Shown here: piece by piece, positions 1 through 64,000 of the stretch
How the letters are laid out: each line of letters opens with the position of its first letter
Position numbering within the stretch: position 1 is the first letter of the stretch
DNA from: Isoetes taiwanensis
Taxonomy: Eukaryota; Streptophyta; Lycopodiopsida; Isoetales; Isoetaceae
Assembly: GCA_021234155.1 (NCBI GenBank)
Contig: JAJEKV010000095.1
Coordinates: 3,606,621-3,670,620 of the forward strand
Direction of reading: 5' to 3'
DNA: 64,000 nt
Position numbers and translations under genes: made by a program
Notes under the pieces: model-generated
The model's database searches: none
The model's input: the letters and a program-made list of their open reading frames with translations, nothing else
Told to the model about the DNA's origin: nothing

Positions 1-79
1 CCCCCTCCCTCCCTCCCTCCCTCCCTCCCTCCTCCCCTCCCTCCCCTCTCCTCTCTCCTCTCTCTCTCTCTCTCTCTCT
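1..79. repeat. (CCCT)n/(CT)n microsatellite
   Basis: Runs of CCCT change into pure CT. The tract abuts, without spacer, the first codon of a 5'-truncated LINE fragment at 80. Similar tracts border the other LINE copies between 13.8 and 24.1 kb, so this one probably belongs to the same LINE-microsatellite nest. Confidence 0.95.
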
Positions 80-122
80 GCATTTGTTGATTTTAAAACC
101 GCTTTTGATACCGTGCCAAGAG
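80..122 (+). pseudogene. LINE-C reverse transcriptase, 5' piece
   Basis: Fourteen codons read as RT motif A, containing FVDFKTAFDTVPR, the conserved metal-binding Asp region of LINE reverse transcriptases. The fragment starts right after a CT tract, so the copy is 5'-truncated. It stops inside a codon at 122, where the 12.1-kb transposon begins, and its exact continuation is at 12,271. Joining 122 to 12,271 gives V-P-R-G-K-L-W in frame, as in neighbouring LINE copies. It is therefore the left half of LINE-C and not a separate gene. Confidence 0.9.
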
Positions 123-154
123 AACCATCATTCAATTAAATTGGGATTATGTCT
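123..154 (+). repeat. Left terminal inverted repeat (32 bp)
   Basis: Perfect reverse complement of 12,235-12,266. Identity ends abruptly at both sides: the outer edge is the AGAG duplication, and the inner edge is at 155. Confidence 0.95.
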
Positions 155-569
155 TAATTTTGGGATAAATTTTATATTGCACTTTTTTAGTAACTTTGTT
201 AAATTCACTTTTTTAGTAACTTTGTTGCCCTTAGACTAGAATAGACGTTAACATATAATCACACACGGGAATATAAATTCACACCTTAACTTCAAATTAC
301 AAAATCATATATCATGAAACTCAAGTAGTACACAACTTTTATTAAAAGTGATTGATACATAGTAACTGTTTATCATTTTTCCACCAACATCCCCAAGGAT
401 ATGAGAACCTTATTCCTTACATCCTGAGGTATTGTAACTCTCGCTGTTTTACTAGGAATAGTTTTTGGAGTCCATGAGTACAATACGGTTTCAATGTCTA
501 GCCAAAGATCGGGATCACTAGGATTTCTCCTCCACCTCTTTGTCCAACATTCTCAATATCTTTCTTTAT
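155..569. other. Left subterminal noncoding region of transposon
   Basis: AT-rich sequence just inside the left TIR. A direct repeat of CTTTTTTAGTAACTTTGTT occurs at about 182-201 and again at about 209-227. No coding signal is visible. It is a plausible transposase-binding or terminator region, by position only. Confidence 0.5.
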
Positions 570-3371
570 CGGTGACATTACTCAACCGATGTAATTGGAC
601 ACCACCATTCCATGCGCACCTTATTGAAGTTAACATCACCTTCTTCTTTGCAAATATCCGAGATAGTCCATCCCAACCACACTGGATAGGTCTCTAGATC
701 TGCTGGTTTTACTACTACAAATTGGTGGCACTCCACGTTAGTAGAAGGTTCATAACAATCCATGCCTAGATATTTTGGCCTATCCTTCTTAGGACCAACA
801 TAGTGTTTATCGATTGAGGAGGAGCATATGCCTTCACAATGCTACTAATGGTACCATCATCTTCACAACACCAGCCTAATGTTTTCCACTTACTTTTAGG
901 GAACCACCCTTCCAAAGAAATTGCTCGAGGATGTGTCTACCTCATCCAACAAGTTGATCACCTTCTTCCAATAATCTATCAATGCACGATTAGTCTCATC
1001 CGAATTAGTTTGCCAATGCTTGATGTAGTCATTGATGCCATCCTTAGTCAAGCCCAATTGCTTGACTTCTTGATTGGTTTTAGAGCTTTTGGTTGACCAG
1101 GAGGTATCATAGGCTTGCCATTTGCATCCCCCTGCCAAATTTCTGCCCCACCTCTCCACTTCTCCTCCTGAAGGTCTCATTTTCCATTGCATGATTGGAA
1201 TCCCTTCTCTCACCCAAAAAGTGAATTGAAGAGGTCTAGAATGACCTTCCATGTCGAGAGCATAACCATCCACAAAACTCTTCCAATCAGGCACTTCTTC
1301 TATGATAGATCCTATAGGAGATGGATTTGTACATCCATGAAATATTTCCAATAGCTTTGAGAAAGTTGGTAACCTGTGTCATTGCCTCAATACATGACTA
1401 TATTTTCCAAACAATGCATCCACATCCTCATGAGTATGTCCAGGGCATTAGGAACCCCAAATTGACTCTTTCAAAAATACCCACAAATTGTTAAGTAGGA
1501 TAGGAAAGAAAACATCCACCTATTCTTATTTTGACCAAAGCACAATTATCTAGTTGCAAGAGGAGCTTTCGGGCGAGATCTCGAGGTTTAGCACGAGATG
1601 TTGAAGCTCCAACATGTTCATTAGGTCCATTCCTCCTAAATCTTGCCTTGCTAAACTTTTCAATACTATTAGGGGTTCCATCCAACAATGCACTATGTAG
1701 TGCCTGGCTAGTCATGTAGGATCCTGTAGGTGACCATTGTAACCCTTCTCATAGTTTCTTAAACACCTCATGATACTCCCAATGTGAAAATCTGGACCAT
1801 CACTCCACAACTCTAAACCGAAATGGCCATAATAGGTGCAGATTTGCCCATGCAATATTGCCCCAAATCATTGAAATCTGCAAAGGGTATGATCTTCCAC
1901 ATGACTTAGGAATGTACTTGAATTGTGGAAGACAAGTCTTTGTTGGTCCATTTTATCATGTATAATACATAGATAGTTATTAGGTTCCATTGCAGATAAG
2001 GTCCTCCACATCCAATAAGTTGATCTACATGATAGTTGATCTGTCATATGGTCCTTCATATGTTCCCTTATCTTTGCCCTTAGACTTGGTTGCACAGTCT
2101 TATCTAGTGTCTCCTTCAGCTTAGCACATAAATTGCACTTGGCAAAGTTGTTTGAAGTTGCTATGGTCACATGCTTGAAATGCTTATTCCATAGCCTACT
2201 AAAACTGGGCTGGGATATAGAGGCCACTCCAAGTTCCCAAAGCAATGCATTTATTTCCTCTAATATGCTCTTCTGGGTACAATGGGATGGCAATCTCTTT
2301 TCAACAATAACTCTACCCTGTTCATCCTTCTTACTCTTATGTGGCATGTTTTACGTATTGAAATCCACATATCTTTCAAATATTTCCTTTGCACTATAGT
2401 TCTTGAGGTAGGCCTTACCAGGCCAGTGTTCCCATGCAATGCAATTTTACTACCATTTTCATGTCTCTTTTGCCAGTTGTGCCAAGAAGAGGTTGGAATT
2501 CCATGTATAGCCATCCATGCTTTTGAACATATCCACTTTCCATTCAATGGGAATCTTTTCTTCTTTGATCTTTCATCCCAATTGCATAGCCAAATATGGT
2601 GTACATGAAATTCCTCCCGCTATCACACTTATGTTCCCGATATGTAGCTCTTGCTCCCACCAACTCCTCTATTGTGAACATTCTAACACAAGAAGCCCAA
2701 CAACATTCACCTCCTCTAACCTTCATCATAGCTTCAGGAGAACAATCATAATCTGACTTGCATCTTTTGGTGGGATAATGTTTGAAAGTTGGAAGTGGCC
2801 TCTTGCTACACTGTGTGAACATTGTTGACAATGGTTCTACATCTATAGGAAACGTGTAGTTCCCCTCCAGTTGAATACTGTCCCTAGGCCATGCAACAAT
2901 AGTTGGAACCTCTAGTTGCTTCACACAAGCTAGGCATTCTTGTTTGCCTGAACCCTTTTCCTTCCAATTGTCATATAATTTTGAGATTGCCACACCTAAC
3001 TTTGTCCTCCCCTAATCTTTCATCATTCCTTTGCATTGATAGGATCTGCTAGAACAATAATCCCTTCTCCCTGCCTCTCTCATTTGCATGCATGCGGGAT
3101 CTTGACCTTTTGTTTTTCCAATCGACCCGAGTATAAAGTACAATTTCCTTTCCTTTGGCATCATCCTTTTCATTTGAGGCCTTTTCCTTTCCTTTGCCAT
3201 CATCAACATCATTTGGAGTCTTTTCCTTTCCTTTGCCATCATGAACATCATTTGAGGTATTTTCCTTTCCTTGGCCATCATGTTCATTAGTTGGGGATTT
3301 TTCCTTGCCTTGATCAGCATCATTAGGGGCTTTATTTTTAGCATTTTGCATGCCATTGACCTAGAATGCAT
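570..3371 (-). pseudogene. Decayed DDE-type transposase of the 12-kb element
   Basis: Successive minus-strand frames give one protein broken by frameshifts and stops. A Lys/Asp-rich N-terminus with 13-residue repeats lies at 3,351-3,049. A GRNFMYTIFGYAIGMKDQ block is near 2,600, and a helix-rich stretch ending in IIHDKMDQ is at about 1,966-1,944. LDNC is at 1,553-1,542, followed in a shifted frame by NKNRWMFSFLSYL. GHTHEDVDALFGKYSHVL is at about 1,443-1,390. The spaced DKMD, LDN...NKN and GHTHED signatures fit an RNase-H-fold DDE transposase of the DUF7869-like kind found in many eukaryotes. I recall this family from general knowledge and cannot verify the name here. The tail (763-578) is unassigned. 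It is the likely former mobility enzyme of the enclosing TIR element and is now inactive. Confidence 0.72.
3146..3340 (-). repeat. 39-bp minisatellite in transposase N-terminus
   Basis: Five adjacent 39-bp units start with TCCTTTCCTTTG-like sequence at 3,146, 3,185, 3,224, 3,263 and 3,302. On the minus strand each encodes a 13-residue unit resembling DGKGKEKTPNDVD, so period and frame are preserved and expansion took place while the region was coding. Confidence 0.85.
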
Positions 3372-3889
3372 AAAAATATATAGTAAGTTAGCATATCCAA
3401 ATAACCTCTCAATAACATGTTCATAAATGAAAGCCTCATATGTCTTATTCTATTTGATCATTCTATTTATATAATGGGATTCCCCAAGTTATTTTCCTCA
3501 ACATTATATATAAATAAAACCCTCTACTTATTAGCCTTATAACTTGTATCCTATAATAACCTTTGTAATAAATTTTAACCTTGTAAAAGGGATAACCCTT
3601 ATGAGGGTTAACCTTAAAAGGTTAACTTAACCATTAAAGGGATAACCTTGGTATCCTATAATAACCCTTATAATAAATTTAACCTTGTTATTACAAGGGA
3701 TAACCTTGGTATCCTATAATAACCCTTATAATAAATTTAACATTGTTATTACAAGGGATAAACTCGCGGTCCTTAAAACAATTAACCCGTGCAATAAATT
3801 TTCGCGGAAGTTATAATGGCTGCAGACTGAAATTTTGAAAGCGATTATTATTTCAAGTTAGCATTCGTTTCGAACTTTTTCTCTCTCAC
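3372..3889. repeat. AT-rich noncoding with 58-bp tandem repeat
   Basis: No coding signal. A 58-bp unit beginning GGTATCCTATAATAACCC occurs in tandem at 3,650-3,707 and 3,708-3,764. A degenerate related copy with GGGATAACCC and AGGGTTAACC palindromic steps lies just upstream (about 3,545-3,649). Confidence 0.8.
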
Positions 3890-4470
3890 TTTTTAAGCTT
3901 CCAATTCCGGGCATTCAGCGCTTCCAATTTCGCTAAACTTTACGCTTCCAATTTCTTCTCGGCTTCTATTTGCTTCAATCTGCTTCTCGGCTTCTATTAT
4001 ACACTTCAAACTTGGCTTAAGCTTCAATCGGCTTCTCGGCGTCTATCTGCTTTAAACTTCGGCTTCTATCGCTTTTTATCTGTTTTTTATCTGGCTTTCG
4101 GCTTCTACAATCTGTTTTTATCTTTTTTTATCTGGCGGCTTTTCGAGTTTTTTACCTTCTACAATCTTACCTTTAGGGTTTTCGGCTCAAAGGTTTTTTC
4201 GGCTAAAAGGTTTCTACTCGGCTTTTACGCTTTTACGCTTTAAACTTCGGCTTCTATATGCACCCCGGCTTCTATATGCTTTTTCGGCTCAATACAAGGT
4301 TCTATACAAGGTTTGTAGGCTCTATACAAGGTTTTTGGTTTTTTGGCTTTTCGACTTTGAATAACTTTGGTTTTTTTGTGTTAAAGCTTCTCATTACTGC
4401 TATTGCTTTTTTCTCCAAATTAGTTGCTATTGCTTTTTTTTCGACTTCTTAAGGCTTCTCGAATCACTTC
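3890..4470 (+). repeat. Degenerate GGCTTCTA-rich low-complexity tract
   Basis: Many scattered copies of CGGCTTCTA and GCTTCAATC variants make a pyrimidine-rich, imperfectly periodic stretch. A short open frame at 4,258-4,452 is only a by-product of this composition. Confidence 0.7.
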
Positions 4471-4624
4471 TTAAGGTTTCTCGGGTTAGTATTTCTTGTT
4501 ATTTACATAAAGTAGTTATTTTCCATAAAGCATGTTATTTACTTTTACATGCATCGGTTCTATTTCATATCATATCCGTTTCTCTATCATATCATATTAC
4601 TCTATCTCGTTTCTATTTCATATC

Positions 4625-4674
4625 GATCTATGATCTTGCTCTATGATCTAGATCATAGAGCAAGATCATAGATC
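4625..4674. repeat. Perfect 50-bp palindrome
   Basis: The arms at 4,625-4,649 and 4,650-4,674 are exact reverse complements with no spacer. The left arm starts GATCTATGATCTTGCTC. As RNA or single-stranded DNA it would form a 25-bp stem. It lies in the noncoding middle of the 12-kb transposon. Confidence 0.97.
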
Positions 4675-4992
4675 TTCACTAGCTCTTCCTCTATCCGTTC
4701 TAAATAATGAACTAAAACAATGAACTAAATATTGAACTAAACAAGGAGTATTATTATTATATATCCGCTCTAACCGGCTTTATATTTTGAATTCTCAGAT
4801 TACGATTCTCGCATTACGCATTATGTATTTTGTTAGAATAATATGTTGGAATGGGAGAAATGGCGCTTGGCATTTCTATTTTTGGGTTACGTTTTCCACT
4901 AGGTTAATCAAATCGGCAAAGGCGCGTTTTAGTTTGGCATTTCAATTTCATACGGCTCTATACAAATGCGGCGCAGCGTGTGAAATAGATCT

Positions 4993-5479
4993 GTGCTAAT
5001 TACTTTTTCTCGTTCTAGTGCCATGGATTTTCCTTATGCATGGACACCGGGCTGGGTTCAAATACACCGGGTGGTTCTAGTTCCCTCGGCGACCATCAAC
5101 TCTGGACCCCGTACAAGATATTACTTGAGTGTCTTTGTTCAAAACGTTCAAAGAGAGTTGGAGAATCCATTAGACAACCGTATCGGGGCCATGGGTACAC
5201 TTCCATCGCATCTATGGACATATCGGACTCCTCATGCTCTTAGTAAGGCTCATGCCAACAAATAAGTACAAGGATTTGATTTATAGTATCGTGGATCGAT
5301 ACAACACTGGTTTTGGAGACTCGACATCCTCGGGAAAGATGAGGATCCCTGTCATATCGGGTGGTGGTTCAGGTGGGACTTCTTTATGGATTGGGCGAGA
5401 TGAAGGGGCGCCTCGACATATTGTAGAGATAGAAAGAATTCGCTACCAAGCATTTTTGCGTAAGAAGAAATGTACATAA
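4993..5479 (+). other. Unassigned coding-like stretch
   Basis: Two partly overlapping open frames (4,993-5,265 with MDFPYAWTPGWVQIHRVV; 5,234-5,479 with YNTGFGDSTSSGKMRIPV) have more coding-like composition than the surrounding AT-rich DNA. Neither resembles a family I recognise. They may be exons or frameshifted pieces of a further cargo gene of the 12-kb element. No splice sites could be assigned with confidence. Confidence 0.3.
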
Positions 5480-5564
5480 CTTTTTTTGAATATGAATACA
5501 AACTCGCTGGCGCAATTTTGCACTATACTTTTACGTCATTAGTTTATTTTTTTTTTTATATGCA

Positions 5565-5825
5565 ATGTCGACAACATTGAATCTCGTGGATGCCCTCCAG
5601 CCAAGAGGACCAACCCCAAGAAACTACATATTTTCATTAATGTGTAGTTTCATGGGGTTGATAAGATCGGCTAAAGACCATCACGTAATTCAAAGTTCAC
5701 AACATCACGCAGATGATATGATATATTCTTTTTTTTTTGAATATCCAAATATACATACCTTTTTCGGACGTTCTTTTGGCCATGCTACAAATGTGCCCCA
5801 CGCTTTCACCAATCAGACGCTATAG
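5565..5825 (+). other. Unassigned 86-codon open frame
   Basis: An ATG-initiated frame begins MSTTLNLVDALQPRGPTPRN and ends at 5,825. It lies between the unassigned stretch ending at 5,479 and a noncoding region. No domain is recognisable. It could be a remnant exon carried by the 12-kb element or a chance frame. Confidence 0.25.
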
Positions 5826-6437
5826 GGATGTCTTCTTGGAAGAGCCTCATCTTCATAATTGCAGTTTAGAATAGAAATCTTCTGAAACTTGTTCCAAGAG
5901 GAACACCATGACACATAGAACTTGGATTCAAATCTTGATTTTACACAATCCTACTCTGGCTTCAAGTTTCTTTGTTAAAAGATAGCATTCTTCTCCGATA
6001 CCGATAAAGAACCGTAATGCATTGTAAAAAATAGAGGACGAAAAAATTGAGAACAAGAGAATGCATTGAATTCACCATAGTTCAGCGCAGACATCGAATG
6101 GGAATTGAAGGCGGCTCGATCGAATGGATTGAAGGCGCTCGATCGATCGAATGGGATCGAACGGATCTTGGGCGCCTCGATAGTCGATTGTTCTTGGCCT
6201 GATACTAGGAATGATCTTGGGCCTCGATAGTAGGTGGCCGATTAGGTGGTAGTAGATTGCCACATATCGTTTCTTGAAATTAATAATTAATTGTTATCTT
6301 GAAATTGCACTAAAAAAAAAAAACACAATTTAAATTTGTAAATGAGCTGACGGCGGTTAATTAAAATATTATAAATTTAAAAGGACTTTGAATTTGAATT
6401 TACTGTTTGTAAATCGGCGGCCTAGATTATGAACGCA
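5826..6437. other. Noncoding, GATCGA-rich
   Basis: No gene is seen. Between about 6,090 and 6,240 the phrases GATCGAATGG and CTCGATAGT recur in a degenerate GATCGA-rich patch. The rest is AT-rich, with an A-run at 6,312-6,323. Confidence 0.5.
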
Positions 6438-6447
6438 TACATATAAG
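6438..6447 (+). promoter_or_regulatory. Candidate TATA box of cargo gene
   Basis: The sequence CATATAAGTT lies about 50 bp upstream of the ATG at 6,493, a normal plant TATA-to-start distance with a short leader. Support is positional only. Confidence 0.35.
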
Positions 6448-7064
6448 TTTAAACCAAAACCCCAGTCTCATACTATCCAGACTTGCGGTTCTATGGCGTC
6501 TAGAGGATCTCGCCGCCGAGAAGGCCCGGTAGAGGTGGGCTTGACCCCCAAAGCACAAATCCCAAGCACGGAGGTCTTGAACAAGGTAAAGTTTTGATCC
6601 AACAAGCCTCTCGTAATTGATCTGTTTTTTGTTTTGTAATTGATTTACGTGTCCCTTTTATTGTTAGGTTTCTAGGATGTTTTTCAACTTTGTGTATTTT
6701 CTCGCGGTATGCGTGTCTCGTGTATTGTCTACCTTTCATATTGTTTCGTGTCATTTCTAACGCTTTTACTACCTTGTTTTGTGTGTTTTTGTTATAATCT
6801 TCTCCTTTACTCGATATGTTTTTTGTTGGAACAATTCTCCATTTTGTATAATGTAGACCGTGTAAGTCTTTACTTCGTATTCTCCAGTTCTTTTGACAAG
6901 TCTTTTTGTAGCCTAGTATGTCTCTTATAAAAGAGAAGTGTCTCAGAGGTCCCCTCTTAAGAACGCGCTTCAAGGGCGATTTATAATTATGAGTGGTTTT
7001 AGTTGTCTCGCTACTTTCCCCGTGTACAATTTATGTTTTTGAAAGTAGTAGGCGTCTATGAAAA

Positions 7065-7080
7065 CGCTGCTTCGGCAGCG
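7065..7080. repeat. C(TTCG)G tetraloop hairpin
   Basis: CGCTGC-TTCG-GCAGCG gives a perfect 6-bp stem with an exceptionally stable UUCG-type loop in RNA. The flanks (AAAA before, ATTTC after) match the other CG-rich inverted repeats of this element. Confidence 0.75.
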
Positions 7081-7930
7081 ATTTCATTACTCACCACATG
7101 ATTGTAACTTTCGTGATCTTCTAAAATGTGAAAAGAAAAGCAAAGCCTCAAGCAGGTCCGCCAGGACATCCGCACGAAAAAACCAAGAACGGATGAAGAT
7201 GTATCGATTGCAGATTTGGCACACGTTGTAGACCATTGACGATCTGACCGAAATAATGAAGGCTCGTAGAGCCTCCATGTCCGTAAGAAGATCTACCAGA
7301 GGGCTCAATGGTATGTGGAGATCTTCAAGACTAGCGGAAAGACGTGATCTGATTTTTCATGTCTAGAGTTAAGGAAACAGATCAAATGAAGAAAAACAAG
7401 GTATTCGATCACATGCTAAGAACAGGACGATTCTTCACCGTTCCGTATTACTTGAAGCGGGTCCTAAAAAATAAAAAGTATTGAAGAAGTTAAATTCTAT
7501 GCGGTGCTAGTTCCTTTAAAGAGACCGCCCTAAGAACGGATGAGGCCGCAGATAACCTCTTCAAATTTGGTGGTCGGTGGTGATCTATTGACACCAAAAA
7601 AATATGTGAAGGTCTCTCACCGTGAGAAGAGCAATCAGTACAAGGCCGTCAGCTAGTCTGTACCTACAAGCTTTAAAAGAGAAGGAAGATGCAAGTTCTA
7701 GAGCCAGGGAAACACCAGACGTTCTAGGCATTACAGATATGACTAGTGATGATGACAAGGCGAGACAGTTAGAGGCCATGAGCAAACTCAAGAAATATCT
7801 TCGACAAGTATCCACTGGCCTTAGCTTCACGATCCTATCCATGTCGACAGGGCTTTTCAGTCCACGAAGGCTATGTTTGTCGTTCCAGAAGATTTGACAA
7901 GCAAAGACGCAATGGAAATAGTCGACAAAG

Positions 7931-8197
7931 ATGATAGAAAACCCGTGGGCGGGTGCCAATGCCTGGCCGGATGTGGTGCCTTTTGATATGAAGACGAAGA
8001 AGGTGTTGATATGGAATAAACTTGAAGATTTAACTGGCAACCTCGATATTCACTTCATGATAATAGATGGCCAGCATTCAGTGGAGGCGCAGAAGGTTTT
8101 GATCAGTCAAGCACAAAAAACTGGAAATCAGTTATTCTATAGGCGTATTTGTTTTAAATTGCCGATTCCTCGGTGGCTCCACAACAAAGCTGAGTAA
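7931..8197 (+). pseudogene. DGQH-motif segment of cargo gene
   Basis: This 88-codon frame reads ENPWAGANAWPDVVPFDM, then MIIDGQHSVEAQKVLISQAQ. A DGQH(R/S)xxA signature after a hydrophobic strand is characteristic of ParB/Srx-like and DGQHR-type nucleotide- or DNA-associated folds in bacteria and of little-studied plant relatives. Upstream codons continue in another frame (FVVPEDLTSKDAMEIVDKDD at about 7,873-7,932), so at least one frameshift precedes it. The domain assignment rests on the short motif and is tentative. Confidence 0.4.
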
Positions 8198-8281
8198 TTA
8201 GCCGAAATCAGCGCATCTTTGAATGACATGGGAAAGACATTCCCCGCACAAAAAGGTATTTTATGTTCCACACATAGCGTT

Positions 8282-8545
8282 TAATCGGCGCCAGCGTTTA
8301 AGCTAATCACGTATTTACAAGAAAACGCGCTGGCGCCGATTTCTTCATATGGTCTAGCATTTTCTAAATCGTGATTAGCAAAACGCACCGGGCGCCGTTT
8401 TATGTTGTTATTTGTGTGACGGATTTACAAAAACGCTGGCGGCGAATTCTTCATCATGAAGAAATCGCCAGCGCCGCTTTGTAAATACGTGATTAACAAA
8501 AACGCTGGGGCGCTTTTTATATTGTTACTTTCACGACTGTTTTAT
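8282..8545 (+). repeat. CGCTGGCGCC inverted-repeat cluster
   Basis: AATCGGCGCCAGCG at 8,283-8,296 pairs with CGCTGGCGCCGATT at about 8,327-8,341. A second inverted pair (ACGCTGGCGGCGAATTC and GAAATCGCCAGCG) spans about 8,434-8,476, and AACGCTGGGGCGC occurs near 8,500. Relatives lie at 7,061-7,086 (a UUCG-loop hairpin), 10,578-10,692, 11,910-11,930 and 12,218-12,228. The cluster lies between coding parts of the cargo gene, probably in an intron. Confidence 0.8.
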
Positions 8546-10577
8546 TTTTTTTATCTAACGGCCCATATTTTGCAGGGGATGTGGAGCAGCTTGCGACGCA
8601 CTTCAGAAACAATGGATCGAATATGGAAAACCAATGCCGAGGCGGACAAAGGGCAATCTAAGAGTGCCGAATTCAAATTACTAGAAAGGACACTGTGCCA
8701 AACCATAATACAGGACAAGAACAAGGCCACTAGATCAAAGAAGAAAAAAGGGGATGCACAAGCTGGCACAGAAGAGCAAACGGTGCCAAAGGATGCCTGC
8801 AAGATTGTTTTTTCTTCTGACCAGGTATGGGAAAAGTGGAACGAATTTTGGGACGCCTATTCTAGGAAAAGAAGTTGCCAGATTCGTATGGCAGGTTTCC
8901 TCCGCAAGATACGTCTATTTTTGATATAGGTATCACAGAAATGAGAAAGGCACAAGGATTGGATGATGCAGAATTAATCTCTGTTCTAGATAGTTGCATC
9001 AGAAAGGAAGTTATCTACAAGAAAACGTCTGTAAACAAAAGCACTTGACATCTTTCAAGATGCATGCGAATCGATAAAGAATATGAAAGTCCCGAAAAAA
9101 GCATTTGGTGAAGAACCGCAAAGGCTCTCGTGAGACATGATGTTATCGGAGATAGGCTTAATGCAAAAGTACAACGATCTAATGATGACATTAAGAAATA
9201 TGTATTTTGGTCAAAAGATTTTGTGAAGCAAAGGCAAAGGCGAAGAATGTGGCAACTCTTAAGGGATTCACACGAAAGTTGCGTCCCGACCTAAAAAGAA
9301 AAGTTGCTTTGGTGAAGAAGACGGCAAAGAGACGAGTCTCCTTTTTTTCTATAAGGTGTCCATCGGTTATAAGTGTGCCATGCCGAGGTAGGTGAAGGGC
9401 CAACCGACATCACTCTATTTGTTCTTGATAGCCGTGGGCACGAGATGGACACGGGATGATGATTACAAAGACCTTCTTCAACACATGCGGTGGTTTGACG
9501 ACCGAGATGCATTATACTATCGCGGATAGTTTGCCACTCCGACATTTCCCACGATATGCACTAGTCCGCCGCAAATGATGTCGAATGCATTAAAGTGATG
9601 AGGCAAGCAAGAATGATAGATGAAAACAAAGATAGTGAGTTTAGTACCGAAAGTAAGATCTCACATGTGCTAGTCCTTATGATAGCCATTATGGATGATA
9701 AAGAATATGAAAGACTCAAGGGGAAACCGTAAGGTGAGAAGATTGCTTTGCAAAGTGCTATCGGCTAGATGAACCCCTATTGAAGAATGTTTTTTATGTC
9801 GAATCCAATTGGCGAAGACAAAGGGAAAGGGACCGCAGATGTGGATGTGGACCCGGACGAAGAGGAAGAGGAAGAGGAAGAAGAAAAACTGGTCGACGAC
9901 CCGCCCTTAATTCACCAATCAAGTATGAGCTAATCGACTACAGCATAAGGGGAGGCTGAATAAGTACGGGTTTTCTTTTGGCCCTTTCGAAGTTTTCTCG
10001 ATTGAAGCCTTCTCGCCCGTTAGAGTCTACGGTTGGGAATTTCATGTTGGAGGTTATGTCGGGCGGGAAGCTCAAGCTAGCTAGGAAATGCCAAAGTGTG
10101 GTCTCCGATGGTCAAGCCAAGGACTTCCTCGATATTTTTTTTCGAGAAAGTGCTAGAGGTGGCACCTAGGGGTCCGCTTAGGTAGTGCAAAAATAAAGCT
10201 TCCAGCTCTAAGTCCAAATTTTACCCAGCAGATCCGGCAGCAGAGCCGAAGAAATGAGAAAGCATATAGAGGGCATAAAGAAGAATATCGACAAGCAACA
10301 GCTTTAACTATGCGGCCGAGAGCGTGCCTATCCTTCCAATCACATTGGAAAATCCGGACGAAGTGGATGTAGGTAACGCTAAACGAAGAAGACAAAATCC
10401 TAGATGATACAATTGGATTCGGAAAGCTCGAGTCAGTTAGCATAAAGAGTAATGAAGTATCAACCATAGTTCAAACACTAAGTGATGTGGTCGACACTTC
10501 CGCGTAATCGAAGACAATACCGAGAGTAAGCTCATCATTCGCGGATGTTGAACAGAACCGAGAAAGGTATGTTATTC

Positions 10578-10692
10578 AAACAATGAAAATCGCGCCAGCG
10601 CCGATTTCAATTCTTCAAACAGATTGAAAATCGCGCCAGCGCCATTTCAATTATTCCACAGATTGAAAATCGCCAAGCCGCCGATTTCAATT
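10578..10692 (+). repeat. Three tandem GCGCCAGCGCC-bearing units
   Basis: About 46-bp units, each of the form GATTGAAAATCGCGCCAGCG followed by CCGATTTCAATT. The third is diverged (AATCGCCAAGCCGCCG). The core is the same as in the 8.3-8.5 kb cluster. Confidence 0.8.
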
Positions 10693-10719
10693 TTCTTTTC
10701 CTTGTCTCACAAGTGTGTG

Positions 10720-11250
10720 CTTTATTATTACGGACCTAATCCGGTTTCCTCCAAAATTACGGTGTTCGATTTGAATGGAGTGCTTTCAAAACGTTACCTA
10801 AAGCACAATTTCCTTTATCATGGTATGCAACGTAAACCATTTGAGACATATACGAAATGGGTATATCCGCCGTATCCGAAGGAGATGTTAGACCAAGCTT
10901 TCTTTTTATTTAGTTGTGCAATTTGGTCGCCGATGGAGAATAGAAATATACAGGAAGTTTTGAGAGTAGTTCCCGAAGTTACATAGAGATTGGGCATCTG
11001 TTTGGGATCGAGCAAATGTAAGTCATTCAATAACCCAAAGGATCCTACGGTAAAAAAAATATTTGTGAAATGCTTGGCGACATGATGGATGACTTGGGCG
11101 TTCGGGAGAAGGAAGACATCATTATAGTTGATGATGACGCCTTGAAGTGTTGCTTCAATCGTCCCATCACTAAATCCACCATCCTATCATCCCGAGGATT
11201 TTGACAAAGATGACTTCCCTGCCCGTTTTGTCAAAGATCTTGCACCTAAA
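10720..11250 (+). pseudogene. FCP1/NIF-like HAD phosphatase domain of cargo gene
   Basis: SSKITVFDLNGVL at about 10,756-10,794 matches HAD motif I of plant NIF/FCP1-like proteins, where DLNG replaces the usual DxDxT. LFSCAIWSPMENRNIQEVL follows at the place of the motif II W-[TS]-S region, and after frameshifts EDIIIVDDDALKCCFNRP at about 11,112-11,165 matches the acidic motif IV. Typical members dephosphorylate protein serines. Without the second Asp of motif I and with several frameshifts, this copy should be inactive. The order of motifs is what makes the assignment. Confidence 0.6.
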
Positions 11251-11832
11251 TAGCTACAGGAAAAAGGTCAAGAGATACAAACACTATACCCCAAGAACTT
11301 AATCGGACGGGGGAAATTGATGGGGACCTAGAGAAGATCGTTCTAGAAAGGGAACTTTTTGATATATATATATATGTATACAGGAAATACACTTTCAAAA
11401 AAGTTTTGAATATGAAATATACTTTACACCAAACTCTTTCGAATATATATTGTGTTCTTATATCAAGCATTATTGGTTCCGTGGTAATGATTGTTCTTTT
11501 ATATTACGTGTATGGTTTGCTATACTTGCAATAATTTGTATGTATATACGGCCAATAATTTAGGTGTCTATAAATACGTATGCATGAAATTGGCAAACCA
11601 TCGGCCTTCGCTTCCATATACGCTTGTTATTATGGCACATTCTATTACCCGCCAGATGAACCCGCATGCAGACCTCTGCAGTGCCGCGAGCTAGAAATAG
11701 AACTTCGTGGACTGGCTTGATGTCGTTGCTATGAATCCCGTCCCCCGCTTCTATCCCGATCCCTTTGATGTTGTAATCCATCTTATATGGAATCCAGAGC
11801 ATGGTTTGTTCATGATCGAAAGGATCTCAAAG

Positions 11833-12234
11833 ACCGCCGCAAGCCGCCGTCGGCGATGATTGGATTAGTTTTTAAAGTTTATGTTCCACTATAATACGTT
11901 ATTTATGGGAATAAAATCGCGCCACGCCGTGATTTGACCCTTGAAAATCTACGCTCAGAAAGCAACTTGCTTTGTTGTTATTTTTTTCGTAAAACACTAC
12001 AATTTCAATGTTTAGATTTCGTTGTCGCCGGTGATTATGCAATTAATAAGCAATTTCCTACTTTTTATATTGCCAACATTCTTTCATAATATGGGTCATT
12101 TGGACCGAATATTTGGATGCCCTTGCATTTCAACATAAAATGCATCTTCCTAGCCCGAAAATGAACTCAGTGCAAAAGTGTGGTTAATTCAATATAATGG
12201 TCAATAAATAGCTTATACGGCGCGATTTTGGAAT
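11833..12234. other. Right subterminal noncoding region of transposon
   Basis: AT-rich sequence with no coding signal. It contains two more degenerate ATCGCGCC-type motifs (about 11,917 and 12,220). The right TIR follows at 12,235. Confidence 0.5.
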
Positions 12235-12266
12235 AGACATAATCCCAATTTAATTGAATGATGGTT
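12235..12266 (-). repeat. Right terminal inverted repeat (32 bp)
   Basis: Exact reverse complement of 123-154. It is followed by AGAG (12,267-12,270), the second copy of the target duplication, and then by LINE-C coding sequence. Confidence 0.95.
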
Positions 12267-12270
12267 AGAG

Positions 12271-13691
12271 GGAAGTTATGGGATAGATTGGAGGCATTGA
12301 ATGTTCCAGTTAACATCAGACATGTTGTTAAAGTTTTGTATGAGCAAGTGCTGGTAGAGCTTTCATATCCTTGGTCAGAATGTGCCAGTGGAAGAATAGC
12401 AAGCAATATTGGCGTGAAACAGGGCTGCCCATTATCCCCCACTCTATTTGGAATTTTTATTGATGAATTGGAAGATTGGGTCGTTTTTCATGGTGGTGCT
12501 GGATCCCCGCTGCTGGCATATGTCATTGCCATCCTTTTATATGCAGATGATGTGGCTTTGTTTGCGCGAACAAAGCTGGATTTGGAAAGGCATCTTGAGG
12601 CCTTATCAACCTTTTGCTCAAAGACAGGTATGATGGTGAACACCACGAAGACGAAGGTTATGATTGTTGGCACAAGGAGCAAACATGATTTTACTTACAG
12701 AGACATGCCATTGGAAACCGTAACATCTTTTAAGTATTTGGAAATTATTTTTAGTAGCAATTACTCATGGAATGAATGCATAGAGCAGCGATACAGTAAT
12801 GCGCTTAAGGCGCTTTGTGCAATGCAAAAGCAATGCCATAAAATACATCTCTGGAATTGGGATTTGAAGAAGCAGCTTTATAGAGCACTTGTACAAACAG
12901 TTATACTATATGGCTGTGAAGTATGGGCTCCAAGCTTGACGGCTAAGCTATGGAAAAAGGTAGAGAATTTGCAAAAGAAATTTTTGCGCGCTGAGCTAGG
13001 GGTGAAAATGCAAACGCCATATGCGATGATGCTTGCAGAAGTGGGAATGATGCCTCTTGAGGGAGAAGCAATGATTCAGACTGCCTCTTACTTGCTCAAG
13101 GTCAATGCATTAAGTGAAGATCGCCTTCCCAGTATAGCTAAAAGAGCATCCACGAATAAAGGTTGGTACCATGATATAGTTTGTTGGTTACAGAAATGGA
13201 ATATCAGTGTAGATGAGTTGGTGGGCAAGAGAGATAGAATACGAGATCTGGTTTGTCATAAGTTTCAAATTAAAACCTGGAGCGCGGTCCAAGAGGTAAA
13301 GATGTCTTTCTACCAGCAATCTATTAACCCGTCTTTACAGGTAGCAAAATACTTGTCAGAGAATATATCTATCTCAAATAGGCATTTGCTTGCTCGTATG
13401 CGTTTGAGCTCACACTATTTGAAAATTGAGACTGGAAGATGGCAGAGGATAGAAAGGGCTGACCGTATATGTGAATTGTGTCCTGATGGTATGATTGAAG
13501 ATGAAGTGCACATCCTATTATACTGTAAGTGTTATGAAGACATTAGACTCAAATACTCTATACAAGAAAGTTCATTGGTTGAGCTCTTAGGACTCTCAAC
13601 AAAATACTTGTGTTCTTATATAGATGAGGTGCTACAGAAAAGAAGTATTTGCTTGAAAAAGGATGTGAAAAATATGGAGAGTGAGGAGTAG
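12271..13691 (+). pseudogene. LINE-C ORF2, RT and C-terminal part
   Basis: An uninterrupted frame of about 470 codons that continues the RT motif A fragment at 80-122. Visible are NIGVKQGCPLSPTLFGIFID (RT motif B'), LLYADDVALFA with the catalytic YADD, the thumb/connection region, and a C-terminal zinc-knuckle-like C-x2-C-x9-H-x4-C (CELCPDGMIEDEVHILLYC). The endonuclease domain and upstream RT are absent because the copy is 5'-truncated. Apart from the transposon insertion, this portion has no stop or frameshift, so the copy is fairly young. It is closely related in sequence to LINE-A and LINE-B downstream. The long frame could be mistaken for a host gene. Confidence 0.88.
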
Positions 13692-13990
<299 letters not shown>

Positions 13991-14049
13991 TCTCTCTCTC
14001 TCTCTCTCCCTCCCTCCCTCCCTCCCCCTCCCTCCCTCCCCCTCCCTCC
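13991..14049. repeat. (CT)n/(CCCT)n tract
   Basis: Tail of LINE-D and, at the same time, the 5' border of full-length LINE-A. Confidence 0.95.
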
Positions 14050-14475
14050 AAGCCAAAGAACTCTGTTTGTTGCAAATAATCACTGTTTGATCTCTCTCTG
14101 TTCTCGGTTGGCAGCAGATAAGGATAGGGGCTTAAGCCGTGTGGCTCTTCAGCCTGGGGGTCGGCCATCTGGATTGAATCCGATCTCTCTATGTTCTCTG
14201 TTGGCAGCAGATAAGAATAGGGCTTGTGCAGGCTGTTATCGCTTTCTACTTCTTGGAGAACACAGAACGTTTGGAGCATAACTTACCGGAATAAATTGAA
14301 TAGGAGAAATTCTGTTTAGTGCAGGGGTCACCATCAACCAGGTCTGTGTATTCTGAGCGGAGTGGGAGCGGTTCAGCTTGGGCAGCCACGTTCAGACGGA
14401 GTTGTGGCAGGGGAAGACTTTGTTTACAGCAGGGATAATCTGTGGCAGATTTCTGGAAGACTCTGTTTTGGGGAA
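14050..14475 (+). promoter_or_regulatory. LINE-A 5' UTR
   Basis: Begins directly after the CT/CCCT tract and runs to the first in-frame ATG of ORF1. It contains a diverged direct repeat: GTTGGCAGCAGATAAG at about 14,106 and at about 14,200, each preceded by TCTCTCT-GTTCTC. Such internal repeats are common in LINE 5' regions that carry an internal promoter. Promoter activity is inferred. Confidence 0.55.
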
Positions 14476-15219
14476 ATGGGGCAGCAAAAAGACACTAGAG
14501 CTAAGAAAATAAAAGCCTCTGAGGCAGAATTCGACCCAAAGAAAACTGAGTCAGATGGGGAGACCTCTGAACCTGAGATTTCGCTGGCAGCAATCATGGC
14601 AGAACTGGTAAATTTCCGACAGGAATCGGCAATGAGAGAGATCAAATTGTTGGAAGAAATAAAAAGTTTGAGGTCTGAGAATGAAATACTACGAGCCAGC
14701 TTTGCACGGCTCCAAACAGAATTGAATGCAGTTAAGGAGGAAGTATCAGATTTGAAGGAACAATCGGCAGAATTGGGAAATGATGCAGCAATGAATGAAA
14801 TCAATAATTTACGAAATGTTTTTGATGAATATGTAGAATCACAAGACAGAAAACAAAGGGCACTGAACCTCAGAGTTGTTGGATTACCGGAGAAAGAAAA
14901 TGAGAATACTAAGGAAGCTGTCACAAAATTCCTTAAGGAAGATATGATGGTAACCAGCCCGGAGCTTACAGACGCTTTCAGAATAGGCAAAAAGGATATG
15001 GGTACCCGTCATGTGCTGCTCAAGTTCCCAAATAGAGAATCGAAATTTCAGGTCTTAAAACAGAGACTCACTCTTAAAGGAAAGTTTATCTGGATTAATG
15101 ATGACTTAACTAAGGAGCAACTGCGAGAGAAGAAACAGGAAATTCTGAAATTCAAGGAAGCAAAACAGAATAATCAAAATGTCAGATGGGCAAAAGGGAA
15201 GGCCGTAGTCACGGAATAG
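14476..15219 (+). CDS. LINE-A ORF1 (coiled coil + RRM-like, L1-type)
   Basis: A 247-residue RNA-binding protein of a LINE. I chose the ATG at 14,476 (MGQQKDTRAKK) because the longer open frame upstream starts at a GTG. A charged N-terminus is followed by a heptad-rich helix (roughly residues 40-115: AELVNFRQESAMREIKLLEE and following), predicted to form a coiled coil. Then comes an RRM-like block with LNLRVVGLPEKENENTKEAV and TDAFRIG, and a C-terminal basic domain (WINDDLTKEQLREKKQEILK). This order matches the Transposase_22 layout of L1 ORF1p. Many seed-plant L1s have a different ORF1 with a CCHC knuckle. The frame is intact. ORF2 starts 24 bp downstream. Confidence 0.82.
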   Translation: MGQQKDTRAKKIKASEAEFDPKKTESDGETSEPEISLAAIMAELVNFRQESAMREIKLLEEIKSLRSENEILRASFARLQTELNAVKEEVSDLKEQSAELGNDAAMNEINNLRNVFDEYVESQDRKQRALNLRVVGLPEKENENTKEAVTKFLKEDMMVTSPELTDAFRIGKKDMGTRHVLLKFPNRESKFQVLKQRLTLKGKFIWINDDLTKEQLREKKQEILKFKEAKQNNQNVRWAKGKAVVTE

Positions 15220-15243
15220 GAAAAAGCGGGAGGTCTTAACATT

Positions 15244-22965
<7,722 letters not shown>

Positions 22966-23058
22966 AAGGGGATTGTCTAATAGGTCTTTTAGGCCTCCCA
23001 TAGACATAAATACACTTTCTTTCTTTCTTTCTTTCTTTCTTTCTCTCTCTCTCTCTCT
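22966..23058 (+). mobile_element. LINE-B 3' end: hairpin plus (CTTT)n(CT)n tail
   Basis: AGGTCT (22,982-22,987) pairs with AGGCCT (22,991-22,996) with one G-T wobble, then CCCATAGACATAAATACA leads into CTTT repeats (from 23,015) and CT (23,041-23,058). It is homologous in position to the LINE-C terminal hairpin. Confidence 0.7.
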
Positions 23059-23213
23059 TAGGTTGGCCACATGCTCGCCAAAATACCTGTCTCTCGTGGC
23101 ATACGACTCCTCTCAGAATTGTACGTATTTTTTTGGGAGGAGAGGAGAGAAGGCTGTCTCTCGAGCTCTAACAGTGGCCGTTAGGCCTCAATTTTTGGTT
23201 TCCCGCCGGAGAA

Positions 23214-23780
23214 CTACTCCATCGAATCATTCCGGTAGGTCAAGTTTTTGTGGGATAATTCCTCTCCAATTTTGAATCGGCCTCCAAAATATGGGATATT
23301 TCTTCCCCTGTTCCTGCTGGTAGGTAAGCTTTGTGGGATAATTCTTTTGTAAGCTTGGATTTCGCTGAGAACTCGTTTGCATCTCCTTTCCTTTGGTGGA
23401 GGAGCAGTAACAATAGGCTCGGAATTTGACTCCAAGCTCACGTTCATTGAAATTTGCCCTGTCATCTTCCGCGTCTTCCTTGAAGCTATTTTTTCAATGC
23501 GAGGAGGCACAAAGGGTTTGCTGCTTGATGGCAGAGCAGATCTGGTTGCCTTAGACATCCGAGTCTATAGAAATCAAGCTAATCAACCAAGAAACAATAT
23601 ACCTGGGACTAGAATTCGACAAGAGAACAATGTAAGATCGAATTGAAATGAATTTACAAGGATCGAATGGGCTGAGAAATACCTGTAGACCGAAAATCAA
23701 TAGTCTTGATGGAAGAATTAGGGGAATTCAAGGAACCAGCGGTGTTGAAGACCAAGAAACAGAGGGAAAATGGGCCGGGA
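23214..23780 (-). other. Putative 5' end of a minus-strand gene
   Basis: A 115-codon frame starts at 23,558 (MSKATRSALPSSSKPFVPP) and reads a basic, Ser/Pro-rich protein with KERRCKRVLSEIQAYKRII. Upstream on the same strand, splice-like borders are visible: CTACAG/GTATTTC near 23,686 and CTATAG before ACTCGG just above the ATG. This suggests short 5' UTR exons between about 23,780 and 23,560. No domain is recognised. Downstream exons are not identifiable, as the region below 23,210 reaches LINE-B. It could be a truncated host gene or a chance arrangement. Confidence 0.35.
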
Positions 23781-24009
23781 TTTCGGCGAGGGAAATTTTT
23801 TAGGTCATGAAATTCAAAGCGACATAATTTTAGGGGGTTGTTTAGTTAGTGGCTAATGGAAACGCCCCTAACGGTTTGTTAATGAATCATCTCGAGGTGA
23901 CAGGTTAACTTTTCCCACTCTCACCCATCTCTCATTCTCTCTGCGCCTCTCATTATTCTCTCATTATTTTTTCTCTCATCTACTCTAAGTTCGCATGTGG
24001 CCAAGGCAT

Positions 24010-24064
24010 CTCTCTCTCTCTCCCTCCCTCCCTCCCTCCCTCCCTCCCTCCCTCTCTCTCTCTC
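24010..24064. repeat. CT/CCCT tract bordering the duplication
   Basis: CT, then CCCT, then CT and CA repeats. The segmental duplication (copy 1) starts immediately to its right at about 24,074. Confidence 0.93.
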
Positions 24065-24073
24065 ACACACATA

Positions 24074-24262
24074 TATGGTTAGTTCATTCACTTTTTAGTT
24101 TCCTTGCGCGAGTTCGAGCCCACCTTTTAACATTTTTTTAATTTGGGGGTATTCGACTTGTGGAATATTTTTTTAACTTAGGGGGTATTCGACTTGTGGA
24201 ATAAGTGTGCATGCCGAAACCACGAGTCTAATAGCCCCTATTCCACGAGTCAAATACCCCTG
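24074..24262. repeat. SINE-like head with foldback arms (copy 1)
   Basis: AGTTCGAGCCC at 24,111-24,121 matches the tRNA B-box consensus well. The A-box region is lost in the adjoining microsatellite. It is followed by T-runs and by GGGGGTATTCGACTTGTGG in direct repeat (about 24,144 and 24,180), then by an inverted copy (CTATTCCACGAGTCAAATAC at about 24,239-24,258). The inverted arms flank AGTGTGCATGCCG. The paralogous copy is at 46,960-47,152. Confidence 0.55.
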
Positions 24263-25178
24263 GAATCCAAGTCCAAATGGGGAGCCAATAAATGCACCGT
24301 CAATAATTGCAAGCTTTTGATGTTGCGAGCTTTTGAGGCATGGTTACACCAACTACTTTGAGGTTGCGAGCGTTTGAGGCATGGTTACAACGACTATCGA
24401 CTGATGCTGTAATAGGTACAACCTAGAAATAAAGCTTCCATATAAGATGCATGAACATAGCATGCTAAAACCAAAAGAAAGTGAATTATTTCTTCTAGCA
24501 TGCAATCTCTAAAAGTAGAGCTACAAATCTTACATTCGGCTTATGTTTGAATGTCTTATGCATTGTGCTTAAATATACGTGCACAATTAGCTTATTTATC
24601 TAGGGCATACTCATTCTCTACCCATTCATTCATTTCATTCACGAGGGCAACCCATAGCGAGATAACACCCTTCTTTTCTCATGAATGGGCACACCTAATC
24701 CACATCTAATCCAGGATCAAACTCAAACCCAAATATCCCTTTATCATGAGTTGCAGAACGGGCAGCATGGAAGCCCGTAAATCCGACCCCAAATCATAAC
24801 CTAGACCTGTAAATTATGTGTTGCACAGGCTAATCCGACACAGCTAAACTGAGCTTGTATTGAAGAACTCAGCACTTGCTCAGATAATTTATCAGGCATA
24901 ATCGCAACCTTTAGCTGCAGAAAATTTGCTGATTATAAGTACCCTGCTGATTCTTGTTTGATCAACTCTTTTACACATGCTACGATCATCAGAATGCGAT
25001 TGCATTCTAACAGCGATGGACAGATTTGATCGAGCAGATCAATTTCGTCCCTTATTTCGGCTACCAGATATGGTCTGGAAAGTTTGCAAATTAATTACTT
25101 TGAAAAGGGTTTAAACGATTGGATAAATAGGGGGAGGGTGTCCATGAAGCGCCCACTTAAGAAAACATATTTTATTAC
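24074..25178. repeat. Segmental duplication copy 1, part A
   Basis: Collinear with 46,968-48,092 with scattered substitutions and small indels. No gene is seen in 24,263-25,178. It includes TTGCGAGC-TTTTGAGGCATGG in imperfect tandem at about 24,324-24,390. Confidence 0.9.
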
Positions 25179-25337
25179 GATGGACAATTTTTTTTTTAAG
25201 TCCTCTTTTTAATATACCATATTGAAGCTTAAGTCCTTAGCTTTGAATTGATCCCACACAACAAAGTTTTTGATAAATTTGGAGTTGGCTAGCAAGGCTT
25301 TAAGTCAGAAGGCTAATTTAGCCCCAATAGACTACCT

Positions 25338-25447
25338 GTACCCTTCAATGGAGCACAAAGTGCCCTTTAATGGACCACTAAGTACCCTTTAATGGACCAC
25401 ATGGGACCTTCAATTGACTACATTGGAACCTTTAAGAGAACCATCTA
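25338..25447 (+). repeat. Five tandem 22-bp units
   Basis: Units start at 25,338, 25,360, 25,382, 25,404 and 25,426, with the form GTACCCTTTAATGGACCACT in the central copies. The last two are diverged. Units one to three are about 85-90% alike. Confidence 0.85.
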
Positions 25448-26799
25448 CTTGCGCAGTAACAATAATTATACATCTAACTTTTTTATAGATATGTCTCATA
25501 CTAATCTAGAAGCCTGGCATGGCCCTAATCTCCTAATCTCCACCATAACTGTAAGGTTTTCAACCTTCATGGTCTAAGGTTAACACAATCTGTAAACCAT
25601 CCAAACAACATATCTTGATGTTTCAATATTTCTACAGTTCAAAATAAACACAGGAATAACTATACATCAAAAAACAATGCATATAATTCAATATACAATA
25701 ACAAGGTGTTGCACACGGAGGGTTGCCCTCCGTGCCCCGAGGGTGAAGTGGCTTAAATCATACTTCAAAGACATGTTTTTACAAGCAATCAAAATTGCTA
25801 TTTCAAAACAATACAATACTTGATACCATGACTTTATGAAGATTGGCCTGGAGAAATCTTTGGCCCTTATTATGGAACAAGGATTGCAAAAGCATAACAC
25901 AAAATTCTATCCTGGTTCATTGGCGTACTTTAGTCATGATGGAATTCTAATTATACATCTTCATATAGAGCACATCACCAAGGATCTAATGTTACTTTGT
26001 TGGATGCTCCCGTGATATCTTCACTTCTCCTACATATAACATCTTGTAGGGGTAAAAGTGGAATGCACGTGCGAGTCATTGATTTGAACTGCCCACGATG
26101 TTTCACGACTATCAAGCACATGAGGCAACTCATCTCAAAGGTAGGCTCATATAATGGAATCAAATAGCGCCTCAGGAGGAAACAATTCGTAGATCCTAAA
26201 ATGCGTTCCATTACATATTCTAATAAGATGAGTTTTAACCCTAGTAAACGTGGGCTCGGTGTTGCTGCACTAATATCCATGCTTACTTGGCCACTGTTTG
26301 AAAATATGAGTGCAAAATTTTATTCCAAAGTGGGTTGGATATGAAAAATTTTGGTCATGTTCATGTGATTTTAGCACTGTTTTGATGTATTATAAATCTT
26401 GCAAAAGAATTTGGATATACGTAGGTACATTATATTGGATGTGTATAGATAGTTGTGGATTGCGATTGTGGTCATGACGATATAGATGTTTGATTGTTGG
26501 GGGACGATAAGAATTAGCTTTAAAAAAACAACCTTATGTGGTGCATTTGTCTCGTTAATTGTCTTGTTAGCCAAACCTACAACATGTATGGCCCTGAATT
26601 CCACACATAACCTTGGCTATATTTCTCATTTCAATATGTTTGCCTTGATAATGTCATGTGTAGTTCATGTCTTGAGATGCATGTCTGACCAGGGGCTATT
26701 AGGTCATGCATGCTAGCAAAATTTTGAGTTACAATTTGCTCGTCATTAAGACATAAGAAAATCCCTTACATGGAGAGAAGGCATTGACATAAAAACCTC
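25448..26799. other. No gene recognised
   Basis: AT-rich. A 101-codon minus frame (26,280-25,975) has no recognisable family. A 9-bp hairpin (CACGGAGGG-TTG-CCCTCCGTG) lies at about 25,715-25,735. Confidence 0.5.
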
Positions 26800-26813
26800 T
26801 CTAAAAGATCACA

Positions 26814-26865
26814 TAGGCCAATTGGTCTCCATGGACGATAAAAACTTTATTCTATTCTATTCTAT
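26814..26865 (+). mobile_element. 52-bp LINE 3'-end insertion with TSD
   Basis: Flanked by TCTAAAAGATCACA at 26,800-26,813 and 26,866-26,879, a perfect 14-bp target duplication. The insert is only TAGGCCAATTGGTCTCCATG, GACGATAAAAACT and (TTCTA)n, which is the terminal hairpin plus pentanucleotide tail of a LINE. It is a complete, extremely 5'-truncated retrotransposition event and marks the LINE 3' terminus precisely. Confidence 0.88.
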
Positions 26866-26879
26866 TCTAAAAGATCACA

Positions 26880-28924
26880 CTTATGGCCAAAGTCAAAACA
26901 ATGCAAGAGTTAAATCTAGTAGTTTATTTGATACAGCAAAATGCTAAAATGTCAATTTGAACGTGTAGAATGGTATTTTGTGGCATTGATATGCGTTAGA
27001 ATTAAGAGCTTACATAAAAGTTGAACACCATTACTTGTGACATTATTTTTTATCAACAACAAACCCAAACTGATGTCATTTTTTTTTTTGTGCAAACCCT
27101 CGGTATTAAAAGTTTCATAAGGCATTTTAGAGTACCAATTAGACCATAACCAAATGTTTCTCATATGATAGCATTAAATCCTACACGACTGGGCTAAACT
27201 TCTATTAGTTCATGCATGTAATGGCCACTAATTGATAAAACGGCAAAAAGGTGGACTTCGCAATAGACAGATGCCACCCTATGCGTTTAAGACTTGCCAC
27301 ATTGGAGGAAATCAAATATATCAGTTTAGCCCTTTTTATCCAACCAATTCCTCAAATTTTCTTGCACGAATAGAGGAGCTAAACTAAAAAAATATGGCAA
27401 CGTAGTTACATCCCATACTTCCCATACTTCAAATTCGTACAGATGAAAACTGAAAAGCAAGATATGGACTCAGATCTTTGAAGCAAACGGATAATGATGT
27501 TTATCACCATATTTATGCATGAGGACTTACAAGACCAACCTGCGGACTTCATGCTTTGCATTTAGCCGTCACTAATAGCTAAACCACAAATCCACTATAA
27601 ACAGTCGTAACAATCAAGTTGTGAGAAGCTTTGGGTAAAAATTTACAACTAATAAAATTTAGTGGACGGGTAATAACTTATCTTGCAGAAGGATGAATTT
27701 TTTCCAGTAGTTGTAGTTGACAAATGATTCAAGGTGAAAACCCTGAAAACGTTTGTGCAAATATGTAACCCATGTTCTGCAAAACATTATATCTTCTTCC
27801 CCACCATTGTTGCAACTTCTCTAAAAAAGCAAAAGCAAATCTGCTAGTCAAGGCTCTAGCATGGTGGTTGCAGCCACCCACTTTAGAGGATACACATTTG
27901 AGTCAAGCTTATTGCTGCGACATATGATGATAACAACTCAAACATATAAGAAGACAGTTATATCCCAAGGAAGTGGATGTTATCTATACTATTGGCTATA
28001 TTCCATAATTCAAGAATTAAATTGCCAGATTCATATATGGCAAATGATGATTTTATCCACACTTCCAACTACATCTAGAAAAAAACAAAAAGGTACAACA
28101 TTTGCAGCCTTAGTCTGAACAGAAGAACACATTACAAATAAAAAGGATTCTTCCATCCACGTCACAATAGTGATTATAACATCAAAAATATAGATTTGTG
28201 CACCTTCAATGGTATATGCATTTTTTGAGGTGGATTTCTCCTTCAGAGAATATAATAATAAGAGTTGCAGCATGGAACAACAGAAACAAGAATGGAATGA
28301 GTCACAACTTTCAGGTGCTTGGAAACAAAGTTATTTTGTTGTACAGTATGGTTGAAAGTTTTTTTGATTGAACAATTCAAATTGTTACATTCCTTTGATA
28401 CTTTACCAAAAATGTGGCCTGTTCTTTTAGTTTCTTGTAAAAAAATTTAAATTGAAGCCAAAAGACTTGTAGATTTTGTTAAACCAAAGCCAAAAGACTC
28501 ATCAACAGCTTAAAAAACTTGAGCATTTTGAGGACAATAATGCTTATGCCAATCAGGAATTCGAAATGGTGAATTGAATGCTTTGGAAAAATCGTAGCAT
28601 TCAAAATGGTAGCAGAGGTATTTTCTTATTACTTGCTGTGTTGATTAACTCAATGCTTCTCCTGGCCCTTGAACTTCCAAACTCTTCAATGAATTATGGA
28701 AAATTTGGGTCACAAGAGCAAACAATATGGCCACTTTTCCTCACATTTACCTGGAGTATTTATTCGCTTGAAAATGCAAGTTAATCCCAATCCAAAATGT
28801 TTTCAATAGAATAGCTTGCATGAAATACTAAAAGACTAATGCAAAGTTCAAGTACAACTTTGTAAATTTGAAGTACTGAAATATTGTAAATACCTTGTAA
28901 CACATCCCAGGTATGCAATTAATA
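26880..28924. other. No gene recognised
   Basis: AT-rich noncoding DNA with scattered short open frames on both strands, none with a recognisable family. T-runs at 27,079-27,088 and 28,360-28,366 may be the heads of old minus-strand poly(A) inserts. Confidence 0.45.
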
Positions 28925-29185
28925 AGCAAGGGCATCAGATAGACTTGATGCTAACAACATCAATGAAATTCCATTCTTTTGCAGCCTCTCCTGCAAATCA
29001 GTAATGCCAAAAACGGCACCAGGAGTTAAGACCCCTTTAGGAAGACTCTTTCTGGAAGTAAGAACCACAAGAGCAGCCTGTACAAGAACTATTGGAGTTG
29101 TTACAAATCCAATCTCTGGTCCTGTTATTCTTGTCACAATCTGCTGATCTGGCTTCTCAACCTCAGGTGAACCAGAAGAGCAGTT
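28925..29185 (-). pseudogene. Saccharopine dehydrogenase-like oxidoreductase, C-terminal exon
   Basis: On the minus strand the frame reads KPDQQIVTRITGPEIGFVTT, then PIVLVQAALVVL, LPKGVLTPGAVF and DLQERLQKNGISL, and stops at 28,919. This matches the C-terminal end of the plant mitochondrial saccharopine dehydrogenase-like oxidoreductase family (the At5g39410 type), known to me from memory. Only this exon is seen: upstream, beyond about 29,200, lies LINE-E and then exons of a different gene. One glycine of the usual PKGG is missing. It is either the last exon of a gene cut off by LINE-E or a captured fragment. Confidence 0.75.
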
Positions 29186-29221
29186 TGTTTGTCCAGCAAT
29201 AATACACAAAAAAAAAACAGC

Positions 29222-30325
29222 ATCTTCTCAGCCACTCCTCTGCAACTGGATGCAGCATTCCAGTTAGTATCCTTATTGCATAAAGTGTACCAGCTTGGGT
29301 CCTCGCAGCAGGGCCAATGCAGGCTTCCATGGATTGCTCTTAAGAGTTCAAAAGAGTTGCCTGAAAAGGGAGTGCAAGGGTGTTGGTATGCAAAGGCATT
29401 GCAATGGGCTGCCTCTTTAGGATTTGGTTTGGAAAACCTGCCTCCCTTTCAATATAACATGGCTGCAGCCAATACTGTGGTAAAACTTAGAGCTAAAAAG
29501 AGACTTCAAAAAGATAAAAATCAGCTCATATGGCACGATCTGGAAGCTTCATACATATTAACGACATGCATAACTCCAAGTGATCTTCCCACCAAGATGC
29601 AATTTTACAAAGATCACTTACTTGAGATCAGTAAGATGGTTTCATCGAGAGACCAGGGTATTTTGAATATTCACCTAGCACATAAAGTGAGATATGCTAT
29701 TGGTCAGCTCATGGCCTCATCTCATCAGCTTGAGATTGAGGCTGGCCATGCGAGTAGACCAAGGTCGAGCGCTCGAAGAGGATCTGCGGATTGTGTCGGT
29801 TGAATGTAATTGAGTCTGAGGAACATTTTATCATTACATGTCCAATCTATTATTTAATACGGGACAGATACCACTGCCTGTTTGGGGAACCTACCTCCCT
29901 CTCAAAATTGATCAGATATGAGGACCAGAAATGTATAGCTCATTTCCTTCACCAAATGATTGTGCATAGAAGAAATCTGTCGAAGGAGCAGGCTGGACGA
30001 AGAGCGGCACAGGAAAATGACCCTACACTACACAAAGGCAGATTGCTCTCTTTCTCATTGGAGGTAATAATGATAATAAATGGAAATTAGGTCCTCTTCC
30101 TGGACCATCTCATCCGAACTCAAAAGGGGTAACCATGAAAGTCTCTAGAAGAAGAAAGTGGACAGTAAGGAAAACCATAAGCAGAAGACAAAAGTTTCAT
30201 GATTTCATCGTTTTAGTTTTTCCTTTTTATGCAACATCTAGGAGGCTGCAAATGCGCACCTAGCTGTACATGATTGCTGTATATTTGGTCTCATAGACCC
30301 AACTGGTCTCTTGTAGACGTTAATC
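29222..30325 (+). pseudogene. LINE-E, 3' half
   Basis: Encodes the post-RT C-terminal region of a LINE related to LINE-A (LPWIALKSSKELPEKG; SSHQLEIEAGHASR). A frameshift near 29,790 leads into IESEEHFIITCPIYYLIRDRY, the zinc-knuckle region. The RT domain is absent (5'-truncated). The 3' UTR ends with AGACC (30,295-30,299) / GGTCT (30,304-30,308), a hairpin followed by TGTAGACGTTAATC, as in the other LINEs here. It shares the hairpin family but has no long microsatellite tail. Confidence 0.78.
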
Positions 30326-30472
30326 TAATCTTTCTTGTTTCATTATGTGATGGTATATATTTCTGCAGAGTGTAAGTGATTAATTTCTCCCTTACTCTCT
30401 TACTCTCTTACTTCTGGCTGAAAAGAGAAATCTAGAAACTACTCAACTCTTAAACTGCATATATTCCCTCAC

Positions 30473-31744
30473 CCAATTGTTCGTTCCACCACATACTTTG
30501 CAATGTAGTCCAATAAATGTTGCCCAGAGAGAATAAACCGGAGATATGTTATCTGATTGTTCCGTGCAATTGTCAGTGCATCTTGGCTGGAAAAAAAATT
30601 CAGGTTATAATCTATAACATTCCATAGGAAACAAGAACTGCCACCTGAGTCAGAAAATGACTACACACCTCGTCATACAGAACCCACTTGGAGAAAATGG
30701 GATAATCACTTGCAGAACCTACTGGAGCCAACCAAATTTTACAAATTTGCTCCTTAAATTCGTGAATCTGAGGCCAATTCTTTAGCAAACCTGTTAAGTT
30801 AGACTTCATTACAGTCTCAAAGATCAGAGCAGAGGAAGCCTGGCGACTTAAATAACCGCCCTTTAAAGGCCCACGATTACCACAGTGACTGTAAAACACG
30901 CAACATGCTATCTCAACACCTGCCATTGCAAATAAACTAGTAAGGATAACAAAGAGAAGGACAGCAGACCAAAAGAACGAAGTGACCCAAAGTATGTGAA
31001 CTGTTAATGTGGAAAAACTAATTTTGTTGGTGTATCAATTATTTGCTGAACTGAAGATCTGTGCCCTTCACACGCACATGGAAAATATAACGAGGTCGAT
31101 AATATATTACTGTATCTTCGTTTATGAAAAAATATATCTTTTTTATCTTCAAATACAGGAGGAAATAGAAAAAATCCCGTACTGTACTGTTCTGCAGAAT
31201 GATGAGTATTTCTGGACGGTTTCCCGCAAAGCGAGGTGCTAAGCCTAGATACCATAGCCCCAGAAACGTTATATGGAAAACAACCAGAACCAGAAGAGAT
31301 GACATAAATAATGTCAGAAATAATGACAAGTTCATTCGAATGTCAACTCCCATAGATTGAAAGCTTGGAAGATGGTAAACTGCAGCAACTAGTAACCATG
31401 CAATATACCTGTTGTCATATGAGTGTCACAAATTAGGATTCAACCTATTGATCATAAAATTATTAGAGTTTTTCAAGAACAAGAACTTACCATCGGCTAA
31501 AGTTGGAATAGCTAGGCTCGATAGTTCTGTTATAAAATGGTGAGCAAAAAAAATAGAAAATGCCAAATAAAAATGCATAGATGAACCACCATTTTACATT
31601 GTGATCCATCTTGTGAATAAGTGTGTGCATGTTATCTGTAGATATAAAAAAGAGAGAACCCACTAACACAGCCAATATCGCATGACGAGAATGCTCGTGG
31701 GGATATGGATATTGGTGTGTGAAAATTTCCCTGACCGTCTCCAT
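30473..31744 (-). pseudogene. Calcineurin-like metallophosphoesterase, N-terminal exons
   Basis: Four minus-strand exons. Exon 1: 31,744-31,491 (starts METVREIFTHQYPYPHEHSR, donor GTAAGT). Exon 2: 31,408-about 31,188 (YIAWLLVAAVYHLPSFQSMG..., acceptor CAG). Exon 3: 30,919-30,669 (IACCVFYSHCGNR ... WLAPVGSASDYPIFSKW, donor GTGTGT). Exon 4: 30,586-30,473 (NISPVYSLWATFIGL, then in another frame YIAKYVVERTIG). These match the N-terminal multi-membrane-helix part of the plant At4g23000-type metallophosphoesterase family (recalled, not searched). Exon 4 has a frameshift near 30,508. The phosphoesterase-domain exons are missing because LINE-E lies directly below. It is therefore a truncated pseudogene. 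Confidence 0.78.
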
Positions 31745-32575
31745 CTTTATACAGAATATTTGCACTGTAATTAGAGCTGTATATACTATATTCAAATGTC
31801 AACTTTTGGCACTATCACCACTGAAATAAGGCTCCCTCATTGCATCACTTACATAAGACGATAACAGCAATCAGACCATGAACGCCATGTTTACTTATAT
31901 CATTGCAATACATTTTCCTTCTACGTGTTAGCACTCCTGCCATGGGTTGGGACCTAGGAACTCCATGGACAATATGATGATGGAAGCAAGTGTTACAGTG
32001 TTACGCGTCCAGAAAATTGAGTTCGTTCTTCCTCATAGGTAAACTGTGCAGATGATAATTTAGTGTACTATAAACAGGTCCGCTACCATTTTACATCCGC
32101 TCTCACATAATCTAAGTTGGTACCAGGAACCATTTCAAGGAAAGAGCTGGAGAGATAACTGATCTAAAGAGTTAGACCTTATAGCAGAGGAGCAATTCAG
32201 CAAAGTGCCCCATGCCATGGGTAAAAATGGGAATAAAATTATGCTCAAACTTTTTCAAAATCAATGTCGTTAGCCGTAGTCTTCCAACCAAGAGTTTACA
32301 GCCACAAAAAGATATCTTAAGTCGTTAAGATGACAACTATGCGAAAAATGATAACCATTGCAGAGCTGATCAGCTATTTAGCATTGTAGATGCTAAGTCT
32401 CATGTAAACCATCACATTGGGCTACATACCACTTGAAACCACACTACTCTGCCCATACAATTTTCTGATTTCCATCTATTATGAGCTTAAGACAACAAAT
32501 TTATTAATGATAGCAGAACGAACACCAATAGAAGAAATTGCAAAAAGGCAAGATATTAGCTTGCAACCTGGGAAG
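31745..32575. other. No gene recognised
   Basis: Upstream flank of the metallophosphoesterase exons. AT-rich, no clear TATA/leader arrangement and no coding signal. Confidence 0.4.
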
Positions 32576-32589
32576 TCTTGTTCAAACAA

Positions 32590-32890
32590 CCGGAGTAGGA
32601 TCATTGGGTCCCTTCTTTATTTTGCAGATTCCCATTGGGAAATTGATACTACTAAAGCAAATACTTGGATCCAGAAAGGAATGAGCTGAGATTTGGCTAA
32701 CCTCTCGCAAAACCTGGAGCAATTTGGTAATGTCTCGACCATTTTTGTCGCCTCGAGGATAATAATCATCAATTTCATTGTTGTGAAACCTAGAGCCATG
32801 GCAAGGGGCATCGGCAATATGAATTATAATCCTGTTTGTAGATTCCCAGCTCAACTGACCAATTTTTCCTTGCACTCCACAGAATGAAAC
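32590..32890 (-). pseudogene. vWA-domain fragment (alpha-kinase/VwkA type)
   Basis: The minus strand encodes GQLSWESTNRIIIHIADAPC and HGSRFHNNEIDDYYPRGD. The phrase W-x-S-x-[RT]-x-I-x-HIADAPCHG followed by FHN...D-YP-GD is characteristic of the von Willebrand A domain found with atypical alpha-kinases (VwkA-like) in many eukaryotes. After GRDITKLLQVLRE the similarity fades and the frame appears to shift before FPMGICK. Only about 100 codons are present, with no kinase domain nearby. It is a gene fragment. Confidence 0.6.
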
Positions 32891-33176
32891 TTCATTCCGG
32901 TTAGGCGGTTACAACAGCACCATCCGGCAACAAGGCTGACCGCCAGTGTAGTGGCAAAAGCCAGTTTGGAGCAGTCACCAGAATATCTTAGGCATATGCC
33001 AGCATATGCCTAGATATTCCACAAACCCACATAACCGAGGGTTTGCCCCCCTAGGGGCAACCCAAAAAATTTCAAATGTGTCACACACCAACCACTGAAG
33101 CAAACTTTCTGATCTTCCTATACAACGACACATGTTCTCTTTAACATGCTCAATGATATACTTTCTACCTTGTTCA
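32891..33176. repeat. Noncoding with AGGCATATGC hairpin
   Basis: TATCTTAGGCATATGC and GCATATGCCTAGATA (about 32,985-33,017) form a nearly perfect inverted repeat with one unpaired base. Nothing else is recognised up to the end of the 8-kb segment. Confidence 0.7.
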
Positions 33177-34047
33177 ATGATTTACTGCTTTTGGGATGTT
33201 TGAAAACGTACATGCCCTCCAACTTCATTTTAACAGTATACATGCCCTGAGAATCTTTTTCTCATTCCCTGAGTCTCTGATATCTTATCTATAGATCAGA
33301 GAGAGAAAGATCTGTGGAGACCAATTTTTCCACTATAATTCCCCTCTGATATGCTGCAATCTAGGTGGTGAGTTGTTAATCAATCATTGATCATCTGGCA
33401 TGGTTCAGACAAAAGACAGATTATATCCTTTTGTGCAAACACAGCTAGCAAATTCAGAAACATGATCAAAAGATGATGCATGTTGCACTTCATATAGTGG
33501 TAAAAATAATCTTTTACTGTATTCCACCACTAAGTATTTGCTATATTCTACCACTAAGTATTTGCTATTTCCCATCTCCTATAATCACAACCTTCTGTGA
33601 TGATTCATGCACCTTATATATAGCTGCAACAACAAAAGAAGAAAGGTTGAACTTCATAATGCCATAATGCATTTCAATACAAACCACCAACTACTTACTT
33701 TCTGTAGATGCCAACTGCCTAGCGACTAGAAGGATAAGTCAACATAAAATATATTTGGGCAGCATGCATGCGCTTGTTTTACTTGCTTGATTGGTGAAAG
33801 ATTGCATAAGTACTTGAAAAGGGATAAGATCCTGAAGTTCTTTGAGTTGTTAGGAAGCCAATAGCAAAACCAAGCCCAGACAACTGTTATGAATGTGACT
33901 AGACTGCATTTGGAATTTAACAACTGCATTGATGCTAGTTCAATGGGAACATTAAACTGATCTATACATTGAAGCCCTATACACATAGGTGGAACATCAT
34001 TTTTCCTTATTTACATGGAAGCGAGAAACTTGTTATAGGGCAGTTAC

Positions 34048-34865
34048 CTGAAACTCCTATTACATAAAGTTTATCCTTGATAACACGAGCCAAGCAGCCA
34101 GAACGGGTTGTAAACATGGAAACCACTTTTTTCCATTGTTCTGCCTGGGATTATACACCCACATGTCTCTGAAAGCAAATGAAAAAACATGGTACATATG
34201 GTACATATGAGCATATGATAAAGTACATTTGAGCATATGATACTAATGATTAATGAATCATTAAATAATCTGATAAGGATGCTTGTATAAGAATCAGGAT
34301 ATTAAACTAAGTAGTAACTCAGGATTCTTGATAAACTCATGATTATAGGGATTAACATCACCTTCTATTCTGCACTAGAGGCTAAATTTTGTTCAAAGCA
34401 AAATCAGAAGTGATGAGATCTTGTACTAAACCCTTGGGTAGAGGACATTGAGAATTTATGTTTGTGAACTGGACTACAGCAATGAGGATGAATATTTATT
34501 TTATATCTGAACTGATATACCAATGATCATGATGCATTGTCGAGGTAATAGATAAAAAGGACAGAGGACTGGATAAACAAGGGCAAAGTACCTACATTGA
34601 GCAAAAGATCAATGATGAATTGTTGAGATGATAGAGAAAAAAGACAGAGGTCTGCTTAGCAAGTCAGTTGTGGTACAAGTATAGATCAAGAATAACTAGT
34701 CAGTGTGATGAAGCTGGTACATGGAAAGAACAAGGATGTATATATAACCAGTGTGCTGGAGGAGTACACAAGAAAACTGGTATAATGAAGCGATTCTAGA
34801 AGAAAAATAAACCTGATGGCAACCTTGCCAAAGAGAGCTCCTCTCTGCTGCTCGACCGGATCCAT
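34048..34865 (-). pseudogene. Kelch-repeat gene, copy 1
   Basis: Exon 1 (34,865-34,813) encodes MDPVEQQRGALFGKVAIR and ends at a GT donor. An internal exon (about 34,168-34,048, acceptor TTTCAG, donor CAG/GTAACT) encodes a kelch-like stretch: DMWVYNPRQN, then after a one-base deletion in an A-run VVSMFTTRSGCLARVIKDKL and YVIGVS. In the paralog the A-run is one base longer and the exon is in frame. Kelch repeats form beta-propellers, often in F-box proteins. No F-box is visible here. The gene is head-to-head with the kinase at 35,139 (273 bp apart), implying a shared promoter region. The linkage of the two exons is inferred. Confidence 0.5.
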
Positions 34866-35138
34866 AGCCTACCGGAACTACTGCTCCGTCGCCACTGCTC
34901 TGTCGCCAAGCGTCGGAGGTCCAAATGGAGGAAACAGGTGGGTGTAAAAGGGTTAAAGGGTGGGCGAAGGAAGGGCAAAAAATGGGCGAAAAATAAGCAT
35001 TGGGGGGAAGAAGGGCACCCTCCCCCTAAAAAGGGATTACTTTTTGAAAAGGCCTTTTACAGCTGCGTATAACGGGAGCAGCAGGAAGAAGTTTCTGCAA
35101 AAAGAAGAAGAAGATCGGGTGGAAAAAAAGGCGGAAAA

Positions 35139-36030
35139 ATGGAAGACTATACTCTGTTGGAGACGTTGGGGCAAGGCTCGTTTTCAGGTGTGAAATTGGC
35201 GTTCGACAAGAGGAACGGGAAATCTGTGGCAATTAAGGAGATCAATTGCGGCAAAAAAAGTGCTGCGAAGCATCTGCAACAGGAAATCGAGGCACTCCGG
35301 AAGCTCACACACCCAAATATTATCAGAATCATTGAGGTAATTCCGTCCAGAAACAAGCTCTACTCTGTCATGGAATATGCCGCCGGCGGTAACCTATCGG
35401 AAAAGGTCACCTACAACGGAAAACTCCGAGAACCCCTTGCCCGGAAGCTTTTCCAAGTGACTCATTCTGGCGTGGAATATAGCCATGGCGAATGTCTACC
35501 ACGTGGATTTGACTCCCCTCAACCTTGTCCTCGATCTAGAGGGAAACCTAAAGGTGTGTAATTTTGGATCGGCCTTTTTTCGCATCAAGACCGGAAGCTA
35601 TTGTGGCTCCCTTTTTATTATGACAAGAAGCTATTGTGGCTCCCTTCACTATCTTGCCCCGGAAGTTTTAGGCAACCTCCCTTACGACCCCTCCAAGGTT
35701 GACATCGGTCTTGTGGAATTGCTATCCTCTTCTTTCTCCTTAGGTTATCACCCTTTCCCGACCCTAACTCCGTTATGTCACGCCCTAAAGCTCATATCAT
35801 TAAGAAGAATCATACCTCCAAACGGTCCTCTGTATCTTCCCTTCTTCAAGTTGCTACAATTGCTAATTATGATTTTCGCTTTCCATCTTGGTTTAGCCCT
35901 GGCGCTTGCAAGCTACTCTCCAAGATCTTTAGTAAAATCTTGATGCACCCCTCTAGCCCGCTAGAATCACCATTCCTCAAATCCTCAAAGATGAATGGTT
36001 CAAATTGGATTCTTGCATCTATTTAAACAT
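35139..36030 (+). pseudogene. CIPK-like kinase, copy 1 (frameshifted)
   Basis: ATG at 35,139 (MEDYTLLETLGQGSFSGVKL). The N-lobe with Gly-loop, VAIK lysine and HPNIIRIIEV is intact. A frameshift around 35,455 puts the remainder out of frame. In another frame VYHVDLTPLNLVLD (HRD changed to HVD) and VCNFGSAF (DFG changed to NFG) are seen. A local duplication of a GSYCGSL-type stretch precedes the P+1 loop (about 35,590-35,650). Further indels destroy helix F onward. The paralog at 50,065 has an intact frame. The family is plant SnRK3/CIPK by overall similarity, and the CBL-binding NAF region is not seen. It is non-functional. Confidence 0.8.
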
Positions 36031-36618
36031 AGTGACGAGGAACATTGCACCTCTCCTTGTAATGTTCTTCTCTTTGGAAGAGGTTCGATGGACCGTATTA
36101 CATCATTTAGTTATAAAGTTGTTCAAATGCTTTGTGGTCCTCCTTGTAATGTTCCTCTCTTTGGAAGAGGTTCGATGGACCGTATGACATCATTTTATTA
36201 TAAAGTTGTTCAAATGCTTTGTGGTCGTTTAACTATAGTCTGAGGACACCGTGTTACATTAAATTATTATAAATTTGTGCAAAAGTTTTGTGACCATTAA
36301 ATATAGTATCAATTCTTGGAATGAACCCTAGAAAATTTGCTGAAGTCGAAATATCCCAAGGGCCTGAGTAGAACTTGGGTATGCAAGGTCTAAAAACTCC
36401 ATCTTTAATAACTGAAAGAGTATTTTAGGGGCGTTGCATCCCCTAAATGTCGAGGACAATGGAGAAACTTTTGGGGTAGAATGAGAGGAATTAGTGGCTA
36501 GGCTAGAATAGGACTTGTTTACCAAGAGGCACTAGTGAGTGATACTTTCTCACTATGACTAGGTAGGGAGATGATGAGTGGCAACAAAACAATGTTAAGG
36601 TGGCAAAAATATAGTGAT

Positions 36619-39600
36619 ATAGCAGAAAGTAATCTTAAGAACTCTTTTTGTGAAATCGCAAAAACATAGTGATGTAGCAAAAGGTACCTCTGCGCGGTCC
36701 TCGTGTCCTTCTTCAAGTTGCTACAATCGTTATTGCTGATTTTTGCTTTCCATCTTGGTTTAGCCGTGGCGCTTGCAAGCTACTCTCCAAGATCTTAGTC
36801 GTCGACCCTGCAGCTAGAATGACCATTCGTGAGATTCCAAAGATAAACGGTTCAAATTGGATTACTATCTGCCCAAACATAGTATTCGGAAACATTGCAC
36901 CTCTTCTTGCAATGTTCCTCTCTTTGGAAGAGGTGTGATGGACCATATTACATCATTTTATTATAAAGAGTTGTTCAAATATTTTGTGGTCATTTAGCTA
37001 TAGTCTGAGGACACCATGTTACATTAAAGTGTTACAAGCATTTGTCACGGCGGTCGTCGACGCCGCTAATTTATGGTTTATATAGTGGGTGCTTATCTAT
37101 ATAAGAAGTTTAGGCAGAGCTGCATGAGTAGTATGCATTCCGATTAATGTTGTATAAGAAAAAATGAATCTTAAATTTGAGCTCAATATCTTATTATGTG
37201 CGATGGCTTAATTATTTGGCTTAAGCATACTTTAGACAAATTATAACACAAATTCTAATCTTTATGTTTCCTTTATCAAAGCTAAGTTTCCATAAAATTT
37301 ACATTTACTTCAAAGATCTATAGGCAAGGCTCAAATCAAGAACATACAGTCACATAATCTAGAATCTTATAAAAATCTTAGCTTCCTTTCACATTGCACA
37401 GTACCAAAGGCAAAATTGGCGTCCATAAATTGTGGTGGCATCTCCAACAATGCTTATTGCTAAATTTGGAAGTTTAATTAACATTTTTATCACGATAGCA
37501 CGCCCAAATAGGAATCAATTTTCATGAAGGATTTGATTCGGCTTTTCTGCTCCGGTCTGATTCGATCAGTTTAGAAGATGAATAACTTCCATTGAATGCT
37601 TCATATCTGCACACCTATAAATTTCTTTCCATTCCTGTAAGAGCATAAAAATATGATGCTACCTGGCATTCTGAACCATGCAATTGTTCTCATGCTTGCA
37701 AAATAGCTTGTTAATATTGGCAGAAGTTAGAATCTCTCTGAACCAAGCACTCCATCAATAAAAGGTACTGTAATCCATGCTTCTGGCAAGCATACGATTC
37801 ATACCAAGTGGGTGTTTGTCCAGCATTTCCATCTATGGATCATGTCCAAATGGAAATGTTAAAGTTAACCCGACAGAAAAATGCTTCACTTGCTACTCGA
37901 CTCCCTATTGCATGCATACGGTATTTGAATAGCAGCTTACTGAAATCTGAATAGATGCTACATACAAAATGATGATGCCAAAGTGCGAAAGAAGCCCTTT
38001 GGGCAACTAAAAGATATACAAAATACAAATAATTGAGACTATGCATAAGATTGCTGCAATGGCAATGATAATCTGAAGTGAATTGCACCAAGCCACCATA
38101 TTCTTCAATTCGCAAGCCTTTTCTTTTGGATTCTTGCAGCAGGGTGCTAATGCACCCAACTCCATACTCTTTACCTACTGGCAACTAAAGAATATCCATA
38201 CACAACAGTGGAAAATATCAATCGGTTCCTCCACCCAAAATAAAAGAATATAACTGACAATAACATTGCACCCTTTCTTGTATATGGATGCCCAGAACCA
38301 CCAACCACACACCACAACCTATCAAGAATCATTCCTAAACTACTCTTTTGGAACTTGTGACTCCCGACCATGCATCACAACTTCGGCTTTGGGTTCTCCT
38401 CCTTCTTTATATGAAGATAAAGAGGTGTCCATATCTCTCTGGAATCCAAAATCGAGATCTCTAGAACCTATGGACGCCTCTAGAAGAGGTGGACGTTCTC
38501 CAAGAGCTTCTAGAAAAACTTGCATTCTTCTAAATTATTCATGCTTCCACATATACAATCTTAAAGATAGAAAATATTTTAATCGTCCTATATTCAAGTT
38601 GCCCCCTTATCAACCTCATTATAATTATATATTAGAGATAAAGTTGTCCAAAAATTATGTGACCGTTAACTATAGTTTCAATTCTTGGCATGAACCCTCA
38701 AAAATTTGTTGAAGTTGAAACATCCCAAAGGCCTGAGTATGAACTTGGGTATGCAAGGTCTAAAAACTCTGTATTACATTAAATTATTATAAAGTTGTTC
38801 AAACATTTTGTGACCGTTAACTATAGTTTCAATTCTTGTCAAGAACCCTAGAAACTTTGCTGTCGAAATATCCTTAAGGCCTGAGTATGAACTTGGGTAT
38901 ACAAGGTTTATAAACTCCAACTTAACTGAAAGAGTATTTTAAAGGCGTTGCGTCCTTTGAATATCGAGGATAATGGAGAAACTTTTGGGGGAGAATGAGA
39001 GGAATTAGTGGCTAGGCTATAATAGGATTTGTTTAATAGAGGCACTATTGAGTGATACTTTCTCAGTAATAGCGTCTATTTCTAGTTTTCTTTCCTTCTT
39101 TTTTCCTTTATACTTCTTTGGAACCTGTGAAGTAGAGGTAATCAGGCAAGGAGATGGTGACATGGCAACAAAAGAATGCTAAGGTGGCAAAAACATAGTG
39201 CTGTAGCAAAAGGTACCCTTAAGAACACTTTTTGTCCTAGAAAAAGACAAAAACATAATAGTGATGTAGCAAAAGGTACCTCCGTGTGGTCCTTCGTGTC
39301 TTCCCTTCTTTAAGTTGCTAGAATCGCTATTGTTGATTTTCGCTTTCCATCTTGGTTTAGCACTGGCGCTTGCAAGCTACTTTCCAAGATCTTCGTCGCT
39401 GACCCCGCCGCTAGAATCACCATTCCTGAGATCCTCAAAGATAAATGGTTCAAATTGGATTACTATCCGGCCAAACATAGTGATGAGGAACATTGCACCT
39501 CTCCTTGCAATGTTCCTCTCTTTGGAAGAGGTTGGGTGGACCGTATTACATCATCTTATTATAAAGTTGTTCAAATACTGTGTGGTTGTTTAACTATAGT

Positions 39601-40140
39601 CCGAGGACACTGTATTACATCAGATTATTATAAAGTTGTTCAAAATTTGTGACCGTTGACTATAGTTTCAATTCTTTTTTTTTGAAGAACTGTGTCAGCA
39701 ATATATTAAAAGAATGGTAATGTTACAAAGCAACATGAACCCTAAAAAATTTGCTAAAGTCGAAACATCCCAAAGACCTGAATATAAACCTGGGTATACA
39801 AGGCCTTAAAGCTCTGTCTTTAATAATTGAGAGAATATTTTAGCAGTGTTGTATACTCTGAATGTGAAGGAGGAAAATGGAGAAAATTTTGGGGGAGAAT
39901 GTGAGGAATTAGCGGCTATGCTAGAATAGGATTTGTTTAATAGAGGCACTCTAGTAGCGTTTATTTCTAGTTTGTTTTCCTTCTTTTTTTCCTTTGTACT
40001 TCTTTGGGAACCTTTGTACTAGGCAAGGAGATGGCAACAAAACAAATGGGAAGGTGGCAAAAATATAATGATGTGGCAAAAGGTACCCTTAAGAACTCTT
40101 CTTGAACTTTTTGACTAGACAACTTTTTAGGATGTGATAT
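36619..40140 (+). repeat. Degenerate tandem copies of kinase 3' end
   Basis: The kinase C-lobe end plus its 3' flank recurs. C-lobe codons (SWF-GACKLLSKI) appear at about 36,705-36,960 and 39,300-39,560. The 3' flank (GGGTATGCAAGG-type, TAGTGGCTAGGC, GGCAAAAACATAGTG) recurs at about 38,640-39,290 and 39,600-40,110. The copies are diverged and none is open. 37,060-38,640 between them has no recognised gene; the 149-codon frame at 38,266 is of unknown meaning. Confidence 0.75.
39676..39735 (-). mobile_element. ~60-bp poly(A) retroinsert
   Basis: Relative to the other tandem copies (CAATTCTTGGCATGAACCC type), this copy has an extra T-run followed by GAAGAACTGTGTCAGC and about 35 more bases. On the minus strand it ends GTTCTTC-poly(A), similar to the ends at 16,243 and 45,223. 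The target duplication is unclear. Confidence 0.55.
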
Positions 40141-40143
40141 ATA

Positions 40144-40212
40144 ATAGAATAGATAGATAGATAGAATAGAATAGAATAGAATAGAATAGAATAGAATAGA
40201 ATAGAATAGAAA
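40144..40212. repeat. (ATAG)n/(AATAG)n tail of LINE-3
   Basis: ATAG then AATAG repeats. Read on the minus strand this is the (CTATT)n tail directly after the 3' UTR of the minus-strand LINE, the same pentamer as in the 52-bp insertion at 26,814. Confidence 0.93.
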
Positions 40213-43200
40213 TTAATGTCCCTTGTGCCCTCAGGCCCCTGGACTTGTGTAACGTGGACGAGCTCCCTGAAAGGGCGCTACGAGCACATCACGTTGATTT
40301 AATGTAGCCTTTTTTGAAGGTTTACTTTTTCCTATTATTACCAGCACCCCGCTTTACATCGGCTTCATGGCCGTGCGGTGATGCGTCGTTATCAATCAGC
40401 TTTTAATTGAACAATTTGTGTGGGGTTTATGAGCCGTTTCTTGTGCGGTTCATATTACAAGCCCTCTTTCTCTGTGTACTTCTCGGTGTCTGATCAGCAT
40501 TCCCTGGATTGCGTCTGCCATATCTCTCATTGATTCTGTCCTTGTCATCAGAGTGTGTACCGGTTGCCCCATCTTATATTTCTGTATTTGTCTCTGATGT
40601 CTCCGTATATCGGGCACTCATTAATCATGTGGTTCTCATCCTCCACTTCCCCAGTATCGCAGATTCTGCATATGCGGCACTCCTTTTCTATTCCCCACCA
40701 CCTGTCCTTTTCAATTCTTAGATCATGACTCCTCATCCTGAATCTAGCCAGGATGTCTCTTCTGGCCTTTCCTAGCAGGTCATCTCGGTACATCCGTGTC
40801 CCTCTCATTTGTTACGGGTTGAAGATTTGTCATGAGCCAGAGTGTCTTGGGTCCTGTGTGTTTTTGCAGCCATGCTCTTGTAGCTATATCAGCCCATTCT
40901 TCATTCCACTGCCCTTCGTTTATTAGGTCACTCAGATTCAATCCCATTTCTCTGGTCCACCTTGCTACCTCCTTAAACCATCCACTGCCTATGAGAATGT
41001 GTGACTTTGCTTACTCGATGATTGCAATACTTGATAGCTTCCCTTGTTGATCTCATGCATTGTCCTTTATTAGGTATCTGATGGCCCTCTCCCATGCTCT
41101 CACCTCCATTGGTTTCTGCCCGGTTTCGAGTATTATGATTGTTAGTGGTGTATTTGCCCGTACCTTAAATTTCTGTTTGTGCCATTGTCTGAGGATTCCT
41201 TCCTGTTTGTCCCACTTTTTGTCTGTTAAACCTGGCCCCCAAGCTTCAGCCCCGTATAATTGCGTCGTGGCTACTACTGCACTGAATAAGTAACACTTGA
41301 TGTCCCAGTCAATTATTCTACTTTTATTGCAGAAATTTTTCATATTGAAATAGCTTCCTATGGCTGATTGGAACCTCGTCTCTGCACCCTTAGCCCATTT
41401 CCCCATGCCGTGTGCATCATACCCCAGATACCTGTATTCCCCTGATTCCTCTATTTCTGTCTCTATATACCTGAAGGGTCTATGCTTATTCTTATGCCCG
41501 AAGATGACTATCTTGGTTTTTGCTAAATTTACTGTTAGCCCTGTTTTTCACAGAAGTTTTCCAGTATCTTTAGTAGTCTGTGCATCCCCTTATTCTTTGT
41601 GGCCATCATGCTCAGATCATTCAGTGTACAGCATAATAGGTATCTTAGTATCTCCTAGTGTAGGGGCGTATTCGTCCCCCTGCTGTTCTGCTATGTATCC
41701 CTGTAGTGCATCTATGTATATCCCGAATAAAGTCGGGGATAGAGGGCATCCCTATTTGACGCCTGTATCATAGTCTATTGCCTGCCCTCCATGTTCCATC
41801 TTTGCATATACCCTATGATACAGTCTTGCAATTGATCCTACCATGTTTCTTGGAGCATGCATATCTATCAACCTTTGTAGGAGCTTCTCCCTCGGGACTG
41901 TGTCGAATGCTTTCCTAAAATCTACAAAGCAGCAAATTATTTTCTTTCCCTGTGCTTTGTTCTGCTCTATTAATATACGGAGGGTTACTAGATGGTCCGT
42001 GGTTGAGTGTTCTGGTCTGAAACCTGCTTGTCCCTGTGCCCTCAAATTTCCCGCTTCTGCCCATTGTTTCAATTTGCTGTCCAGGGCTTTTCCGAACCAT
42101 TTTGCGAAGATCGAACTCACCATTATTGTCCTATAGTTTCCGAGATCTTGTCTGCTTCCCCCCTTGTGTAGAGGTATGACCCTGTTGTATGTCCACCTGT
42201 CTGGGAGCCCGGTATATATTATGCCGTTGAAAATGTCTGTGACTTGTTTCCCTATTGCTGTTTTAGCACACTTTAGTAATTATACTGTTAGTCCGTAGAG
42301 ATCCGGGGCTTTGTGATTAGCCATCCTGTTTAAGGCTATCAGTACTTCCTGCATGCTGAAGCACGGTTTATCCATATTCTGCAATGTTGGTATTGGCATT
42401 GGAGATGCCCCTATCCTGTATAATTTCTCCAGATATTTCTCTTATCCGGCTGCCCCAATTGGTGCTGCACCAAGTTTTTGTTCCGTTTTAACTTCAGCAG
42501 TCTCAAGTATGCTGCTCTTTCTGACTGATACGTCTCCTTTCCTATATGTTCTTTGACCCTTCTTTTTTGTTCCCTGCATTCCTCATCATACCATACAGAG
42601 GCCTTAAAAGCATTGCTCTTCCTGGGTCTCTTTCTTTTCCCGAATACCTCTGTTGCCACTCTAACCATAATGTCATTAAGGTGGTTGTCGTTGTCATCTG
42701 CCTTATGCTTTTCCCATTCCCATCTTCCCATTTCTGCCCTGACCAATTGTATTAATGTATATGTATACTTTTCCTGAAATTGGATTTTTATCTTCGCCTT
42801 CTCTTTTTCCTTTTCCCCTGTGTTATCAACTTGTGTCGGCTCTCCCTTTTCCCTTTTCCCAGTTGGCCATTCTAGTAGCATAAACCCTGCGACGATTTCC
42901 ACTGCTTGGTTATTCATAATTACATAATCCACTACTATACTCTTTCCGTGTGTATTCTGGCTCGTGAAGTTCCCTGATCCTCCCCATTTTTGCACCCCAT
43001 TAGCTATGATTACCCCTGTCACCGTACACACTTCGAGCAGTAATTCACCCTTGGCGTTGATCTCTGCCTTGTCTTCTGTATCTCTCTTCCACTCCTGTGT
43101 TCTTGCTGTATATATCATCTGACCATCTGTCTCATCAGTGTTTGTGTTTTGTGCATGTTCCTGTCCTGTTCTGGCATTTAAATCCCCTATTAGAATCATT

Positions 43201-43880
43201 GGTCTTTGTTCTTTCCATTTCATCATGCTCTCCCCCAGGTCTAACAGTTCTAGCTTGTCACTGTTTGGCGGGTAATATGCTATGATCAGAATTAGGTCTT
43301 GTTTGTTTTGCAATTGAATGTCTAAGACCATGTATCTTTTATTGATATCTGAATGTAAAATACATGGACTGTTAGCTACACTATTCTTCACATAACAGGC
43401 CAGGCCTGCACTTCCCCTCCTTATCTTGAAATCTTTATCTTTCCAGCACGTGAATAGCTGATACCCTCTTCCTCCGGCAGCCTCTTGACGTTGTGCTCCC
43501 ATGTCTCTACTAGACATATTATGTCGCAGTTGTGGGCTCCCTCGAGCCTCGCTCCGTCGTCCCACGGGTATCCAGTACAATTCCAGTACCATATTGTCAG
43601 CGTCTCTTCCCCCGAGGTTGCTCCTTTGGGGTCTCCGTGTATTCTGTCCCATTGCCTGCTCTTCTCGGTCTTCCTCTGGTCTTCATTGTCGGAGTTGGGC
43701 CCATGACCCCCGCTCGTGGTGTTCGGTCTTCGTCGACCCCGTTTCTGCTTCTTTCTGCTCCTCCGTGCTGATTCCCTTCTAAGGTTATCGCTTTTAGCCC
43801 CCTCCCAAGACTGCAATGGGGTAATATGCAGCTCATGAATGGGGCATGCAATAATACATGTGAACCATGTCATCACACCA
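40213..43880 (-). pseudogene. LINE-3 (endonuclease-RT), decayed
   Basis: From 5' to 3' on the minus strand: a basic leader (RRSRKKQKRGRRRPN), an endonuclease start (LTIWYWNCTGYP, CLVETWEHN) and, after a frameshift near 43,450, GLACYVKNS, MILIGDLNARTGQ and VVDYVIM. RT follows with FVDFRKAFDTVPREKLLQRL and DTGVKQGCPLSPTLFGIYID (41,752-42,123 and below). The YADD box (about 41,620) is broken by an indel, leaving NDLSMMATK. The C-terminal part (41,406-41,053; 40,808-40,548) has the knuckle CRICDTGEVEDENHMINEC. The EN looks reduced relative to LINE-A and the sequence is clearly a different lineage. The 5' limit is uncertain (about 43,815-43,880). It is inactive. Confidence 0.85.
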
Positions 43881-44430
43881 CATATATTTCTTTTGCTTAT
43901 ATTTTGTTATTAAAATTGGACCCTATATGTTGTATGCAAAATTCGTAGATACAAATGTGCTTATAATGGAAATGGACAAAACATGGATGGCATGAATATG
44001 CAACAAATAAATCTATAGCTTCACAGAAGAAGACAATTGAGTAGCCAAGTTTTATATTTATCAAGTACAATTTCTTCAAGTATGGATAAAACTAGGAACT
44101 TTTATATATGAATTCCATTATATCTATTCATTCCACACGTCCACTACTGATGCCCGGCATTGCCGAGCACACGTTTCTAGTTTATATGTATATATACTCA
44201 TAGTACTTCAATGTAGATCAGTTCTAGAAACATGTATCGATATTTTTTAAAAGAATAGTTAGAGACTGATATCTGACTCTTATATGCCGATTTATTTTCA
44301 GAGCTTCAAAGAGCCAAAAAAATAGCTAAGCAGAAGCTATACCACAGATCAAATGAGCTTATTTTGAAATTGCTTTGCATTGTATTGGAAGAAGCAATTA
44401 ATGATTCTTGGCTCGGTTTGCATAGTTTTT
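43881..44430. other. AT-rich flank, possible upstream exon
   Basis: Mostly noncoding. At about 44,301-44,430 an open stretch (ELQRAKKIAKQKLYHRSNEL ...) may be an upstream exon of the gene that follows, but it ends in a stop just before the next acceptor. Confidence 0.35.
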
Positions 44431-44439
44431 GAGATTTCA

Positions 44440-45033
44440 AAAAAAGATTGAACTGCAAGAAGATGTAGCCAAGGGAAAGAAAGTGGTGATCGAAAGAAAA
44501 AGCAAACTCACTCTTTCTACCGTGGTACAGGTTGAGAAAGCTGGCACTTCAAGTAAGCACGGTGACATTTCAGATTATGACGAGGAACTTGAGAGATTGA
44601 GAGAGCAGGCAAAGGCCACATCTGGAAAAGTAAAGGCAGCATCAGAAAACGTGACCCCAAAGAAAAAGTCCACGTCTAAGAAGGCACAGAAGACGAAAAT
44701 AAAACCAGTAGCAATATTAGGTACGAAAGCATTTAGGGTACAGGAATTGAGATGTCCATGGCATCCATGTTTACAGGTCCTAATCAAGAAGAATCTTCCG
44801 AGCGTGAAGATACAGATGAGGATCCTCTTGACTTTGTGGCAACTATTGCTGCTAATATGGTAAAAGAGGTTGAAATTAATGACAATGAGAAATCTGAAGA
44901 GGTTGAAGTTGAGGGTTTAGAACCTGAGAAAAATATAGAAAGTGAGGAAACGAAAGAAGAACGAAAGAAAATGGATATTGACTCCGACAAAACAGATCAG
45001 AACAGCATGGGAGAAGCTCTACAGATAACTTAA
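44440..45033 (+). CDS. Hypothetical spliced gene, acidic C-terminus
   Basis: Two exons join in frame. The first starts after an AAAAAAG acceptor near 44,446 (IELQEDVAKGKKVVIERKSK ... TPKKKSTSKKAQKTK) and runs to a GT at about 44,720 (GCAATATTAG/GTACGA). The second starts after TTTACAG near 44,777 (GPNQEESSEREDTDEDPLDF) and ends with the stop at 45,033. The codon split G/GT reads through as AILGPNQ. The product is basic and Lys-rich, then strongly Glu/Asp-rich. This charge pattern is seen in chromatin-associated proteins, but no domain is recognisable. The first exon(s) are uncertain; ATG 44,429 lies in the supposed intron. It could be a gene fragment. Confidence 0.4.
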
Positions 45034-45135
45034 TCTACATATCTTACTTTCTTATTTACATTTAGTATCTCAGTTAAAAACTATAAAAACAATTATGGAT
45101 AATAGTAGGTGAATGTAGATGAAGTTGTGTAAATG

Positions 45136-45249
45136 GTATGTGCAGAAATACTTCCTATAAGATCCATGTGGGATCGTCGATGTAATTCTTCCTATCATAT
45201 GAATTAGAAAGCAGTTCCGTTTCTTCAAAAAAAAAGGGGGGAAGAAAAA
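45136..45249 (+). mobile_element. 114-bp poly(A) retroposon with 14-bp TSD
   Basis: AAGTTGTGTAAATG occurs at 45,122-45,135 and 45,250-45,263. The insert ends with CCTATCATATGAATTAG, GTTCCGTTTCTTC and an A/G-rich tail. The TATCATATGAAT...CGTTTCTTC terminus matches the minus-strand end of the 1.46-kb insert in LINE-A, so both belong to one family. Confidence 0.85.
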
Positions 45250-45252
45250 AAG

Positions 45253-45504
45253 TTGTGTAAATGTTGGTCACTGGACCCAGACTGCAATCCTGAATACAAA
45301 CCATATGATGTTTTGCTAAACCGAATGATGAAGCTGAAGAAGGCAAGGATCTTTCCTAGAATTGACCTTGAAATAAAGTGCTGTCTATTTGAGCAAGATG
45401 TGTTTGACATGGATGGCGGAAAATTTACCAACTGGTATGTGGATATGTATGCACTGAACTTTGAACTTATTCCTTTGTATATGCAAGTCTGCTTGACATA
45501 TTAG
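45253..45504 (+). other. Unassigned open stretch
   Basis: The frame CKCWSLDPDCNPEYKPYDVL...MDGGKFTNWYVDMYALN ends at 45,504, just after the retroposon. The composition is coding-like. It could be a further exon of the gene at 44,440. No family is recognised. Confidence 0.3.
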
Positions 45505-46959
45505 TAATTTCATCTCTTTCAACTTGTGCGACCACGCTTTGCAGTCAATGCGGACACCGCAGAGTTGTCGGATCCGCTTGCTGCAAAAAATACAATTTTG
45601 ACTAAAAAAACAAGCCATATTTGTGAATTTTATATAAACAATGTAGCGGCTGCAAAATACAGCTACGCAGTCCCAAATGCTACCAGTTCAAATTATATGC
45701 TTCCGCGTCATGTGGACGAAACGGCCGCGCCGGAATTTTTTTTCCGATGAAGGTATGAACTGCGAAAAATACGTTTTATACTTCCAAAATACGTTTTTTT
45801 AGAAAAATATGTATAAACGTTTTAAGAAAAAAGTTTGAAACCTATCCCCGATCTATCTATGTTGCCATTGGAAGGGAGAGGAGGGGTATAAAATCAAAAT
45901 TTTGACATTTATTTTACATTCGAGATGCCTTTTGAAGATGGTAAATGCAGAACATGGACATGCTTTTAAACTCTATAAGGTGTAATAACTTGAATTGTAT
46001 TTAATTATTCCGCAAATTTTGAAAACATGCCTACAAAAATCACTCAACTAAAGCTCATATACACGTCATTGTGTCATTAAACTATGCTACAAGGCAAAAA
46101 TGGAAATACAGCTTGTAAAATTATCATTGTAATATTAAAAATCATTTAGTCCATGTATAACACCTTGATTATTCGAAAATAGTATTTCAACCTCTTAAAA
46201 ACAAAACTAACTATATAATATATAAATTAGTAATTGTACATTTATACAACTTCATGCTGACTATGACTATACAAAAGTCTTTGTCTATCAAGTCAATAGA
46301 TTAGAATAGAATAGAATAAACAATGCCCTTCTTAGTCATGTCATGAAGTCCTCCTACCATTTTTTGTTTTCTTCATTGAAGCTATGATTTTCCTTGTTAC
46401 TCCAAGAAACAACAGGACTTTTGTGGTTGTTCTTATCTGTGAAATCTATTGAACTTCTCAGTCACTGCTAAATTTCATCATTCATTTGTTCCACTTCAAG
46501 AACATCCTTGATGTTTATTATAGGACACCTTCAAGCAACTGTGCTTTAGAAAAAACTAAGTACTTCTCTTGAAGACATGGTTTGCCATCATTCTTGAAGA
46601 ACTTCGTATGATGTTGAAATGTCAAGTTGTTTAACTGATTTATTGCAAGTCCTCTCTCTAAATGTCGTGTTAATCCATTCGAAGTCCATGCTTTGTAAAT
46701 GTTAAAAACAAGATCATTCTATGAAGATGGGAGAGGCCTATTAATGGATGACCATAAGCTTTGAGAACATTTGAACGTCCTTTGTGATATCAATAATTGC
46801 GAGCTTTTGATGTTGCGAACTTTTGAGGCATCAATAATTCGAGAGAAATATTGGCTCCCGAAAGGGGGTTGGATTCCAGAAAACGGCGAGCCAAATACGC
46901 CGTCTATAATATTATAGTTTATTATTATATGAGAATCATATTATTATAGTAATGTTGCG
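45505..46959. other. No gene recognised
   Basis: AT-rich noncoding. A short (AGAAT)n run at about 46,303-46,319 may be a minus-strand LINE tail. The phrase GCGAGCTTTTGATGTTGCGAAC at 46,799 is a stray copy of the repeat at 47,205. Confidence 0.45.
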
Positions 46960-47152
46960 TGGCGCAGATGGTTAGTTCATTTGCTTTTTAGTTTCCTTGC
47001 GCAAGTTCACCTTTTAACATTTTTTTAATTTGGGGGTATTCGACTTGTGGAATATTTTTTTAACTTAGGGGGTATTTGACTTGTGGAATAAGTGTGCATG
47101 CCGAAACCACGAGTCTAATACCCCCTATTCCACAAGTCAAATACCCCCTGGA
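46960..47152. repeat. SINE-like head with foldback arms (copy 2)
   Basis: TGGCGCAGATGG (46,960-46,971) matches the tRNA A-box at 10 of 11 informative positions. Thirty bases further the B-box is present only as CAAGTTCACC, having lost its GAGCC. The arms GGGGGTATTTGACTTGTGG (about 47,079) and its inverse CCACAAGTCAAATACCCC (about 47,131-47,148) form a near-perfect foldback around TGCATGCCG. Confidence 0.6.
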
Positions 47153-48999
47153 ATCCAAGTCCAAATGGGGAGCCAATAAATGCACTGTCAATAATTGCAA
47201 GCTTTTGATGTTGCGAGCTTTTGAGGCATGGTTACACCAACTATTTTGAGGTTGCGAGCGTTTGAGGCATGGTTACAGCGACTGATGTTGTAATAGGTAC
47301 AACCTAGAAATAAAGCTTCCATATAAGATGCATGAACATAGCATGCTAAAACCAAAAGAAAGTGAATTATTTCTTCTAGCATGCAATCTCTAAAAGTAGA
47401 GCTACAAATCTTACATTTGGCTTATGTTTGAATGTCTTATGCATTGTGCTTAAATATACGTGCACAATTAGCTTATTTATCTAGGGCATACTCATTCTCT
47501 ACCCATTCATTCATTTCATTCACGAGGGCAACCCATAGTGAGATAATACCTGTGAACAACACCTTCTTTTCTCATGAATGGACACATCTAATCCACATCT
47601 AATCCAGGATCAAACTCAAACCCAAATATAGATTTGTCCCTTTATCATGAGTTGCAGAACGGGCAGCATGGAAGCCCGTAAATCCGACCCCATATCATAA
47701 CCTAGACCTGTAAATTATGTGCTGCACAGAGAAAAATGAGCCCATCTAATCCGACACAGCTAAACTGAGCTTGTATTGAAGAACTCAGCACTTGCTCAGA
47801 TAATTTATCAGGCATAATCGCAACCTTTAGCTGCAGAAAATTTGCTGATTATAAGTACCCTGCTGATTCTTGTTTGATCAGTCTTTTACACATGCTACGA
47901 TCATCAGAATGCGATTGCATTCTAACAGCGATGGACAGATTTGATCGAGCAGATCAATTTCGTCCCTTATTTCGGCTACCAGATATGGTCTGGAAAGTTT
48001 GCAGATTAATTACTTTGAAAAGGGTTTAAACGATTGGATAAATTGGGGAGGGTGCCCATGTAGCGCCCACTTAAGAAAACATATTTTATTACATGATTTA
48101 CTGCTTTTGTGATGTTTGAAAACGTACATGCCCTCCAACTTCATTTTAACAGTATACATGCCCTGAGAATCTTTTTCTCATTCCCAGAGTCTCTGATATC
48201 TTATCTGATGGCTGATAGATCAGAGAGAGAAAGATCCGTGGAGACCAATTTTTCCACTATTAATCCACTCTAATATGCTGCAATCTAGGTGGTGAGTTGT
48301 TAATCAATCATTGAATCAACCAAGCTTCCATCTGAAGCTTCAAGGACACACACAGATCATGCTCCAAGTATAGGCCTCTGGCATGGTTCAGACAAAAGAC
48401 AGATTATATCCTTTTGTGCAAGCACAGCTAGCAAACTCAGAAACATGATCAAAGGATGATGCATGTTGCACTTCATATAGTGGTAAAAATAATCTTTTAC
48501 TGTATTCCACCACTAAGTATTTGCTATTTCCCATCTCCTATAATCACAACCTTCTGTGATGATTCATATAGCTGCAACAACAAAAGAAGAAAGGTTGAAC
48601 TTCATAATGCCATAATGCATTTCAATACAAACCACCAACTACTTACTTTCTGTAGATGCCAACTGCCTAGCGAGTAGAAGGATAAGTCAACATAAAATAT
48701 ATTTGGGCAGCATGCATGCGCTTGTTTTACTTGCTTGATTGGTGACAGATTGCATAAGTACTTGAAAAGGGATAAGATCCTGAAGTTCTTTGAGTTGTTA
48801 GGAAGCCAATAGCAAAACCAAGCCCAGACAACTGTTAATGAATGTGACTAGACTGCATTTGGAATTTAACAACTGCATTGATGCTAGTTCAACGGGAACA
48901 TTAAACTGATCTATACATTGAAGCCCTATACACATAGGTGGAACATCATTTTTCCTTATTTACATGGAAGCGAGAAACTTGTTATAGGGCAGTTACATG

Positions 49000-49792
49000 A
49001 AACTCCTATTACATAAAGTTTATCCTTGATAACACGAGCCAAGCAGCCAGAACGGGTTGTAAACATGGAAACCACTTTTTTTCCATTGTTCTGCCTGGGA
49101 TTGTACACCCACATAAAAACATGGTACATATGAGCATATGATAAAACATGGTACATTTGAGCATATGATACTAATGATAATGAATCATTAAATAATCTGA
49201 TAAGGATGCTTGTATAAGAATCAGGATATTAAACTAAGTAGTAACTCAGGATTCTTGATAAACTCATGACTATAGGGATTAACATCACCTTCTATTCTGC
49301 ATTAGAGGCTAAATTTTGTTCAAAGCAAAATCAGAAGTGATGAGATCTTGTACTAAACTCTTGGGTAGAGGACATTGCGAATTTATGTTTGTGAACTGGA
49401 CTACAACAATGAGGATCAATATTTATTTTATATCTGAACTGATATACCAATGATCATGATGCATTGTCGAGGTAATAGATAAAAAGGACAGAGGACTGGA
49501 TAAACAAGGGCAAAGTACCTATATTGAGCAAAAGATCAATGATGAATTGTTGAGATGATAGAGAAAAAAGACAGAGGTCTGCTTAGCAAGTCAGTTGTGG
49601 TACAAGTATAGATCAAGAATAACTAGTCAGTGTGATGAAGCTGGTACATGGAAAGAACAAGGATGTATATATAACCAGTGCGTTGGAGGAGTACACAAGA
49701 AAACTGGTATCATGAAGCGATTCTAGAAGAAAAACAAACCTGATGGCAACCTTGCCAAAGAGAGCTCCTTTCTGCTGCTCGATCGGATCCAT
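49000..49792 (-). pseudogene. Kelch-repeat gene, copy 2
   Basis: Exon 1 (49,792-49,740) encodes MDPIEQQKGALFGKVAIR with a GT donor. The kelch exon (about 49,125-49,020) is in frame (VYNPRQNNGKKVVSMFTTRS ... KDKLYVIGVS), but its upstream acceptor is gone: about 18 bp (GTCTCTGAAAGCAAATGA in copy 1) are deleted at about 49,115. So copy 1 has splice sites but a frameshift, and copy 2 keeps the frame but lost the acceptor. It is divergent to the kinase at 50,065. Confidence 0.5.
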
Positions 49793-50064
49793 AGCCTACC
49801 GGAACTACTGCTCCGTCGCCACTGCTCTGTCGTCAAGCGTCGGAGGTCCAAATGGAGGAAACAGGTGGGCGTAAAAGGGTCAAAGGGTGGGCGAAGGAAG
49901 GGCAAAAAATGGGCGAAAAATGGGCGTTGGGCGGAAGAAAGGCACCCTCCCCCTAAAAAGGGATTACTTTTTGAAAAGGCCTTTTACAGCGGCATATAAG
50001 GGGAGCAGGTAGAAGTTTCTGCGAACAAGAAGAAGAACATCGGGTGGAAAAAAAAGGCGAAAAA

Positions 50065-51054
50065 ATGGAAGACTATACTCTGTTGGAGACGCTGGGGCAA
50101 GGCTCATTTTTAGGTGTGAAATTGGCGTTTGACAAGAGGAACGGGAAATCTGTGGCAATTAAGGAGGTCAATTGCGGCAAAAAAAGTGCTGCGAAGCATC
50201 TGCAACAGGAAATCGAGGCACTCCGGAAGCTCACACACCCAAATATTATCAGAATCATTGAGGTAATTCCGTCCAGAAACAAGCTCTACTCCGTCATGGA
50301 ATATGCCGCCGGCGGTAACCTGTCGGAAAAGGTCATCTACAACGGAAAACTCCGAGAACCCCTTGCCCGGAAGCTTTTCCAGCAGCTCATTTCTGCCGTG
50401 GAATATAGCCATGGCCAGAATGTCTACCACAGGGATTTGACTCCCCTCAGCCTTGTCCTCGATCAAGAGAGAAACCTAAAGGTGTGTAATTTTGGATCGG
50501 CCTTTTTGCTGCATCAAGACCAGCGTTTTATTATGACAAGAAGCTATTGTGGCTCCCTTCACTATCTTGGCCCGGAAGTTTTAGGCAACCTCCCTTACGA
50601 CCCCTCCAAGGTTGACATCTGGTCTTGTGGCGCTATCCTCTTCTTTCTCCTCGCCGGTTATCACCCTTTCCACGACCCTAACTCCGTTATATCCTGCCCT
50701 AAAGCTCATATCATTAAGAAGAATCATACCTCCACACGGTCCTCTGTATCTTCCCTTCTTCAAGTTGCTACAATTGCTAATTATGATTTTCGCTTTCCAT
50801 CTTGGTTTAGCCCTGGCGCTTGCAAGCTACTCTCCAAGATCTTAGTCGTCGACCCCTCCGCTAGAATCACCATTCCTCAAATCCTCAAAGATGAATGGTT
50901 CAAATTGGATTACTGTCCGCCCAAACATAGTGACGAGGAACATTGCACCTCTCCTTGTAATGTTCTTCTCTTTGGAAGAGGTTCGATGGACCGTATGACA
51001 TCATTTTATTATAAAGTTGTTCAAATGCTTTGTGGTCGTTTAACTATAGTCTGA
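50065..51054 (+). CDS. CIPK-like protein kinase, likely pseudokinase
   Basis: An intact 329-residue frame. I take the ATG at 50,065 (MEDYTLLETLGQGSF), since the upstream extension starts with GTG. Kinase landmarks: Gly-loop GQGSFLGV (11-18), VAIK Lys33, alpha-C Glu49, HRD 122-124, then LTPLSL where Ser129 replaces the Mg-binding Asn, NFG 142-144 in place of DFG, GPE for APE, DIWSCG and FSPGACKLLSKILVVDP. By similarity it is a plant SnRK3/CIPK-type kinase (CBL-dependent calcium signalling), but it stops soon after the catalytic domain with no evident NAF/FISL motif. Loss of the DFG Asp and catalytic Asn suggests no or weak phosphotransfer. The NFG is shared with copy 1, so it predates the duplication; S129 is private. 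Transcription could come from the shared upstream region with the kelch gene. Confidence 0.8.
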   Translation: MEDYTLLETLGQGSFLGVKLAFDKRNGKSVAIKEVNCGKKSAAKHLQQEIEALRKLTHPNIIRIIEVIPSRNKLYSVMEYAAGGNLSEKVIYNGKLREPLARKLFQQLISAVEYSHGQNVYHRDLTPLSLVLDQERNLKVCNFGSAFLLHQDQRFIMTRSYCGSLHYLGPEVLGNLPYDPSKVDIWSCGAILFFLLAGYHPFHDPNSVISCPKAHIIKKNHTSTRSSVSSLLQVATIANYDFRFPSWFSPGACKLLSKILVVDPSARITIPQILKDEWFKLDYCPPKHSDEEHCTSPCNVLLFGRGSMDRMTSFYYKVVQMLCGRLTIV

Positions 51055-51228
51055 AGACACTGTGTTACATTAAATTATTATAAATTTGTGCAAAAATTTT
51101 GTGACCATTAAATATAGTTTCAATTCTTGGGATGAACCCTAGAAAATTTGCTGAAGTCGAAATATCCCAAGGGCCTGAGTAGAACTTGGGTATGCAAGGT
51201 CTAAAAACTCCGTCTTTAATAACTGAAA
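51055..51228. other. 3' flank of kinase copy 2
   Basis: Matches 36,243-36,416. Includes the AAATTATTATAAATTTGTG stretch seen downstream of each kinase copy. No coding signal. Confidence 0.6.
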
Positions 51229-54200
51229 GGAAGGAAGGAAGGAAGGAAGGTACTTTTATCGTCCACGGAGACCAATCGGTCTATGGGACCCAATACAAAA
51301 ACGCAGCAAGCGGATTACTGCCCGGATTAAAAAACCCCCGCCCCGAAGGGTTTTCGAGGGAAAAACCGTGGCAGCAATCAGCCTGCTGACAAACTGTGCT
51401 AATCATATAAAATGCAGAAACATCCCAATATATATAGTCATGCACCACCCCCGTAGTGCCTAGTCAGCGGACAGCCAGGCGGGGGCAAAGGTGACCTCGC
51501 AGGTCCAGTACCTCCTGGATGTATAACCCCAGGGCACGTACTGACGGTGTGTTCATCAGCAAATGCAAGGGCACGTCCGGCCGTACTAAGGGAGCGATAT
51601 CGGCCGGATCGAGCATTTGGGCAACTCGGAAAGTGTGAGACTCATCCTCAATGGCACCCGTTTGGCGACCGACAGAGGCTTTGTCCTGGCGGGGCTCCCC
51701 AATCCACCCGCCGCCTCGATCACGAAGATGGTGGGCACACAGGGCGAATGGAGGCAATGAGTCTGCGCTTTTGGTGGGCACCGGGAAGCGCAGGTAGAGC
51801 CGTGGGCCCGGGCTAACTGCAGGGTTGATGTGCTCCCTTGTAATGGGCCATTTTGACCTGCTCTAGAGCAATGGGGTCCCGAGCTTGCCAAGAAACAAGC
51901 ATCTAGGTACTCCAGCCGGAACATCCACGATCGACATTGCGCCCGGTATGCGCATCACGTACTCTCACCGCGTTCCATCTGGCGAACTCTTGATCTCTCT
52001 TACCCCTCCAAGGCCCTAAGCCGCTGCGGACTCATAGCCCGCGGTGTAAGCCAGTGCGGGGGCGAGCATCACCCATAGTAACCACTTTACGAAAATAGGC
52101 GATGTGTCTATCAAGGGGCTGCCAGGCGGCAAGAATCCGATTTCGCAGCGGAGAATCGATAGGGGCTGAAGGTTTCACCCCAAGTGCGTGCCAAAAATGC
52201 CTTCTGCACCTGCTCCAAGTCATTCCGGTCGCCAAAGAGGCGGCCAGGGCCCCAAACCTCGACCCGTCTGAAGGGGGGCTTCGACCGGTGCGAGCGGATG
52301 TTGATGGCCCCAATCATATAGCTGCGCACGGTATTTGTTGTTACGCATGGCATAAAGCGCTTTCCGACTGTTGTCACCCGGCGGATAGACGCGCCTCCAG
52401 CCAGGCGAGGAGGGGAACTCCACCCCTAGGTACTTGTAGGTAGGTGGGTGGACGCCCACAGCGCTGTCCCCCGATATGTGAGTGAGGGAGGCATGGGGTG
52501 GCGTGAAGAGGATATGAGAACCACCACGGTCTTGGGCGGTGATTGACGCACATGTCCGTGGCGCCCGACAAAATGTGTCTAGGGCATCCGGTGAGGCGCA
52601 TAGCCACAGGGGTGTGGGCAGCCAGGCCAACATCGTCCCAGATAGATGAGGCCGGATGACCTGGTGCAAAGCCGTGATGCCATCCGCCCCATGCTTAGTA
52701 AGCGGGGGCTCTAACTGTCAATGTAGAGGCCAAAAGTGTTGGCGAGGGGGCAACCCTCGGCGGACCTCGATACTACTTGGTGAATGCTTGGCCCGGGTGC
52801 ATCCCCGCAAAACAACTCTCATACAACCAGTATATGGCATTCTACATGGAGCAAATGGAGCCCAGTTAGCTTGATCTAGCCGGCTTTTTCAGGGGGACCG
52901 TATCAAAAGCCTTTGCGAAGTCCACAAAGCGACAATACAAAGTCCAACCGATGATTAGGCTGTCTTCAATCGGTGCCAGCGGCGTAAAGATATGGTCAAT
53001 TGTTGAGTGGCGGGGTCAAAGCCCGCCTGTGTGAGGGCTCTCACATCCGCCGGCCCCGTGGTCAATCGCCGCTTCGAGAATGCCGCCAGCGGTTTGGCAA
53101 ATAACCGAATCGACCATGATCGTCCGGTAATTGGCGGACCGATTGTGGGTCGCCCAGCTTTGTGAATGGGAACAACCACGCGTGGTCCATTGTCGGGAAA
53201 CCCTCTGCAATGCTCGTTGAAAGGGTAGTGAGGACCGAGCCTGGCTACCGCCGGCCCACTTGAGTAACTTCTACCACGCATACCATCGAGGGGTCGTTTG
53301 CCTTCCCATTAGCTAGCCGTTGGGGCCCTCCTCAACATCCTCGGCCCACGAGAACCACCTGGGGCCATCCCCGGGGGTATGGGCGCAGCGGCCCCAGGCG
53401 GGTCATAGAGCTCTTTGAAGTACCGCTCCCACCGGGCCTCGGTGTGATGTCCCCCGTAGGGCCGGGCTGGCCTTCAAGCACTCTGCGCCAAAAGGTTCGA
53501 GGATGAGTGTCCAAGAAGTCGAACATCTCCCCTCGACTTGGGGAAGGTACCGCTTTGTGTCCTTCCGGGATGGGCTGATCGTGGTGGCCTCGTAAGCTGG
53601 CATTTTGGATCCGCATCGTGACTGAAGCCGCCGCTATGCGTTTTTAGGCCCGTGATCAAACCATCGGTTACGAGGGAATGTTGCGACCCCAGCGGCGACG
53701 CTGGGCGCCAGCACCCGGCCCCGCATCCCCGTAATAGCGGTCACCGGTAGTGCGGGCCGCTTCTAGTGTGGGAGGTCTCCACTACCGGGAGGCGCCCATG
53801 AGCATCTCGGCGTAGTCCCTCCATCTGCTCATAATCGAGTCTCAACCGAGGCGGGCGAGGGGCTGGCATAGTGGGGGTTGGCGGCTCGCCAAACCAGTCC
53901 AAATAAAGTGGAAGGTGATCCGAGTCGACCTCCTCATCCCGGGACCGCCTTGCCCACCCGGAAAACGGCCCGATGAGATGCATATCTTGGCGCAACTACA
54001 AGCACATAGTCCACCACACTAGACCCTCCCCCGATTGTCCACATCGCATGTGCACTTGCGAGAATCGGGCCCTTTGGAAAGGCCATTGCAAATTATCAAG
54101 TCAAAAATGCCACATAGCAGAGCAAATCGTCGCCAAAGCGAAAGTGACCTGGCCGTCATCCGACCAGCGTGGCGGGGCTTAAGGGAGGCGAAGGCTGCAG

Positions 54201-55851
54201 GACATCGTCGGGCCGAGGGGGGTCAAGTCGCATGGGCTGCTCTACTCCGTCCGTGCATTGAAATCTCCAAGAAGGACGACCCTACCCAATCGGCTGATGC
54301 CGGCCAGATGTCATCATATAGATCGACATACGGGTCCATCCTATCCGTGATCGGGTGGCTGCGATAGAAGGTGCCGTCTGCGTGAGGGAAATAACAGCGG
54401 CGAAAAAAGAGGGTTGCCACCGGTATTATGCACACGAACCCGTGGCACCGGTTGGTTGGCTCGGTTTTCCTCGGAGGGTAACCGAATGTGCCAAGGTTGT
54501 CCCGTAGTAGCAAGCCACTCCACCATGACCCCGCTGTCCCTGCATGTATTGAAGACCGAGAAATGTTGGTAACCCTAAGCAAATCGTAGCTCGTGCCCAA
54601 AGATGCTCCCATGTCTCCATGAGGAAGATGAGATCCATACCGCCGCCACTTGAAGTTCGGGATCATCCCCCCTCGCCAAGGGAAGCCTCGACAATTCCAT
54701 GAGACCACCCGGAGGCACAATTCCTATTTGTCGGCCGGGGATGGGCGCGCAGCCTGACTGAAGTCATGGGGGAGGGCCGGGGAAGCAGAGGCCGAGTGAC
54801 AAGTAGATGGAGCGGAGGCAAAGATGTGGTCAGAGGGCGGGCGCAAGGGAGCGTGGGAGAGGAGCAGGGAGAAGGGGGCCGCGGGTAGTAGAAGCGGGGC
54901 TGTGGCCGCTGCGGTTGGGGTGGGGCTGCGGGTCCGGCAGGCAGATAAGGCCGGTCGGAAAATGTGCATCCCGGCCGAACCAATCCGCCAAGCACCCTCG
55001 CTGGCGAACGCCTCCGACCTCGACAAGCCTCACCTCTGCGTGCCTCCCGGCCAGACGGTGAGGTCCCGGCCCACGCATGTGGATGTCCCCTTCAACATCG
55101 GCCCGGCGCAATATGGCATCACGCACTGCATCCGCAACCGTGAATATGACAATGCAGTCACGCCCCGGCGCCGAGCCCCATGCCGGGCTGCTCGAGAAAT
55201 GTGAACTGCCTCGAATGTCATCCGATCGAGAATGTGTGTCGGATGTTGTGGGTGTGACTCTCCCCGCCGCTCGCATGCCTCGAACTACCGATTGTGGCCT
55301 CTCCGCCTGCGCTCCCGAGTTCTCCGCGGCTGCTGGGTCCAAGGTGGGCTAAGGGCCGGGTCCCGTGGCCGGGGTGGGTGGTGGTGGCCGGGATGGCGTG
55401 GGAGTGACTGGAGTGTACGGGATGGCGGAGTGGTGGAGAGCTGGGCAGCAGCGCCGGGGCGTGGCTGCCGCCGGGATAGCGGGCCGAGCCGGGCGCTTCT
55501 CGCCCCTCGGGGGGAAGCCGGAGCACTTGCAGCAGCCCGGCCGCCGCTTGGCTATCTCGCCGAGACCGGGCCGCAGGTGACTATGAACCTCGGTAGGGAG
55601 ACCCCGCTCGCTGCGGATGGTTGCCCGCAACCCCCGAGCTCCGGTGCTCGAGTAGCGGAGCGTGCTCGAGCCCCGCAAGACACGGGGGCCGAGGGTGGGG
55701 CTTGCCGTTCGACTTTACTCTGGAAGATCCTGGAAGCCGCGGTTCCGGCCGCAAGAGCACCGGTGGCTCCCCGTGCCATGGTGGTGGCTGCCTCTACCTC
55801 TGACTGAAGCCGAGACAGCGTGACCATCGTCTCCTGCATTGCGCGCTCCAT
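51229..55851 (-). mobile_element. LINE-4, GC-rich, decayed
   Basis: Inserted in copy 2: the copy-1 sequence AACTGAAAGAGTATTTTAGG is continuous at about 36,410-36,430, but here AACTGAAAG and TTTTAGG are 4.6 kb apart. About four or five target bases are lost and no duplication is seen. On the minus strand from the 5' end: an ORF1-like part (MERAMQETMVTLSRLQSEVE at 55,851, Pro/Ala-rich, to about 54,730), endonuclease (LRVVSWNCRGFPW; LMETWEH) at 54,720-54,500, RT motif A (RFVDFAKAFDTVP) near 52,910, and the 3' hairpin AGACC/GGTCT at 51,269-51,282 followed by GACGATAAAA and (CCTT)n at 51,228-51,250. Many frameshifts. The base composition is far richer in G+C than its surroundings. Confidence 0.85.
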
Positions 55852-56046
55852 TTTTAGGGGCGTTGCATCCCCTAAATGTCGAGGACAATGGAGAAACTTT
55901 TGGGGTAGAATGAGAGGAACTAGTGGCTAGGCTAGAATAGGACTTGTTTACCAGAGGCACTAGTGAGTGATACTTTCTCACTATGACTAGGTAGGGAGAT
56001 GATGAGTAGCAATAAAACAATGTTAAGGTGGCAAAAATATAGTGAT
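55852..56046. repeat. End of segmental duplication copy 2
   Basis: TTTTAGGGGCGTTGCATCCC to AAAAATATAGTGAT matches 36,424-36,618. After AGTGAT the copies diverge completely, marking the duplication breakpoint. Confidence 0.9.
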
Positions 56047-56185
56047 CCCATCGATCCGAGCCATCGGATCGCCATTCTGGGAAGGGACGAGCGCCTATAT
56101 TAGGCCATTTCCATTTTGGCTCGGTTATCGGCGTCTTCTCACAGCAGCTTCTTTCCTTCTCTTAGCTTCGATCGCCTTGCATCCG

Positions 56186-56278
56186 ATGGATTTCTTCACC
56201 AGCTTCTCCACCAGTCTCGTGCTTCCTTTTCTTGCCGCCTGCACCTGCCTGGCGAGTTTCTTCATCATTCTTTGGACG
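56186..56278 (+). other. Putative first exon, membrane-anchor type
   Basis: ATG at 56,186 opens MDFFTSFSTSLVLPFLAACT followed by CLASFFIILWT, a hydrophobic signal-anchor-like segment. The exon ends at a GT donor (GTACGT). TATATTAGG at 56,095 could be its TATA box. Downstream exons are not recognised in the T-rich DNA to 57,050. Confidence 0.35.
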
Positions 56279-57691
56279 GTACGTTTCCTTCTCTTCTATG
56301 CTCAGCATGCTTCTACGGACCTCTTTTTCTTTCATGCTCAGTATGATTCTATCGGTTTCTTCTGTAGTTGTTTTCATCATGCATGGCTTTTCTTTGTTTT
56401 TATTGTTTCTATTGGAATCATGTGGCTCTTCTCGTTATTAGCATGTTGAATTTGGTGCATGGGCTCTTTATGGTTATGAGACGGCTCTTGGTTTCCTCCT
56501 GTTGAATGGGTTGATCGGGTTCTGTGGATGTTCTGAGATTTTTCTGTGCGGGAGACTTTGGTGGCGCATGATTCTTGTTTTTATTGGCTTCTTTGGACTT
56601 CTTCTCTGTATTTTGGTCTGCCTTGCTTTGGTTTGAGTTCATTCTCTCTCTAATCCTTTCTGTTTGGGCGTTTTTTTTTCCATGGTCGCGTTTTTCTCAT
56701 GTATTTCATTCTCATTACGCCATTCATACGGTTACGCCTTGTACCTGCGGGATGCTGGTTGGATGGCTTGCTTTCGGCGTTGGTTTTGGCTCTATGCTTT
56801 GGTTTGTTGATCTTAGCTTCATTCCATGGCGGTGGCCTTGGATCCGTTGCTCCCTTTTTTCCCTTTTTGCCTTATCAGGATCTGCCTTCACGCTCTATTC
56901 CTGCTATCTTGGATTTTGCTCGCCTCTGTTTCCTGGATTTTGTCCTTATTTGCCATGTTTTCCTGCTATCTTGGCCTCTGCTCGCATTGTTCCCTGGATT
57001 TTCTCCTTCTTTGCCATGAGCGGAAACGAGGGAAACCGAAACAAAACCCCAAGTTAACCTCGCGGATGTTTCATTGGGGGCGCCGATATATCTACAGCGG
57101 GATACGGTTTTTCGGACATATTCGGTGGTTTTCGGACATCCCATCGCCCCCATCCCATAGCCATCCGCCCATCCATGCGCCCGCGATGGCCATCCGCTTT
57201 CGGTATCCATGACCCCATCCGGTGGTTTATCCGGACAGCCAAGACCGTTAATCATTCTTTGCTCCCCCGACACAAGACCGAGTACCACGGCGACATGCAT
57301 TAAATGCCTGTTAAAGTCCAGAGGCGGCCCGTTTCACCGGATTCATTAAATGCCTTGTTAGTCGAGAGAGCTCCCATGCACGGAATCCCGTTCCGGATCC
57401 GCGCCCGACCGTTCCTGCTCCCAAAACGCCGTTCCGTTGTACTCCCCCTCCCCATTTCAATTTAAATAATAATTGCCATTTATTTCATTTTCAAAACTAA
57501 TGCCCTCCCGATTTTCAAAAGAAAGTTGTATTTTCTTTTCGAAGCTATTTCAATACACCCACTCTAGTGGTTAACTTGGGACAAGCATAGAAGGGAATAT
57601 TTAAACCAACGGTTCTTTCTAACGGTTCTTTGTAACGGTTCTTTTTACCCTCCCATCCCATAGCCATCCGCTCATCCTTGTGCCTCCAAGC
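56279..57691. other. T-rich then GC-richer noncoding DNA
   Basis: 56,280-57,010 is pyrimidine-rich with repeated GGATTTTG/TGCTATCTTGG phrases (about 56,880-57,000). 57,060-57,690 has CATCCCATAGCCATCCGC twice (about 57,147 and 57,653) and the phrase GGTGGTTTATCCGGACAG at about 57,221, resembling the satellite unit further right. No gene seen. Confidence 0.45.
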
Positions 57692-57699
57692 TATATATA
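57692..57699 (+). promoter_or_regulatory. TATA box
   Basis: TATATATA within CTATATATACAC, about 100 bp upstream of the ATG at 57,795, with a CT/GTT-rich leader between. A typical plant core promoter arrangement. Confidence 0.55.
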
Positions 57700-57794
57700 C
57701 ACTTGTCTTAGTTATTCTTCGTTATTCTTGGTTGGTTGCAGTTGAGTTCAGTAGCAGTCGAGTTCCTTTGCTTACTGTTCAAGCCAAGTGACAG

Positions 57795-58186
57795 ATGGTG
57801 AGGACCCGACAACAGCTTCGTGAGGGCAGTGCCATCCGCGCCCATAGTCTTGAGGATGTCCTCGTCCACTTGAATGAAATTCAGGAGGATGTGGGGCTAG
57901 AACTCGCCCAGCCTCACGGCATCAAAACATTTAGAAGTAAGCATGTTCTTGTCTTCCTTCATATTCATGTTCTACTTTCATATTATTAATCTTTTCATGA
58001 TCCCAACATTGTTCATGCAGAGACCGTGGAGAATGGGGAATTCAGAGAGAGCCCCAGGCCTCGGGTCATTGACCTTAACAGGCCAACCGAAAGGGCATTG
58101 CTGGCTGAATTGAAGAGGTCTATTATCCAGGGCAAGGCTTTGAAGCTTTTGCTAGCTATGGACCATGTCTGGGACAGTGTTGTCAG
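57795..58186 (+). CDS. Hypothetical spliced gene, 5' exons
   Basis: Exon 1 (57,795-57,936) starts MVRTRQQLREGSAIRAHSLE and ends at a GTAAGC donor. Exon 2 (58,021-58,186) follows a TTCATGCAG acceptor and reads KTVENGEFRESPRPRVIDLN, then RPTERALLAELKRSIIQGKA and MDHVWDSVV, ending at GTACGT. The join AGA-A/AG-ACC keeps the frame. Composition, TATA box and splice sites are those of a real gene. The protein is charged and helical, and no domain is recognised. A third exon may lie at about 58,890-59,227. No transposon similarity was noticed. Confidence 0.5.
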
Positions 58187-58890
58187 GTACGTTTAGTACG
58201 TTACGGGTATTATACGTACTTAACGTATTAATACCATACGCATACCTCTCATTTAAAAAGTACTTTAAATACTTTTTTTGGAATTATAAAATACTTATTA
58301 AATACGTAAAATACGTACTTAACATATAGTACGTTGAGTACTTCCTGTAATTTTTTCAGTTGAAATAGTTGCAATAACAACTAGTATGAAGAACTTCAAG
58401 TTTTAAATAATGAACCAGAATATATTACTCTAGAAAATTAAGTATTTTTTAAAGTTTTAAATTTAAAATATGCATATTTAAGAGTTATATATATTCTAAT
58501 TTGCAATCTACACCCACAAACAAATAAATTTAAGTAATTGTTGCTCATTTGTTGTATCTGAAGCTATTAACCGCCGCTGACCTCTATATTTCTTTTCTGG
58601 CATGAATGCAAGCTACTAAAGTATTAAGGAGGTGGTTTGCTAACGTCCCTAATGTCTAAAATCTTCTAATGTGTTTTTTACTCCTATTCTATAATATACA
58701 ATAATGTATTTTTCCTAATGTATAATTTTACCAATTCTATTGGTCTAATGTCATTTGGATGCTTTCTTTTTATAAAGTACGTATCATACGTACTGTACGT
58801 ATTAATATATTAAGTACGGTATTAATAAAACAAGAGTTCAATTTGACCTGTCAACTTATAGGTATAGTACGTATAGTACTGTGAGGAAGG
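58187..58890. other. TACGTA-rich intron-like DNA
   Basis: TACGT/ACGTA elements are clustered at 58,185-58,340 and 58,780-58,880 at both ends of an AT-rich stretch, giving a weak inverted symmetry. It probably belongs to an intron or a MITE-like insertion. Confidence 0.4.
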
Positions 58891-58981
58891 TACGGGGACG
58901 ATGTAAAGCGTAAAAAATAGTGGTTTGCGTAAACAACACCGGTGCGGGAAGGCAATACCCTAAAAGCCCGCGACCGAGGAA

Positions 58982-59227
58982 ATGTATCTTTGCCGACTGA
59001 GGCAAAAGAAGGTTCTGATCAGGGAAGTTCTAGAGGTGTCTGATCCAACCCTATGCGATGTATTGGATCACAACATGTGGAGACTACCATGCGGTGTGCC
59101 AGATGTAACTGTTGAGGATGTCCGGGTAGAAGTCATGGCAACAGTGCTTGATGTTGATTCAGAGAGCGCTAGCACCAGCAGAGACCCCCAACCAATGAGT
59201 GTAAAGAATGTTCACGTTGTCGTGTGA
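58982..59227 (+). other. Possible third exon of the 57,795 gene
   Basis: The open frame MYLCRLRQKKVLIREVLEVS ... DVTVEDVRVEVMATVLDVDS ends with TGA at 59,227, shortly before the satellite begins. Coding-like codon use and same strand as the upstream exons. No clear acceptor could be fixed, so the link is tentative. Confidence 0.35.
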
Positions 59228-59402
59228 CGTGTCCTCGGATGATGACCAAGAAGATCGAGGAGGATACATTGGCCATGCATTTCTAGGCATACCACCATAT
59301 AAGTGGCGTTGTTGTTATAAAAAAAAAGTCTCATGTTTCTCTTATAAAGAAGTTTCATGTTTATGTCATAAAAAAGTCTTGGTTTATGTGGACAATGTAT
59401 GA

Positions 59403-62400
59403 GTATGGCTAGACTAGTGGTTTATCTGGACACAAAGGAGTGGTTTATCTGGACACACCATGGGTATAAATGACTTGGAATGACATACCATGGGTATAAA
59501 TACACCAAGTATTTACACCCTCTGTATTTACAAACAATTCCATTGTCCACCACAATGGTTTGTCTGGACAGATACTAGTGGTTTATCGGACACAGACTAG
59601 TGGTGACTAGTGGTTTATCACGGACACGGACCCCATAAATGCATACCTGGACTAGTGGTTTATCACGGAAATAGACTAGTGGTTTATCCGGACACATAGT
59701 AGTGGTTTATCGGACACCTACTAGTGGTTTATCCGGACACATAGTAGTGGTTTATCCGGACACATACTAGTGGTTTTTGGACTAGTGGTTTATCCGGACA
59801 CATAGGAGTGGTTTATCACGGACAATGTATGAGTGTGACTTGGAATGACATACCATGGGTATAAATACACCAAGTATTTACACCCTCTGTATTTACAAAC
59901 AATTCCATTGTCCACCCCAATGGTTTATGCGGACACATACTAGTGGTTTATCACGGACACATACTAGTGGTTTATGCGGACATAGTAGTGGTTTATCTGG
60001 ACACCTACTAGTGGTTTATCTGGACACATAGTAGTGGTTTCTCTGGACACATACTAGTGGTTTATCTGGACACAGACTAGTGGTTTTATGACGGACCACA
60101 GACAAGTGGTTTATCGGACCACATGGACTAGTGGTTTATCTGGACACATAGGAGTGGTTTATCTGGACAATGTATGAGTGTGACTTGGAATGACATACCA
60201 TGGGTATAAATACACCAAGTATTTACACCCTCTGTATTTACAAACAATTCCATTGTCCACCACAATGGTTTATCTGGACACATACTAGTGGTTTATCTGG
60301 ACACAGACTAGTGGTTTATCTCGGACTAGTGGTTTATCTGGACACATAGGAGTGGTTTATCTGGACAATGTATGAGTGTGACTTGGAATGACATACCATG
60401 GGTATAAATACACCAAGGACCCTCTGTATTTACACACAATTCCATTGTCCACCCCAATGGTTTGTCACGGACACATACTAGTGGTTTATCACGGACCTGA
60501 GACTAGTGGTTTGTGCGGACACATAGTAGTGGTTTATCGGACCTACTAGTGGTTTATCACGGACTAGTAGTGGTTTCTCTGGACACATACTAGTGGTTTA
60601 TCTGGACACAGACTAGTGGTTTATCTGGACACAGACAAGTGGTTTGTCTGGACACAGACTAGTGGTTTATCTGGACACATAGGAGTGGTTTATCTGGACA
60701 ATGTATGAGTGTGACTTGGAATGACATACCATGGGTATAAATACACCAAGTATTTACACCCTCTGTATTTACAAACAATTCCATTGTCCACCACAATGGT
60801 TTATCTGGACACATACTAGTGGTTTATCTGGACACATACTAGTGGTTTGTCTGGACACAGACTAGTGGTTTATCTGGACACATAGGAGTGGTTTATCTGG
60901 ACAATGTATGAGTGTGACTTGGAATGACATACCATGGGTATAAATACACCAAGTATTTACACCCTCTGTATTTACAAACAATTCCATTGTCCACCACAAT
61001 GGTTTATCACGGACCTGGACTAGTGTTTTATCACGGACACATACTAGTGGTTTATCTGGACACAGACTAGTGGTTTATCTGGACACATACTAGTGGTTTA
61101 TCTGGACAATGTATGAGTGTGACTTGGAATGACATACCATGGGTATAAATACACCAAGTATTTACACCCTCTGTATTTACAAACAATTCCATTGTCCACC
61201 ACAATGGTTTATCTGGACACATAGTAGTGGTTTATCTGGACACATACTAGTGGTTTTTCTGGACACAGACTAGTGGTTTATCTGGACACATAGGAGTGGT
61301 TTATCTGGACAATGTATGAGTGTGACTTGGAATGACATACCATGGGTATAAATACACCAAGTATTTACACCCTCTGTATTTACAAACAATTCCATTGTCC
61401 ACCACAATGGTTTATCTGGACACATACTAGTGGTTTATCTGGACACATACTAGTGGTTTATCTGGACACATACTAGTGGTTTGTCTGGACACAGACTAGT
61501 GGTTTATCTGGACACATAGGAGTGGTTTATCTGGACAATGTATGAGTGTGACTTGGAATGACATACCATGGGTATAAATACACCAAGTATTTACACCCTC
61601 TGTATTTACAAACAATTCCATTGTCCACCACAATGGTTTATCTGGACACATAGTAGTGGTTTATCTGGACACATACTAGTGGTTTGTCTGGACACAGACT
61701 AGTGGTTTATCTGGACACATAGGAGTGGTTTATCTGGACAATGTATGAGTGTGACTTGGAATGACATACCATGGGTATAAATACACCAAGTATTTACACC
61801 CTCTGTATTTACAAACAATTCCATTGTCCACCACAATGGTTTATCTGGACACATAGTAGTGGTTTATCTGGACACATACTAGTGGTTTGTCTGGACACAG
61901 ACTAGTGGTTTATCTGGACACATAGGAGTGGTTTATCTGGACAATGTATGAGTGTGACTTGGAATGACATACCATGGGTATAAATACACCAAGTATTTAC
62001 ACCCTCTGTATTTACAAACAATTCCATTGTCCACCACAATGGTTTATCACGGACACATACTAGTGGTTTATCCGGACAATGGACTAGTGGTTTCGGACAC
62101 TGGACGGACTAGTGGTTTATCACGGACACATAGGAGTGGTTTATATCGGACAATGTATGAGTGTAACTTGGAATGACATACCATGGATATAAATACAACA
62201 AGTATTTACACCCTCTGTATTTACAAACAATTCCATTGTCCACCACAATGGTTTATCACGGACATGACTAGTGGTTTATCACGGACCACATACTAGTGGT
62301 TTGTGCGGACACTAGTGGTTTAGTGGTGGTTTATCACGGACAATGTATGAGTGTGACTTGGAATGACATACCATGGGTATAAATACACCAAGTATTTACA

Positions 62401-64000
62401 CCCTCTGTATTTACAAACAATTCCATTGTCCACCACAATGGTTTATCTGGACACATAGTAGTGGTTTATCTGGACACATACTAGTGGTTTGTCACTGGAC
62501 TAGTGGTTTATCTGGACACATAGGAGTGGTTTATCTGGACAATGTATGAGTGTGACTTGGAATGACATACCATGGGTATAAATACACCAAGTATTTACAC
62601 CCTGTATTTACAAAAAATTCCATTGTCGGACAATGGTTTATCTGGACACATAGTAGTGGTTTATCTGGACACATACTAGTGGTTTGTCTGGACACAGACT
62701 AGTGGTTTATCTGGACACATAGGAGTGGTTTATCTGGACAATGTATGAGTGTGACTTGGAATGACATACCATGGGTATAAATACACCAAGTATTTACACC
62801 CTCTGTATTTACAAACAATTCCATTGTCCACCACAATATGGTTTATCACGGACACGGACAGGACTAGTGGTTTATCACGGACACATACTAGTGGTTTTAT
62901 GCGGACCCGGACTAGTGACGGACACATAGGAGTGGTTTATCACGGACAATGTATGAGTGTGACTTGGAATGACATACCATGGGTATAAATACACCAAGTA
63001 TTTACACCCTCTGTATTTACAAACAATTCCATTGTCCACCACAATGGTTTATCTGGACACATACTAGTGGTTTATCTGGACACAGACTAGTGGTTTACTA
63101 GTGGTTTATCACGGACAATGTATGAGTGTGACTTGGAATGACATACCATGGGTATAAATACACCAAGTATTTACACCCTCTGTATTTACAAACGGATTGT
63201 CCACCACAATGGTTTATCTGGACACATAGTAGTGGTTTATCTGGACACATACTAGTGGTTTGTCTGGACACAGACTAGTGGTTTATCTGGACACATAGGA
63301 GTGGTTTATCTGGACAATGTATGAGTGTGACTTGGAATGACATACCATGGGTATAAATACACCAAGTATTTACACCCTCTGTATTTACAAACAATTCCAT
63401 TGTCCACCACAATGGTTTATCTGGACACATAGTAGTGGTTTTATCGGACACATACTAGTGGTTTTATGCGGACCTGAGACTAGTGGTTTATCTGGACACA
63501 TAGGAGTGGTTTATCTGGACAATGTATGAGTGTGACTTGGAATGACATACCATGGGTATAAATACACCAAGTATTTTGTATTTACAAACAATTCCATTGT
63601 CCACCACAATGGTTTATCACGGACACATAGTAGTGGTTTATCGGACACATACTAGTGGTTTTGTGCGGACCACGAGACTAGTGGTTTGTCTGGACACAGA
63701 CTAGTGGTTTATGTGGACAATGTATGAGTGTGACTTGGAATGACATACCATGGGTATAAATACACCAAGTATTTACACCCTCTGTATTTACAAACAATTC
63801 CATTGTCCACCACAATGGTTTATCTGGACACAGACTAGTGGTTTATCGTTTGTCTGGACACAGACTAGTGGTTTATGTGGACAATGTATGAGTGTGACTT
63901 GGAATGACATACCATGGGTATAAATACACCAAGTATTTACACCCTCTGTGTTTTACACAATTCCATTGTCCACCCCAATGGTTTGTCGGACACATGCAAG
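59403..64000. repeat. Two-component satellite array
   Basis: A 111-bp block (containing TGAGTGTGACTTGGAATGAC, CATGGGTATAAATACACC and CCATTGTCCACCACAATGG) alternates with runs of a 23-bp unit (ATCTGGACACAT + ACTAGTGGTTT). About 21 blocks are seen, mostly about 203 bp apart (111 + 4 x 23), sometimes about 226 or as short as about 160. The central part (60,700-62,000) is nearly homogeneous, the left edge (59,400-60,600) and parts right of 62,040 are diverged, and the array runs off the window. All open frames in it are by-products. Confidence 0.95.

What the first reader, a model, noticed from the sequence alone, without database searches (positions are those of the whole stretch)
119..12270. 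12.1-kb TIR transposon captured in mid-LINE, with base-exact boundaries
Perfect 32-bp inverted termini, an AGAG duplication on both sides, and restoration of the LINE RT frame on removal prove a single insertion of 12,144 bp. The element carries both a relic transposase and a large unrelated gene. Large gene-bearing cut-and-paste elements with 4-bp target duplications are rarely described in plants, so this may be a new family.
Basis: partly seen in the sequence, partly recalled or inferred. Interest (0 to 1): 0.9.

Follow-up and report, generated by a model that had tools for sequence, protein, structure and literature searches.

The report
Two-gene 12-kb quillwort DNA transposon
The window holds one decayed copy of a large, very abundant cut-and-paste transposon family of a plant that is probably the quillwort Isoetes taiwanensis; beside a transposase it carries a second gene with a phosphatase domain that selection seems to have preserved.

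Summary
The element is window 123-12266 (12,144 bp), with perfect 32-bp inverted ends and an AGAG duplication, inserted in a LINE reverse-transcriptase frame; the 11 other LINE copies fetched are all uninterrupted there.

It is not single. The host assembly (1.658 Gb, matching Isoetes taiwanensis) holds 1,718 + 1,709 matches to the 32-mer at up to 3 mismatches; the reversed control has 0. In 15 of 16 end pairs read, the 4-bp duplication is exact.

Leftward the element encodes a transposase of Pfam family DUF7869 with three conserved Asp motifs; rightward, a second gene whose last exon is an NIF/FCP1-like phosphatase domain. Size, ends, 4-bp duplication and a possible DDD triad fit the Sola superfamily; descent from Sola could not be tested.

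In 11 copies the second gene falls into two classes, 64-69% identical in DNA, with deep synonymous change and dN/dS below 1, while the transposase half is 92-98% identical throughout. The halves seem to have different histories, although tree topology alone does not prove exchange.

This is a new family and a new variant of a known kind. The cargo's function is unknown.

The parts
79..122 (+). left LINE flank (reverse-transcriptase frame), ends with target duplication AGAG 119-122
123..154 (+). left 32-bp terminal inverted repeat
   Evidence: 3,427 genome matches
899..3011 (-). transposase relic in pieces (open pieces 899-1378, 1494-1748, 1871-2350, 2547-3011; true gene ends not determined); DUF7869 PF25273, E 2.5e-4 here and below the family cut-off, E 3.6e-13 in a sister copy
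1955..1957 (-). Asp of motif 1 (IIHDKMDQ), candidate catalytic residue
   Evidence: role inferred
1548..1550 (-). Asp of motif 2 (LLLQLDN), candidate catalytic residue
   Evidence: role inferred
1424..1426 (-). Asp of motif 3 (GHTHEDVD), candidate catalytic residue
   Evidence: role inferred
8042..8242 (+). second gene, conserved exon relic with motif IDGQHS
   Evidence: no Pfam family
8648..10179 (+). second gene, long central exon relic(s), no known domain; frames of about 700 aa elsewhere in the genome
10693..11360 (+). second gene, last exon relic, NIF/FCP1-like phosphatase domain (motif FDLNGV); recognised in a sister copy, the window piece alone gives no Pfam match
   Evidence: (PF03031, E 2e-17 in sister copy C139)
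12235..12266 (-). right 32-bp terminal inverted repeat
12267..13691 (+). AGAG duplication 12267-12270 and right part of the interrupted LINE reverse transcriptase
   Evidence: (RVT_1, E 2.4e-18)

Best explanation
This is a decayed copy of an abundant, autonomous-type, two-gene cut-and-paste DNA transposon of a lycophyte, most likely of the Sola kind. Inferred mechanism: a DUF7869 transposase recognises the 32-bp ends, excises the whole 12-kb unit and inserts it with a 4-bp staggered cut that becomes the duplication. The 4-bp duplications and precise ends are shown by the sequences; the catalytic role of the three Asp motifs is inferred. The second gene, facing outward from the transposase and ending in an NIF/FCP1-like phosphatase domain, is a regular part of the family. 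Its two deep lineages changed under purifying selection, while one recent transposase half is common to both, so cargo and transposase modules have probably been recombined. My guess for the cargo is an accessory protein that aids the element's expression or escape from silencing; that last step is not tested.
For: Copies: 1,718 + 1,709 TIR matches, control 0. 23 facing pairs among the 100 exact places listed, 15 of them 12,038-12,849 bp, against 4 neighbour pairs within 30 kb in other orientations. Exact 4-bp duplications in 11 of 11 copies and 15 of 16 pairs. 11 of 11 empty LINE sites. DUF7869: E 3.6e-13 in copy C67; 150 of 150 scored candidates match in the genome, 9,903 candidates in all. 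Motifs as intact strings: D1 in 10, D2 in 4, D3 in 8 of 11 copies. NIF E 2e-17 in copy C139; its motif string in 10 of 11 copies. Of 27 transposase/NIF pairs within 30 kb, 25 are divergent, 11 of them 9.9-11.6 kb apart. Cargo of C139 (class B) against class A: dS 0.50-2.61 and dN/dS 0.09-0.36 in 14 of 17 comparisons, dS not computable in 3. Of the first 30 NIF-exon rows 25 have no stop. Between-class identity 92-97% in element 1-3300, 53-71% in windows from 6601 to 10800.
Against: No Sola protein could be compared. None of 15 duplications is AWWT, the pattern reported for some Sola2 elements (PMC3627910). The transposase tree does not reject class A as one clade (AU p 0.199), so exchange rests on branch lengths; faster cargo change or homogenisation of the transposase half is not excluded. 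The dN/dS segments were trimmed to windows of at least 60% identical residues and all use one reference copy, which biases the ratio down; within class B it is 0.22-0.81. One of 16 end pairs (C24) has no matching duplication. Structure models were unusable (pLDDT 38 and 41). No copy was shown to be intact throughout. An apparent chimera, L007, dissolved on checking.
Confidence: 0.78

Rival explanations
1. An element of a superfamily of its own: DUF7869 defines a new lineage of 4-bp-duplicating transposases that is not Sola.
For: No Pfam transposase model hits the DUF7869 proteins scanned. TSDs lack the AWWT pattern of some Sola2 elements. No paper in the held library names DUF7869.
Against: 4-bp duplication, possible DDD triad and size agree with Sola as described. 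Uninterrupted relatives of 873-924 aa in probable Azolla contigs match the 888-aa Sola2 transposase in size, and Azolla is reported to have substantially more SOLA elements than Salvinia.
Confidence: 0.2
2. The second gene is a recent passenger captured from the host, as in Pack-MULEs, and is decaying without function.
For: The genome has ordinary NIF genes (best 195.8 bits). In the window copy the gene is broken, and within class B dN/dS is 0.22-0.81.
Against: The gene region is in all 11 copies read, in two classes of great synonymous depth with low dN/dS; many exons are uninterrupted. Duplications are 4 bp, not 7-12 bp as given for Mutator elements.
Confidence: 0.12
3. A rearrangement or assembly join that brought a LINE half next to unrelated DNA, not a transposition.
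For: The left LINE flank is short (about 40 bp).
Against: 15 of 16 exact duplications, 3,427 TIR matches and 11 of 11 empty sites.
Confidence: 0.01

Closest known systems
Sola superfamily of DNA transposons (Sola1/Sola2/Sola3)
   Same: 4-bp duplications, terminal inverted repeats, large size, a transposase with three conserved Asp motifs, presence in seed-free plants (PMC10741241, passages; PMC6786969, passages)
   Different: homology to Sola transposases untested; no AWWT preference; carries an NIF-bearing second gene not mentioned in the passages read
Sola2-Fanzor chimeric elements of dictyostelids (PMC3627910, passages)
   Same: 4-bp duplications; one shared Sola2-transposase part joined to different second-gene parts
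   Different: their second gene is Fanzor1 and the other parts show no similarity or are entirely different; here the second gene is NIF-bearing and its two classes are homologous
Pack-MULE and gene-carrying CACTA elements of plants (recalled)
   Same: plant cut-and-paste elements that carry extra genes
   Different: other duplication lengths; those cargoes are recalled as mostly gene fragments, here a multi-exon gene that shows purifying selection

Membership tests
Sola | 4-bp target duplication | tested here: met
   15 of 16 end pairs; the miss is C24 (L012/L013)
Sola | transposase with DDD catalytic triad | tested here: inconclusive
   three Asp motifs conserved; catalysis and fold not shown
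Sola | transposase homologous to known Sola transposases | not testable with these tools
   no Sola sequence held; the original paper PMC2727372 not held
Sola | TIRs of 11-1124 bp, size mostly 2-9 kb with some over 15 kb | tested here: met
   32 bp; 12.1-12.5 kb in 11 copies
Sola2 (AWWT-duplicating type) | AWWT duplication | tested here: not met
   0 of 15
Mutator / Pack-MULE | 7-12-bp duplication | tested here: not met
   4 bp in 15 of 16
CACTA | 3-bp duplication and CACTA ends (recalled) | tested here: not met
   4 bp; ends AACCATC
Ginger | Gypsy-like integrase | tested here: not met
   no integrase domain in the element pieces scanned, which are a part of all frames

The most novel reading that the evidence does not exclude
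A eukaryotic cut-and-paste transposon family with a swappable, selected cargo module: a phosphatase-type protein that helps the element persist (for example by acting on RNA polymerase II or on silencing), exchanged between elements while one successful transposase half sweeps through. DUF7869, a domain of unknown function, would be the catalytic domain of this transposase group.
Probability: 0.3. Interest if true: 0.75.

Novelty: new variant of a known kind. Interest (0 to 1): 0.55.

Why it matters
The evidence ties a domain of unknown function (DUF7869) to a transposase in a lineage where DNA transposons are little studied, and describes a 12-kb family that may fill about 1% of the genome (inference: 3,427 ends, half as many elements, 12.3 kb each, about 21 Mb of 1,658 Mb). 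A second gene retained across two deep classes asks directly why a transposon needs a phosphatase-like protein. The genome paper removed repeats that resemble plant proteins from its repeat library (PMC8566536, passages), so such gene-bearing elements may have been counted as host genes (inference).

Tried and rejected
A viral or bacterial origin: no relatives of the transposase in viral contigs, phages or plasmids. In genome contigs 23 stretches matched a pattern and 7 encode a relative, all 7 in contigs of one 'Trichormus' bin; I read these as fern DNA from an Azolla sample (inference from the bin's name).

A chimeric copy, L007, seemed to join class B ends to class A interior; finer comparison did not support it, and I dropped it.

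Structure prediction of the transposase failed to give a usable model, so no fold search was run. PDB sequence searches gave nothing significant (none; one chance-level row each, E 0.14 and 0.75). A third gene in the middle (window about 4984-5825) is repeated in the other copies, but its frames are broken almost everywhere; left open. Linking other NIF loci of the genome to DUF7869 elements failed for lack of overlap in the listed rows: one pair within 30 kb, on the same strand, between 150 DUF7869 rows and 90 NIF rows, and one more, convergent, against 12 selected transposase rows (the 90 are a part's 151 matches).
Full report
CHECK OF THE OBSERVATION. The 32-bp ends at 123-154 and 12235-12266 are perfectly complementary and unique in the window. 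AGAG flanks both sides and the element is 12,144 bp. To test the insertion I searched the host genome with 300 bp of the right LINE flank: 782 candidates, 40 scored and matching, 12 loci fetched, one of them the window itself. In the 11 others (L062-L072) a probe made of the joined flanks runs through the site without a gap at 93-99% identity. The reading of a single insertion into a LINE reverse-transcriptase frame stands. The left LINE part is only about 40 bp, preceded by a microsatellite.

HOST. The window lies in G000, 1,658,258,908 bases in 1,110 contigs. The published Isoetes taiwanensis assembly is 1658.30 Mb in 204 scaffolds plus 909 contigs (PMC8566536: passages, one section). I take the host to be that quillwort; this is an inference from size and contig number.

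THE FAMILY. With up to 3 mismatches the 32-mer occurs 1,718 times forward and 1,709 times reverse; the reversed control pattern has none. Only the first 100 places, all exact, are listed there. Among these, 23 form facing neighbour pairs within 30 kb, against 4 neighbour pairs in other orientations; 15 of the 23 are 12,038-12,849 bp, one is 13,752, one 13,954, and 6 are 18.2-27.5 kb. Ten pairs were read in full: all have exact 4-bp duplications (ATAA, ATGA, GATT, AGTT, CAAA, TATA, CCTC, AACT, CATT, GATT). Of the further pairs readable, C5, C23, C45 and C48 also match and C24 does not. With the window this makes 15 of 16. The listed copies have perfect ends by selection, so end decay is underestimated. 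Of 30 sampled ends, 29 match the element somewhere; one of these (L012) matches only over about 400 bases and L011 does not match at all. Six of the transposase ends (L001, L002, L003, L014, L017, L018) belong to a sister group at about 77-82% identity. I saw no short deletion derivative among the 23 facing pairs.

TRANSPOSASE. On the minus strand, window about 899-3011, lie pieces of a protein of Pfam DUF7869. The match is weak in the window (E 2.5e-4, below cut-off) and clear in sister copies (E 3.6e-13 in C67, 2.1e-6 in C112). Three motifs, HDKMDQ, LQLDN and GHTHEDVD, are all readable in the window; as intact strings they are found in 10, 4 and 8 of 11 copies. Motifs 1 and 3 align with IDGMDQ and GHTHDQID of a well-preserved host DUF7869 protein (L051, 600 aa, E 2.5e-54). 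Motif 2 was not placed against its LQLDN by that alignment; I match it by its letters. The same three motifs (IDGMDQ, LDN, GHTHDHID) are invariant in 7 proteins of 873-924 aa from contigs that I take to be Azolla DNA. The catalytic role is inferred from this conservation and from the duplication. AlphaFold models had pLDDT 38 and 41 and are not used. The genome has 150 DUF7869 matches over cut-off among 150 scored of 9,903 candidates, and the tool's 14 control genomes none. No paper in the library mentions DUF7869.

SECOND GENE. On the plus strand, window about 8042-11360, lie relics of exons. The last one is an NIF/FCP1-like phosphatase domain (PF03031, E 2e-17 in copy C139; the broken window piece alone gives no match) with the motif FDLNGV, found in 10 of 11 copies. 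The central and first parts match no Pfam family. Several of the best matches of the central exon lie in frames of about 700 aa without inner stop (717, 714 and 708); 457 aa of one of them were read. Of the first 30 matches of the NIF exon 25 have no stop, at 94-100% residue identity; ranking by score favours intact copies. Taking the 150 listed NIF-exon hits and the 150 listed transposase hits, 27 pairs lie within 30 kb and 25 of them are divergent, as in the window; 11 are 9.9-11.6 kb apart.

TWO HISTORIES. Over element 1-3300 all 11 copies are 92.3-97.6% identical, whichever cargo class they carry. Over 7000-10100 they fall into class A (window, C30, C67, C106, C112; 88-93% within) and class B (C74, C85, C113, C115, C139, C170; 84-93% within), 64-69% between. 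In 300-bp windows the class split appears near element 6300-6600, just before the second gene; element 3301-4500 aligns poorly within both classes too and says nothing on the split. Trees give A and B full separation with a long branch (0.27 + 0.22) for the cargo, and no supported separation for the transposase half; however, holding A together there is not rejected (AU p 0.199). Codon comparison of C139 with class A gave dN/dS 0.09-0.36 in 14 of 17 comparisons; in the other 3 dS was saturated. Within class B it is 0.22-0.81. Segments were trimmed to windows of at least 60% identical residues, so the ratios are too low; but at such synonymous depth unselected sequence would hardly offer such windows at all (inference). 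I read this as old cargo lineages under purifying selection, joined to one young transposase half. Gene conversion of the transposase half would look the same.

COMPARISON. Sola elements are described as having a DDD transposase, 4-bp duplications, TIRs of 11-1124 bp and sizes mostly 2-9 kb with some over 15 kb, and as known from moss but seemingly not common in flowering plants (PMC10741241, passages). Azolla is reported to have substantially more SOLA elements than Salvinia (PMC6786969, passages). Sola2-Fanzor chimeras of dictyostelids share one transposase part and differ in the rest (PMC3627910, passages). The element works like a Sola element. Membership is likely but not shown, because no Sola transposase could be compared, and the AWWT preference of those Sola2 elements is absent (0 of 15).

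LIMITS. Searches for print covered only the held open-access library, seen as listings except where passages are named. Passages of PMC4455052 and PMC9033089 were also seen.

Noticed in passing
G000, genome-wide: NIF-domain matches: 54 rows at 80.7-195.8 bits that look like host genes or their pieces, then about 95 dispersed rows at 61-80 bits, many with open frames of 200-430 aa. Five of the latter overlap the cargo rows, so other NIF-bearing repeats or more distant cargo lineages probably exist.
   Followed up: partly
G000 pairs C23, C45, C107, C155; C1027, C1077, C1045: Copies about 11-15 kb longer than normal. The extra DNA lies at different places (between transposase and central exon, or between central exon and NIF exon), which suggests nested insertions, perhaps of the family into itself.
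   Followed up: partly
window 1-78, 13792-13896, 13994-14049: LINE sequences abut CT/CCCT microsatellites; possibly the LINE's insertion preference or its tail.
   Followed up: no
window 52000-56000: G+C rises to 0.57-0.64 against about 0.40 elsewhere; no Rfam family reaches its threshold in the window and only one frame of 180 aa or more lies there.
   Followed up: partly
window 33618-36418 and 48566-51229: Near-identical duplicated blocks about 15 kb apart (97-99% in the parts listed); the second holds a protein kinase (PF00069, E 5.6e-59).
   Followed up: partly
window 59316-63995: Long tandem array with a unit of about 203 bp that contains shorter repeats of about 23 bp.
   Followed up: no
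L001, L002, L003 (contig C2): Three ends with the same flank ATAT at about 111, 139 and 161 kb: probably one insertion multiplied by segmental duplication.
   Followed up: no
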